Assembly (NCBI GenBank): GCA_947184155.2
Contig: CAMXCT020006445.1
Span: 1,016,723-1,080,722 of the forward strand
Source of the DNA: Cladocopium goreaui
Lineage: Eukaryota > Sar > Dinophyceae > Suessiales > Symbiodiniaceae
Reading direction: 5' to 3'
Length of the DNA: 64,000 nt
Below are positions 1-64,000 of this stretch, piece by piece. Positions within the stretch are counted from its first letter, which is position 1. The number at the start of each line of letters is the position of its first letter. A program made the position numbers and the translations under genes. A model generated the notes under the pieces. That model saw nothing but the letters and a program-made list of their open reading frames with translations, was not told the origin of the DNA and did no database searches.

Positions 1-112
1 TGGTTTACATCCCGGTGCTGCTGCCCCACCGTTGCAGCCACTGCGGCCACGACTGCGATGGCCGCGGCCCGCTGGCGGCGCCGCTGGCGGCGCCGGAGAT
101 GAGTGCGAGACG
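1..112 (+). CDS. candidate exon cut by window edge
   Basis: A GC-rich stretch stands out from the AT-rich DNA that follows it and ends at a plausible donor (ACG then GTGAAA). Two frames stay open to that donor. One carries a CSHCGH motif and an alanine/proline-rich tail; the other is proline and glycine rich. The frame cannot be chosen because the 5' side lies outside the window. No family is recognised. Confidence 0.25.
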
Positions 113-1243
113 GTGAAAACGGCGAGCAGAGGATGGTTAGATCGTGGAGGTTTGAAAGAAGACCATGGGTGATGAGATATGGAAATTCAATGAAGTTATA
201 ATTGATATACAAAATGAGAACTACTTATGGCATATGAATAAAATCATATACATACATATATCATTTATCATATATATATAATTTTATAAATAATGATATG
301 ATATGATGTGACGTTTCATGTAGTTGATATAGTTGGTATTTGTGAGGCAGGTTGAGCAGTTGGAAAGGACTAGTGGGTAAAGCCACCGCTAATGGAAGTA
401 AAACAACAACATATGCGAATACGTTTGGTTATAGCATGGCGAGATCATTTTGTATGCGGAGGTGAATTGAACTGACTGAATCGTCCAAGTGTATGTAGCT
501 TTGACATGCTTTGACCTTTGCAGTTGGTATCCTTTTGCAGTAGGGAGCCAGAGGAAAGCCATATAGGGAGGCAGCTGCCATAAATCCCATCACGTCAGGA
601 CATATCCCAACCATTCTTTGACCAATGGAGATTCATGGAAACCCTCCCAGGAAACTGGGTTGAGCACTCTATAGACAGCTTAGGTGGAGAAGCTTCCAAC
701 AGCCACCATTGCGTGGCTGGGCTTGGAAGTGTGAGTTGGTGTGTCTTAGGTAGTTTCTCCGTGTTTCCCCTATTTCCTGGTTTCAACCGGAGTTGGGTAA
801 ATGCCCTCAACCATAGCTGCCCGCCGGACCATCACAACAGGTTAGATACCGCATGCCAGAGCAAGTCGGTTGAGATCGGTGGTCCACTCAAGAAAAAAAA
901 CTCCCAGTCAGGGGTATGACTTTATGTCCAAATGGTTCTTTTGCATGTTTTTTGGTGAAATCATGTGAACGACTTCCAATTGTGCTTCGTTACATCCCGA
1001 TGTTTGAATCTTAGAATCGGGGTGTCAGTCTGTATCCATGTATGGGAACATGGCCCAACTTAACTGTATTGGTTAAGTCGGTTAAGTTCGTGCAATTTCA
1101 TTTCCCAAGGCCCCATGGTTCCTGATAATACTACAGCAAAGTATGATTTCCATCAGATTTCCCAAGTGTTTTCCATTTCTTTACTACAAGTTATGCTGAT
1201 TTATACTGCTTTGCATCCCCATTTTGGCACCTTTTTTTTTCAG
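113..1243. other. spacer without a supported gene
   Basis: AT-rich sequence at 230-330 with TATATA runs, then ordinary low-complexity non-coding DNA. Short open frames at 429-919 lack convincing splice context or composition. I see no gene here. Confidence 0.4.
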
Positions 1244-1325
1244 GTCCACCTTTCCAAGGCCTGAAGCCTGTGGCGATTTGGAGCTCAGCGTGGAAGAGCG
1301 GGCTGGGATGAGCCCAGCATGGAGA
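1244..1325 (+). CDS. candidate internal exon
   Basis: A strong acceptor (a run of about ten T followed by CAG) precedes an open frame with acidic, protein-like composition, including ACGDLELSVEERAG. The downstream boundary is unclear. No family is recognised and no neighbouring exon could be joined in phase. Confidence 0.35.
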
Positions 1326-2285
1326 TGTAGTTTTTATCTTTTAAGGATGATCTAAGCATGATAAATTGATGTTACGCCTTACAGACTTGGATGTGTTTAG
1401 AGGCGTAGTTTGTGTTTTTTTTTTTTCCGTGTGTGTGTGTTTGTCAGTTTTGAAAGGATGGTCGAAAGTTTAAGATCACCAGTTGGATGATAGTATTTTT
1501 TGAGGGTTTTGAGTTTGATGTCATTTTAGAGTGGTTGAACTGGTGGCTCTTTCCCACAAAAAGCGATGATGACGATGACAATGACGCGGTTAGAGACAGG
1601 ATTGCGCTAGTTCATCCATGCCATTACTCTTGGATTGTTGGATCAACATTTTGACCCAGTCTTTGGTGGTTTAAACCCATCAAAGCCTCATGCTTTGGCA
1701 CACATTGGATTGGTTTGTTCACTTCATTATGGTTTCCCCATGGGCTGGACTGCTGGTTCAAACATATAAAAACTATGTCCAACCCCCGGGGAAACTCAGT
1801 GGATGGTGTTGTTCACATGCCTTCGATTCAAGGCCTGGATCTACCTTCGCGCCTCCCAAGCCTCCCTGGTGCGGAGATTGGTGGTATCCAGGGAGGGAAG
1901 ATGTCTTTTGTTTAGGGATTTAGTTGGATTTGCTTGGTTTTGAGATCGAATTGGAGGAATGACAGGCTGTTGGGAGTTGGGAGGAACATGTAGGTAGCAG
2001 TTGATGATTTTGATGATTTTAGCAGTTATTCTTTATCAAATCACAAAGTTTTTACAGAGAAATTCAGTGGGAAGAGAAGAGGAGAATTCAATGATTCATG
2101 CCAATCTGGAATACTGCAGGATCAGCACCATGAAATAAGAATCAAGTATAATGTGTTTGTTCTTTTGCATGGTTCATATCATTCATATCCCACCGAGATT
2201 TGCTTTTTGTGCTTAAGAAAAAGCTCAAGATTCCCCATCATGCCTGCTGTCCCCTTGATATTCCCCCCGATGTTCAAATGCTTAG

Positions 2286-2401
2286 AATTGCCTCAACCTA
2301 CCAGGTCAGGCCTCCATAGCCTTCGCCAGGTGGATCGGAAGAATCTGGCCGGTTTCCTCAGTGGCTGCCTCAGGTTGTTGCAACAAGACGAGGGGTGGAA
2401 A
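2286..2401 (+). CDS. candidate internal exon
   Basis: The frame opens after CTTAG and closes at AAA followed by GTGGTT. It encodes a basic amphipathic stretch with the core VDRKNLAGFLSGCLRLLQQD. The composition looks protein-like, but there is no recognised domain and no partner exon was found. Confidence 0.3.
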
Positions 2402-3026
2402 GTGGTTGATTTCCCTACGAGTTCACCCAAAATTGTGTGGCTGATTGGTTGGGTTTCCCATGTGTCCCATGATTAGGTCCAACAATCTAGTTGAATATAC
2501 CATCCAATAACCTTTATACCAGAAACCTCACCTATATTTGCATATATTATATGTAATGTATATATATATATATAGTGCATATATACTATAGATGGTAAAA
2601 TCAAGGTGTCCAATTTGGTTGATCCATGTTGAAGCACCTATCAACCCTTTTTTGGCTGGGGAGCTTGATATATATGACCCGCATCTTTGGGTGGGAGCGA
2701 TGTTTCGTTTTGCTTGGACTCGCCTCAGGTAGTCCTAAGCCGCATTGCAAGGAGCTCCTGAAGGTTGGTTTGGAGGGACGTGTTGCAGGGAGCAAAAACA
2801 TGATCAGGAAAGTGGTGCGGAGTGGTGCTTAGTCTCTGTTTGTATCGATGATTTGGCTTGGGGGTTCACACATTTATCTAAACTCTTGTTGAGGGTGTTC
2901 GCAATGTTGCTGGAATCCTCCGGACTTTGGTATCGTTGGTCACTCGATCGGTTTTGAAGACAACCTTAACCTCCAAGAAACCCAGTAGTTTTACAAGTTG
3001 TTTTTCATGTTTTTTACCATCAATTA

Positions 3027-5600
3027 TTGCCATATCTGGTTGGTGGTTTGGAACACTTTACCGCTTGGGCTGGGGCTTTGTCTGGTTTTCGCCGGCACTT
3101 TGTTGTTCAGGGGTCCTATTCCCCAGGAATCCACTCCACCAACGGATTCCCAGAGGGATGTGCGATGTCTTGCGTTGCCATGGTTGTCCTCACCGACCTA
3201 TTCCACAAATGGGTGCGGGCGGCGGGGTTGATGTACCGTCCGGTTTCTTACGTCGACAACTGGGCCATCATCATGCAGTCTCCTGAACACATGCAGCGAG
3301 CTTGCCAAGCAGTCGACCAGTTCGCCCACATGCTCCAGATCAGACTGGACGCTCGCAAGAGCTTCACTTGGGCCACTGACAGCAATGGACGCAAGGCTTT
3401 GAGAGAACAAGGTTTCCGGGTTCTCCATTCCACCCGTGACCTTGGAGCTCATGTGGTTTACACTTGCCAGTTGGCCAATGGGACCACGCTTGACCGGTTC
3501 CGGAACCTTGATGACTTCTGGACAAAGCTGAAAGGAGCCTCTTGCACGATCCAACAAAAGATCACTCTGACCATCCGGGTCGCCTGGCCAAGAGCCATGC
3601 ATGCGGTCTCTGCCGTTGTGGTTGGCAAGAAACATTATGAAAGTTTAAGGACAGCTTTCATGAACGCCCTGCATCTCCAAAAACCTGGCTCCAGCCCTGA
3701 CTTGCAATGCTGCCTTGAACGACTGATTGTTGACCCTCAGGTCTATGCGGTGCTTGAAACGGTTCGGGATGCCAGGAGCTTGAGCTGTCACTCCAAGGTC
3801 GCCCTGGATTTAGACCATGGTCCTCTTTGTCCCGACAATCCCACGTTCAATTCCCTGTCTGAAATCCTTTGCCAACGGTTGCATCCGGTTGGGTTCCAAG
3901 TCCGGCCCCATGCCATTGTTCAGGATGCCATTGGGACGTTTCCGTTTTTGACTTGTGGCTTTGGGGAGTTCCTTGTCCGTTGCCAGTGGGTTTGGATTTC
4001 TGTGGTTGCCGCCAGGGTTGCTCACCGTCCTTCCTTTGGTGCCTTTGCCCAGGTCGATGTCCGGCATACCCGACAAGACTACCTTGCGGCTTCTGGGTTT
4101 GATCAAGGAGTCTTGCGGAAATTCCTCAATGGAGCTAGCTTCACCAATGCTCATGCCTATCGATGGTCAGCTACGGGAGATGACAAGTGCTTACTTTGTG
4201 GCCAAGCTGACTCCAGCTGGCATCGACTGTGGACTTGCCCAGCCTCAGCCGAGCTCCGGGCTGCCCTGCCCGAAGGTTTCATGTCCCAGGTGGATGAGGC
4301 TCCTTTGGTTTTGTCCGTGCATGGTTGGACTTTGCGTTCCCCCGTTGCGGTTCAATGGTTGCAGTACTTGGATGGTCTCCCCAGGGAACCCCCGTTACCA
4401 GAAGTTGCCCCTCCGTGTTCCATCCTTGACTTGTTCACCGATGGTAGTTGTCTGTTCCCCACCGATCCGGATTGCAGAGTTGCGGCCTATGCGGTTGTCC
4501 ATGCAGCGCCGTTCACGCTGGATTACACCCATCTCAGTTTTCGACCGTTGGTGGCTCAGCCGCTTGCTGGAGTGGTGCAATCGGCCTTCAGGGCGGAATT
4601 ACAGGCAGTTGTGGTTGCCCTCCGGATTGCTCTTAAGTTTGGAGTTTGGGTTCGAATCTGGAGCGACAGCAGCAGCGTGATTTCCTTGTATCAAAAGCAT
4701 GTTCTGGACTGTGCCCCAGTGAGTTTCAACTGCAAACACTCTGACTTGGTCCGAGAGATGGTGAGTTTGGCCCAGGACATTGGACCGCACAAGATCGCTT
4801 TGCTCAAAGTGCCAGCCCATGAAAAGAAGGAGCAATATGAAACTGACCTTGAACACTGGCTCCTCGACGGCAACTCGGCGGCTGACAACGCAGCTCGTTG
4901 GGCTAACCATAACAGACCACCTGGTATCTGGCAGCTGTGGAACCAGCATGCGCAATCTCTTCATGACAACAGAGTCACCGCTTCCTTGGTTCGTCGTCAC
5001 ATGGTGAACGTTGGCAGGATATGGAAGAACTCCCCTGGAGCTGCCCCGTCAAGGGAATCCGACCCCTTGGTTCTGCGTGCACCGCGTCCAGCCCGAGTTC
5101 AGCCCTGTCTCCGTTGGACTTCACCTGACGATCTTGTCTTGTGTCGGCCTAGTTTCACTCGCCTGTTCAGCGCAGAGTTAGCATCCGATGTACAGCGATG
5201 GATTTCGAGCATCCGTGATCCCAACGTGTCCCTACGTTGGATCTCATTTATCCATCTCTTCGTTAGCTTCCTGCGTAGGTGCGGACCCATTGACATCTCA
5301 AAGGTAGATGGCCAATGGAAAATTCATCGTGGCGAGGTTGCGCGGCTGGGGAACCACACCAAATTCTCCTTGCGTGCCAAGTGGTTCAGACTCATGCTTC
5401 AACAGTACCTTAGGGATTGCAATGTTGAGTTTGTCACTGCCACGGTTCGACCCTTTTCTCAATGGATTTGTTGCTTTAGGGGTGCTATTGGGTTTCAATT
5501 TTGTGACAACGAATTTCGTTTTGTCGAGGGTGTGCTTGGACAACAGCTAGGGTCCCCAGTCAATGGATCAGGGAAAGCGTTGGACAAGCTTCGGGGATGA
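3027..5600 (+). CDS. LINE ORF: partial reverse transcriptase, zinc knuckle and RNase H
   Basis: The open frame is 857 codons, but the first 10-11 are read from the host element, so the ATG at 3027 is accidental and the true protein is N-terminally truncated. Residues 40-48 (GFPEGCAMS) match RT motif 4 and residues 75-78 (YVDN) sit where YxDD is expected, with Asn in the last position. A C-x2-C-x7-H-x4-C zinc knuckle of the kind found after LINE RTs lies near residues 388-405. An RNase H domain follows at about 465-625 with candidate catalytic acids in LFTDGS, FRAELQ, IWSDSS and AADNAA. The last 230 residues are not recognised. The frame has no internal stop, so the insertion is probably young. 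A function in the present host is not expected. Confidence 0.85.
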   Translation: MPYLVGGLEHFTAWAGALSGFRRHFVVQGSYSPGIHSTNGFPEGCAMSCVAMVVLTDLFHKWVRAAGLMYRPVSYVDNWAIIMQSPEHMQRACQAVDQFAHMLQIRLDARKSFTWATDSNGRKALREQGFRVLHSTRDLGAHVVYTCQLANGTTLDRFRNLDDFWTKLKGASCTIQQKITLTIRVAWPRAMHAVSAVVVGKKHYESLRTAFMNALHLQKPGSSPDLQCCLERLIVDPQVYAVLETVRDARSLSCHSKVALDLDHGPLCPDNPTFNSLSEILCQRLHPVGFQVRPHAIVQDAIGTFPFLTCGFGEFLVRCQWVWISVVAARVAHRPSFGAFAQVDVRHTRQDYLAASGFDQGVLRKFLNGASFTNAHAYRWSATGDDKCLLCGQADSSWHRLWTCPASAELRAALPEGFMSQVDEAPLVLSVHGWTLRSPVAVQWLQYLDGLPREPPLPEVAPPCSILDLFTDGSCLFPTDPDCRVAAYAVVHAAPFTLDYTHLSFRPLVAQPLAGVVQSAFRAELQAVVVALRIALKFGVWVRIWSDSSSVISLYQKHVLDCAPVSFNCKHSDLVREMVSLAQDIGPHKIALLKVPAHEKKEQYETDLEHWLLDGNSAADNAARWANHNRPPGIWQLWNQHAQSLHDNRVTASLVRRHMVNVGRIWKNSPGAAPSRESDPLVLRAPRPARVQPCLRWTSPDDLVLCRPSFTRLFSAELASDVQRWISSIRDPNVSLRWISFIHLFVSFLRRCGPIDISKVDGQWKIHRGEVARLGNHTKFSLRAKWFRLMLQQYLRDCNVEFVTATVRPFSQWICCFRGAIGFQFCDNEFRFVEGVLGQQLGSPVNGSGKALDKLRG

Positions 5601-5747
5601 GCTCCGGTTGCAAAGGCAGCCGACGTTGCTCTCCCAGCGCGGCAGCTTGGCACCCAGAGCAAAAAAAAAAAGAACACTTGTTATTTTCCCCAATAGCTGG
5701 GACGATGATCCAATCTGACTAATATTTTTCAGAGGGATTGAAACCAC
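3036..5747 (+). mobile_element. family B miniature inverted-repeat element, split by a LINE
   Basis: The left end (3036-3058) reads CTGGTTGGTGGTTTGG, the family B terminus. The rest of the element resumes at 5672 and runs to about 5747, including the family's CTGAC...ATATTTTTCAGAGGG core and a decayed right end near AAACCAC. Intact family members are about 90-112 bp, so the 2.6 kb in between is an insertion. Confidence 0.7.
3059..5671 (+). mobile_element. 5'-truncated LINE-type non-LTR retrotransposon
   Basis: The insert has the hallmarks of target-primed reverse transcription. An 11-base poly(A) tail lies at 5661-5671, and an 8-bp target-site duplication GAACACTT lies at 3051-3058 and 5672-5679. 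The 5' end is truncated inside the reverse transcriptase, so the copy cannot be autonomous. The 3' untranslated region between the stop at 5600 and the tail is only about 60 bp. The insertion site is inside a family B element. Confidence 0.85.
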
Positions 5748-6698
5748 ATGTATTTGCTCCAAGTCCTTGTCGCAAGAAACCACAAGAACCCCTGCTTTCC
5801 AGGCCTACACCAGGCTTTGGGAGTCGGAATGGTGCCACTCTCGGTGACCGTGGGAAGGGGACTACCCCAGATAGGTACCAGTAAGTTTGGTGTGTAAGCT
5901 AGGCAACTAGGATTTGGAGAGGATATATCTGCAGTTGGACGGGGTTATATCAACTAGCAGCCACTTTATATATCAGTTTACAACTGGGGAGGCCTTGTGG
6001 TGGAGATCGTTTGCGATATTATTGTTTCATGGAGAACTCCCATGATCCACGGGTGGATGGTTTACACGTGTATTTGTTATGTGCATCTTTTCCTGCAGCA
6101 AAGAGGTGCACCAGTGCACCATGATACTGGTACGTTCCCATCATTCAGCTGGGTTATTGATCCCTCGTTGTTTTTTTGTGATGTCCCATGCCTTCAAGAC
6201 TCGCCCATGATGCAACTGGGTGCCTTCCGGTTCCGGTGCGGGTTGTGCCCCAAGGCGCATGGAGTGGAGAAATACCCTGGAGATCCCAGAGGTCAGACAG
6301 CTGCTTTCAGTTTGAATCATCCATCCACATGTCAAAGGCATCATTGAAACATAACTGATGCAATGTAATGTCAACCCTGGATTAATAAATAAACCCCTAA
6401 GAGGTTGTTTAATTGGTGGAATGTCATTAAAATATCAGATGAAATGACTATTTGGGGAGTACCCCCCCTAATTTTCATAAGCCATGGTTTGTAAATCCGG
6501 GGTTGGCATTATACCATCCAGATATCCTGGAAATTATAGCAATTCACCATAGTTATTACTAGTTATTAGCATCACCAAAATTCAACATTATTAATTACAT
6601 ATGTTGATCTCCTCATATTTCAGTCGTGGGACTCCTTGTCATCAGATTTGGTCTCATGATATGTGTACCAAACTGGCAACTTTTTCCATTGAAACAGT
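5748..6698. other. spacer without a supported gene
   Basis: Ordinary non-coding sequence. Short open frames at 5997-6374 lie on both strands and have no convincing exon boundaries. Confidence 0.35.
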
Positions 6699-6805
6699 TA
6701 CCCTCTGGTTTTTTAACATAGCCATGGGAAATGGCCCATTTATAGATGGTTTACCTATTAAAAATGGTGATTTTCCATGGCTATGGCACAAATAACCAGA
6801 GGGTA
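6699..6805. mobile_element. family A Stowaway-like MITE, copy 1
   Basis: Starts with TA then CCCTCTGG and ends with CCAGAGGG then TA, so the inverted termini are flanked by a TA target site as in Tc1/mariner-derived Stowaway elements. The middle has the family core CCCATTTATAGATGG and two inverted CCATGG blocks. Confidence 0.75.
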
Positions 6806-7089
6806 TAAGTTTTAGGTCGCAACGTTTGGATCAGCTTGTCATGTCCCATCCAGGAGAGTGCAGCAAGTTCACCTGGCAGCAGACAGTCGGGGAGTCTCAG
6901 AGTCAATAGTTTCCCGCCTTTGCTAGTCATCCAACTCCCCACCAGTGTTGCCCCAAACTTCCAAGGATAAAATATTGTTGGGGAGTATCCACCTTGTTTG
7001 TTTTCCACTGATTGTTATTTTTTCTTCCCAGATTTTGGTTTTCTCCATTTTTTTTCCACATTGTTTGGCGTGTTTGTTAGCTTTTTTGG

Positions 7090-7224
7090 TCATGATTTCA
7101 GCCGCAGCAATTTTCCAAAAAGGGTCAGCCAGACCCAGGTCCTCCAGAAGTGGTTCGCAAGGCCCCACCACCACCACCCCCTCGGACGTCTCGCGGCGCA
7201 CGCGATCACAGCAGCTCGGCAGCT
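7090..7224 (-). CDS. candidate minus-strand exon
   Basis: On the minus strand an acceptor-like GTCGCAG is followed by a GC-rich open frame containing RRETSEGVVVVGPCEPLLED and DLGLADPFWKIAA. This reads more like protein than either plus frame. The stretch is bracketed by two family A elements (6699-6805 and 7294-7398). The downstream boundary is not defined and no family is recognised. Confidence 0.35.
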   Translation of the reverse strand, partial: SCRAAVIACAARRPRGWWWWGLANHFWRTWVWLTLFGKLLRLKS

Positions 7225-7293
7225 GCGACGGCTTGGTGTTTTCAGTTTGAGATGTGATTCACCAGTTGGAACCAGGAAGGTCAATTTTATACT

Positions 7294-7398
7294 TACCCTC
7301 TGGTTATTTAACATAGCCATGGAAAATGGCCCATTTATAGATGGTTTACCTATTAAAAATGGTGATTGTCCATGGCTATGTTAGTTTGCCAGAGGGTA
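7294..7398. mobile_element. family A Stowaway-like MITE, copy 2
   Basis: TA-flanked, with the left terminus CCCTCTGGTTATTTAACA and the right terminus CCAGAGGG. It is nearly identical to copy 1 through the central CCCATTTATAGATGG and CCTATTAAAAATGG blocks. Confidence 0.8.
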
Positions 7399-7621
7399 AT
7401 ATCTAAGTAGATTGCATTCATGTTATTCATGCTTTGGGAAGTTGCCTTACGGTTTTGTTGGAAGCTTGAATGTATTGACCGTGTTGATCGTGGTTTGCCC
7501 AATATCTGTTTTTTTGTGATGCTTGAACCGAGTGTGTGACTGTTAGTGGGAAATTGCTAAATCACGCTGTCATTCTTTGGCACCTCAATCACTCAATGCA
7601 GCAGATGAAGCCAATTCATGG

Positions 7622-7728
7622 CTGGTTGGTGGTTTGGAACATTTTTTATTTTCCATATATATATATGGGGAATAATCAGCCCAACTGACTTTCATATTTT
7701 TCAGAGGGGTAGGTATACCTCCAACCAG
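7622..7728. mobile_element. family B miniature element, copy 2
   Basis: Begins CTGGTTGGTGGTTTGG and ends TCCAACCAG, the complement of its start apart from one base. It contains the conserved CTGACTTTCATATTTTTCAG core. Flanks ATGG and ATGA are close to a 4-bp target duplication. Confidence 0.75.
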
Positions 7729-8258
7729 ATGAGCATGGTTCTTGGTTAAGTGGGTCAAACAGCATCTCCAGATTATTGTTGGTTCCAACCCGGCTCATGC
7801 AACACTTTGGCCAGGTTTTGTCGTCATTCCCTTTCTTTGCACACACCACCGTGCCCAAGAGTTGTACGGCCACCATCTCATTTCTCCCAGACTCTCTTCT
7901 TCAATCTAGGATGAAAAAAAACAAAATCAATCGAAAACCTCCATTGTTTTTTGTTTTCAAATGGACAAACCCAGGGGTTTTCCAAGGAAACCCATCTACA
8001 AATGATGAGTTTCGCATGACATTTCGAGGTGCCCCGTTCCTGTCAGCTCCGTTTGGAGCTGCCTAGGTCCCGGCGGCGCATGAGTCGAACGGCCAGTGGC
8101 CTCAGATCTAAGAAAAACATCAGGGATCGGCTAAGGATAATGATTTCCAATTTCAATTAGTAAATGCTGCGACAAAAATAATGATAATAGTGATTTAATG
8201 GGATTTTATGGTGGTTTAATGGGGTTTTATAGTGATTTACTGGGATAGTCATGGGATA

Positions 8259-8371
8259 TACTCCCTCCGGTAATTTAACATAGCCATGGTATAGATGGCC
8301 CATAGAAATAGATGGTTTACCTATTAAAAATGGTGATTTTCCATGGCGAACTGTTAAATAACCAGATGGTA
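8259..8371. mobile_element. family A Stowaway-like MITE, copy 3 (divergent)
   Basis: The left terminus reads TACTCCCTCCGGTAATTTAA, closest of all copies to the classic Stowaway end. The right terminus is TTAAATAACCAGATGGTA. The core matches the family, with a small internal insertion after CCATGG. Confidence 0.75.
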
Positions 8372-9638
8372 ATATGTTTCATGATAAGGAAATTAAAAGA
8401 ATAATAGTAGAAAGATGTTGAACCACTAAGTACACTACTAAGTACTATGTCACAGACTATGTCCTTTTGTGCTTCTTACCAGCTTTGCACGCACATTGTC
8501 CACAATAAAATTTCAACATACATAGAAAACAGCACCAAGAAAATCAGATGTTGCGGTCACTTCGCATTCTCATCCGTTATCATGTTTTTTCTTGTCAATA
8601 TATTAGAGGCTAATAAAGATGATCTACCCTATAAAATGAATGTATTAATGGGAACAAAAATCATCTGTACGCCTGGATTTGCTGAAGATTTGTTGGGGAA
8701 TCTATGGGGAATATGTTTATTATGCAAATTCACGTAGTCATAGGGGCCATATCATCCCATATCCCAACTTATGGGGATTAGAATCCCAGAATTACTCATA
8801 AAAAATCACAGTTGGCTGAAGCAGAATCCATCATTATGCCATATTAAGCCACGATTCACCCATATCCAGCTACGCTTTAAGCCATCGTTTGATGGGGAAC
8901 CACATCCATTGCCTCGAGGATTGGATCCTGGGTCGCCTGGGTGGCGTGTCCTCCACAGCGGACGATAAGAGCAATGGCAACCTCTTCGTGTGCCTCGGTG
9001 GTTAGAACCGGCACAAAAGTGGGACTTCACCGAGGGAAACTGGTGGAAAAATGGTGGAAAATGGTGATTTTATAGTTTTTATAGTTGATTAGAACTGGTG
9101 AAACATATGGGGAAATAATGGTGGCCACTGACTTCACCAAGAAAACATGGTGGAAACATATGGGGAAGTCCAAAGTTTTGCCGGTTAGTCCAATAACAAT
9201 TGGGACTTCAGTGACCAAGAAGCATGGTGATTTTATAGTTGAATCGTGTTAGGTGAACCAACAGACATGTGGATACGAAAGCAACAATAGTGGGGATGTG
9301 AAACCAAGCAATGGGATTCCAGGCAACAAAAAAGAGAAAGGTCCCAACCCCCCAGCACAACATCGCAAGACCATGCCATGACCATGCTTTTTTTCATGGA
9401 TCGTCCCTGATTTTTTTGCCAAGGTCGGCCATGCGCTCCTTCTTCGCCAATGCCATCCGGATGGCCAAGTTGGAGGTTTGAGAATGTGCCCATGGCTGAC
9501 CAAGCTCCATAAACGATGGTAAAGATTTCGGGAAGCATCCAGTTTGTGGCCCATCGAATCGAGTCTAGATTTTCATTGCCATATAAATTATTAGGTCTCC
9601 AGGTTGGGGGTGATGGTGAACCTCATGTTTTTTTTTGT
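8372..9638. other. spacer with short internal duplications
   Basis: Mostly non-coding. A possible exon tail lies at about 8960-8969. At 9040-9240 words such as GAAACATATGGGGA, GGGACTTCA and GGTGATTTTATAGTT occur twice, suggesting an old local duplication. No gene is supported. Confidence 0.35.
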
Positions 9639-9717
9639 GGGTTAACTATGGTTAATTAATAGATTTAATAGTGGTTGATTAACCATCATTAATGAATCAT
9701 CAACCATGGTTAACCCA
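9639..9717. repeat. imperfect inverted repeat with GGGTTAAC ends
   Basis: The left end GGGTTAACTATGGTT pairs with the right end AACCATGGTTAACCC, giving a near-palindrome of about 79 bp. Related TTAACCATGGTTAA words continue to about 9745. The structure suggests another miniature element or a cruciform-forming repeat; no target duplication was defined. Confidence 0.5.
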
Positions 9718-10537
9718 TTCTTAACCATGGTTAATCATGGTTAATGATGGGCCGGCAGTCATCTGCAGTGACAGGCAGATCCGGTGCAACGCGTCATCGA
9801 GGCATTTGCAGAAGCCTTGGCGCGGTAGCTCAGGGCTGCAACATGGGGAGCCTATCCCACAAGCCACAAAAACGTGGCGATTTAGAATGGCAAACAGGGT
9901 GATTTCAACAGCAAAAAGGAACAAACATGTGAGTTTGAACAGGTTTAACCAGCAAAGATGTGGGATATCAAAAGCATTCAAAAGCAAAACCTGTGATTTA
10001 GGTAGCCAAAACGGTGGCTCCAGTTCAGAGGTCTGGTGAGGTGTTGTGGTTGAGGCTACACCCAGTTAAAATGTGTCAATTGTTGCAGCATCATGGTGGA
10101 TGTGTGCATCCTCAGCGTGCCTCGTTGCACTTTTTGTCGTCCTCGGTCGTCCTTTTTTTGATGTAAGTGACTTGAGTCGAGTTCTAAAAACTTTGCTGCA
10201 CAGATTATCACAGATTGCCTTGTCTTATCCAAAGCCTTGTCCAGCTATCATGGCCTCATTCTGATGCCACACAGAACCTACACCAGCCACAGCGAATGCT
10301 CTCAGGTGGCAGATTCTGCCTTCCTCTCATGTCAGTGTCTCAGAACTGGCGCGCTTCCAATCCCAACCCTTTTTGTATGAAATACCAACCATATGGGCCC
10401 CTCAAAATGGATAGATCCTACACTAAACCATGGCTTTTATGTGGCATTTAGAGATTTAATCATCAAATATACAGAGAAAGTAGGATGGAATTTAGGGAAG
10501 TGACATTTCCAATGGGATTTTTTTTTTTCCGCTGGAG

Positions 10538-12425
10538 ATTGGGATGCGTCCACCTTGACGCTCAGGCTTCCAGGCATCCATGCTGCCAGAAGCGGAGTCC
10601 GGGACCCTAAGCTGCTGACTTTGGGAGATGCTTTGATGGAAGAGGATCTTCTAAGGCCCCAGGTACATAATATATACATATATATATATATACAGTAAAA
10701 TTATGTTGAATCAAAAAATCAAAGAATATCCTAGACGTTTTGTTTGCACACACTTTTGTCTAAGTCCAAACTGAAATACCCCCAAGAAGTTATCGGTTGC
10801 GTTTTTTTTATCATCCATGGCCCGTGTCCAACAGAAACGAAGTTTGCCCCATGGCCCGTGTCGCATCAATGGTGGTCCCCCAAGGCGACAGACCTATCGC
10901 ACGCCTGATGAAGTGCTCTTCGGGCTGGCGTACACCACGTGGGGTTCCCCCAGTGGGATCATGAAGGGATCGAGGTTTTCACCTGGTGGGCTCAGAGGTG
11001 TTTTTAGCCATGAATTGGAAACACATGGTAGGTTATATGGTGATTATATGAGACTATATAATGGAGGTATCTTAAACCCAGAAATGGCAAACTTGCTTTT
11101 TTGGTGGTTTTGTGGTTTTGAACTTCACTATATTTGATGTCATCATATGCCATCCATTGGTGCACAGTTATGTCAGCGCAAGGGCCTTTTGCTCTCAGGT
11201 TGATGCTCAACACAGACATGCACAACAAGCAGGTGGTTCTGCCCTCAGAAGTATCGACACTTGCTTTGGACCACAGATTTGGCCAAGTTTTAACATGTTT
11301 TAACTATTGACATGCATCTACACATGATTTTCAACCATTGGTGTATCCCATGTTGACCCACAACCAATAATGATATATGTGCAGAGATACAGATGAAACA
11401 AGATCCCAGCATATCAGCATGTATCCTGGTCTTGTTAGGTGGATCAATTATAATTCCGCTGCTAAGGCCCAGAAGATGTGGGACAACAAGAAGTTTGCCC
11501 GGGTGCCCGATGGGGTGAAGACACGTGGCAGGAGATGGGGATGAGCCACTGCTGGGGGTGGGAGGTTGACACATCACTTTTTGTTAACAACCCTCTCAAT
11601 TTGGTGATGTGTGTAAAGGAATTGTGCTGACCTAGGCTTTTCGGTCAGGAAGGTTCTTGTCCATGACAATTTCAAGCAACTTACTCGCCATCAATCTAGC
11701 AGAATCCAGCACATTGAATGCACATTGAATGCCCTTGAGTGCCCGTTGCATTGAGGTTGGCGCTGGAAAGGGCTGTGGTGTGTGAGGTGCACAGAAACTG
11801 CTTTTCAACACCTTGTGACTCGTGACCTCTTGATTTCACGGTCGGGATGAATGTTTGTCTCCATGGATCAACATTTATGGTTCAGCAGATGTTGGTTCAT
11901 AACGATCATCAAGCGGATGTTTCATATATTTACTGTTTGATTTTGCTTTCATATTTTTTTGGGGTCATGAGTCATGAGTCACTCACTGCCCATACTTCCA
12001 GCACTTACCGAGGACTGGTGGGTTGATGGCTCAAATCTACAAGAACATCCAGGGCGTCACTTGGCTCACCGTGGCATAAGATGACACGTGTTAGCCTGCC
12101 AGCTGCCTGAAGTAGTAGAACGGCTACCTGAAGTGTAGATGATAGAGTTTGGACATTGTTTTATAATCGGATATTTCAGGTAAACGGTGGAGTAAACATC
12201 GCTAAACAGATTGTTGAACTGGAGTCCAGGAGGTGCTTTACTTTCCAGGACCGTGAAGCCATGGCCAAAGCAAGGACATCCACCCCACCATGCAAACCAA
12301 GGAAGAGATTTGATTTTCCTGCAGTGAGCGTGGACAGGATCCACAGGGATTGCTGGATTTCCTCAGCAGACGTCCATGTGTTCGAATCCTTGGCAGCAAC
12401 CAGCCCAATGAGGCATCTAGGGTAA
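10538..12425 (+). CDS. Sec7-domain (ARF guanine-nucleotide exchange factor) gene, partial exon chain
   Basis: Four exons read in phase. The first is a segment ending about 10940 (RTPDEVLFGLAYTT, donor GTGGGG), followed by 11199-11232 (LMLNTDMHNKQ), 11467-11514 (AQKMWDNKKFARVPDG, donor GTGAAG) and 12002 to about 12050 (HLPRTGGLMAQIYKNIQ). Joined, they follow the Sec7 consensus order: a hydrophobic strand, MLNTDxHN, xKMxxxxFxR, then (D)LPxxxLxxIYxxI. Sec7 domains activate ARF GTPases by GDP-GTP exchange at Golgi or endosomal membranes. A possible upstream exon lies at 10538-10662 (strong T-rich acceptor, donor GTACAT) and a possible downstream one at about 12251-12425 after a CTTTACTTTCCAG acceptor; both are uncertain. 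The N-terminal half of the domain, including the catalytic Glu motif FRLPGEAQ, was not found, so it is either in missed exons or lost. Confidence 0.6.
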
Positions 12426-14687
12426 TAAGGTAATCAAGCTTTTGAGGAATCAATAAATAAAGCAAGCAACCAACCAATCTTAACCAATTCTTACCAATCA
12501 TCAACTACTTGTAGATGATCTTGTGTATACACACACACATATATATAAACCATGTAAGCAATTTGTAGTAAACCCTTCCCAATCAAACCAATCAACCAGA
12601 CAAGGAAATCCACTTGCACCAGCTATCGTCATAACCAAGACCTGATAACCTGGCCATCACGGAGCTGATGACCTGCTCTAGGTGGCCATGTGAACATCCC
12701 AAATGATGCAAGATCTGCCTGGATGATTTATGTTTGGTTCCATGAAGGTACTCGACATATACTCGACATGAATGTAGAAGATGTAGAGACGAACTTTTTA
12801 CTTATGTATTTGGCTTGGTGATGGTGGGCGTTAGCGTAACCCAAGATTTCAATTTACATGAAAATCGAGCACATCAAAAGTCCGGTTTGATGTAGTGCAT
12901 GTGCCGCTGATAGGGCGCCTCAAAGCTTTGGGTTGTCAGGTTACCATCTCTCAGGTTGTAGTCTCACCAATGTACCCGACAAGCAAAAAAGTGTTGCTGT
13001 GCAGGACGTGGAGTGTGGGCACTGGAATCAGGAGTCACCAATTAAAGCCGGACACTGTTGCCCGTTTTGGAAATCATGTTTGAACTACATATGGGTTAAT
13101 AAGAAGTGAAATCTATGGGAGGGTTTGCCAGATTATAGCTGCAGTTGCAGCAAACTGCCCTTGATACTTTCAGTAGTGCTGTTCGCACAAGTTGTGTTTG
13201 TAGAAGCAGGGGTAGCAGCAGGTCACTCTTTTTTTGGCTGCCTCTTTGGACAAAAAGGGGGTTTGGGTTGAGAGTATGGCACAATGAGGTTCCAACCAGA
13301 ATGTTGGCTCTCAACCAGATTTCTGTGAGCATGTGTGCAGTGTTGATTGTGAATGCCATTGTTGATGGTCAGTATGCCTTGGTCATATGAAGTGATATGA
13401 TGTCCCTCCAGTGTGTTTTACATCATGCTATTTGCTATATATGCTGCCATAAGAACGTTAGCTCTCCCAACCAAACCTTCAAATGGATGAAATCGGGAGT
13501 TTCAAAGGCCTTTCAGTTTGCTAGGATTATAGTTGAGAAATAGTTGAGAATATCACTTGTTCGAACCAAAGTGTCCATCCTTTCTTGGCTCAGGCGCCCT
13601 ACTTTTGGTAGGCGCAAAGGTTCACAAATGCCTGAAACGTTTCACCCGACCGGGGCGTGCGATCGCTCCCGCGAGTCGTGAAGGCTGCTGAGTCGGTTGG
13701 ACTTCATTGGATTTCTGAATGATGATCAATTGGATCGGAACAGACAGTATCGACAGAAAGCCTCAACTGCGATTTGATTCTGAGTGGGATTGTGTCATAA
13801 CTAGAGTAACTTATCCATGTCCTCGGCCTAATTGGTAATTTTCATCCACGTATCATTTCAGGGCCTCGCGGTTGAAGCAGATGTTTTAAAGTTATGGAGT
13901 ACTTTCTGATGAATTACTGGGTCACATCCACTATACTGTATACAATTCCTTGATATTTCTTGATACTTCACATGGTGGCCCCACAAAACCCAGATGCAGA
14001 TGCACTGCACGGTCTGCTGGTACAGGCCCGTGGTGAATGGCCAAGCCTTTCACCTGGGACTTCGAACCCAGAAATGTGACCTTCAAACTGAGGGTGCTCG
14101 GATACCCCAAGGGCCAGAGACGAGGGGAGGCTTCAGATGTGGCTGCAGTGGCAAGAGTATAGGGAAGCTTGTGACATTAGATGTTCAAACTGCACAAAAC
14201 ATAACCGGAACCAAAATAAGTGGGAGGCATGTGGGAAACGTATCAGTATGGTTTTTGGCATGTTTCACGATTTCAATTTGAAATCTTTAACTCTCATTGC
14301 GTGTTCCATTCTTTGGCTGAAGCTTTTCAGATGCACATGCTTGGCCCTTGTGATGCCACTTCATTGGCTATCAGCCGAGGCAAGCTAGCGTCCATCCATC
14401 CCTGACGGGCTGCACCGTGTCCATGTGGGGGGCCGTAAGATGGGCTGCGTGGGGCGGTTGTCCGTGGATGGTGGCCTAGCGCGCAACCACTGTAGTGGAT
14501 GATGATAAGGCGCCTCGGGAAACAATATAGGATGGTGGTGATAATGTAATCAATCAGATCCACATTGTTTTGTTATACTTTGTGTCTGAATGCTGATGAT
14601 TGGATCAGAAACCGTCGCTTCACCTGAGCGCACTGGGAACCCCAAGTTACCTCACCTGTCAATTTCTTAGAAGTTGTTCCGCCTTCT
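12426..14687 (+). other. spacer with weak exon candidates
   Basis: Possible exons lie near 13163-13220 and 13995-14070 after acceptor-like CAG sites, but two frames are open in each and they could not be linked. The rest looks non-coding. Confidence 0.3.
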
Positions 14688-14709
14688 TAAGCCATTTGGA
14701 AGCTCAAAG
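14688..14709 (+). promoter_or_regulatory. possible relict spliced-leader sequence upstream of HNH gene 1
   Basis: AAGCCATTTGGAAGCTCAAAG lines up with the 3' part of the conserved dinoflagellate spliced leader (GTAGCCATTTTGGCTCAAG) with one base missing and a few inserted. It ends 17 bases before the ATG at 14727. If real, it marks an mRNA that was trans-spliced, reverse transcribed and reinserted. Confidence 0.35.
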
Positions 14710-14726
14710 CAAGCTTCCTTCGTGAT

Positions 14727-15953
14727 ATGGCCCCTGTTGTGATTGGAAGGTTGAGAAGTTGCCTCACGCCATGCTCATTCCTGGGATTCAGGATCGTTTT
14801 TCGACAACTGTCGAGTGAAGCAACTCAAAGATCCAGCGCTGAAAAATACTGGCAAGTCAGCTCACATGGCCGATGCTGTGACACAAGAGGACAAATCAAG
14901 TTGGGGCATTTGAAGGCTGATGGCTATGCCCAGGTGAACATTTTGGGTCACTTCTTCCGAGTCCATCGTTTGGTAGCATTTGCTTTTTTTGGCCCACCCC
15001 CGAGCAAAGACGCCTGGCAAGTGCACCATAGAGATGGGGACCGATCAAACAACCATATGAAAAACTTGGAGTATGTCACATGCAGCCAAAATGTTCGCTT
15101 TTCTTTTTTAAACCCTTCCAGAACCGGGTCCGGTCCAGCGCAATCCAAGCCAGTCATGTGTCGACCGATAGGGTGCGAAACTTGGACCACCTACTCATCG
15201 GTCACACAAGCAGCACAAACACTTCAATTGTCCATTGGAACGGTGTCCAAATGCTGCAGGGATGAATGTCCAGCCAAAGGTTTGGAGTTCCGCTTTCGAA
15301 AGTCAGCTGACCACAACCTGGAAGGAGAGGAGTGGCGGCCAATGCTGGATCCGGAATCAGGTGTTGAGGTACCTGGAAGGATGGTCAGTTCACTTGGCCG
15401 AATCAAGTCAAGGAGTGGGGTGGTTCACAGAGGCCATCTTTCCAAGCAGGGATACTATGAAACGAAAATCATTGCAGATCCAGTTGCAAAAGGACAACTT
15501 GTTCATCGCTTGGTTGCAATTGCTTTTCTGGGCTATCCCCGTAGTGAGAGGCACATTCAGGTAAATCACAAAGACGGAAATAAAGGTAATAATGCAGTTG
15601 TAAATTTGGAGTACGTAACTGCATCTGAGAATGCAATCCATCGCTCTAGAATGGTGCAAAGCAACTCCGAGAGAAAGGGTGGCATGTCGCCTCTCGCAAA
15701 GCCGGTTTGGAGCAGAGAATTTGGAAGTACTCATGAATGGACGTGGCACCCATCCATGACACAAGCAGCAGATGCGTTGGGCGTACGGTTGGGGAATATA
15801 TCAGCATGCTCTCGAGGGCTCCAGAGACAGACAGGAGGCTTCGAGTTTCACCTTGCAGATGCAGAAGTTGTATCCAAACTGATTCCAGGTGAAGAATGGC
15901 GGAAGGTGGACCTGCCATTGCTTCTGCAAGAGAAGTGGCTCAGATCGAGCTGA
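14727..15953 (+). CDS. tandem NUMOD4-HNH-NUMOD1 protein 1, likely mitochondrial
   Basis: Intronless, 408 residues. Residues 1-38 are basic and non-acidic until the FRQLSSE motif at 25-31, typical of a mitochondrial presequence. Two modules follow. Module 1: NUMOD4-like YWQVSSHGR (41-75), HNH_3-like domain 79-126 with VHHRDGDRSNN, NUMOD1-like helix-turn-helix 155-190. Module 2: EEWRPM...VSSLGR (201-250), HNH 259-306 with VNHKDGNKGNN and NLEYVTASENAIH, NUMOD1-like 342-376. Module 1 lacks the last conserved His (QNVRFSF instead of ENxxH), so only module 2 looks catalytically complete. HNH/NUMOD proteins are best known as phage and organelle homing endonucleases; NUMOD regions bind DNA. The protein ends with GEEWRKVDL, resembling the start of a third module. 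Paralogues lie at 28279 and 31631. Confidence 0.85.
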   Translation: MAPVVIGRLRSCLTPCSFLGFRIVFRQLSSEATQRSSAEKYWQVSSHGRCCDTRGQIKLGHLKADGYAQVNILGHFFRVHRLVAFAFFGPPPSKDAWQVHHRDGDRSNNHMKNLEYVTCSQNVRFSFLNPSRTGSGPAQSKPVMCRPIGCETWTTYSSVTQAAQTLQLSIGTVSKCCRDECPAKGLEFRFRKSADHNLEGEEWRPMLDPESGVEVPGRMVSSLGRIKSRSGVVHRGHLSKQGYYETKIIADPVAKGQLVHRLVAIAFLGYPRSERHIQVNHKDGNKGNNAVVNLEYVTASENAIHRSRMVQSNSERKGGMSPLAKPVWSREFGSTHEWTWHPSMTQAADALGVRLGNISACSRGLQRQTGGFEFHLADAEVVSKLIPGEEWRKVDLPLLLQEKWLRSS

Positions 15954-16710
15954 CTGGGAAGAATTTCCTGCCCAGGTGGTAATGCCTGGTGACCATCCGG
16001 CCTCCTGGCCCTCGGGTGAAGTGGCCGAAGTCAGACGCTTTGGCAAGAGGGCACCGCCGATCCTTTCAGATTGAGGCCAACTTTATTTAAAGAATGTTTT
16101 GGGCCGAGTTGGCGCCGTGACCTGAAAGCCTGTTGCTATCCCTGTGTGGGTAAGCAGTAAGCTTGCAAAAATGTGCGCTGAACAATGCAGACATGGGACA
16201 TTGGCAACGGGTTTTTGGAATCTTGGGGCGGATTTAGTTTATGGATATTTATGGCATTTTATGGCTTTGAGGATTTGCGGACGGGAAGCTGCAGATAAAG
16301 CAGCAAAGGTGCTACAGGTTCTACAATAGTCATGGTGCAAACCCGCTGGAACGGCTGCAAGTTGGTATTTCGTTGTAGGAGACGAATGTGTCCTCACCTC
16401 AAGGCCCATGGATCAACATACTGTAGGCGAGACAAAACAACTAAAATCAAGCATATGATCCAGGCAGTACAATCGCCCCCATACAACCTTGTTGTTCATG
16501 TTCTCCCGGATTACCTTAAGCAAAATGCAACAAACAGAAACATTGACATTTATGTGAACTCTCATTGCAAAGATTGATTTTCAACGTCCTGCAACACAAA
16601 GAAAGAAAAAATGCTAACTGAAGATGTGAGGTTTTCCATCAGGTTCCCATCCGTTCCTGGTCCGTTCCCCCTCTTTTGAAGCACCACTGCCCCACCCACG
16701 TCCCACCCAG

Positions 16711-17885
16711 ACCTTTCCTGGACGCCAACGGCGCCTTGACGAGTTCCGTCTCCGCGAGCCTGAGCTCGGGGGAGGTGGAGCAACGGCAGGTGGGGTCCCT
16801 GGGACGATGTGTTGCACAGTGATTTGTTTGATTTTATATGTTTGGTTGATTGTCTTGCTTTTCACCCTCACACTTTTGTTTAAGATAAAATTAATTTGTT
16901 TTTTTGTTGTACTTAATTTGGTTGCTTATTGGCCCGTGCATTTGGACCCACCTGCCTCACCCACCTTAGCTTCCTTCCTTTTTGGTTCTACAGGCGGCAC
17001 CCAGAGGTGGGCAGAGGCTGAATCTGGAGAAGGAGATTGGTAGTTTCAACGTTCTGGAGCTCAGCAGGGAAGAGAACGTGCCCAAGTGCTGGATCCAATG
17101 TTTGGAACACTGGAAAATCATCACTTGGTTGATGGTAAGATAATCAAGAGAAATTAAAGATAAATCGGAACATGAGGAGATCCTAATTAGGACTCACATC
17201 ATCCTTACCAAACAACATGAACCGACATTTGTCATTTATCATTACTAGTTTGATCATCAACTATATAACCTTTGATATCAAGAGCATTCAAAGCTAAGTT
17301 ATTAAACACTATATAACTAGGTAACCCCAAATCCCATCCAGAATCTGAACATCAAACATATTATCCCAACTTAAATTTAGCACAACTATAGCAGCTACCC
17401 CAAAAAACCTTCCGTGGAAAACCTGTTTCCCCAAAGGTGAGCTTAGACTTCGTCAAGGGCATTCAGACCGCCAAGCTCCCCATCAGCGTCACCTTGGATG
17501 GCACGGGGCCCAGGTGATCTGTACGGACCCAAGTCATGGATGGTGCTGGTTAGATTGTTATTTAAGGGAGTTTACCAATTTATATTGAGTGGATAGACCA
17601 TACATAGACACAATCAAAATATAGATCTGACAATTTACGAGTTTATATATTTTTACATTATAGATCTGAATGTGTCCAAAAATAGTGTCAAACGAATTGA
17701 TCAGGTGGATAGACCATACATCGTGGATGATGTGGGAGATAGTGTTTGGACCACAGACTATTCTATATGAGTTGAACATGTTCTCGATGGGTTGCAGTCC
17801 ACAAAAACTTGTAGAAGAAACTTCAAATGTGCCGTTGCTCATGAAATTTATGGAACCCGCAAATTCGCAGACATCCTGCTTTTAG
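16711..17885 (+). CDS. unrecognised gene, last four exons
   Basis: Four exons agree in phase: 16711-16789, 16994-17134, 17437-17513 and 17798-17885, the last ending in TAG. Donors are GTGGGG, GTAAGA and GTGATC; acceptors are CCCAG, CTACAG, CCAAAG and TTGCAG. Recognisable stretches are FLDANGALTSSVSASLSSGE, LNLEKEIGSFNVLELSREEN, LDFVKGIQTAKLPISVTLDG and VPLLMKFMEPANSQ. I recognise no domain. In the last exon a second frame is also open and ends at a possible donor (TTTTA then GTGAAA), so the gene might continue instead of stopping at 17885. Upstream exons were not identified; HNH gene 1 ends 760 bp before. Confidence 0.5.
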
Positions 17886-19032
17886 TGAAAGCTTTGAATT
17901 GGTAGGAGTCATCATTCTTCGGACTATGATATGTATGCTGTATGCTTAATTTAATCCTTTTCATAATTCCACCAGTGTTGGGAAAACGTTTCTATATTAT
18001 AGCTTTTTTTCCGTTAGTTTCAGCAGATCATGCAGTTCATGCACTTTTTTGGCCCTCTTTTGCTAAATCATGCTTTATGTACTATAGTTGATAACGAGGT
18101 TCCAAAACCCTATACCAACGCCAAAGCCACCACGATATCTCCTTCAACTCGTGCCATCAGCAGCCCAGCGAGGTACCCAGCAGGTGGTCAGCGAGGTGAA
18201 GGGGGCCCGCAGATATTGGAGGGTAGTGACATATAATGACAGGTGCTCAGAGAAATCTATAGGCAACACGGCGGAAAAATATGCACCGGACAGATCAAAG
18301 TTAAGTAACTTCAACAACTTCAAATGAGGAAAATGTGAAAGCACTTTAGGGATCTATAGGGCAGATGAATGCCAGCAATGCGAGAAATACGTGATGCATC
18401 AGACTGGCATGTCCACTTTTTCTATTGCATTGTTATACCCGGCATGGTGCATACAATTCCACCATATGTTAATCCAAACGGTTTTTGGGGCGTTTGTCAT
18501 GTTTATATAATAGATGATCAATTAATATCATATTTTATCGCAGTCGCCACTTGCCCACATTTCACCAGGCTCAGCCCATTGCAACTTGACATGAACCAAT
18601 ATCCATCCATGCACGATGCTGCGGCACCCATGTGGTAGGCCAGAATCTGCTTGGGCCCTCTGTTGCTGGCGGGAAGCCCAGCCTTGAGCCCCGAGACCTA
18701 TCGACCCGGTGAACCTGCCAGGTGGAGTTGAGACTCGGGGGTTGGCAGGGCCAGGGTTGGGAAGACCAGGGGAGGGTTTAAGCTTTCTTTTTGGAGCAAA
18801 TAATGTGCTGGAATTGAAAGCCGCAATTTTTCACTTCGATATCTCCAATGATCTCCAATGAGTTGCTGGAACAACAATGGATTGTAAAGCAAGCTGCAAT
18901 TTGAAGGACACAACTCTTGCTATGCAAAAACATAACAAAAGCCATCCGCACCACATCATATTCCAACATATTCCGACCATTCAACATTCTTCAGCCACAG
19001 CCCTATTATATACCCAGCCACCTGCCAGCCAG

Positions 19033-19139
19033 GTCCAAACGCTTGCGCCCCACCCACAGCGTGTCGGCCACCTTCACAGAATCGGTGGGCGTCCGGAAGC
19101 CCCAACTGGGCGCGTCAGGGGGAGCAATTTTTGATGATG
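19033..19139 (+). CDS. candidate internal exon
   Basis: After GCCAG the frame encodes SKRLRPTHSVSATFTESVGV and a glycine-rich end, closing near a GTTCAG donor. Composition is protein-like and GC is higher than in the flanks. No family is recognised. Confidence 0.35.
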
Positions 19140-19414
19140 GTTCAGGGGGAAATTGTTGAAGGACATGTTTAGAATAAATTTCTGAGGTGGGTTGAGTTTT
19201 GTTTTGTTTTTTGTTCATGATTCATGGGGTTTAACATGTTTGCCGTTGAAGATGCTGTTTTTTGACGTGCCATTTCTCAACTACCGCTTGGCTTTTTGAA
19301 GGCATGGCATGTCCATGTCCTGTGTGAACACAGGTCCAGCCATTGCAAATCTAAGGCCCATCAAATCTCAACTTTGTTTGTGTTGGTTTTGGTATCAAAC
19401 CTGCTATATTTTAG

Positions 19415-19533
19415 GATCTCAAGTAACATGGCCGGTGACAGCCATGACAACGGCCAAGATCGCTGGTCTCTACAGCTTGGAGGTCTTTGTGGGAAGCTCA
19501 GCCATTCTGTTGCTCCCCCCAGCCCCAACAGAT
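19415..19533 (+). CDS. candidate internal exon
   Basis: After TATTTTAG the frame contains TTAKIAGLYSLEVFVGSSAI followed by a Leu-Pro stretch, and reaches a GTCAAT donor. It could be a short membrane-proximal or hydrophobic core segment. No family is recognised, and its link to the exon at 19033 is not established. Confidence 0.35.
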
Positions 19534-20174
19534 GTCAATATATTCTGATTGCTGCTTGGAACGTATAGCTTTGTCTCAGCTTTGTCTCAAAATGGTGGAC
19601 ACGCCAGCATTGCATTTTATCATTTTTTTATGAGGAAAGAACGTGAGGTGACTGTTTTTTGGAAGGGTCAAATTACCATATTCTTGGACTACCCCCATCT
19701 AGTTATATAGGTTGTCCCACGCCACTGAGGTCATAACAGACAAGCCAATGCTGAGCCAGGAGATGCTTACGTTTCTCAGCTGGATGGGAAAATGTTGTGC
19801 TGCTTCAAATGTTTTTTGGGGAAATGGTGCGGGTGAAGGCACACAAACTGAGGATATCTTAGGATATGTCAGGATTTCTTAGGATCATTAGAGACTTGAT
19901 TGGCTTGTTGCATGAGGCACCTTGGAAAAGCATTGACAAGCGCTGTGGTCACCTGTGGTCGTTTGCCTATTTTTCTAAATAGAGAACTGCCATGTCAAAT
20001 GTCCAGCTATCTAGGGTTAGTCATGTGTATTAATCAGCGGGGTTGGTTCCAACCACTTTCTACTTCATCCATTTATATATATATATATATATATATATAC
20101 ATGCTTTCAGTTGCTATCATGCTCGGGCAAATCTTAGATCTTTAGTGACTGCCTGATATGACTGCAGAGTGAAG

Positions 20175-20309
20175 ATTCAAATCCTGGGAGATTATCAATC
20201 CCAACGGCGACAGCGGACTGAGGCGCTTGATGCCCGCGTGCTTCCGAGTAGAAATGGTGCGAGGCCTTCCGAATGAGTTGGAGGCTGAGAGGGAACGTCA
20301 GTGCACAGG
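20175..20309 (+). CDS. candidate internal exon
   Basis: The frame reads WEIINPNGDSGLRRLMPACF then RVEMVRGLPNELEAERERQC, compact and charged like a folded domain, and closes at a GTGTCA donor. An overlapping frame after GCAG is also open to a stop at about 20259, so frame choice rests on composition only. Confidence 0.35.
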
Positions 20310-20324
20310 GTGTCAGCACATTAC

Positions 20325-20446
20325 TTTTTATTCAAACCTACATACAGCACATGTATGTCACTGAGTGTACATGATAACATGACATGTTTTTTTTATTAAA
20401 ACCTACATACAGCACACGCACATCACTGAGTGTACATGATAACATG
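20325..20446. repeat. tandem duplication of about 57 bp
   Basis: Two copies (20325-20381 and 20389-20446) share ACCTACATACAGCACA and CACTGAGTGTACATGATAAC, differing at a few sites, separated by a short T-rich spacer. It is a local duplication with no coding content. Confidence 0.8.
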
Positions 20447-21205
20447 TGGTTTTATATCATCTATTCGTTTCTCATTGTGTCCTTTCATATTTGATCCAGC
20501 TTCCTTGGCCTAGATCCAAGGCTCTGACACTAGGCCCTAGGCCCTAGGTGTTGAGGAGTCCCAGGAGGTTGATGGCTCTCGCACTGAGGAAGTCCCTGCC
20601 AGACACCGCAAAGGAAGCGATGTCGGTTGTGGTCGCTGTTGGGGGTTTGGGTTGGAGGCTTGGACGTAGGTTTTTTTAAGCTTGTAATGCGGGCATAGTA
20701 ATACCATCCTGTACTACCCAACAGCAGGCTTACCACATAATTTGTTGTGAATGTAAGTAAGGGGGGTTGTAGATTGCAACTGCTATCCAACTGCTTGATC
20801 TTTTGTCAGCTGTCCATGTCAGACGCAAGGGTCGTGAACGTTTTCTCAGCAGATTTCTCTTTCAGTTGAGCCTCAGATGTCACACGGGTTTCTACACCTC
20901 ATTCTTATTATCCACAGGATGGCCATCCCATCAATGTCGAATGGGATCCCCCAATGTTGAGACCCCCCAATTTCCATACTGCTCAGGGGGTTCCTATGGG
21001 AGAGGTATTGGTCAGCCTGTGATTTGTCATTCAGATAGAATGAGATACAACTACTTTTGCAATCATTTAGCATTTCTTATTAGCCACCAATTGACATTCA
21101 AGAGACATTAATTATACAATTTGTTGTTCTTGACCAAATTTAAACTCAGAAAACTGAAACAACATTTTCACCAACAGAGAAACGTCAAGTTCTACCAATC
21201 TCCAG

Positions 21206-21331
21206 CTTTTCACGGATCAACCCTTGACCTCGCAGGAAGTCTTCGTGGAGGTCTACCCGAAGCTCAGCAGCTGCTCGGAGGCCTTGCGTCGGCAACTCAG
21301 GCGATGGATGGAGCCACGGATGGTTTCAGAT
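21206..21331 (+). CDS. candidate internal exon
   Basis: Forty-two codons in phase 0 between TCCAG and a GTGGGT donor. The peptide starts LFTDQPLTSQEVFVEVYPKL and continues SSCSEALRRQLRRWMEPRMV, an amphipathic, arginine-rich segment. No family is recognised. Confidence 0.4.
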
Positions 21332-22470
21332 GTGGGTCGAATTCGTTCAGATTGTAGATATGGTTTTCATATGTGTTGATTTGATTGGTGGTGTTTGCAT
21401 GTAAGTCAGGTGCAATCTGATAATCAGACCCGAACCATTTGAAGACACATTGAGCATCTGGCTTTGACGCTGAGCTGTCCCTGAGGTGAGACATGCCCCC
21501 GGATGCAATCAGAAAGAAGGTTCTGAAGGGCCAAGGGTTGTGGCAATCAGATGGGCGCTAGACATGATAGGACTAGAAGAAAATGAGTCAAGTTATGATC
21601 TGTGTTTTGTTTCAACAGTTTTCTTTACACACTATGCTGTAATAGGGTTTGAGTCATCACAGGCGTGATGCAAACAAATTATTTGTGTGCGGGGATGTTG
21701 CTGATGTTGCAATGCTTGTGGTCGTTGCAAGAGCTTTTGGACAGATATGTGATGAATTGTGATGATATGTCCCATAGGATCCATGTATGCTATATATATG
21801 GTAACATTTACCATCAATACCCCAAATGTTAGCATATATACCATACATGGATCCTATGGGTGTATACACCAATTTCCGGTGTATTGATGTCAATTCACTC
21901 CAAGAATCCTCTGCCCGAAGGCCGCACAATACATCAGCAGACTTCACGGATCCAGTCGTATGGCATGGCGCTCGGTTCTGGGAGTCATGCAATGCAGTTT
22001 AAAAACATTGCTCCCAACCAACGGGTCGTCATGCAAGACCAACCGGGTTGAAAAAATGCAAGGAAACACTGTGCTGGAAGCCAACAAGAATTGATATACT
22101 GTACCTGAGCCGCCTGCTTGCCCAGTACTCCCTCAGATTAATGGTGTTTTTTATTGTTGCCTGTAGCGTCATTCAGCACGATCGTTCCCACCTGAACCTT
22201 GTTAGAGTGGCTAGAAATGAAGGTCCCATCATACCCCATCTAAGCTTCGCCATTCCCATATATATATATATATTTCTTCTAAAGCTCTACAACCTTAGTG
22301 ACAGAAATCTACGATTAGCCTATCTTAGACTAGCATAGATTGCCATGCCCATATATCTACAAACTGTTGTTTTGAATCCCAATGTTTGTTGCTAGAGGTT
22401 GCTTTAAGTCATTTAGTGGCTTGGCATCTAAGGCAGCCATGAACCGTTTATCCCACCATGCCCCACCCAG

Positions 22471-22553
22471 GTTGCTGGGCTTCGCTCCACCACACGCCCT
22501 GCGCGAATGGCTACAGCATGAGGGGCTGGTCGTGGAGGCTGGCAAGTCGCCAC
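22471..22553 (+). CDS. candidate internal exon
   Basis: After CACCCAG the frame reads LLGFAPPHALREWLQHEGLV up to a GTGTGG donor. It resembles the exon at 33865-34053 (LLGLGPEDLRVWLEQHGLEM), so the two may be paralogous. No family is recognised. Confidence 0.35.
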
Positions 22554-22815
22554 GTGTGGGAAGTGGGTGGTACTTGTGATGTGGTTATTTCACTTGGCAA
22601 TATCGAACCATGGGGGTATAGATGTGGCATATCAAACCACAAGATATATGATTTTTTGTTTCATCATGTCGCTTCTCCTTGGTTCAAGGATGCGCAAGTG
22701 GTGTTCCACACGAGTAGCCAGACACCATGAAATTGGTATGTGACAATGTGGGTCCGTGAGTTGGGATTGTAGGTGGCTTTTACTTGTCACACCTTGATTG
22801 CTCTCACTGCAGCAG

Positions 22816-22945
22816 GTTTCTGACCAGCAGCTGGATGACCCTGTAGTGGTTTTGTTTGATGTCACTTCAGCATGGCAGGTGCACGATCGCGACCCCAAGG
22901 ACAAGGTGCGGGATGCATGTGTGGCGTTGGGTCACTTGAAACCCG
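22816..22945 (+). CDS. candidate internal exon
   Basis: The frame after AGCAG encodes DDPVVVLFDVTSAWQVHDRD then PKDKVRDACVALGHLKPG, ending at a strong GTATGT donor. A beta-strand-like VVVLFDV followed by charged loops suggests a globular enzyme or ATPase core, but no signature motif is complete. Confidence 0.45.
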
Positions 22946-23196
22946 GTATGTGTGGTCTTTTTTTATGTTTCATCATGGTTCCCACCAGTCACTTTATCAC
23001 TTTATAAACTATATAAACTATCAGCAGTGAGAAAAGGAGTGACTCCAAGTATAGCAACTCCAAATTTAGATAGAAACTCGGAAATCCGGAAAGTCTGAAG
23101 CAGATATCATCTACAACATCCTGGAAAGGGGCTTCTATGCTATCCTATCTTTTTGGGGGGTCCCGGCTTTATCCATGCGCTCGCCCTGCCGCCAAG

Positions 23197-23340
23197 GTTG
23201 TGCCAGGTGGTGAAACCATTGAGCGCAAGCCAATTCATCACCATGGTTGGGGTCTCAAACCTGAGGGTTTGGAAGTTGGGGAGTGGCTATCATTGCTTGC
23301 CCTATTGAAGACCCTACATATGGGACACCAAAACGCATAG
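23197..23340 (+). CDS. candidate terminal exon
   Basis: Open from a GCCAAG acceptor to TAG at 23338-23340. It contains PGGETIERKPIHHHGWGLKP and EVGEWLSLLALLKTLHMG. Its phase does not match the exon at 22816-22945 directly, so a missed exon or another gene is implied. Confidence 0.35.
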   Translation, partial: VVPGGETIERKPIHHHGWGLKPEGLEVGEWLSLLALLKTLHMGHQNA

Positions 23341-24303
23341 ATCTAGTACTGACAAAGGGATGTCTAAGGGTTATTTTACATTAGGATTAATTATTGGGGG
23401 GATGGATTTGTAGGGAAGACGCTTTGTTGTTGGTTGGATTGGTTGAGGGCTTGGCAAGATAAGCGTTTTTTACACCTGGTTTTGATGATGCGCCTCAAGA
23501 CTATGGAAGACAGAAAGAGTGCTCATGGTTGAAATAATCAGTCACAAAGTCCTGGAGAGTCTGAAGACTTTTTCGCCAACATGTTTAATACCCATTCTTA
23601 GAGACTTTGTTTGAAAGGACAATAGTTTGATGGCTGCTTGGTGTGGGGAATTCGTTGACGGGAGATATGCCTTGCTCTCACCAGGTGTGGCTCGCTTTCC
23701 CTTGGGGCCTCTACTGGAGTTGGAAGCTCTGAGTTTTCCTGGGATGACTTGGGAAGGACTTGGATGACCTAGGGATGGATGGTAAGGATAAGGACTGTAA
23801 GGAGTTCCAACGTCTCAACGGTCAATAAGACTTCAAGAGTGAATGAGACAGACTGAAAAATGTCAATGTTTTGCGACTTGCGGATTTTTGAACATGGTTG
23901 AAGCATGTGGGTTTATTTGTGCACCTTGTTGAATGGGAATGCCCAATCAAACCACCTGTTTTACAGCAAAAGAAGCGATAGAGTCAGAGCAAGCGCAGCA
24001 CTTCACCTGAAATTCATCGTGCAATCCTAAGCAACTCAGGCTGGAGACGTGCAGCCGGCTGCAGCTTAAGCCTTTCCATCGCTTGTGCTTTTGATGACCT
24101 GTTGACTTATTGAATGGATTTGGCTTAGGTGACCACTGCGACAAATTTGAATTTGAATCGTAAATTCATTGGCGATCAGCTTAGCACTATCCATTGAATA
24201 TGGTGTTGCAGGTTTAAGTTCTTGATGATTTAGCCAACATTTCTGGCTCATGCCACATGCCATTTTTGTTGAAGATCACCTTCCAATCCCCCATCATTGC
24301 CAG
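23341..24303. other. spacer without a supported gene
   Basis: Non-coding in appearance; open frames on both strands are short and lack splice context. Confidence 0.35.
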
Positions 24304-24731
24304 GTTGGAGTTAGCGTTGCGCTCCGACGTGTGTCCCTTCCGTGGAGACAAGAAGAAGCGACGGGTTCGGAGACCTCAGCAAAACGGAACGGAGTGGAGG
24401 CAGTCTTTTCAAGGTGGATGTGGTCAATTCAGGGCTGCCTCAAGAAAGGTATGATTGATGGTGATTGTTCATTTTTCGAGTTATTTATTCGTTGACTTAT
24501 GCTTCATCAAAACGATGCTTTCGAAGAGCCAAGAATATGATGTCCCTCAAGCAGTTCCTCGGTACCCCATTTGCTGAGGCCGAAGCTTTGAGTGCAGACC
24601 TCAGGTGGTCGTACTTTGCAAAGGGCCCAGGTGATGAGAACCTCCCAGAAGATCCCAGAAGCGTCGCATATCGCCCCCATACCAACCCCAATAGTGTTGA
24701 GAATTTGCGGGAAGCTTATGGGAGTAATTAG
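24304..24731 (+). CDS. unrecognised gene, last two exons
   Basis: Exon 24304-24448 (acceptor GCCAG, donor GTATGA) joins in phase to 24534-24731, which ends in TAG. The first carries a basic patch, FRGDKKKRRVRRPQQNG, that could bind nucleic acid or act as a nuclear signal. The second reads SLKQFLGTPFAEAEALSADL then RWSYFAKGPGDENLPEDPRS. No domain is recognised. The next gene candidate starts about 850 bp downstream on the same strand. Confidence 0.5.
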
Positions 24732-25577
24732 TGGATGTCCCTGAAAACAATCCAGCAACTCAGTTGCTTTCAGGGTGCTTCACCTCTGATGTTGATATAA
24801 CTAACATCCTTGGATGGCCCTGGATCAAGTGGATAGCGAGACATCATGCCTAAGATCTTTCAGTTGGAGAAGTGTTGATATCTCTGAGGTATAGATAGCT
24901 TGCATGCCTCTGGACTTCTGGATGAAGAAGGCCGGGTTTATGTTGCAACAATCTGCAGCAGTCGGGCAGACAGTTGTCTTATGGTGAAGACTGAGACTAC
25001 AGGGGCGTTGTAGCCCATGGGTTTTAAATGCAGCATGTGTTTGCATTTTCAAAGTTATTTTGAGATGCCGAATTAATGGACCACAATTCCCTTCCTCATG
25101 TAGTGTCCATCCATCTCCCCCATGCGCGATTAGGACGCCAGAAGATGGCACGGCGAGAAGGCAGGAGAAAGCTGACAGATAGAAGTAACAGCGGATCAGG
25201 AAGGATTGGGTTCCCCATGCCATCCGAATCCATGTAGGGCCTATGTTTCCCTACATGTGTTTAGGGTAAGAGTGGTAACTGTAAGACAAGCTAAGGGCCA
25301 TACTTGTGTGATTTGGGTTTGTGATGGATTGTTTTTCCTGTCTGCACGGAGTTGCAATATATATATAGTCTAGTAGAGAGACACAGCTAAGACACTCAAA
25401 GTACCCATAAAATGTATATGTTAACATATTATTTTAACATAATGGTAACAGTACCCAGCATGTGTGTGTTGCCCCCAGACTCTTATGTTGGTGGCACCAG
25501 ACTTATTCAACGTGTGGGGTAACATGCCGAGTTTTGTAGGTAAGTGAAGTGTCCAGATAGGGATAACTTGGTTTCAG

Positions 25578-26333
25578 CGGTCCCCTCGAAATGAACAGCA
25601 ACCGGAGCTCGTTCAAGTTCTTCAAGCCATCATCGCCCTATGGTCCTGCATCTTGGAGGCCTTGACAAGCGAGAGGATACCACCGACTATCACTCTCTGG
25701 GCACTGTTTGTGACTCAGTCCGCTTTAAATATGTTTGGTGTGTTGGGACTGGCAGTGGCTAGTTCACATCATCAATGGCACTTCCAAATAACTAAGGGTC
25801 TTTGGCCTTTACTGTAGGGATTTCGGGACTGTGATTGTGAGACCTTTGGCCCTGAACCATCCTCGACCTCGCGAGTGATAATATGACATCTTTGGAAGAT
25901 AGTACTAGAACTTGTTCAATTTTTATCGTCCCAAAGTCAGTCTATCAGTGAGCTGCTGTCATTCTCCAAGGTGTGCACACTTCGAGCTGCTCTGGCAGTT
26001 CCAGTGCCCAAGTCTACCGGAATTGATGCATTCCTTCGCCTCTTGAGTAGAACAGGTGACCAGTATTTCATATGGAATTTGCCGTTTGCATGGATGCATT
26101 ATTAGTCGATGCTGGAGCGCGTGTTGTTTTTTTTATTGATCAAATTTTGGTCACCAAATGATAATCTTACTTTGTGCTTTCGGTCCTTGTTTTCCACTGT
26201 AGTCACCATTCATTGCCCCATAGCAATAGCCGGGCCGAGACATGTGCGGGAGGTACCAAAGCACCTTCAAATCCAGGAGGAAGAGGAGCAGGTGTTTGAA
26301 GAGCAGTTCAGCCTGTTTCATCAGAAACCATAA
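25578..26333 (+). CDS. unrecognised gene, last three exons
   Basis: Three exons agree in phase: 25578-25709 (donor GTGACT), 25941-26055 (donor GTGACC) and 26203-26333 ending in TAA. Stretches seen are PELVQVLQAIIALWSCILEA (a hydrophobic helix), LLSFSKVCTLRAALAVPVPK, TGIDAFLRLLSRTG and an acidic tail QIQEEEEQVFEEQFSLF. The helix-rich character suggests an alpha-helical scaffold, but I recognise no family. All three acceptors are preceded by pyrimidine-rich tracts. Confidence 0.55.
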
Positions 26334-27440
26334 CCCCACAGAGAATTGCGTCTTAGGTGTTTAGTGCCATGACAATGGGGGATTTGGGTCTTCCGAGGGG
26401 GGCCAACACCCCATTAAGCAGTAGCCAACCAGCGGAACTCATCGTTGGGTTTTGACCATTGCTAAGGAGTTGCTTTGTGGTTTGACCAGTGGTGTTTGTT
26501 TCATCCCATGACTGAGAAAGTGACCCCAACTGATTTTTGTGGAGGCTATCGGAGGCTATGCTATGCGGCAACCACCTAATTATGACATTATGATTGAACT
26601 TGTGTGTTTTATGGAGCCGGTGATTGCAAAACCACCTTGCTGACATTCTTTGACTCCTTCGTGCTGCAAACCTGTCCCCACAAACGGCCAAAGGAACTCT
26701 GGCCGATTGCGTAACCTTTTGTCATCTCAGTGAATTTCAATTTCCACGCCCAAAGATGGAATGATGATTCCACCACCAGCAATTCATTTCTCATGGTAGT
26801 GGCATGGTTTTTGTTGGTCACTGGTCAGTTGCCCAGCCACAGGTGCATCACAAACACTGGGAAACCACTGAGCATGCCGCCGGCGAGGGTCATGTCTTCT
26901 CCCCAGAGTCACAGGGTTGGAGTTTGAGCATTGATCAAATGTGTAGACCTTGGAGAATTGTATTCTACCGCGTGACTATTTTAGCAAAACACATGGAGGA
27001 ATGCACGATCCAGTCTTGGGTGAACAGGTTTGGGGGGGGCCAAACTTTCCCACTTCATGGTCTACAGTGTCTACAGAGTCTACTGAAACCAGGGGAAGCA
27101 GATGGGATCAACATGGATCAACAGATGAGTCGATGACACTGCAGGTGTTCACAGCCAAGAACCTGCGTTCTCAGCCATCGGTGGGATTCTCATTGGGTAC
27201 ATTTGGAAGGACCATGGACCATGGTGCTGTGCTGGAAAGGGCGAGACCAGAAACATGAGAACTTTCAGGGCATATGAAATACCATTCCAGGAAGTCAAGA
27301 GCTGAATTGGGTTGATAAGTAAGAAATAGTTTGCAGATATTGATTTCACATCTTATTTCCCGAAAAAGAACCGTGGAGTGATGTGGAGTGTAAACGTCTA
27401 GGCATGTCTAAACCAATGTAGGGATGGGTCAACACCTATT

Positions 27441-27623
27441 TTGATGTTCACCACGGTACTGGCCCAGTCTCCCTCGGCCTCACCGACGAAGTGGGCGCCG
27501 AAAGCGGAGCCGTGCCGCGCGAAGGTGGGTGACGCCCGGGGCCCTGGCAGCGACGGTGGTGGGCCTTTGGCGATGTACACAAGGGCAGAAGATGACAAGT
27601 TGAGACATGGTGAAATGTCTTGA
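27441..27623. other. GC-rich island, coding strand ambiguous
   Basis: At 27450-27560 GC content rises sharply. Plus reads SPTKWAPKAEPCRAK before a GTGGGT donor; minus reads ARHGSAFGAHFVGEAEGDWA. Both are protein-like, so an exon is likely but its strand is not decided. Confidence 0.3.
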
Positions 27624-28278
27624 CACCTCTTGAATCTTGAACCATGTTTTTGGATGTTTTTGGATGTTTTTGGCATTTTTTGATCTTGGGCTTGGGGTTT
27701 GCCCCAACTTCCAGCAATTATCTTGGGATGGATGGCGGGGTGGGCAGTGTCACCTGTTTAAGTAGAAATTGAAAGGGATGCTGTGGCTATTGTTCCCCAT
27801 GCATGTAAGGGAGGAAATGTCCCTTCAACGCCCCAGATCAACGAACACCCAACCCTACCAATTAAGGGGGTCTTTGATAGTTTGATCAAGGGAATCTTGG
27901 GCGGTCCCCAGGACATAGGTAACTTCCCAATTTCAGCCCTAATCTGGGTCCCAATCTGGGTCAATCAACAAGAACCACCACGCGTTTATTGCTTTTCTCA
28001 AACCATCTCGGGGAGGGGGTTCCCATCTCCAGGCTGTGGGGCCTTGGAGGCGCAATCAACAAGAGGCTGCTGAGGACATTGCATGTTGTAAGGGCAGTGG
28101 GTCATGGGTCCTGTTGAAGGGGAGAGGTGCTTTTAGAGTGTTTGTGTTGTTTCTGCTCGATGGCTTTGCTCAACTCGCAGGAAAAAATGTATCGGCTGAT
28201 CAAAGGCAACTTCAGCTCAGAAGTCATTTGCCAAATTTATATGTTATATTTTTTATATAGGACTAGTCTTTGATGTGA

Positions 28279-29493
28279 ATGGCATGCTGCCCGCGGAAGC
28301 GAGGACAATGGGTTTGTGTGGCCTGCGCTTTGCTATCGCTTTGTTGGTTTCATGCCCGGACTTTTGCAAAGCCTCCTCAAGTATCTGCGAAGCCTCGTCT
28401 ATGCTGGCAGGTTAGCAACTATGGGCGGTGTAAAAAAATGAGTGGCACGATTTCGCATGGTTGCCGGGCAGCATCTGGCTACCGCGTAGTGATGATAGAA
28501 CGGAAGGTCTACATGGTTCATCGCCTGGTTAAGTTTGCTTTTCACGGGCCTCCTCGGAATGACCAGGCATGGCAAGTGAACCATTTGGATGGCAACAAGT
28601 CGAACAATCACTTGGACAATTTACACTACGCAACCCCAAGTGAAAATTCGAAGCACTCCTTTGCCAGCGGATCGAGGCAATGTGGGGGTCTCAAACTGTC
28701 CATGCCAGTGATGTGGAGAGCTTTCGGGGTGTCAAGATGGACTACTAGCCCAGCCATTACAGCGGCAGCAAAATGTTTGGGTTTCAGCCGGCATACCGTT
28801 TCGAAGTGCTGTCACAAACAACGGTCAGCCAAAGGTATTGAGTTTCAGTTTGCACGTGAAACTTCAAGTCTGGGCTGTGCCGACCCTGAAGCCTGGAGGA
28901 CGATTCGCGACCCAAGGTCGGGAAATGTGTGTGGTGGCAGACAGGTAAGTTCCCTTGGTCGTTTGAGGTTGAGAGGTGGCCGGATTTCCAAAGGGTCAGA
29001 AACTGCAGAGGGATATTTTGTCACTTGCTTGCCTTGTTTGCAGCAAAGGCGTGTTTTTGTGCACCGTTTGGTCGCAGCAGCTTTCCTTGGAGACCCACCC
29101 AGCCCTGAGCGCACACACATCAATCACAAGGATGGGGATAAGCGAAACAACAATGTTGACAATCTCGAGTATGTGACGCCTGCAGAGAACAAAGCTCACT
29201 ACCACGCTAATGCAATTTGCCAGCGTGGCGGGTCCGATGTTAAGGCAGTTGAGAGCAGAGTCAGTGGCGGCGGCCGTGGCCGGTGGATCTGGCATCGTTC
29301 TATCAAAAAGGCGGCAGAAACGTTAGGCGTCGATTCTAGCAACATTTGCAAGAGCATCACCGGATGCCTTAGACAGACAGGCGGCTACGAGTTTAGATTG
29401 TCAGCCACCAATGCCGCAGAAGATCTTCCAGGTGAAGAGTGGCGGGATGTCAACCTCACCCTGCACCTCCGAGACAGAGCGGCGCGAAGATGA
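28279..29493 (+). CDS. tandem NUMOD4-HNH-NUMOD1 protein 2, with hydrophobic N-terminal signal
   Basis: Intronless, 404 residues, same architecture as the genes at 14727 and 31631. Unlike them it starts with a basic cap and a hydrophobic segment (WVCVACALLSLCWFHA, residues 11-26) followed by a basic, acid-free stretch: a signal peptide or anchor, and in this group a possible bipartite plastid signal. Module 1: WQVSNYGR at 43-50, HNH with VNHLDGNKSNN and NLHYATPSENSKH (about 80-126), NUMOD1-like 155-192. Module 2: EAWRTIRDP...VSSLGR (204-250), HNH with INHKDGDKRNN and NLEYVTPAENKAH (260-307), NUMOD1-like about 345-378. The conserved HNH residues are present in both modules, so it is the best candidate for an active nuclease. 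The C-terminus repeats the module start (PGEEWRDVNL). No spliced-leader remnant was clear upstream. Confidence 0.85.
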   Translation: MACCPRKRGQWVCVACALLSLCWFHARTFAKPPQVSAKPRLCWQVSNYGRCKKMSGTISHGCRAASGYRVVMIERKVYMVHRLVKFAFHGPPRNDQAWQVNHLDGNKSNNHLDNLHYATPSENSKHSFASGSRQCGGLKLSMPVMWRAFGVSRWTTSPAITAAAKCLGFSRHTVSKCCHKQRSAKGIEFQFARETSSLGCADPEAWRTIRDPRSGNVCGGRQVSSLGRLRLRGGRISKGSETAEGYFVTCLPCLQQRRVFVHRLVAAAFLGDPPSPERTHINHKDGDKRNNNVDNLEYVTPAENKAHYHANAICQRGGSDVKAVESRVSGGGRGRWIWHRSIKKAAETLGVDSSNICKSITGCLRQTGGYEFRLSATNAAEDLPGEEWRDVNLTLHLRDRAARR

Positions 29494-29899
29494 ACTCCGA
29501 AGTGATGTTGGGCAGTTCTTGGCTTCAAGATGGCGGAGAGTATGGTGCTGATCACATGGAGTGATGTTGTTTCTTGTAGTTCTTGTTTGGCACACTTGCC
29601 TCAAGGATCTGGTCGGCATGCTTTAGCCTTGTGCATATTCTGCTCAAAAACTGGAGGAAGAGATGTTTACTTTGTGCTTTGCCTTGCTCAAACAACTAAA
29701 TTTCCTAATTATGCAGCATGGCCTTCATGATCCCCTAGATTTTTCCTTTTCTGTCATACCAAACGCCCCAGCCCTTGGACTCAGCGCCTCCAATGTGCCT
29801 GGGTCCAAACTCCGGGGTTCCTTCGTGCATTTTGGGTAGATCCCCAACCATGAAGTTACACGACATAGAGGTTGCAAGATATGGAGATATTATCCGATG

Positions 29900-30469
29900 C
29901 TAAGTTGAAAAGGAAGAAGGCATCAGCAAAAATACATCTCCAGCAATATATTCTCCATTGCTGTTTGATACGCTTTCCCACCAGCATATTTGTGCAGCGG
30001 ATGTGTTCTGAACTGCCTTGATGCAAACATGTTTCCTATAGTCTTTCCACCCATCTTGACCCAAATATCCCACCAATTTGCCACTCTCAGGTTCCAAGCC
30101 ACCCACCACACCACAGAGACGCTTTGCATCCAGGACGAAGAAAAGTTGTTGGCGTCCGAGGACCTGGAGCACACGCAGGCTCTTGGGATGGATGTGGGGC
30201 CCTTGGTGGAAGCTGCCATGGTTGGAGGCGGAGTGAAGTAGCAAAAGCTGGAGGACAATGACAGAAGCCTCCAGAAGTATATACCGTGTTCGTTTTTGAT
30301 GGCAACTTTGGATTGCTTTAGGTGTATTGTTGGTGCTGGTTGTATGTATCAAGCTAGGAGTTGAAACAGAAGCATTTGGAATTTTAAACGGAACAAGAAA
30401 GACATCAGTCAATGAAATAACCATTTGCACAATGAGAAGAGCGCCTAGCCAACACATGTATTGAGACAC
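29900..30469 (-). CDS. possible minus-strand ORF, unrecognised
   Basis: A 189-codon open frame with a hydrophobic N-terminus (MCWLGALLIVQMVISLTDVF) and a compact C-terminal part containing LDAKRLCGVVGGLEPESGKL and VGYLGQDGWKDYRKHVC. The second part reads like real protein; the first could be chance. It sits between HNH genes 2 and 3 in opposite orientation. No family is recognised, and overlapping frames are open too. Confidence 0.3.
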   Translation of the reverse strand: MSQYMCWLGALLIVQMVISLTDVFLVPFKIPNASVSTPSLIHTTSTNNTPKAIQSCHQKRTRYILLEASVIVLQLLLLHSASNHGSFHQGPHIHPKSLRVLQVLGRQQLFFVLDAKRLCGVVGGLEPESGKLVGYLGQDGWKDYRKHVCIKAVQNTSAAQICWWESVSNSNGEYIAGDVFLLMPSSFST

Positions 30470-31587
30470 ACTGTTGAAATGGGAAACTGTTCAGTTGATA
30501 TTTCTTTTTGCCTTCAGCCCTCAGTTTCAAACAATGTGTCGCTTGGGTGAGGTTTGTCAGGCCCTTATTGCGGAGCTTCATGCATCAACCCCCACGTAGC
30601 ATGCCAATGAAACTCCCTGTTTACATGATTTTGTATGTATGTAGGCATCACCTTTCCATGATTCAACAACATCCCTGGCAAAGCTAGCAATACGGAATGA
30701 AGCTATATAGTCACTGAAGTTTTTTCCGATCCTTCCCACCCCTGCTCTATATGTTTCTACACTTGAACCACATGACCCCATGCAGTGTTCAGCAACGGTT
30801 ACATCTACGATATGCTTAGCATGTTTGTCCGACTTATGTTTAAGCAAATAAGGCTCCCACACAAATCTTTATTGGAGGCTTTGATTGGGGAGATGTTCGG
30901 AACCTAAATAAAAACCAAGACCAAGCATACAGTCCCTCGATATAGCTGGAAAGGTAAAAGTTGCTTGACAGCTCAACCTTTAGTCCGACACCTGTTCGGG
31001 CCAGGCTATCGCCCAAGAGTTGATAGATGCCCGGCACTTGGAAGGACCTGAATTTAATTAGTTTGCTATGGATTCACGCCTACTGGGGGTTAGTGGAAGA
31101 AATGTTGTTTCTTTTGTTCCGTTTCAATTTGGTTGCCTTGGGCTTGATGCACTTTGTGGAATTGAATGCGTTTGGAGTTTAAAGATCGTGAGTTGATCGG
31201 GCATGTTGGGACTGCAATTATGCTGTTGGTTGAGTTTTTGAGAGCTGATCTGTTTGGAACAAGCCGTGAGTACGCAGCAATATGTAGTGCAAATAGTGAT
31301 TGGGTCGAGGGTCACAACATGCAGAAGATGTTTGTTTGTCAGCTCCGTGTTTGGGTAATATTTTGTTTGTGTTGTGGAGCCTTCTTTTCCATCAGCGACC
31401 AAGGCCGCTCCGACTGGTGCGAGCAGTGGTGTGGATCTCAAACTGTGTTTCCAGCTGGTAGAGGGTAGCGGGTACCATTAAGATTTGTGCACGGATGTTT
31501 GAAATTTGATTGCATATCTCTATGGAATTGAACGCGCCACCCACAACATCCCACAACCATGTTTACATTCAAATAGAAAATTCAAGA
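30470..31587. other. spacer without a supported gene
   Basis: A plus frame at 31166-31468 contains MLLVEFLRADLFGTSREYA, somewhat protein-like, but no splice sites or family support it. The remainder looks non-coding. Confidence 0.3.
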
Positions 31588-31600
31588 TGCCAGGCTCAAG
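31588..31600 (+). promoter_or_regulatory. possible relict spliced-leader sequence upstream of HNH gene 3
   Basis: TGCCAGGCTCAAG matches the leader's GCCA and GGCTCAAG with TTTT deleted. It ends 30 bases before the ATG at 31631, a position comparable to the match upstream of HNH gene 1. Alone it is weak. Confidence 0.3.
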
Positions 31601-31630
31601 AGCTTCTTCAGGGGTGTATATAATGTTGCA

Positions 31631-32842
31631 ATGGCCACTGTTATCTTGTCAGCATGGCACCGAACTGCTGGTCTTCACTTTGTAGAAAAGGCATGTATGT
31701 TTAGGTGCCTGTCCAGCGAAGTGCGGCAAACATTGAGACTACATGGCAAGCGCTGGCAAGTGAGTTCTGAGGGGCGGTTGTGCAATACTAGGGGTCAAAT
31801 CTCCTATGGAACTTTGCATGCATCTGGCTATCGAACTGTGCATATCAATGGGCAGAATTTCATGGTCCATCGTTTGGTCAAGTTCGGCTTTCACGGCCCA
31901 CCCCCTCATGAGCTTGTTTGGCAGGTGCACCACATAGACCGCAACGCGTCCAACAATCGCCTTCACAACTTGGAATATGTCACACCCAAGGAAAATATGC
32001 AGCAGACTTTCCAAAATCCGATGAGATGCTGCAGTGGGCCGAAGAACTCAAAGCCGGTGATGTGGAGAGCGGCTGGGTCTCAAAGCTGGACACACTGTGA
32101 ATCGGTGACGGTGGCAGCGAAACAACTTGGGATGCACAGCACTACAGTTTCCAGGTCCTGCCGCAATGGTTCCTTGGCAAAAGGGTTCGAGATGCGCTTT
32201 GCAGAGCCAGGAAACGCAGAGCAACAAGCTGTGGAAGAGTGGAAGCCGATGAAGAACCCAAGAACTCGGGTGGCTGCTCCAGATAGAATGGTAAGCTCTT
32301 TGGGTCGGTTGAAGCTGCGAAATGGTCGAATTTCTGGAGGGCACCTGACGGCTCAGGGTTATGTTGTGACCAATTTGTCAGATTGTGGCAGTACAAGTTA
32401 TACATACCTTCACCGTCTTGTGGCAGCTGCCTTCCTCCCAGAACCACTAACTCAACAGCACACACAGGTGAATCACAAAGATGGAGACAAGCGTAACAAT
32501 AGGGTTGAAAACTTGGAGTACGTTACACCAGCGGAGAACATAAAACACCGTTTTGCCAAGGCAGGGACACCTGCCCACAAGTCAGCCGCAAAACCAGTTG
32601 AGAGCAGACCGTGTGACAGCACTTGCAATTGGAGATTGCACGCGTCCATCTCAGCTGCAGCTAACCAGCTCCACGTTAACCCTGGCGGAATTTCCCGATG
32701 CATTCGTGGGAAGTACAAACATGCAGGTGGATATGAGTTCAGGTTGGCAGTTCCACTTCCACAAGCACTCCCTGGTGAAGAATGGCGTGAGGTTGACATT
32801 GATGCACACATCAAGGACAAGGTCTCCAGATGCTCTTGGTGA
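31631..32842 (+). CDS. tandem NUMOD4-HNH-NUMOD1 protein 3, likely mitochondrial
   Basis: Intronless, 403 residues. The N-terminus is basic with FRCLSSE at 24-30, echoing FRQLSSE of protein 1 and resembling a mitochondrial processing site. Module 1: WQVSSEGR (42-49), HNH about 79-126 with VHHIDRNASNN and NLEYVTPKENMQQ, NUMOD1-like 155-191. Module 2: EEWKPMKNP...VSSLGR (202-250), HNH 260-307 with VNHKDGDKRNN and NLEYVTPAENIKH, NUMOD1-like near 340-375. Module 1 has Gln for the last His and Arg for the loop Gly, so it is probably degenerate while module 2 is intact, as in protein 1. The C-terminus ends in PGEEWREVDI. It lies 2.1 kb downstream of gene 2 on the same strand. Confidence 0.85.
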   Translation: MATVILSAWHRTAGLHFVEKACMFRCLSSEVRQTLRLHGKRWQVSSEGRLCNTRGQISYGTLHASGYRTVHINGQNFMVHRLVKFGFHGPPPHELVWQVHHIDRNASNNRLHNLEYVTPKENMQQTFQNPMRCCSGPKNSKPVMWRAAGSQSWTHCESVTVAAKQLGMHSTTVSRSCRNGSLAKGFEMRFAEPGNAEQQAVEEWKPMKNPRTRVAAPDRMVSSLGRLKLRNGRISGGHLTAQGYVVTNLSDCGSTSYTYLHRLVAAAFLPEPLTQQHTQVNHKDGDKRNNRVENLEYVTPAENIKHRFAKAGTPAHKSAAKPVESRPCDSTCNWRLHASISAAANQLHVNPGGISRCIRGKYKHAGGYEFRLAVPLPQALPGEEWREVDIDAHIKDKVSRCSW

Positions 32843-32982
32843 GTGGAAATGCTGCGCGCAAATCGGATCAAATCGGTTTCTGGAGATAAATTTAGGCAAT
32901 CTGCCCCATGCAGACAACTTGCCCCATGAAGACTGCATGTCGAAAAGCTGACTGAAAAGCACAAACATGTTGCAGATCCGGA

Positions 32983-33357
32983 ATGGGCACCCTGTATAGT
33001 ATAGGCAACAAGCGGGACAAAGCATCCCACAAAGTACCATATGCATCCATATGCTGCTTTTCATATTTGTTTCAACTTTCCACCAGGCTTTACATATACG
33101 TTTTTTGCTGCCACATCTTTCCCGAAAAGCACGTCTTGCACCCCCAGAGCTCAAGGCGACAAAATGAGATGGAGCACACGGACAGCTTAAACTGGCAGTA
33201 CTCAATATGCATAGAGTACCCCAACCAGCAGATACCTGCACTGCTTGGCCTAGGCCTGGATTGCCGTTTTGAAAGGTATGGTCGGATCTTCCTGATGTGC
33301 ACTGAAGCCAGGGGCCTTGGCATAGGTAAGTGGGACACTGCAAGCGAGTGGATGTGA
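32983..33357 (+). CDS. possible exon or short ORF, unrecognised
   Basis: The last 60 codons look real: DSLNWQYSICIEYPNQQIPA then LLGLGLDCRFERYGRIFLMC and a TGA at 33355-33357. The first half is less convincing and is probably intron or leader. No family is recognised. It follows HNH gene 3 by 140 bp. Confidence 0.35.
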   Translation: MGTLYSIGNKRDKASHKVPYASICCFSYLFQLSTRLYIYVFCCHIFPEKHVLHPQSSRRQNEMEHTDSLNWQYSICIEYPNQQIPALLGLGLDCRFERYGRIFLMCTEARGLGIGKWDTASEWM

Positions 33358-33864
33358 GTGAGTATATGACCCCAAAAGTTCTACACCAAAAGCGCAGCAA
33401 CTTTTGCGTTTGCTCATGTTTTACCATCTATTTTTTGGGTCAGCATGGGCCACCAGTACTTTGAGCCACATGCGTTTGTGGCACATGCCCAATGTCCTTG
33501 CTAAGAGGGGACAGGACTTCAGAAAAAAGCACGCACTACGGGTGAACATGCTCCCGTGAAAAATGAATCGACGCGAAGACATCTTTTTAAAAGAACGTTT
33601 CATTCCCAGAGCTGTTCACTTGTGCTCAGGGCAGTGACGGTGAGGTCATTCGTGCAGCCTGTTGCCAAGCATGGGAAGGGATATATTTTTTTTTGCTTCA
33701 GCTGTCGCAAACAGAACTATAAGACAGATTCAAAATCCTGCGGTAGAAAACGGCAGATACAGAACCATGATATGCATAAACAACTACCTTATGTATTCCT
33801 GTGTGCCTTTTTGTGAGAATGATGATTGAGCATATGCAACGCTAACGGTGTTATTCTACAGTAG
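33358..33864. other. spacer without a supported gene
   Basis: I see no exon or repeat I can support here. Confidence 0.35.
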
Positions 33865-34053
33865 TTGCTCTTCGACTTTCCAATGTTGGACGCCAACAGG
33901 TTGCCCAAAGCCAAGTCTTCGCCTCAGGTGCTAGGGACCTTCCATGGCCTCAATGCTGCGCTGCTGGGGCTTGGCCCAGAGGACCTGAGGGTTTGGCTGG
34001 AGCAGCATGGATTGGAGATGAAAGGATACAAGGTGGTGCCCCAGAATGGCTGA
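33865..34053 (+). CDS. candidate terminal exon
   Basis: Open to TGA at 34051-34053. The best part starts after GCCTCAG and contains LLGLGPEDLRVWLEQHGLEM and KGYKVVPQNG. It resembles the exon at 22471-22553, with a shared LLG-x2-P...LR-x-WL...GL pattern. The pattern is loosely like short helical DNA-binding or SAP-type segments, but I do not assign it. Confidence 0.35.
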   Translation: MLFDFPMLDANRLPKAKSSPQVLGTFHGLNAALLGLGPEDLRVWLEQHGLEMKGYKVVPQNG

Positions 34054-35335
34054 GTGGTGAGCAAGTTTGTGACTCCAACAACTAGGGCTTATAGATTTTT
34101 CGCGATTGGAACTATAGTCAGATGATGTGAGATGGGGTTAGTTATAACTTAAACCTGGGGGGCAACATTTTGTAAAAACTGTGACCAGGGCTAAAGCGGA
34201 ATGACATCCAGTGGCTGTTTCACTTCACATGTTCCACTTGGAACCGCCAATGGAGATAGAAGCAGTAAACAGCAGTTCCAGCATGCCCCACTAATTTCTG
34301 TGCAGGATGGTGAGTTCAAGTTGCGTGAGTTGTGGAGCGCTGAGAAGTGTTTCTCCTTTTTGTCGTTTTTGTTTCCCTTTTCAGACTGTGGTGACCAAAT
34401 GTGACAAATCCTTCTTATGTTTTTGCATTTTGCGCAGGTGCTGTGTGATATTGCTCGGTGCTCTTTTAAAATTATTACGGGCGGACTTGTTCGAGTTACA
34501 GTCAGATTGCTTTAGAGCGGCAACTTTCCCAACCTTACCTTAACATTTTGCGATCCTAAGGTCGCAAGAAGAGCAAGAAGATCCTCATTTAGCCAAGGGC
34601 TTGGCTTCGTGTTCATTTTATAAAATGGTTCCCATGTAGACTCAGGCTTTGAAGGCATGTTGTGCATTCAAAATGTTTGCCCAAAAAATGCAGAGGGGTT
34701 AGACATGTCAACTCGTGTGATTGATGCTTCTGAAAGTGTGAGGCACTCGTTTTATATGACTTGTTCATTTTTGTCATGGGTCACAGAATTCTGGGCACAA
34801 AAGGATCTACGACACTATGAAAACCTAATGTCACGGCATCAAATGGACGGAAGGCATTGAGCGGTTGGCTTTTCAAGTGGTGTGATTTTCCCGGCACCGA
34901 TGCTTTGCTGAGGATTTGCTCACGGGATTCTGCATCTTAGATGGCCGTGGGGCGGCCCTGAGATGCTGACAGCTGCAGTTTGATGACAAGGACAGGTGCT
35001 TTGGACATGATAATACAATCAGTAATACCTCCGAGCTATGTATTTCAAATGCGTATGGGGAAATCTGGTTCACTTTGATGCTAAACCACAATATTGTCTG
35101 CATATGGAATTTCGCTTTCCATGGCTAGCCAACAGGAGATTATACAGAGCTTGTAATTGGACAATTGTTACAGTAGGGAACGGAGAGAAGATGTGTCCTC
35201 GCTTCCGAGGATGTGTGGAAGTCGGAATGTTCCTGTGTTTTGTATTTGCTTGATCACACTTGCAGGATGTGTATTGATTGTTTAACGGTTTAACGAATCT
35301 GTTTTGTCCATATTTGATTGTGTTTTCTGTTGCAG
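34054..35335. other. spacer with weak fragments
   Basis: A possible short exon follows GTGCAG at about 34309 and a possible tail follows GCGCAG at about 34438 (CDIARCSFKIITGGLVRV then a stop). Neither could be linked. Confidence 0.3.
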
Positions 35336-35464
35336 GGCCCAGGTTTTTGTCCCACAACACTGATTAGACACCTCCTCGCCAAATTTGCTTTGAGGTTCAC
35401 GTTACTTCGTGATGGAAGGCAACTTCTTGTGAAAGTCATGGGAAGGAAGCCGTTTTGCAACTTG
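35336..35464 (+). CDS. candidate internal exon
   Basis: Forty-three codons in phase 0 between TTCTGTTGCAG and a GTTAGC donor. It contains LIRHLLAKFALRFTLLRDGR and QLLVKVMGRKPFCNL, alternating hydrophobic and basic residues as in beta-strands. No family is recognised. Confidence 0.45.
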
Positions 35465-36178
35465 GTTAGCGGTGGAAAAAGCATGCTTGCTAGTTGGGTT
35501 TGTCAAGAGCAAGTCTCACTGTCTCACTATTATTTGTGTGACCACGAGTTCCATAATCTTATATAAGCTTTCATCATGTACCCCAGCAGGCCTCCAGCCA
35601 CCCCAAAAACAAGGAGCTTAAGTTTGACCATTTGATTTGTCCTGTATTCCGTGCTATTTAGCGAGCATCAAGCTAAGTGGTTTATATTTTGTCATGAATG
35701 TGATGTTGCATGGTGTTGCGCCGCTCCTGTTGTCAAGCCAGTTGGTGTCACAGGGTTGCTGGAGATGGTGTTTCAAGACACGCCATCGGACGGCATCATG
35801 TTTTTTCATGTTTTTTCCATCCAAAAAGGGCCAACCGCCCGAGATGGCACGAGTTCGCATCCCACAATTCTCATGGCCTTCATGTGTTAAAACCTTTGAT
35901 AGCCGCAGGTCTACGTGAAGGCCATTCCTGGCCGCAGTTGTTGGAGGTGCAGATCTCCAGCTGGGGAGTGGGTTGATGTTTGCAGATGTTTGCAGGTTCA
36001 AGGCTCTTCTGGTGGCAGATTAGTTGATTTATTTTGTTGGGGTCTTCATGTAGTAACTCAATCACTTTTATTTGGATCTTCATGTAACTCAATCATGTTG
36101 CACACCCCCATGCGCACAACACAACGATGTCACAACAGCCACAGCTGGCGATTCAGTTGGTCCTGCAGGTCATCCCAC

Positions 36179-36275
36179 GGGGTCCAGATGCTCCAAAGTT
36201 GTGTGGAGACCCAGCAAAACAGACAGAGCTGCTGCCAGCATTGCCATTCTGGGAAGCTCAGCAAAGATCAGCAAG
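36179..36275 (+). CDS. candidate internal exon
   Basis: Between GTCCTGCAG and a GTAAAC donor two frames are open. One reads PRGPDAPKLCGDPAKQTELL then PALPFWEAQQRSA; the other has a Ser/Ala-rich end SIAILGSSAKISK. Frame choice is not certain. A further GC-rich candidate lies at about 36520-36730. Confidence 0.35.
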
Positions 36276-36977
36276 GTAAACTATGCGTTGTTTTTTTGGG
36301 TGAGATGGTTAGCACGTTCAACTGTTAACCATTGTTCATCTTCAATATTCTTCAATGTGTTTTTACTGAGACGCTTCCGTGGCCAAATTTTGTAAAATGT
36401 ATAAAGATGTTGCTTTTCTTTCTGGAGCCCTGGCCACAATAGCTTTGTTTCCTAGAACTGCATTGAAACAGACTGTTGAATAAAAATAGTGGACAATTGA
36501 AATTGATGCAGGGGTCCTGAACCTGCAGCCGTGCCCACGGCATGTGGGAACCGCATCCCAAAGACTTGTGGTTTTGCTGGCGGTCGCTGGTGAGGTTGCA
36601 CAACTCCAACATCGGCTTCGGAGAGAGGTGCCAGTGCCATCGGTGGGAGTACTGGCGCCAGGAAAGTGCTGGAGTGAATTTATCGTTCTCGCCTGCGGTA
36701 ACTTTTCCAAGTCATGCAAGTTTCGAATGAAGGGACTGCTCCAAAGACTTCAGGAAATTACATGAAATTACCATTTGTGGGTTATACCGTATATCTTTCG
36801 GTAAAGGGGTGGAATTCGCATCCATTGTTGGCCAACTCTTGCACCACAATACCATATTCACCATGAATTCATCTCACGGCCCAACATACAACACCACATC
36901 ATCTACATCAACTGAATCTCAGGGCTCAAGGTCTCCAGATTTTTTCCCCAAAATCTTGGCGTGTTTTTGAACGTCCC

Positions 36978-39900
36978 ATGGCTCGCGCTTCCATTGTGGG
37001 CCTGACCCTGGCCCTGGCGGCCGTCGGCAGCTGCTTCCTGGGTGGGGTGCCCACGCAGCCCCCCAGGGCCCCGCCGGTGCAAAGCCACGTGGAGTCCCTG
37101 GGAGCGGCGCCAACGCAGAGCCAGAGCGAGGGCGGTTGCTTGGGCCACAGCTTATATTTCGCATCATGTTTCGTTAAAGAAAATATCTGACAGTACAAAG
37201 AGGGGTACAGAAAAAGGGGATCCACTTCAACATAACAATATATCATTGATGATAGTTTACGAACTTTTGGTGGGATGAACCAGCTATACCAGATATATTG
37301 ATGTGAACAGTTTATCGTTGATCCATACACATTTAGCTTACAAAATCTATGTTGTTGAGTTTGCAAGGTTCGCGATGCAGAACAGCAAGCCAATGGCAAT
37401 AAGCGGACCTAATATGTTCCACCATTTCGGGCAGGGTTAAGCGTCACCTTTTGTTCTGGAAATAGGTTTCTATCCGAATGCATGTTAAACCATGGTTATG
37501 CTTGCTCAATGCGTGTGCTTATCCAAGTTTATCTGTTTTCTTCTCCAAAAAGGTCATCTCCATTTTGATTGCCAAATACGTCTATTTAGTGTTTCATGAT
37601 GTTATATTTTGTTTCACATGTTTTAATGATCTTTCACATGGTTGTTCTAATCCACTATAGGTGAATCATAGCCACAAGGAAGGACAAAAATGCAAGTTTA
37701 CCTCTTCACTTCCCAAATTCCTCCCCTTTGAATCATTTTAAATAGATGGCCAATAAACAAACCCTTCATAGTGGATGCTGGTGGTGAATAAACATTATAT
37801 AACATTATGTAAAATCCTCAATTGTTGGTGCTTAGTTAATAGTAAGTATATTGTACAATATATAATATATTCTATTTATATATATATTATCATAGAGGCA
37901 CCATGAGGCACCATAGCAATCCAAGGCTCCTGGGCCTCGTCCCTGCTGAGCTTCGGCGCCGCCCTGGGCATCGTCTTCGGCCTGGTGGCCGCGCAGCCGG
38001 CGAAGGCCATCACTGCGGAGCAGTTCAGCCAGCTGACCTACGCGCAGGCCAGGAGATGGTGCTGCCCCGGAGAGGTGCAAGGTGGTGCCCCAAGTCGTTA
38101 GCAACGTTGGGTGCAAAGAACTCCAATTTCACTGGGGTTTATGGTGCATATAGTTTTTGGTTAAGGGGGGGTTGAAACCAACAAACATAATTGGGGGGGC
38201 ACCATTCTGTGGTGATGGTTTAGCCACTTTAACCTAATAAACCAAGGGTGATACAGCCACTTTAACCCAGGTTGAAGTGTTTTAAATTATGATCAAGGGT
38301 GATCAGCTGATAAAGATAGGTTATATCTGAGACATGGTGATTTTGCCCACTATTCCTAGAATTGGTGGTTGCGATGGTTGAGGACGATATGTCAAGAGAA
38401 AAACATGGTAAGCAAGGTCCTGCTAAATTAAACAACTTCAACTATATAATGGTTTGTTGAAGGGGAAGTAGGGGATGATTTGAACCACAAGACTTTGGAT
38501 TTAGATATGAACAACATGATTGGACAACAACACATGTGATTTCATAACCAAGAAGTGGCAATTCATAACCATATCAAATGATGTAACATATATAGAAACT
38601 AGACCTAATGGTGACAGATGAGATTTCACTCGCTGATTTCATTGGGAAGTACTACTCAGGTGAGGGGCTCCGGCTTGGCCAATCGATGCCCCACGGTGGA
38701 GTCCAATGGAACTGAGGTGCCTGTGACTTGGCTCGTGGCTCTTAAAACGAGGGTTGTGCATTTTTTGGGGGGTAGGGAAGAGACATCCTCCATGCGGATC
38801 CATGTGGGGGATCGAAGTGCTGGAACATGTGAATCGAGTGAATTTGTTTTTTTCCCATTTGCAGGTCGGTCATTTGGGGAATTTGAAGCCCACCCTAAAG
38901 CAAAGATATGATATGATTTTCCAACTGCCGTTGAGCAAAATTTCCAAGGTGAAACCTGGATCCAAGATGATCAATGTGTGCTTCGAGCCCAAGTCCTTTG
39001 CGGTGGAGATTGATACCGACAATGGCAAGGAGAGGGTGGGAAATGGCCCTTGAGGGATTGTGATTTGTGAAACATCTGCCAACATGGTTGTTGGCTTCTG
39101 ATTGCTGGGTGATGAAAACATGTACAGGTTCTGAGATAACTAGACTTACCATCAACAAAACCATTTAATTATTTTTAATAAATTAACTAATTAGTTAGTT
39201 AGTTATTGTTTTGTCTCCACAATGGCTAGGGTAACGTCTAGAGACTATGGACCATTGCTCCTCAGGAGTTCGCCACCACCAAGTTGACCACTCGTCAGAC
39301 CTACACCTTGGCCTTCATTGAGGGCAACTTGGAGCCTCGAATGCAAGTTCCCAGGGGTTTAGATGGATTTGGGTGGCTTCATCATTAGAGTTCATCATCA
39401 TATACTGATTTGTCATGAGGAAGACAGCATCGACAACGAAAACAGCCTGAAGATCTTTCTTGACGTTCCTTTTAACTAGGTTTGGCAGGAAGTCGATGGG
39501 GAAATCTCATGAAATCTCCTTGAGGTTTTGTGGCTTGCCTCGAACCTCAGGCTCCAAGTAAGTCAACATCAGTGCTTGCTCGTTCTTTTATTTTCCTGTG
39601 GTCGTCCATGTTGTCCCAAAATCGAACACCCCAAAACATATCATAGTTAATCGTCATGTTTCTTCATTGCCTTACATTTGCAATTTTTGGATGATTAAAG
39701 TTGGATATGTTTTTTGTTTGGGTTTGCATGGTATGTCACCTCTTCTTGGACTAACATGGACTAACCCCAGATCCACCGTCCCTTCATGCTGCAATCCTCG
39801 GTTTCTGAGGATCCTAATCCCATCACCTTCAAGGAGCAGGACGGCATGGACTTTGCCGCAACCACCGTCAAGCTGCCCGATGGCGAGTACGTGCCGTGGA

Positions 39901-42900
39901 GAACGAGATGGTTTGATGGGGAGAGTTTGGTGTAGTTTATTTGGAGGAAACGAGAAAGTTGATGGATATTGTTGTGGGAAAACTGTTTGATGGCCCGTGT
40001 ACTTTTTTTCCGCCCTGATATCCTCTATTTTTTATGGACTTTGGAATGTGAACTGTTGATTGGGTTCTGTCCAGTTTTGTTGATTTTCGGTTGGTAGGAG
40101 GGGTTGTTACCATGATAGGGCAGAAGGAAGAAAGCTTGAGTTTTGCGCCTGGGGTCTTTCATTATTCATGGCTGAGTTCGTTTTGCACAGTTTATCACCA
40201 GCCGCTTTGATTAGCTGATTTTCAAACTGACAGGGACAAATAGTTGAGGATGCAAGCTGCTCAGATTGGCAGGGGACCACCGTGTTCGCAAGAATGGAAT
40301 ACTTCTTGTAACTTGGTTTCGTCAGATGCGTCCCAGTTCTCCCTTTGTGTGTTTGTTCCGTCTAGATAGCACCTTATGTCTCTTACACCCAACTCCCTTA
40401 AGTTTCACCCCAAATCCACGTCTGAATCATCACATTCCCCATAAACATTTGTCATCACTTGAGGGACCACCTTCCCATGTCAGCTGCAGCCGTGCCTAGG
40501 TGCCCTTCCTTTTCACCGTGAAGGAGTTGGTCGCGAAGGGCGAGGGCAGCTCCTTCAAACCCGGCTTCACCTGGGGTGGCGAGTTCAGCGTGCCATCCTA
40601 CCGTACAGGTGGGGGGAATGGCGGCGGGGTGGGCCAGAGTGTATAGGTCTAGGTGATATGGTTGATGGTAAATCGGGAAGATGATGAAGGTTGACATCGA
40701 CCACAGGTGCATGGGTATGTGTCTTGGATTTTTGCAACGCTATGACATATTTAACAGCGTGGAACTCTAAACCACACCATGTCTCAATGGCGCATGTCTC
40801 TTCTTTCTCAAAAGCACAAGAAGTATGAGTCCATTCTAAGAATCTTGTTGCAGCTACAGAGCACCCACATGTTGTGCTTGGATGTTGGAGTTCCAAGTCA
40901 CCTTTACCTTAACCGGTCCCCTCCTTGGCCACCCGATGCCCTCCCATGACTTCAGGTGGTTTCTTGGACCCCAAGGCCCGTGGTATGAACTTGGGCTACG
41001 ATCAGGCCGTGGCCCTGCCGGCCATGCAGGCGGATGGCAAGAGCGGACAGGAGGACATCTTCAAGGAGACCAACAAGGTGGGAGTTGGATTGATGCAGGG
41101 TTATTTTTCGGGGATTTTCTGGATTTTTATGGGCAACAACCAGGGATTTATGCGAGAAAACGTGGGATTCCTTATTTTCGGGATGGTTACTGTATATGAT
41201 GCGAGATATAGAATAAACCGCATTTGAAATGGTGCTTGAATAAATAGTGTTTAGAATGTTTAGGGACCCAAACAAGTGATGCAATAAACCTTGATTAGGT
41301 AGATTGATGTGACACTTCTTTTGCCTATACCTGAGACAACACACCTGGCCACGTGCAGCCTTATACGTGTGCAGGTGTTCGACGTCGGAAGAGGCGCCAT
41401 TGAGATGGAGGTGAACAAGGCGGGTTGTGTATAGCTCGGAAACCCATTTCTGGCTGGGAGGGGCGAGGTCCGGGCAAACTTGTTTGGCAATGATGTTATG
41501 AACCAGATGCCAGCTGTTGTGTGAAACAATAGCAGCATTGGTCAGACTTTTGGCCCATGTTTACGTTTGAAAGGCTGGCAGAAAAATGTATAACAAACAC
41601 ACCTATAAGCTACATTCTTTGTTTTCTTGTCCCACCAGTGTGTGGTTCATCACTTCATCCTGTTGTCATATTCATATCCCTTTCCCTAGGCTGTTTACTA
41701 ATGGTTTTTAGTCCCATCCTATGTGGCCCTTGGCCCTTTACCTTACCTAAGGCGGAGCTATACGGTACTGTATACTGCAATACTGCACCCTGAACAGCTC
41801 ATTTGCGGAGGAAACTATTTATCATAGGTGCCTTGCAGAGAGACCTATAGTACCTTCAACTTGAGTTGGCTACACCGTTTCACAGATTAATTCCCATTTC
41901 TGGCGACTTAAAACAGCCCATCCGACCATCAACGAATCATAGGTTTGTTTAAAACACGTGTTGCAACATTCTTGGATGTGCATCCCAGTGAGTGAGTGGC
42001 GTGTAACCCATAAAAAGCTTGGGTTATTTATATTTCATATATGGTAATTACCTACTTAAGATGACCGGGACGCTCACCCAAGGTGTAAGTCAGTTGGTGC
42101 ACTCATCTCATCCAATTTTTGATTTATGAGTTGTAACCTCCAGTTAACCTACGTATAGTTGTAAACAAACTTACCTACTAGACTAAAAACCAACTCTCAA
42201 TCCCCACTTTGTTGGTCAAATCATGTTTAAACACCCAATTTCCATCAATTTTTCTGGTCAAATTCCAATGTTCCATCATTTCTCCTGGTATCTCCTGGTT
42301 AAACACCATTTTTTTTTTCCTACCCAAAAAGATCCCCATGCCCATACCCCGTTCCCATCCCCCAACAGCAGGTGAACCAGGAGCTGGGCGAGATCGGTGG
42401 TGTCTTCGTGTCCAAACAGCCCAGCGACACGGATATGGGCGCCAAGGAGCCAAAGACGGTGCTGCTGAAGGGCATTTTCTACGGCAAGGTGCGGGCGGAA
42501 GAGCTATTTGGGGGGTGGTTAAACTGGTAATTCATGGGGATTTAATCGTGATTTACTGTAATAGGAATTCTTGGGATTTATAATCATTTATAAATATTTT
42601 ATTGGGATTATTGTAATTAATGAATGATTTTTTTCCAACAAGATCTTAATGAATGATAGTAATGAATGGGGATTAAGTGGGATTTGAATTCGAGTTTTTT
42701 CGAGGAAATGGTGAATGAGGATTTGATGGTGATTGGAATGGTGGTTAGTGGCGTAATGGGATTTAATGGAATTCGGGTTAGATCTGGGGAGATTATGTGA
42801 AAGTGCCTAAAAGTGGCTTGGCTATCGGGTTTGACAAATGGTAAGAATAACGATATAACAACGTGCGATCGTATCTGTGGCAAGGTGAGAGGATTGGGTG

Positions 42901-42983
42901 GGGGACCCTGCCAACCAATACAATCAATGGGGACTTAACGAAGGAAAGATCCCTATCCCCTCTCACAGGTGGTCAACGCCTGA
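36978..42983 (+). CDS. psbO: oxygen-evolving enhancer protein 1 (PsbO), complete, 11 exons
   Basis: PsbO is the extrinsic lumenal protein that stabilises the manganese cluster of photosystem II. Exons: 36978-37134, 37926-38047, 38660-38716, 38949-39035, 39266-39346, 39810-39890, 40500-40608, 40956-41077, 41375-41419, 42372-42488, 42969-42983. All phases agree and give 330 residues. Residues 1-24 form a signal peptide (SIVGLTLALAAVG), 25-55 a Ser/Pro/Gln transit region, 59-75 a hydrophobic thylakoid signal ending AKA at 80, so the mature protein starts ITAEQFSQLTYAQ. Family hallmarks are GSGLANRCPTV, CFEPKSFAVEI, KLTTRQTYTLAFIEG, FKEQDGMDFAATTVKLP, VPFLFTVKEL, FLDPKARGMNLGYD and GGVFVSKQPSDTDMGAK. 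Donors are GT except intron 2 (GCCAGG) and intron 9 (GCGGGT). The mature protein has normal length and no break is seen. Confidence 0.93.
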
Positions 42984-43595
42984 GCGCTTCTGGATGCCCA
43001 GCCACCACGTCGGAGCTGGCGACAAAGCTTGACGAACTTGGCCGTAGAGTGTGCGGCCTATGACCTCTCAGTGTTTGAGAGAATAGGTAAACTATTTAAA
43101 ACACATTATATAACTTTAATTTGAACTTTATTACTAATTAACAGCAGCTAACACAATAATAAACTTGATTTGTCTCAAATGATTGAGTTGCAGCAAGAAT
43201 GATGCTTGACATTTCTCAATGACCTGTGAGGTGGTCGGTCGCGTGAACACAGGACCGTGTAGGAACCCAGTCACAGATGCGAGCCTGGTGCGTAATTTCA
43301 ACGGCCAAGATTGCCAAGAACAAAAAAGATCCCGGAATCGCTGCAAGGTTTTTGTTTTTCATATTTTTTCTCTTACACCAGTCACGCGCCGTTTCGTTTA
43401 AAAAAAAACATGACACCAGAATCACCCTCTGTAGTTTCCCAATGTTTTTTCAGACCAGTTTTGCCTCGGTTTCCAGAACCCTATAATTTTTCTGAAGACA
43501 TTTTAGAACCAGACTCACCCTCCATAATTATGTTTCCCAACAGTTGTTTCACATTCAGAACTATGTTCTTTCCCCATGGCCCCATCACCTCATAG

Positions 43596-46500
43596 CACCT
43601 GCACCTTCGACGCCAGGCTATATGCGAGCTTCGGACCCCAGCTGAAGCAGGTGAAGATCCGTGGATCTTTGGAGAAGCTCTCCAGCAGGCGGGGCTGGTG
43701 AGTCATGACAGGCGGTGAGGGCTGTTGTCGGTGGAAGTTCCGAAGTTTTTGGGGGTGAGCTGTCGAAAGATTTGAAAGCCAAGAATTGGATATGGTCGAC
43801 TTGTTTTGGTAGGTGAGGTTTTAACAGTTAAGACTTGGACATGGGTAGATTCTGATCTCAAGTTCCCCAAGGGATGCAAGAACAGGATGAAGCTTCAAGT
43901 TTTTCGTCGTCACTGGGCTGACAGGTCGTCCTTATACTCTTGGAACCGCTCGGCTGGACAGCCCAGGAGACATGAAACGGTTTGGACATGACATGGGGAA
44001 GAAAGGAGGCTCTGGATTGCATGGAAATGATAGTTTGTACTCATTGTGAGAGCAGCATACTGTTTTGGTTGTATATTTGAATTTGGAGAGAGAGAGAGAG
44101 AGAGCGGCATACGCGTACAAAATCACAAAAGGAAGTGGACAATGACCTTTGAAAGATTATTAGCAAAATTATGTGTCCACAACTTTCGATCCGAAGTCCA
44201 TTTTCTTGTATTGTCGAGTTCCCAAAAAAGGAGAGAGGGATGGATCACCATTCATCCGAGGAATCCTCCTCGTTTTCTTGGTAAATCTCAAAATATATCT
44301 ATTTATCCACTGGATAAATCACCATAAATGATCATATATCATGATAAAATCACCATAAATCACCATATATCATCATAAATCACCATCAATTCACCATAAG
44401 TCCCACTTTTCCCCAGTGAAACGCGTCATTTCTGGTGCTCCCAAAACATGGCCCCCACAGCCCCGCCTTCGAAGCCGCCTCGAGGTGACCGAGGCGGATG
44501 CGGCGGCCAATGAGGCGCCCAAGCAACTCATGGCGGCCTGGCAGCAGGGGTGGTTCACTTGGGGAAAAAACACATCCAATGATGAGATGATCATAGTTGA
44601 TATGATATGATGATTAATTATATGATAAGGTTAATGGCAGATACTGTAATGATATATGATATATAAATGTGATATGATGAGACCATATGATGAGATGATC
44701 ATAGTAGATACCATGTGGTAAATTAACAGTTGGACCCTGAAAATGACAAATTTTTAGCGGAATCTAATCTCCCAACCCCCCCCATCTGCCAGGGTCTATG
44801 TTAATTTACTGGAGGGTATGATATGATGATTAATAGTATGATAAGGTTAATAGCAGATAATGATATATAAATGTGATATGATTGTATGATATGGTTCACA
44901 TGGGGATTTGAAAATTGAGTAGAGGACATGTGATAAAATAGTGATATTGTATATGATATGATTGGTTAATGATATGATGTGACTTACAATGATGTCAAAT
45001 GGTGCCAGCTAGACAATAGGGTTTGACACGGCAAACATATGCACAACATGTGGGTTTGACCTGCGAAACATTGGGTTTGAACAACATGAGTCTGGATTGG
45101 AGAAATAGGGGGTTGTCACAATCGGCTTAAACCAAGTATATCAGACTCTAGGCAGTTTGTCAGTGGCAACAATCATGATGACGTCAAGCATGATGATCAT
45201 TGGGATGATTGCCTTTTTTGTTTACCAAAAACGTGGGGGTTTAAGAATGGGGAGAGGTGACTGGCCAGAGATGGAGGATTTTCTTGCAAAACAATATCTT
45301 TAGCGCTGGTTGCACTTGCCCAAACATGGGCAGGACGAACTTTGGGGAGGTAGAACCATGATCTACGGGGGGGTTGAAGCAACAACAGGTTCCAAACCTG
45401 GAGAGACTATGTTTTCTTTTGAATATGTATGATTATGTAATATGTTTGTATGTGAACGTTACCATGTGTATATTCGTGCTTATTCCAGTTAAATTAGTAG
45501 GGACAACTAAGGAGAGTAACCAATGAAAACATGGGTTGAACCTGCAACAATGGGTTCAAAACTCACACCAACGATCAAACCTGTGGAGACAGTTTGGTGC
45601 TAGTCAAAAATGGAGTAGCCACAATATCCCATAAACGATCCATACACTTCCCATTCTCTCCCATCTCCACATTCTGTGTTTCTTGGGGCCGCAGTTTGAT
45701 GCATCCAAGGCGTTGAAAAGCTTGGAACGCTTGAGGGCCACGCGCGAAGATGGTCACTTTCCAAGGGCCCGGAAACGGGGCGGTGGGATCATGGTACACG
45801 TGGACGGTGTCGAAGATGCAGAGACCACTTGCTACATCGAAGTAGCATTCTTGATGATCGCTTGAACCCATCTAAATCAAACAAACACACCTGTTTCAAA
45901 GTTCACGAAACCCCGGAAATGATGAAGTTCATGAAGGAAGCGAAATCATGCATTTGTATTTGAATACTGTATTTGTACGGCTTTATCATCGGGGTTTCCG
46001 CATCAAAGAGCTTGAAAACCTTGGCTACCGCCCCCTCCAGTGTCATCCGACCATCGCAGCAGTGGAAGGCCTTGCAGATCAAACAACTTCAGGTCCTGTA
46101 TGGTCCGGGACACAGCACAGGTGTAGATTGAAGCTGACCACCGCAATGGCCCAGCTACAGATGGGATATCGGATAACTTTTCACCAGGTACCAGGTGGCA
46201 TGTGCATTCAAGTTTGTCACGGAAGAATCCTGGGATACTGGCCAACTGGGGATATGTTGATCAAATTATGTTGATAGGATATATTATAGCTTATGAACCC
46301 ATGAGGCGTGTGCGAAATGAGCGACCCTGAATTTGGAGCTTGCTTGTAATTATGACGTCAGTGTGTCGTTTATCTTGATTGAATCTTCAAGACATCTACT
46401 GAAATTGGTTGGTTGCACAAAACACGTTTTTTTTTTTTTTTCCGGGTTCCACCGTTGTATTGTGTTTTAGCGCTCTTAACCGGGAATGGTGCAACTGTTC

Positions 46501-47273
46501 CCTTCTCCCCTTAACCCCCTGGAACTTTACTATGTAGTTACATGTTCACCAGGAAGTGACAAACTTAAATCCAACAATCCCCATTAAGTTACCCGAAATG
46601 GCTCCTTTCAACTATACCCCCAATTTGAAAGTTCAGTAATTTTCTCAAAAAACATAATATGATTTATGGCTTGCCCGTGAGGTGGATATGATCTTAGTGC
46701 CCAGTGACCAATTGGAGGTTGAAGCCGTTGGGCCCTGGGGTTTGTAGCTGAAGGTGCCTTCCTCAGCGACCAGGAGCTGGAGGCATGGGAAACGGGTGCG
46801 TTGTCGTCGATGGCTGGACCATCCAGCAGTCGAAGGTGGCGATTGAAAATCCATGTGTCCACCTAAACCTCCATTTGTAGGGATTTTCTATTGTTCATAG
46901 TGTTGATTACCAGGCGGTAAATTCCGGATTGGTCGTTTTGAATGCTTTCATATTTTGCCATCAATGGGAATACTCATGCCCAGCTTCTACAAAATATATG
47001 GGGGCTCAGTTCTGAGCATCCGAGAGCCCTATTTATTCCTCTTTGTTATTTTAAACCATGGTTTCCCGTACATGTCGCCTTAAAGCAGCACAACCCAAAA
47101 AAGATAAACAAGGAACAAGTTTCCACTATTTTAGTATATTTCGGTAGGAGTTTTCAAGTTGCTTCTTTTTCCCGAAGAATTTGTTAAACTCCCACCAACA
47201 CTGGCACCCCTAGCCGATGTTGCGCATCGAGTTGCTGAAACTGCAGGGCTACCCAGCAGAGGAGGCAATCAAG
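43596..47273 (+). CDS. unrecognised multi-exon gene downstream of psbO
   Basis: Five exons can be read in one order: 43596-43697 (strong GTGAGT donor), 44461 to 44532 or 44549, 45695-45752 (donor GTCACT), 46748 to 46835 or 46854, and 47214-47273 (donor GTCACT). Peptides include PWIFGEALQQAGL, SRLEVTEADAAANEAPKQLM, FDASKALKSLERLRATRED, EGAFLSDQELEAWETGAL and MLRIELLKLQGYPAEEAIK. The sequence is helical and charged, with EALQQ, LSDQELEAW and ELLKLQGYPAEEA as short helices. Phases fit if exon 2 uses a GC donor and exon 4 ends at 46854. The 5' end was not found; psbO stops 613 bp upstream on the same strand. No family is recognised. Confidence 0.4.
44321..44400. repeat. degenerate tandem repeat of AATCACCATA
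   Basis: Seven or so loose copies of a TCACCATAAA-like unit with TATATC variants, immediately upstream of the exon at 44461. Confidence 0.6.
44595..44890. repeat. AT-rich duplication flanking a miniature element
   Basis: The words TATGATATGATGATTAAT, ATGATAAGGTTAAT and GATATATAAATGTGATATGA appear at about 44597-44680 and again at 44817-44890. A family A-like element (44709-44818) sits between the two copies. Confidence 0.6.
44709..44818. mobile_element. divergent family A-like MITE
   Basis: Ends TACCATGTGGTAAATTAACA and TGTTAATTTACTGGAGGGTA are inverted repeats with a few mismatches and a TA at each end. The interior differs from family A, so it is a sister element sharing only the termini. 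Confidence 0.55.
45948..46274 (+). CDS. possible exon or ORF inside the unknown gene region
   Basis: A 108-codon open frame containing LYLNTVFVRLYHRGFRIKEL and QMGYRITFHQVPGGMCIQVC. It is protein-like but lies between two exons that already join in phase, so it may belong to another transcript or be chance. Confidence 0.25.
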   Translation: MHLYLNTVFVRLYHRGFRIKELENLGYRPLQCHPTIAAVEGLADQTTSGPVWSGTQHRCRLKLTTAMAQLQMGYRITFHQVPGGMCIQVCHGRILGYWPTGDMLIKLC

Positions 47274-47354
47274 GTCACTTGGCCGTCATTGATGTCATTG
47301 ATGTCATTGGCGTTGGCTCGATAGTTTCAAGATGTTTGAAGCAATAAACATAGG

Positions 47355-47457
47355 CTGGTTGGTGGTTTGGATCATTTGTTATTTTTTCCATATATGGGAT
47401 GTGATCCTTCCCATTGACTTTCATATTTTTCAGAGGGGTGGCCCAACCACCAACCAG
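47355..47457. mobile_element. family B miniature element, copy 3, with TAGG target duplication
   Basis: Perfect 12-bp ends CTGGTTGGTGGT and ACCACCAACCAG, flanked on both sides by TAGG (47351-47354 and 47458-47461). This copy gives one of the two clear 4-bp target-site duplications for the family. Confidence 0.85.
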
Positions 47458-49201
47458 TAGGGCTGTTTACCCAGAAATAGGGTACTGTGTTGCAGCATTT
47501 CAGGCATTTTTGGGGAGATGAAACATCACATGGTTGCCATTGATTTTTAGTTTTGAAGCCTTCTATTTATCAACACCCCAAAAGACACCTGTTCTTGAAT
47601 TTGTATGAATCTGTTGGATTTGTTCATGAGTTGGGGTCCAAAGGACAAGGAGAGGGCGTAATTGCAATCATTGCATGAAGAGGGGCCGCTATATTGTTCT
47701 CTGTTTATAGTAGGACACATCACCTTTTTGTGTTTTCAGTTGATTAGTGCTCAGCGCCTGCAGACCAGTGATGTTGATGGATGCGCATTCTTCTGTAGAA
47801 GCAACGCGGGGTCTGTGATGCAGATGTCACCAGCAGTCAGAATGAGAAAACCCAGCATAAAGTGGTAGAGAATGACTTCGTCTTGGCCCGAGTTTTTTTA
47901 ATCATGGGCATTGGCAGGGTTCCCATAACTTATGAAGCCCACACCAGCAGTCAATCCGCTAGTGAGGTAGAGGCAAAGGATAAGTAAAAGAGGAGGCATG
48001 ACATGCTTTGTTGTTGATTGATGCTTGGGTTCTATGAACTAATTCATGGACATTATTCAAGTGGTTGTTCTGAATCACAGCTCTGAAGTTATAGTAAGCA
48101 CCAACAAGATAGACAAGTAGTCCACCATACTTCATCACTATTTTTTAGGATTTTAATATATAATATTACATACGTATTTCAAGTGTTTATTTGCGGGCAG
48201 ATTACCATACACAACCGAGGTCAAAACCACCAAGAGGAATGATCGAGGCCGAGCGCCGTCGAGACCACCTTTTGGGGGTCTTCCCCCAGGATCCTCTGGG
48301 GATATCACCTACATGGTGATTGAACCATCAGAAAAAGTATGAAAATATCAAACAACAGTGATTTAACATGATTTAACCATCAAGAAGTATCCAGACATGG
48401 TGATTTTAGCCCTCGAAAATGGTGGTATCATGGATATGTTACATGTTGGTATATTTTGGTATTATGTTTGGGGGTATAATGGGATATAATGGGTATCGAA
48501 CATGGCTAGCTAGGAAATCCCTGAACTAAACGGATGTTCATAGCTGGGAAAGTCATCGAACGAAATGTGGGTCTGACTGTATGCCCTTGGAAACACAGTG
48601 TCTTGTTGTGATGTGCAAATGCACGCATAAAACCTTATAATTTATGTATATATAATCATTCCCATCCTTTGTTTCTTGTTCTTGTTCCAAGGTCACTGAT
48701 TTACTCAGCAGTGATCATCCCTTTCCAGAAACAGCTTCAATGAATGCACATTGGATCTATTTTTCACGTCTTGCTATAATCCCAAATGTGAAGGACAAAC
48801 ATACAGGAAACTTACTTGTTTGATGCTAAAACACGGGGAGTTCTTGCAGATGTTCCTCGAAACTGAGCTAGATCCCTTGGAAGTCAAAGCCGCATATTTG
48901 AACCCTGCGACCGTCATAAACTGCTTGGTTCTGCAGGGCCCAATTTTGGATTAAGATTAAAGGTGCCCACAAATGATCCAAAATGAGAGCAGCAAATGGA
49001 TCCTATTCTTTTAGGGCTCCTCACTTGAAACAACATGAAACCACCACATACCACCCAAAAGATGGAACGCAACCAAATTACAACTATAAATATACATATA
49101 AATATTGTTGGTATAGGATTTTTCCACAAATCCATCATTTTTGCGGGCGTTGCTATAGATCAACCAATCCAGCGATAGAACCCACCCTGGTGCCCTGTCA
49201 G
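47458..49201. other. spacer with one uncertain exon
   Basis: Near 48201-48290 a GC-rich patch is open in two plus frames; one reads MIEAERRRDHLLGVFPQD. Otherwise the DNA looks non-coding, with AT-rich runs at 48150-48180 and 48640. Confidence 0.3.
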
Positions 49202-49313
49202 ATTCCCGTCGTTCCTTGGCCGCCGGTGACGCTCGCCGGTCCTTAGCAGAGACAGCCACGCAGAAGGGGGTCTTGGAGGAGGCCGAGTTTTCTCGGGGGG
49301 AGAGTTCTACGAA
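49202..49313 (+). CDS. candidate internal exon
   Basis: Between CTGTCAG and a GTGGGC donor the frame reads RRSLAAGDARRSLAETATQK then GVLEEAEFSRGESS. The EEAEFS motif recurs as DEAEFS in the terminal exon at 53347-53461. No family is recognised. Confidence 0.4.
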
Positions 49314-49338
49314 GTGGGCCACCACCAATTGGAATGTG

Positions 49339-49438
49339 TACCCTCTGGTTATTTAACATAGCATAATGACCCATTTATAGATGGTTCACCTATTACAAAT
49401 GGTGATTTTCCATGGCTATGTTAAATAACCAGATGGTA
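49339..49438. mobile_element. family A Stowaway-like MITE, copy 4
   Basis: Ends TACCCTCTGGTTATTTAACA and TTAAATAACCAGATGGTA; the left half carries a small deletion relative to copies 1 and 2. It sits 25 bp after the exon at 49202-49313. Confidence 0.8.
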
Positions 49439-50507
49439 GATGAACAGAATCCAGGTTCTCTTGGCACCTTGAACCGTTGGATTGATAGGGACATTCTGGA
49501 TATACTTACCATTAATTACCAACTGTTTGCCGTCTCCAAGAACTTACAACTCGGGGGGGCCGCTTTCTAGTAGTGGCGGTGAGGGTTTCGGAACATTTGA
49601 GACCCAGAGAGATCGACATTTTGTTGTGGAATGTTGTGGAGATAGAATTATATAATGCATGTCAACCATGGGTAGTGGATTTCAGATGATTTATATCCCG
49701 TTTTCCATAAATATCAGGTGAAATTAGAGGATAGAATCTTACCCAACCATGTAATGGTGGTGCCCCCAAACGTTTTGACTTGGTTTATGTTCATCCAAGT
49801 CTAATTGTTTCACCAGAATCTCAACAGTTAACTTGATCGAGTCATGCTCTAATAGGCAATCGCCACGGGAGCCTTGACAGGTGGAGGCACGGGATGGGGC
49901 TTGAAAAACATGGATGTGACCGACAAACAAAAGGGATTTCACCAACAAATTGCGATTTTACCAACAGAAATTGGGATTTGACCGAGGAACATGTCGACTT
50001 CAAAGAATTTAAGGGCAAAATCTGCCAACCTCTAGATTTGGATGTAGAAACCATGACTTTCAAATCATGGTTCAAATGTAAACTGTCCCTTAGCCTTGAA
50101 CCAATCTATTGAAAGATGGAAGCCATAGATTCCTGTGGTGAAAGATTTTCCAAGCAAATTGGATGCATGTTTTATGTTAAACGTTTGTTCAGGTGATAGG
50201 TGCCGAGCGCGACAAAGATATTCAACATATTAATAGGGATATTTGTATGTTACTAGGTGACTTGGCTTGAGGCTGCTAAAAGGCTATTGAAAGGAACCCA
50301 TAGAACAAAAAACACATATTGGATGACAGGATGTTTTTGCAGCTACAATGTCCATCTATATAGATACTATAGGAGGTTAATTTCATCTCAACCCACTTGC
50401 CTGCAAACATGAGAAACATGATAGAAACATGCACAAAACCTTCAAGATTTTCCCGCAAGACTGGAAGCCTTACCTGGGATAGACCAGGGATAGACCTGGC
50501 ACTGCAG

Positions 50508-50619
50508 GCACCATCCGTTTCCAAAGCCGCAAGACGCTCAAAGAGGGCCTGGATCAGACGTCTGCGAGCCCAGAGCTGGAGAGCGCTCCGAATGATGGTT
50601 GGATTTGCTTCAAGACCAT
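50508..50619 (+). CDS. candidate internal exon
   Basis: Between CACTGCAG and a GTGACA donor, TIRFQSRKTLKEGLDQTSAS then PELESAPNDGWICFKTM. A minus frame is also open (LWARRRLIQALFERLAALET), so the strand rests on the orientation of its neighbours. Confidence 0.35.
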
Positions 50620-51197
50620 GTGACATGTTGATGTGCAGTACTCCTTCAGTAACGCATGGGATGTGATAATGATGCAATACATTGCATATATTTGCCCATT
50701 TGGCTAACGAACAACAACTTGGCTGCCCTGGGCATAGAAGTAAAGTCCTGGCCATGGGTCAAAATAAGCTTAGAAGGCTCAAGGTTCTATTGTTATTTTC
50801 TCGGAGACCCAATTCATCCCAATTCTGACTCATAGTAGCATGTTTCTTCTAGAAATGGTCAGTCTGGGGTTCCATACTAACATGATTCTTCATTCAATCC
50901 TTGATGGTGAGCGATGGCATCTTGCCCTGCCAGGTTCACCAACAGTTTTACCAAGTTCTTTTCCATCACAATCTCTTTAGTTGCTTCAATGGCTGCTGTG
51001 GCTGTTCTTGGCTCAGAGAATCCGGGAAAATGACAGGGCCCAAAATTTGCATAGCTACCGCAGAGCAAGATCAGCAAAACAAAAGACAAGTCTCTGAAGA
51101 GCGGCTCATATCAACAATCCTCTGCAGGAACGAGATTTCAGGGATCAAGCTCCCGCAAAATCCACAGAAACGACCAAAAAATCACTGAACTGAAAAG

Positions 51198-51332
51198 AAT
51201 TGGAACACATTTTCAACAAACTTCCATCTCCTGGCGCGGAATTTCAAGGCGTGGCAGGTTTTTCGACAAATGGCGGTCGAGTCGGTTTGCGCGGCTTGCG
51301 GGCAGGCTGAGCCAGGGAAGCTGCTTGCCTGA
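51198..51332 (+). CDS. candidate terminal exon
   Basis: Forty-five codons from an AAAAG acceptor to TGA, reading LLARNFKAWQVFRQMAVESV then CAACGQAEPGKLLA. The CAACG pair could be half of a zinc site. Another plus frame is open too. It could end one gene of this cluster. Confidence 0.4.
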   Translation, partial: NWNTFSTNFHLLARNFKAWQVFRQMAVESVCAACGQAEPGKLLA

Positions 51333-51749
51333 AAATGCTCCAACTGACAATTGTGCATGCTGACAGGTGAGAAACCGATTTCCAAGGGGCCATGTTCCAT
51401 CTCCACACTTGTCTAAGTTTTGGTTATCGTCCAAAAGTGATGTTATGTGATGACTAAAATGGTGCCCCATCATTAAAGAAAGCTTCTGCTCGCAGTGTGT
51501 CAAAATGGTTCTAATGAATGATCACTATCTACCTCAATATCTACCTTCCTTGCATTGACATGTACAAAGTTTTTGTCCCTGCATACCCGGGACCATGACC
51601 CCAACAATTTTTGATTTATAAGTGATTTGTTGAGTGAAATCATCATGATTTTGTGTGGCCATGTTTCATTAATTGAATGTTTAAAGTGGGTTTGTCTGAA
51701 TGTAGTTGCCCCAAATTTGATGCTTCATCACCAGTTCCCTGTTTTTCAG

Positions 51750-51850
51750 CACAGCTATGTCGGGATGTCCCGGATACCCCCACCATTTTCAGAGCACCCA
51801 ACGTCCCAGGACCTGTGTTTCGCAAATCATTGGCCCAGCAATCCGGGACC
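51750..51850 (+). CDS. candidate internal exon
   Basis: After CTGTTTTTCAG the frame reads DVPDTPTIFRAPNVPGPVFR then KSLAQQSG. The 3' boundary is not clear. A short candidate follows at about 51935-51980 (LLVGHPSNIVSEEMF). Confidence 0.3.
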
Positions 51851-52124
51851 CACATCATCCCACATCGTGTTTTCCTGATCTGCCTCTTTGAGATTGGTTG
51901 TTTTTTGGTATATTTCTCCGATATTTCTTGCCAGCTGCTGGTGGGTCATCCTTCCAACATCGTTTCTGAGGAGATGTTCCGTGTGTAAACAAGTCACTGG
52001 GACGACGATGACGGGGGATGTCCTGAAGCTTCCACAGTGGGCCCGGTCACAGGATGTCACTGTGATCGTTTTTGAAACTGTGAAACCATTCCCATTTTTT
52101 TTGGGGGTCCATTGTTATTGAGGT

Positions 52125-52290
52125 TAATAGTGGTTAATAGTGGTTAATAGGGTATAAACCAACAACAATGGAGATATGATTGATGGTTTTCTGATTGGTG
52201 GTTTGTAACATGACTTTTATGACTTTCCATATATTGGGAATAGTAATCTCCAGTGACTAGGAGTTTCCGGGGGGTGGAAACCACCAGCTA
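52125..52290. repeat. long repeat, copy 1, containing family B copy 4
   Basis: Two to three AGTGGTTAAT units are followed by GGGTATAAACCAACAACAAT and then a family B element from 52191 whose right end is decayed (CCACCAG). The same order occurs at 55379-55583. Confidence 0.75.
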
Positions 52291-52614
52291 GGAAATGTTT
52301 TGAGACATTTAGGCCATGTTGGCAATGACGGGCTGGTCTGGTGGGTTGTCTTGGGCTTAGTCTTCGATCCTGAATTGGAAAGTTTTGCCCGCCTGACTTC
52401 TGTATATATGTTTCAGGGGGAGAGAGGTTGAACGGGTTGAACTCAGTTCAACCAGCCTATGTTTGAAGTGTGTAGCTGTGTTTGAATTTCGTTGTTTTTT
52501 TTGGAATTCCTCATTTATAGACGGTTGGTGATATATCCCATAAAATATCACAATGATCCCCATTTTGCCCGGTTAACTTCCCATAACTTTGATGGCACAC
52601 ATTCTGACATGCAG

Positions 52615-52675
52615 GGATCAGTGACCTACTGGGTTGAAATCTCCCAGCATCAGTTGTTGTGGGTCAAGGGCCAAG
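52615..52675 (+). CDS. candidate internal exon
   Basis: A short exon between ACATGCAG and a strong GTATGT donor, reading GSVTYWVEISQHQLLWVKGQ, a beta-strand-like segment. No family is recognised. Confidence 0.45.
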
Positions 52676-53346
52676 GTATGTTGTTGGACAAATCCAACCA
52701 AAAGTTTAAGATCCGGCAGAAAGCAACTGCTTAGAGACAGTGAGCTGTGGGGGGTCCAAAAAGCTTGGGTGTATCAAGGGATGTCCTCCAGTTTTGCAGC
52801 ATTTTGCAGCTAACCCACCACACCAGTATCATCCCTGAACATGGATCGCAAACGGCTTACATTAAACTTGGAAATCTATTGGCCAACCATTTTGGCTGGT
52901 TGTTGGCTTTGTTTTGGGCCCACATCTGAAACCCATGTTCAGAACCACGAAAGTTTCAGATTTCAATTGCGACTCAGGTATTGGGGGATATTGTCCAGTT
53001 GCAGCCATCTCATCGCTTCGGGTTAGTTATCTCACACTGTCATGCCCCCACCGAACTGCAAGTTGCTTTATAATTGCTGTAACCCCAACCGGTCTAGATG
53101 AACCCACCAGGAAGCCAAGAGTTAGCTTAGTTATAATGCAACTTAGCTCAGCAACAAAAAAAGATCGCCAGGACAATCACCTCACACTCACACATCCATG
53201 AAAATCGCAAGAAATGCGCCGCACTCCATGTTTTTCCCCACAGATTTCCATTTTCCACCTAGATTGCCCAGGGTCCAGGGTTCCCATGGTTTTCCCTAGG
53301 TTTCCATTGGGTCTTCCATGGGGCCTTAGGTCTACTACTGTGGCAG

Positions 53347-53461
53347 GGACTGCCAGAGGAAGGACATCGGTCGCCATCGTCGGGAAGACGGCTGTGGCAA
53401 GCGACAGGAACTTGACGAGGCCGAATTTTCGTGGAGGATGGGGAATTTGTTGATGCAATAA
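53347..53461 (+). CDS. candidate terminal exon
   Basis: From GTGGCAG to TAA; DCQRKDIGRHRREDGCGKRQ followed by ELDEAEFSWRMGNLLM. Highly charged with paired Cys. It shares the (D/E)EAEFS motif with the exon at 49202-49313. A second plus frame is open as well. Confidence 0.4.
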
Positions 53462-53550
53462 AATTGTTTGTAGACATCTATATTACATCAATAGCGTCCA
53501 TATCAATATTAGTGATATATTAATATAACATGTATTAAAATGTTAATTGG

Positions 53551-53624
53551 AGTTTAAATGAACATAGCCATGGAAAATCACCATCTTTGCTAGGCTAGGT
53601 AAATCAACTATAAATGGGGGAAAC
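53551..53624 (-). mobile_element. degraded family A MITE in inverted orientation
   Basis: Contains AACATAGCCATGGAAAATCA and then TAGGTAAATCAACTATAAATGGG-like sequence, the complement of the family A interior. One end is lost. Confidence 0.55.
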
Positions 53625-53629
53625 TTTGG

Positions 53630-55184
53630 AGAGAGAGAGAGAGATTTATACTATATTACAAAATATTACATGACTTATGTTTAGATTTATATGTACTATC
53701 TATGATTAATTATCACGCATCGGAGGTCCCAATATTTGAGAATGAATAATTTACAAACACATTTGAATTGTGTCCATGATTTAAAGTTTCAAGCTGTGAT
53801 CCACTTTGCCATGTTGAGAGTTACAGCGGGATTTCGGAATAGATGGCAGTTCCGTTCTGACAATTTGCAGTGTGGTGATTGTTGATGAACGAACATTTAC
53901 TCTCGTGATTTACGATGAATCCTAAAGTCCATTTTAAGTACGGATCCAGATATATATTGGGAATTCTCATTACGGATGATAAACAAAAGAGTCCAATTCA
54001 AGCATGGAACTATACATGATCCATTATCCCATGTTGGGAAGTATTACCGGTGCCAATATTAAACAGCATTTGTTCAAGAGTACGGTTATAATGTTACATC
54101 GCACGACAAAAATAAACTATCCAGTCCTGCAGATCGTCCCGCATGACCATGGAGTGACAAGAAAGTGGGATGTTTTTTTTTACTCGTCAAATTACATGAG
54201 CCAAATATGAAATTAATGCCTGTAACTCAATAAGTGGAAATGTTGCTGAAAGACTTCTATTTAATAACTAAGTCAAACATAGTTAAGCACCTTTTGGTCA
54301 TAAGCAGACACAGGCATTGGGGTTACATCGGGTAAACCTACATATTGGATTTGTTGTTTACATTTCAACTTCCTATTGGGTCAACCTGTGGAATTAAATT
54401 GGGTATAGTATGATAGCTTGTTTTTGTTTTTTAAACGCCAATCTATCTATGAGTGTTAAGCAACCTATCTTGTAAATACCATGGCGGTAGTACAATCGTT
54501 ATATATATATACATCTATGTCCTATCCAAAAAACTCTAAAAAGGAGGCCTTGATGAGTATATACCCAACCTTCTTGATGAGATCGAACGCATGGAAGGAT
54601 ATGAGTACCCTTATCCAATATTGGTTTGGGGTACTGTATATAGGATAGGTTTTGCTAGGACTCCCGCGCATAAGCATTAGATCCAGAATCTATGTGTATA
54701 CATGAAAATGCTACACTTCCATTGGCATAGTATTTGAATTATTCCCAATGCTATACTTCCAAAAATAAACGCTAAATTTTACCTTAATCCCATTATGTAA
54801 ATCCCAAACAGTTCCATTAGATCCCATTGGGTCCCATGAAATCGCATTCTAACTACAATCTATTCACCATTCAGGCTGAAAAGATTGGAATCTCCAATTC
54901 ATGATTAATCATACTATAATAGGTGTATCGAATAATCACACCATACTAGGTATATCTAGGTATCATCTATGTACAAATCATTTTATCAAAACTCATTCCC
55001 AACGCATGATAATCACAATATATACTCGGTATATCTAGGTATCAGGTATACATCATCCATATATCAATGGGAATTTCAGGATCCTAAATTGAAGGTACCC
55101 ATCATATATATGTTTTTTTTTGGCCTATGTAAGGGAAGATCCCCAGAAATATAGCACCCAAAATCCGTTCCATCCTGGTTGCAG
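53630..55184. other. AT-rich spacer without a supported gene
   Basis: Begins with a GA run at about 53631-53644. The rest is AT-rich with short TATATA tracts and no exon-like GC islands. Confidence 0.45.
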
Positions 55185-55348
55185 GTGTCGATGCCCTTCG
55201 TGGTCCCCGAGGCTCCGTCGCCCCAGTCCCCGGTGCGTCGCAGCGTGGAGGGGCCGCCCTGCCTGCGCTGTGGCCACGCGGCGGAGGAGAAGATCCACGC
55301 GGATGCTCGGAGGAAAAAGGTCAGGGGGGACTTGAGCAACAAGAAAAG
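55185..55348 (+). CDS. candidate internal exon
   Basis: GC-rich island after GTTGCAG. It reads MPFVVPEAPSPQSPVRRSVE then GPPCLRCGHAAEEKIHADAR and a basic end. Two donors are possible: GTCAGG at 55320 or GTGAGA at 55349. The CLRCGH motif resembles CSHCGH at the very start of the window. No family is assigned. Confidence 0.5.
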
Positions 55349-55378
55349 GTGAGATTTCAATTGGGTTATGATGGTGAA

Positions 55379-55583
55379 TAGTGGTTAATAGTGGTTAATA
55401 GTGGTTAATAGTGGTTAATAGTGGTTAATAGGGTATAAACCAACAACAATGGGAATATGATTGATGGTTTTCTGATTGGTGGTTTGGAACATGACTGGAT
55501 TATGACTTTCCATATATTGGGAATGTCATCATCCCAACTGACGAACTCATATTTTTCAGAGGGGTAGGTATACCACCAACCAG
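55379..55583. repeat. long repeat, copy 2, with 10-bp tandem units and family B copy 5
   Basis: About five AGTGGTTAAT units (55379-55430), then GGGTATAAACCAACAACAAT, then a family B element at 55472-55583 ending ACCACCAACCAG. Compared with copy 1 the tandem block is longer and the element end is intact. Confidence 0.8.
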
Positions 55584-56634
55584 ATAATGATGGGAATATC
55601 ACTATTATGGGACATCACTATTATGGGAGTATAATGGGATAATCACTAATGAGAATCTTATCATCCAATGGGAATATTATGGTAACTGATCATAGTTATA
55701 TAATAGGATATAATGGGGTGCTAGTTGGAATATAATGAACATATTATGAGAATCGAAGGGGTGTAATGGGAATGTTTGCCTGCAATTGGGATTAATCGGA
55801 TTTAATGGGGACATAATGGTATGTAACCCATATTGTAGAAATAGCATGGAATGGGATGGGATAGTGATGATATAATTAACATATATGCATGTATATATAT
55901 ATAATTATATATATTATATATATATACTGGGAAATTCATTGGAGAATGGTGATGCAATGGTTTACCAGCAAACAATTGCAGAAGAAGGATTTGAGCAGCA
56001 TCCTCAAGGGCATATACAACTGGTAAAATCTTCCATAGACATCCATAGGCTATATTTCCCTGCAAGTGGGTTATATATTGGGAGAATGATGATAGAATGG
56101 AAATATGCTATGAGTTTCACGGGGTATTGAGGATAGAATGGTTTACTTTGGGTGCATGAGACCATTGTGGAATATTGATGAGATATGCTAATCATTGCTA
56201 TCCGGACCATGGGGCAGTTCAACTAGTGAGGGGATAGAAACATATCCTAGATTTGCTGGGCTGATTTATTGGTAAATGACTACTTGGGAATCTAAACGGA
56301 ATATGTTTTTACTGTATTCCATGGGACCATCTTTAGCAAATATCAGATGTGGTCTATTATGGGGTAATTCTTGGGATGGGATTTTCATAGAATTATTAAG
56401 GAACAAAAACAAGCCAAGGGGAATGGGGGTCATCAGGTAGGGGAAACATGCCAAGGAATTTGATCAACATGTTTAAGAAGCAAGAATTCAACGTGTGAGA
56501 GGACTTGTTCCGCTGAACAAATCACTTGATTCAGGTGAAACTGGGGATTTAGCAGATAGGAAAAGCAGCTAGTCCAGAGTGGATCTACCCTCTGGCAAGC
56601 AATCGTGGCAATAGAAAATCTACCCTGGTTGGTG
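55584..56634. other. spacer without a supported gene
   Basis: Repetitive short words such as GGGAATATNATGGG and a TATATA tract at 55888-55925. I see no exon. Confidence 0.4.
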
Positions 56635-56726
56635 GTTTGGAACATTTTTTATTTTTCCACATGTTGGGAATAATCATCCCAATTGACTTTCATATTTTTC
56701 AGAGGGGTAGGTATACCACCAAGCAG
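56635..56726. mobile_element. family B miniature element, copy 6, with TACC target duplication
   Basis: Starts CTGGTTGGTGGT and ends ACCACCAAGCAG, flanked by TACC at 56631-56634 and 56727-56730. Interior matches the family, including CATATTTTTCAGAGGGG. Confidence 0.85.
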
Positions 56727-56730
56727 TACC

Positions 56731-57768
56731 ATGTATAGATGATGTTTCGCATCAAAAACTAAATTCATTTATACAGTTATGGCCATTTATTAGATATAAG
56801 TGGTTATAAATGGGATTATACATTCTACAAATGGGGTTATAAGTACTTATAACTGGTAAAGGGCCTTAACTGTAGGAGATTAGATTTGCCATTGAATGCT
56901 TGATTACCATTGAATGCTTGATTGCCGGCGGGTAACCATCATATTTTTGGACCTGCTTGGCCAAGGAGATCGCTGCAAGGAGCATCTTTGGATCACCTGA
57001 TTGTTGCTTGGCTCATCTTGGCTCATTGTTTCCGGGACATGCTTTCTGGTAAACGATGGCAATGGGACGTGACATGAAGCTGTCATCCTTGATGAGATCC
57101 TCCGGATATCCTCCGGTAATCAAAGGTGACAATAGAAACTCGCCCATTTACAGCTGATTTTCCCATGAAAACTTCCATACGTAGCAGTGGATTTCCCAGT
57201 TTGCTATGTTTGAAGACACCGATCCATCCTTTGGACCATGTTCCATGTAGCACTGAGAAAGGCACAGCATTTCAGCGCAATGCAAGGCATCTAACCGATG
57301 CCTTGCTCTATAGTTATAGTGATCTCTACTGTAGTGACTAGTGTTTTTGGAACTATATATATATATATTTACACACACATTTGATCATACAGACTATTTA
57401 TATATACATATACATATACATACATACATATATATATATATATGTGTAAGCACACATATCTTGAATTTGGGGTGTAACTTGTGGATAAATTATAGCAAGT
57501 CTTCTGATGGTTTGGGTAGTTTAAACCTGTGCAATTTCAAATTCATCCCCATTATGATGCTGTGAACAAACCATGATTTTATAAACATTCTTTAAACACC
57601 AGTTGCAGTGTTTTCTTCCTCTAATGTTCCCCAGACGAAACCTTGATCTAGTATTTGGTCCATTTATTTTGCTGCCGATACGAATTGTATGTTTTTTGAT
57701 GCAACGGACTTCTAAACTGGGACGCGCATCCACGTGCACCCTCCCGACGTTCTTGCTCCTCAACGCAG
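56731..57768. other. spacer with one weak exon candidate and microsatellites
   Basis: A possible exon lies near 56955-56995. TA and ACATAT runs occupy 57355-57440. Nothing else is supported. Confidence 0.3.
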
Positions 57769-60700
57769 CTTGGAGGCAAACACGGGCCTTACTGCAAGAG
57801 TTGTTCCAAGAAGCTGGCGAATCTGACGTTGGCCTTCTGTCCCTCGGCCAAGCTTGGAGGGGCCTTGGTTAAATGGTTATAGATCGTGGGTTATAATCAA
57901 CACACATGAAATGCGTCTACCTATGTTTTGGAACTGGAACTGATTCTTTAAGTAACCCATCCAAGTACTTTGACATCCCCAAGTATCAACACTTTGAAAG
58001 CTGTGAAATCATCACCAGAACCCCAAGTAGTAGCGCACAATGGTTTACGCAATTTTTTCCGAAGCCACGGCTATCGGGGACACTTCAATTTAGGATCCAC
58101 CATCAATGAAATCTGCATGGAAACTGAGGATTTTTGTTGACCTGTCCCGTCCATGCCCCACGTCGCTGAGGTTCCGGCTGCAACGCGCTGATTCAGCGCA
58201 TCGGCGACGGTGCCAGCAACGGCCACTGCAACGGCCACAGCAACGGACATAGCAACGGGCACAGCAACGGACACAGCAACGGGCATAGCAATGGCATCAC
58301 GGAGACGCCCAACAAGCTGAACCTGGTGAGTCTGGACTAGGCGGATGACTGGGCAAATTATGTGGTGACCAATTCGCCATTTGGCCACAGCCGTTTCATG
58401 CGGTTCTAGGCGGTTCTAGGTCTAGGCTTTGGGAATTGCTCGAATTTGCCCAGATGATGCTAGGTGGATGTATGGTGGTTTCTCAAACCAGGGGAGTGCC
58501 CCCAGATGAACTTCCCAGGGATGGTGAAAGATCTTCAGGTAGGTAGGTGGCTAGTGTCACCATAGCCAGAGATCGCCTCAATACTGGCTTCTAGCCATGA
58601 AGAAGTTGTTTCCTCCTTTTTTTTTGGAGATCTGAGATGGTTTACAAGAAATCTTGTAAAATGATGCTAAAAAGTAAAAACAAAACAGAGATGAGGATCT
58701 ATGAAGCAGCAAGAATATAGAGATGACCTACTCTCAATCAATATATATATATATATATATTATATATATAGATGTTATCTCATTACTTCGACTGTATGAT
58801 ATAGACTATAGATATTATCTTCTTACATTCCCATTTTGCCATATATATATTATTATGCTAGATTAACAAATATGATGTTGATATTATACTAGATGATAGT
58901 AGATGATATGTGCTTTGAAAATTGGATCCCCCAGTTTAAGAACCACCGCTGCGGCGCCGTGTCGACCCTATCCCAGTGGCCATTGTCACGGCTGTTGGTG
59001 TTTCCTGCCGATTGCAACGGTGTAAGCATCGCGACGTCGCAAAGGAATCAATATAGATGATGAGTAAGGAGAATCATCCGAAAATGGCTTCAATTTTGGC
59101 TTAGTTAGCAACTAGTACAATCCATGAGGATTAGCAACTAGTGCAATCCATGAAGAAGGATTACTTTAATTAAGCTAACATTAAGGATTTTCATCGCAAA
59201 GCAAACTCGGCCTTGAACCAGGTTTGGGAATTAGAGTGATTTGCCCAGACACATGTCAAAGATCGTCTTGCCCAGGACTGAAACATGAAGACATGGATGT
59301 TGCCACCTGGAAAATGGCAAAAAAACAAAGTGAAATTTGAGAGCCGTTGCGTTGTAGGTATATATATATATCGACTGCTCACCTGATGGATATTTTTTGC
59401 TTGATCCCCCAATTTTTTGGCGTAATGGGAAAGCAATCAACTGACAGAATCCCTCATGGGGATTTTGCGAGCCTGGCTGTCATCAGTTCCCCTCCGGTAA
59501 ACATACAAAACACCAATAAACACCATGGAAATCCATGGGACCATGCGCCAGAAATGGTGGAGTTTCCACAGCTTTGGTGGGTTTTTTGATCCCTTTTTCC
59601 CGTTGCTCGGCGAGCGACACGGCATGGAACATAGCATGCTGGGCCTGTGTGCAGAGGATTGTTTGGGGCACCTTGCGGCAAGTAGGGGAAAAGCTATGCA
59701 AACTGTGTTGGAAACCTGTGGAAGGGCTGGGGCATGTCATAGAAGTCTGGTGGCAAGGAATCTTCCACATATTTGGATAGATACGAACTGCACAGCTTAA
59801 GCTTACCCTCTGGTTATTTCACATAGCCATGGAAAATTGCCCATTTATAGATGATTGTCCCATTAATACCTCCATTTATAAGGGATTTTCCATGGCTATG
59901 TTAAATAACCAGATGGTAATACATTTTCTGAGTCAACCTTCAGCCTCTGATTGATGTTTGCTTCGGCTGCCGGTTTTCAATCCTGGTGATGCCCTGCAGT
60001 GAGATCTGATAAACTGCCAGTTGTGTTTTCGTTCGCCTTACTAATCGTCTTCCAGGCTCTTTCAGTTTTAGTGGAAGCCCGGTGCCATGCGTTACCACTG
60101 CACCCCATGGTGCCCCAGATGGCCCAAATTGGCCCAAATTGGTCAACGCGGCACAGAAGTTGCCACGCCGCGCCTTGCTGCGGAGCCAAACGTGCGCAGT
60201 GAGAAAAGTTCGTGCGGGGGTGACAAGGGTGTGGCAGGAGGTCTCTATTCTGTTAACCATTATTTATGGGGCAAATGGGATCAAATATGACAGATATATA
60301 TATATGTCTATATTTTACAATTATACACACACACATATATATATATATATGTAAACAATCAAAATGCACGTTTTATCTATATAAATCACTTTAAATAAAA
60401 TCCATATTAATTCAATCTATAATCTAATCTAATCTAGTCAATTCCACCCTCACCAAAGTGAATCCAATGCAATTTCATTTGTCTTTTTTACAGTTTCTAC
60501 TTTATCTCAACATCTGAGTCTAGCATATCCAAAAGATCTGGGGTATATGTGCCATACATGCTGGGGAATCTCAAGGAAATCACCCAGTTTTCTTGCGCTC
60601 AGGAACCAGCACTACGAACGACACAGCGAGTTGCGCAAGACAGTGGGAAGACCCAGCACCGACTCAGCATGTTCTGCGGCAAATGATGGAAGGTATGGTC

Positions 60701-61700
60701 ATAAAGTCAAGACATCGATGCCAAGTATCGGATGTGTTGAACTACGCAAGTCTTTGAGCATTGTGAAGCTGCCCCTGTTTCGAATCCGTGCGAGTGTGTT
60801 GACCATGGTTCGGTGGTAAAGCCACCAGAGGTTTTTCACCCTGAAGGAGAAGGGAAATGATGCCACCATGCCACTAGTTGCCATTTCCCTTGCATGGCTC
60901 CTGGTAAAGTGAACTCTGCCACATTCAGTCAACATTACAAATGTGCTGTTTCTTGTTCCCTTTGTCTAGCTTCGAAACATCACCTAGTACCTAAATGGGG
61001 CTCATCATCCAGAAGTATTGTAGATAAAATCTCTCATATGACCAATGACTAATTTAAGCATGATTAACAGAGGTCGATGATATGGGTCAACGGTCTTACT
61101 GCGCCCAGGCCTCTTTGCAGAACTTCTTGAAGACCAACAAGGAATTGGTGAGAAGCTGATATTTGACCCGAAATCGGACTTGGCGGAAATAGGACAGAAA
61201 AGGGGATCTGCTGAAATAGGATCTGAGATTTGACAGAAAAGGGGATACACTTTCCTGGACGTAAAGCTGGGATTTGCTGAAAGTGCGCTTTACGTGGCCG
61301 GAAATTGCCCTCTTCCCACTGGTAAGTTCATCGGAAAGCCAGAAGCCAGGAATCAATCCTTTTTAGTATTCGTATTATAAAAGAATATCTCCATTCTTTC
61401 CAGGGCCCAGTCCAAGCAATACACCAAACCAATCATATTATATAGATTTATATAGATCAGAAAGCAACCAGCAAATCATGGCAGGCATCAATTCAATACT
61501 ATCACCAATCATATCCAATCATGAGATAATATGCTGGTATAGTGTATATGTTGTAATCCTTTCCCCCGTAGCATTTTCACGTCTCCAAGGTGCGTAGCCA
61601 GTCGGAAGCCAACGTGCGGCTGCATGACCTGCTGGGCAGGAAACGCGAGCGCGAGACGCCTTTCTTGGAGGGCGAGGCTTGGAGACAGGGACCCCAGTGA
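57769..61700 (+). CDS. unrecognised gene with N-G-H-S repeat, last six exons
   Basis: Six exons agree in phase: 57769-57867, 58171-58325, 58935-59019, 60119-60198, 61121-61147 and 61572-61700, ending TGA. Donors are GTTAAA, GTGAGT, GTGTAA, GTGAGA and GTGAGA. Exon 1 reads LLQELFQEAGESDVGLLSLG then QAWRGL, loosely like a degenerate EF-hand. Exon 2 carries five to six N-G-H-S repeats. Later exons give RCGAVSTLSQWPLSRLLVFP, KLVNAAQKLPRRALLRSQTC, NFLKTNKEL, SQSEANVRLHDLLGRKRERE and TPFLEGEAWRQGPQ. A calcium-binding role is only a guess from exon 1; I do not recognise the family. A family A element lies in intron 3. Exons further upstream (perhaps 55185) could belong to it but do not join directly. 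Confidence 0.55.
58215..58293 (+). repeat. coding 12-bp tandem repeat (N-G-H-S)
   Basis: Units of CACAGCAACGGN repeat about six times within exon 2 of the gene above. Third-position changes (GGA/GGG/GGC, CAC/CAT) keep the peptide N-G-H-S unchanged, which supports translation of this frame. Confidence 0.75.
58741..58770. repeat. TA microsatellite
   Basis: An uninterrupted AT/TA run broken once; similar runs occur at 20075-20098, 22257-22273, 57354-57368 and 60294-60305. Confidence 0.9.
59804..59918. mobile_element. family A Stowaway-like MITE, copy 5
   Basis: TACCCTCTGGTTATTTCACA at the left and TTAAATAACCAGATGGTA at the right, with a rearranged centre. It lies in an intron of the gene at 57769-61700. 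Confidence 0.8.
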
Positions 61701-61971
61701 TGGTTGGTGGATCATTGGATCAAAGGTTGGGTCTAAGGATAAACCTTCACCGGAAACCATGGTTGTCACATACCCAAATACAGAGAATATAGAAGAGCCC
61801 TGCAGATTTTAACATAGTTTAATCATTTAAACAAATCTGGGATTCAGGATGCTTGGATGGAATCCGTCTCTGGTTGATGGGTATTTTCTTCGGATAGGAG
61901 CTGGGGGAGCTGCACCGGATGTTCAGGCCTTCCCAAACCTTTCTTCAAACAAATCATGAAGAGAACACTTA

Positions 61972-62086
61972 CCTGTAGACCTCAGTACTACTGGGTAAAC
62001 ACAAGAATGTCCAGTAGAATTTGCTTGAAACACTCCTTGAATTTGTGGTTCTTGCCGATGTTTTCCTTGAGCGGGCAGGTCTTCCT
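61972..62086 (-). CDS. possible minus-strand exon
   Basis: On the minus strand an open frame ends at an excellent donor (CTACAG then GTAAGTG). An overlapping minus frame reads KTCPLKENIGKNHKFKECFK, more protein-like but closed by a stop. Frame and reality are uncertain. It would be convergent with the gene ending at 61700. Confidence 0.3.
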
Positions 62087-62220
62087 TTACTCTTCCCAGA
62101 GGTTGAACAGCGCCGAGCTGCAGAAGGCCTGAAACGACGAAATGTTTTTTTTTTTTGTGTGTGTGTGTGTTGGCTGGGTGAATGACGTGTGTGAATTACT
62201 GGTTCTTTATATGGGCCATG

Positions 62221-62306
62221 TGTATCTATCGATTTATTTATCTATCTATCTATCTATCCATCCATCTATCTATCTATATCTATATCTATATCTATATCTA
62301 TATCTA

Positions 62307-62341
<35 letters not shown>

Positions 62342-62345
62342 TTAT
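62221..62345. repeat. ATCT/ATCTAT microsatellite
   Basis: Roughly 125 bp of (ATCT)n, (ATCTAT)n and (ATCT)n in series, preceded by a GT run at 62157-62170. Open frames through it are artefacts of the repeat. Confidence 0.95.
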
Positions 62346-63357
62346 ATACATACACAGTATGTGGAGTATGATGTAAGATCAATTCAAATCCATCCCAGTT
62401 GGATGTAATGGGATACATGTCATGTCAGTTATATTCATATACAAACAGCACATGTTGGATAATGGCAAGACATTCTGGCATGGTATATATATATACATAT
62501 ATAGAATAGAAATACCCGGGAGGGTTGAACATACTATAGCAGCTGGAACCCAAGAAATCGGCAGAGCATGTTCCGCAAATAAAATTGGCAATTTGTTGGG
62601 CGCAAAGTTGGGAATTAGCAGAATTAGATAGATACAGAATGGCAAACACTTCTTGCAGCGACGAGGCAAACACGAGTTTTACAGTAATTACATTGTTTCT
62701 GAGAGGAAACAACTTGAACCAATCATTGATTGGCCAATCAATCCCGAAGTGTTTTGCAATTTTCAATGTGCAGCATTCACCCCCCGCAAAAAAAAAAAAA
62801 CAACTTGACACGTTTCTGCGTTGCATGCATTCTTGCCACCTCAAGCGACGTTTCAGGACTGGATGCGGAAACATATGGAAGGCCATGAGTCGGAAAAGGT
62901 TTGGACTTACAGTGGGGGCACCTCAGATTTGCGAGGCAAAGGTCCAGCTGGTTTGTGGATGTTGCGTCATCACCAGATGTTTTTGATGTGACCTGTAGAC
63001 GGAGATGTTGCTGTCAACCAAGTCGAACTTAGAACCTTGATATTTAGTTTGCCTTGTTGATCCTACAGGGCTTCACATTGAGTCTTGGTAGGGCGTTCGG
63101 CAATTGTTTGGCCACAGTTCTCAAGATATGTTAAACCCTTTTAGTTTTTCAAAGCGCTGTGCCGCCTGCCACTTTTGGTGGAACAATTCATTCTGACCAG
63201 CATGCAACAAACACATATCGAACAATACCACATCTGTATTCCTCCCCATTTAAGTAGATACAGGACAGTATCGCTGTCATTGTGTCATGGTTCATTTTTC
63301 TACCATAAAACCACATAATTTGATAAGCCAATCACAATCATATGCGTGACCTCCCAG
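62346..63357. other. spacer without a supported gene
   Basis: Short open frames exist on both strands (for example 62425-62986) but none has convincing boundaries. Confidence 0.35.
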
Positions 63358-63508
63358 CACCAAAAGACACCTGGCTGGTGACGCTGACGCTGGCGGCCTA
63401 GATCCGATCTACATGTCGCAGAACTTCGAGTTCGCCGGTGCCGCCAACCCGGGCGTCCGGACACCGATGGGAACAGCAGCTGGAAATGCTCCGAAAATGG
63501 AGCTGTGA
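63358..63508 (+). CDS. candidate terminal exon
   Basis: After CCTCCCAG a phase-2 frame runs to TGA at 63506-63508, reading RHLAGDADAGGLDPIYMSQN then FEFAGAANPGVRTPMG. GC is much higher than around it. A GTGAAG overlapping the stop could instead be a donor. No family is recognised. Confidence 0.5.
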
Positions 63509-63950
63509 AGCACAACTTGGGGGATTTTAGGGAATTTGGAAACAGAGATGGGTATGGATCAATACCTATTAATAACATTTTTAGGGGAATGAACATCCAT
63601 TTGCCAGCTATTTTGGGGTTCACTAGGTACCAGGGTTTTGACCCATCCCCAGATGATTTCAGGTGCTTTGACCCACAGAAAAATGTTGGTGAGAGCCAGA
63701 GCTGATTCAATTAAGAGTTACTAGGAGATGATTTGACGATGCGGGGCTATACTACTGGTTAAGCGGCTTGCAATCCTCACCGTACCAGTGAGTAGAGGAC
63801 GACGGAACGTTCCCATCAAACTTTCACCCACTCAATTTTACACCACAACTTTTGGCTTCACATTCCCATTCAATTCTCATGTTATTCCCATTTTGTTCCA
63901 TCATGGTTTGGCTTCACATTCCCAATCAATTCTCATGTTTTTATCATTTT

Positions 63951-64000
63951 CTGGGTGGTGGTTTGGAACTTTTTTTATTTTCCCATATATTGGGAATCAT
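63951..64000. mobile_element. family B miniature element, copy 7, cut by window end
   Basis: CTGGGTGGTGGTTTGGAACT followed by the family's CCATATATTGGGAAT; the right half lies beyond the window. Confidence 0.7.

Follow-up and report, generated by a model that had tools for sequence, protein, structure and literature searches.

What is a phage-type nuclease unit, repeated within one protein, doing in the nuclear genome of a dinoflagellate? The question is raised by three genes in the window, a 64,000-nucleotide stretch of Cladocopium goreaui DNA (contig CAMXCT020006445.1). Each gene is a single exon that reads open from ATG to stop with no intron, and all three, along with their domain matches, lie on the + strand, which agrees with the initial annotation's account of intronless same-strand paralogues of 403-408 codons. 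W14727 (408 aa, 14727-15953) consists of a presequence (14727-14849), a first unit from 14850, a second unit from 15324, and a GEEWR tail (15888-15950), with HNH_3 matches at 14958-15098 in unit 1 (C5848:1031680-1031820; 50.2 bits) and at 15498-15635 in unit 2 (44.3 bits). W28279 (404 aa, 28279-29493), whose structure was modelled, begins with a hydrophobic N-terminal signal (28279-28404), followed by unit 1 from 28405 (HNH_3 at 28510-28650, 42.9 bits), unit 2 from 28885 (HNH_3 at 29056-29193, 52.4 bits), and a tail at 29431-29490. W31631 (403 aa, 31631-32842) again carries a presequence (31631-31753), with unit 1 from 31754 (HNH_3 at 31862-32002, 44.8 bits), unit 2 from 32231 (HNH_3 at 32405-32539, 45.2 bits), and a tail at 32774-32839. 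When aligned, the other two proteins share 42% and 47% identity with W14727. Intron-containing surroundings, as also described earlier, could be shown for at least one neighbour, psbO, the exons of which lie downstream in different frames. The intronless state is not strange in itself: the share of single-exon genes is 26.2% and 24.4% in two Polarella isolates and less than 12% in Symbiodiniaceae (PMC7245778).

To define the repeated unit, we searched the three proteins against domain profiles. HNH_3 is found twice per protein and lies above the Pfam cut-off in all three (79.1-83.9 bits versus 24.8; E-values of 1.9e-22 to 5.7e-24), as does the likewise doubled I-HmuI_NUMOD-like domain (PF22083; 47.1-50.6 bits versus 27). 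NUMOD4 stays below its cut-off in each protein (18.5, 12.3, and 13.3 bits versus 23.4), and so does NUMOD1 in two of them (16 and 20.1 bits versus 22.8), the third being without a listed match. Hence, of the doubled NUMOD4-HNH-NUMOD1 module first proposed, the doubling and the HNH assignment hold, whereas the NUMOD4 and NUMOD1 labels are approximate, because their Pfam scores are sub-threshold only. None of the three proteins matched an NCBIfam family.

The family extends beyond the window. Our profile search of the contigs identified at least 17 loci in this peridinin dinoflagellate genome, each with two HNH_3 matches; 15 are intact (387-431 aa), and 14 of those are distinct. In total, there are 37 HNH_3 matches genome-wide (E up to 0.001), 34 of them paired at the 17 loci, with the remainder being two on contig C1 and one in an unlike HNH ORF on C2724. 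At this same threshold, no copy with one or three units occurs among the 17 loci. In our tree, all first units form one clade and all second units another, and both together make a single clade separate from 53 viral units, a pattern that supports one acquisition and one doubling followed by expansion. Moreover, purifying selection is seen in the older pairs of copies, although the youngest diverged pair gives an omega of 0.61 (pN/pS of 1.01 in unit 1). As a trace of retroposition, we also looked for spliced-leader relics, for which W14727 and C3224 score p = 0.01 (200 shuffles each) and the other 13 of 15 copies 0.19 or more, and this may hint, at most weakly, that those two were retroposed.

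As for the source, the family falls in a long-branched group (95/83) that also contains 12 viral units and singles out no donor in a viral sample made up of the best 80 of at least 532 relatives. Of 50,697 phage records, 1709 contain a match, six of these with 80% of the query covered. Among the 30 phage matches listed, the high-coverage ones comprise two pieces within about 0.6 kb, and are therefore single units matching both halves. A GTDB scan with two short peptide patterns returned 48 stretches, two of which encode a relative (left out of the tree), and these are single units over the translated stretch. Among the open-licence PMC papers listed, and in passages of PMC12220804 and PMC12721341, we found no account of this family.

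Are both units of each protein still equipped to cut? For I-HmuI, we take the active site to be His 75, Asn 87, and Asn 96, with a metal ligand at 74. The catalytic histidine and both asparagines are retained in unit 1 and in unit 2 of all 15 intact copies, while position 74, an Asp in I-HmuI, is Asn in every unit 2 and His (13 copies) or Asn (two copies) in unit 1. Given that 23 of 155 columns in unit 1 and 28 of 174 in unit 2 are invariant, catalytic positions as invariant as those seen would arise by chance with a probability of 0.010 and 0.0006, respectively, though these residues could also be held for the fold. The initial annotation had noticed that a last His is absent from the first HNH of W14727 and W31631, but present in that of W28279 and in unit 2 of all three, and this pattern is indeed there. 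What does not follow is decay of the first HNH: I-HmuI itself aligns an Asn at that position, and with the catalytic residues kept in all 15 copies, the first HNH is not degenerate.

A second sign of decay had been read into the GEEWR ending, which is present in all three window proteins as described, and which was thought to be the remnant of a longer repeat. However, every one of the 15 intact copies has GE-x-WR, three HNH_3 matches occur at none of the 17 loci, and the modelled strand depends on unit 1, so decay of a third unit does not account for the tail. In unit 1 the first strand is missing, and the equivalent strand recurs at the C-terminus. In AlphaFold models made with and without unit 1, GEEWR is confidently a strand with unit 1 in place and not otherwise, while the tail helix remains confident (85) after removal of unit 1; the pTM is 0.47 for the model that includes unit 1, and one reported model per construct was judged on DSSP and pLDDT. 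From these models, we infer that the GEEWR strand would fill the place of the strand absent from unit 1 and so close a single-chain pseudo-dimer.

With regard to destination, two presequence-like N-termini (FRQLSSE and FRCLSSE) and one hydrophobic leader are found in the window ORFs, just as had been noted. Across the 15 intact copies, 11 N-termini have a mitochondrial-type cleavage motif and few acidic residues, and four are without the motif, a count to be read in light of the motif having been picked after viewing the sequences and of the copies being related. Judged by these N-termini, most family members are probably addressed to mitochondria.

Taken together, the evidence supports phage-type nuclease paralogues with two units per protein, maintained by purifying selection and for the most part fitted with mitochondrial-type presequences. 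The best explanation of the whole, the likeliest of those weighed though short of even odds, is a nuclear family of domesticated I-HmuI-type nucleases that would be doubled, mitochondrion-directed, probably active, and pseudo-dimeric. Four other readings were weighed against it. The proteins might bind organelle DNA as nucleoid components, with their HTH units having an architectural or regulatory role on mitochondrial DNA and cutting being weak or lost, which is possible, if rather doubtful. A 52-residue Paulinella chain of this kind (PDB ID: 8b6e) is too short to contain an HNH. In the present family, by contrast, neither HNH site has lost its residues in any of the 15 copies, and the HNH is the most conserved region: over 14 copies, its mean pairwise identities are 0.57 and 0.63, while those of the HTH are 0.38 and 0.42. 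Like the ApiAP2 proteins of Toxoplasma, a related apicomplexan whose mitochondrial rRNA comes in fragments, they may alternatively be structural proteins of the mitoribosome or its rRNA fragments, which we regard as improbable.

That the genes are still selfish, whether as homing genes or as genes derived from a polinton-like or giant virus, and were dispersed by recent insertion seems distinctly improbable. In its favour, a protein with the architecture NUMOD4-HNH_3-AP2 that matches I-HmuI is encoded by a Symbiodinium polinton-like virus (PMC12220804), and the dinoflagellate Heterocapsa circularisquama has a reported giant-virus-like HNH endonuclease gene (PMC12721341); viral contigs, too, hold two-HNH ORFs (L112 and the duplicates L107 and L108). 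Against this, with about 1-1.5 kb of flank compared for each of the 15 intact copies, long shared flanks occur only in C324 and C1589, while C4961 and C1595 also have flanks in common, both of these being young pairs. The ORFs are free-standing, and no group I intron is recognised in the window, where Rfam gave no match at gathering; the + strand frames scanned around the genes show no viral hallmark family (Pfam, E up to 0.01). Nor do old copies that are doubled, presequence-bearing, and under purifying selection fit well with a selfish state. Lastly, the original signal could be the hydrophobic leader seen in W28279 and C986, with the mitochondrial-like ones misread, which would make these secreted or plastid nucleases. 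These two N-termini do have the highest 15-residue Kyte-Doolittle maxima of the 15 (2.04 and 1.97), and the plastid route in dinoflagellates requires an ER signal (PMC3686807). Yet the hydrophobic leader is confined to two of 15 copies as opposed to the 11 with a mitochondrial-type motif, and the pairing of W28279 and C986 as sisters is poorly supported (54/79), leaving this reading highly improbable.

Returning to the domesticated nuclease family, we picture its origin as one phage-type unit (NUMOD4-like strands, HNH, and NUMOD1-like HTH) that would have entered the dinoflagellate lineage, been tandemly duplicated inside one reading frame, and then gained an N-terminal targeting sequence. Its spread into at least 14 distinct intact copies would have followed, a course of events that the tree and copy structure support. 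To judge by the N-termini, most members would now go to mitochondria, while two have presumably been redirected into a secretory or plastid pathway. Each unit, having I-HmuI-type active-site residues, may nick one strand, so that the tethered pair, with one HTH per unit, would leave a paired nick or a double-strand break at an extended site on mitochondrial DNA. The chain would be closed by the C-terminal GEEWR strand replacing the first strand missing in unit 1, as the two models suggest. The likeliest use, speculatively, might be to recombine or rearrange the fragmented mitochondrial genome or to prime its replication. In its boldest form, a phage nickase has become a set of closed single-chain two-site cutters, strand-swapped from C-terminus to unit 1, that make or maintain a fragmented, recombining mitochondrial genome at sites differing by member, a proposal we consider unlikely as it stands. 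To our knowledge, no nuclear-encoded sequence-specific nuclease has been named as a cause of organelle genome fragmentation or rearrangement in dinoflagellates. Those genomes are strongly reduced, and their genes are broken up and rearranged (PMC3686807). If our reading is true, these intact, selectively maintained, and apparently mitochondrion-directed nucleases are concrete candidates for acting on mitochondrial DNA, and could cut or rearrange the alga's fragmented copies of it. It would also be rare for the nucleus of a eukaryote to have domesticated an HNH unit of phage type in doubled form, and two nickases joined in one chain might make a natural scaffold.

Among the closest known systems is I-HmuI (PDB ID: 1u3e), the HNH nickase of a phage intron, which each unit matches in sequence and, as modelled, in its fold of N-terminal strands, HNH, and NUMOD1-like HTH; that the VIA-align listing names no other folds carries no information. 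Unlike I-HmuI, the family has two units per chain, nuclear genes, targeting N-termini, and no intron found, and its unit 1 is without the first strand, which appears again at the C-terminus. The Symbiodinium polinton-like virus protein likewise combines an I-HmuI-type HNH_3 and NUMOD within the genome of a dinoflagellate, but is virus-borne and has one HNH_3 plus AP2, with no targeting signal described in the passages drawn upon (PMC12220804). The DNA-binding short chromatophore-targeted proteins of Paulinella are similarly an expanded nuclear family with the same HTH fold, and are organelle-imported, though at less than 90 aa and with no obvious targeting signal (PMC12176269); the solved 8b6e chain is HTH only. 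At 387-431 aa and with two HNH_3 matches in each of the 15 copies, our family does not belong to that group. The ApiAP2 proteins of the Toxoplasma mitoribosome resemble it in that a family of DNA-binding type has found a new use in the mitochondrion of an alveolate, but have AP2 domains and a structural role, with no nuclease site mentioned in the text excerpted (PMC11742926). Finally, monomeric LAGLIDADG homing endonucleases also fuse two units in one chain (PMC3943268), while their fold is unrelated to that of our family, which is not a member of theirs.

The three genes that stand out in this window, W14727, W28279 and W31631 (named by their start positions and encoding 408, 404 and 403 residues, respectively), are real single-exon open reading frames on one strand, just as the initial annotation had described them. 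Of the doubled module that it named, HNH_3 was borne out, matching twice above the Pfam cut-off in each protein, as I-HmuI_NUMOD-like also does, whereas NUMOD4 and NUMOD1 score below theirs. The sole sequence match in the PDB to a profile of the three proteins was the phage intron HNH nickase I-HmuI (PDB ID: 1u3e; E 1.3e-14), and given this single match and the doubled domains, each protein half represents one I-HmuI-like unit (units 1 and 2, from the N-terminus). Downstream, at least 40937-42491 of the plus strand hold exons of psbO, the gene for the manganese-stabilising protein (PF01716), and since these fall in different frames, the stretch is nuclear and contains introns. Upstream of the cluster, there is a LINE-like open frame of 857 codons (3027-5600, plus strand) with matches to reverse transcriptase and RNase H profiles.

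When the 404-residue protein (W28279) was searched against the 1.17 Gb assembly, in which the window occupies C5848:1016723-1080722, 18 matches were found at 17 loci, while an independent search with the HNH_3 profile gave 34 matches, two per locus at the same 17 loci, plus three elsewhere; as lower bounds, these counts place the family at at least 17 loci. An open frame from Met to stop is present at 15 of them, whereas the copy on contig C4961 (L041) carries one in-frame TGA and that at 121 kb on contig C4999 (L048/L049) is split across two frames, with both members apparently decaying. Two intact copies, on C324 and near 1 kb on C1589, share 98.9% identity that extends into their flanks, and so the distinct intact copies number 14. 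On each of the four multi-copy contigs, all copies lie on the same strand. Overlaps between neighbouring loci aside, long shared flanks occur only in the C324/C1589 and C1595/C4961 pairs (the latter 88% over 4.2 kb), and the nucleotide similarity of the other copies covers the coding part and at most about 110 bases upstream, which fits a spread by gene duplication rather than by a recent mobile element. Single-exon genes are described as common in dinoflagellates (PMC7245778), and thus the absence of introns calls for no particular explanation; relics of the spliced leader are suggestive in only two of 15 copies. A 171-codon frame at L050 (C2724:290700-293800, 1333-1848, minus strand) has a single HNH domain of a different kind.

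As for the assembly itself, the peridinin-chlorophyll protein profile gave 150 matches, with none in 14 control genomes, which marks its source as a peridinin dinoflagellate, and long open frames on contigs C360, C1913, C278 and others are genes for this protein in tandem arrays. Sampled stretches of the 7.38 Mb contig C1 (L001, L024, L051) are dense in bacterial or phage-like frames, a NUMOD4 protein among them, and this contig is probably an associated bacterium.

For the history of the units, we compared 28 family units (14 copies, with the near-duplicate C1589_1k removed) with 53 viral ones, these being the unique units covering ≥110 model positions from 85 frames of the best 80 viral loci, plus unit 1 of L112. 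First units form a single clade (support 100/96), as do second units (100/94) and the two jointly (100/96), with the bootstrap yet to settle fully. The computation shows that the doubling is earlier than the family expansion, and the simplest history is one acquisition, one internal doubling, and then expansion. Since the outside units in the tree were all viral and came from the best 80 loci, a closer outside relative may exist, be it bacterial, eukaryotic or viral.

That the family is under selection is shown by Nei-Gojobori analysis of nine copy pairs. Omega is 0.19-0.34 in the five older pairs with finite dS (dS >2.5 in two of these), two further older pairs are saturated, the young pair C1595/C4961 gives 0.61, and C324/C1589 have no coding difference among aligned codons. 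In the seven older pairs, pN/pS is 0.35-0.60 for both units, with the presequence exceeding both in five.

We mapped the catalytic site onto I-HmuI, using the residue numbers and roles of that enzyme. Both units keep the His that serves as general base, together with two Asn, in all 15 copies. The residue preceding that His is Asn in every second unit, while among the first units 13 have His and two have Asn. In HNH enzymes, according to a review, the conserved His acts as the general base and is usually hydrogen-bonded to Asn (PMC3943268). The "last His" is present in 15/15 second but 4/15 first units. Its absence had been taken for decay of the first HNH; this reading fails, because I-HmuI itself carries Asn at that position.

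The GEEWR segment at the C-terminus had been regarded as a repeat remnant. G-E-E-W-R or a close variant begins the NUMOD4-like strands of unit 2, while unit 1 lacks it and starts straight at W-x-V-S-S or a variant. All 15 copies terminate in GE-x-WR-x-[VI]-[DN], with an Arg 14 positions past the R of WR. When W28279 is modelled with AlphaFold (mean pLDDT 84.6, pTM 0.47, the placement of the units relative to each other being unreliable), the tail forms a strand (388-391) and a helix (393-403), its blocks having pLDDT 85, 90 and 82. When unit 2 and the tail are modelled alone, the strand is gone (pLDDT 58 for that block) and the helix remains (85); both results come from the summary of one reported model per construct. 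A DSSP strand requires a pairing partner, and as unit 2 has its own first strand (206-210), we infer that the tail contributes its strand to unit 1, whose edge is open, a closure that would tie the two nuclease units into one pseudo-dimer.

Ahead of unit 1, R-x-[LMFYS]-S-[SANT] occurs in 11/15 copies, against a mean of 0.40 and a maximum of 3 in 2000 trials with shuffled presequences, and the stricter R-x-[LFYM]-[SA] in 9/15; with the pattern defined after viewing related sequences, this is support rather than proof. The motif letters differ between copies (RCLSS, RPMSA, RNFSS, RGFST). The N-termini contain 4-7 basic and 0-2 acidic residues, comparable to the counts reported for the presequence of a dinoflagellate mitochondrial RNA polymerase that functions in yeast (PMC3686807). 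W28279 and C986 have the two most hydrophobic N-termini, fitting a putative ER or plastid route.

Our computations show doubled I-HmuI units with kept active-site residues in the intact copies. Most members would be imported into mitochondria, where each unit may nick one strand at its own half-site, so that the cuts made by one chain would come in pairs within a long, composite site, with the chain presumably closed by the tail. More speculatively, such cuts could serve recombination, rearrangement or priming of a fragmented mitochondrial genome. The main rival to paired nicking is that these proteins bind DNA without cutting it.

Two-HNH frames also occur in viral contigs, namely L112 (NUMOD4 twice, HNH_3 twice; 286-1185) and L107 (NUMOD4 three times, HNH_3 twice; L107/L108 from 2554), the latter breaking off just after a third NUMOD4 begins. 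A Symbiodinium polinton-like virus is known to carry an I-HmuI-type gene (PMC12220804), and a giant-virus-like HNH gene has been reported in Heterocapsa (PMC12721341). In the portions of the open-licence PMC literature covered, we found no prior account of a nuclear, apparently targeted, expanded and doubled family or of its putative swapped tail.
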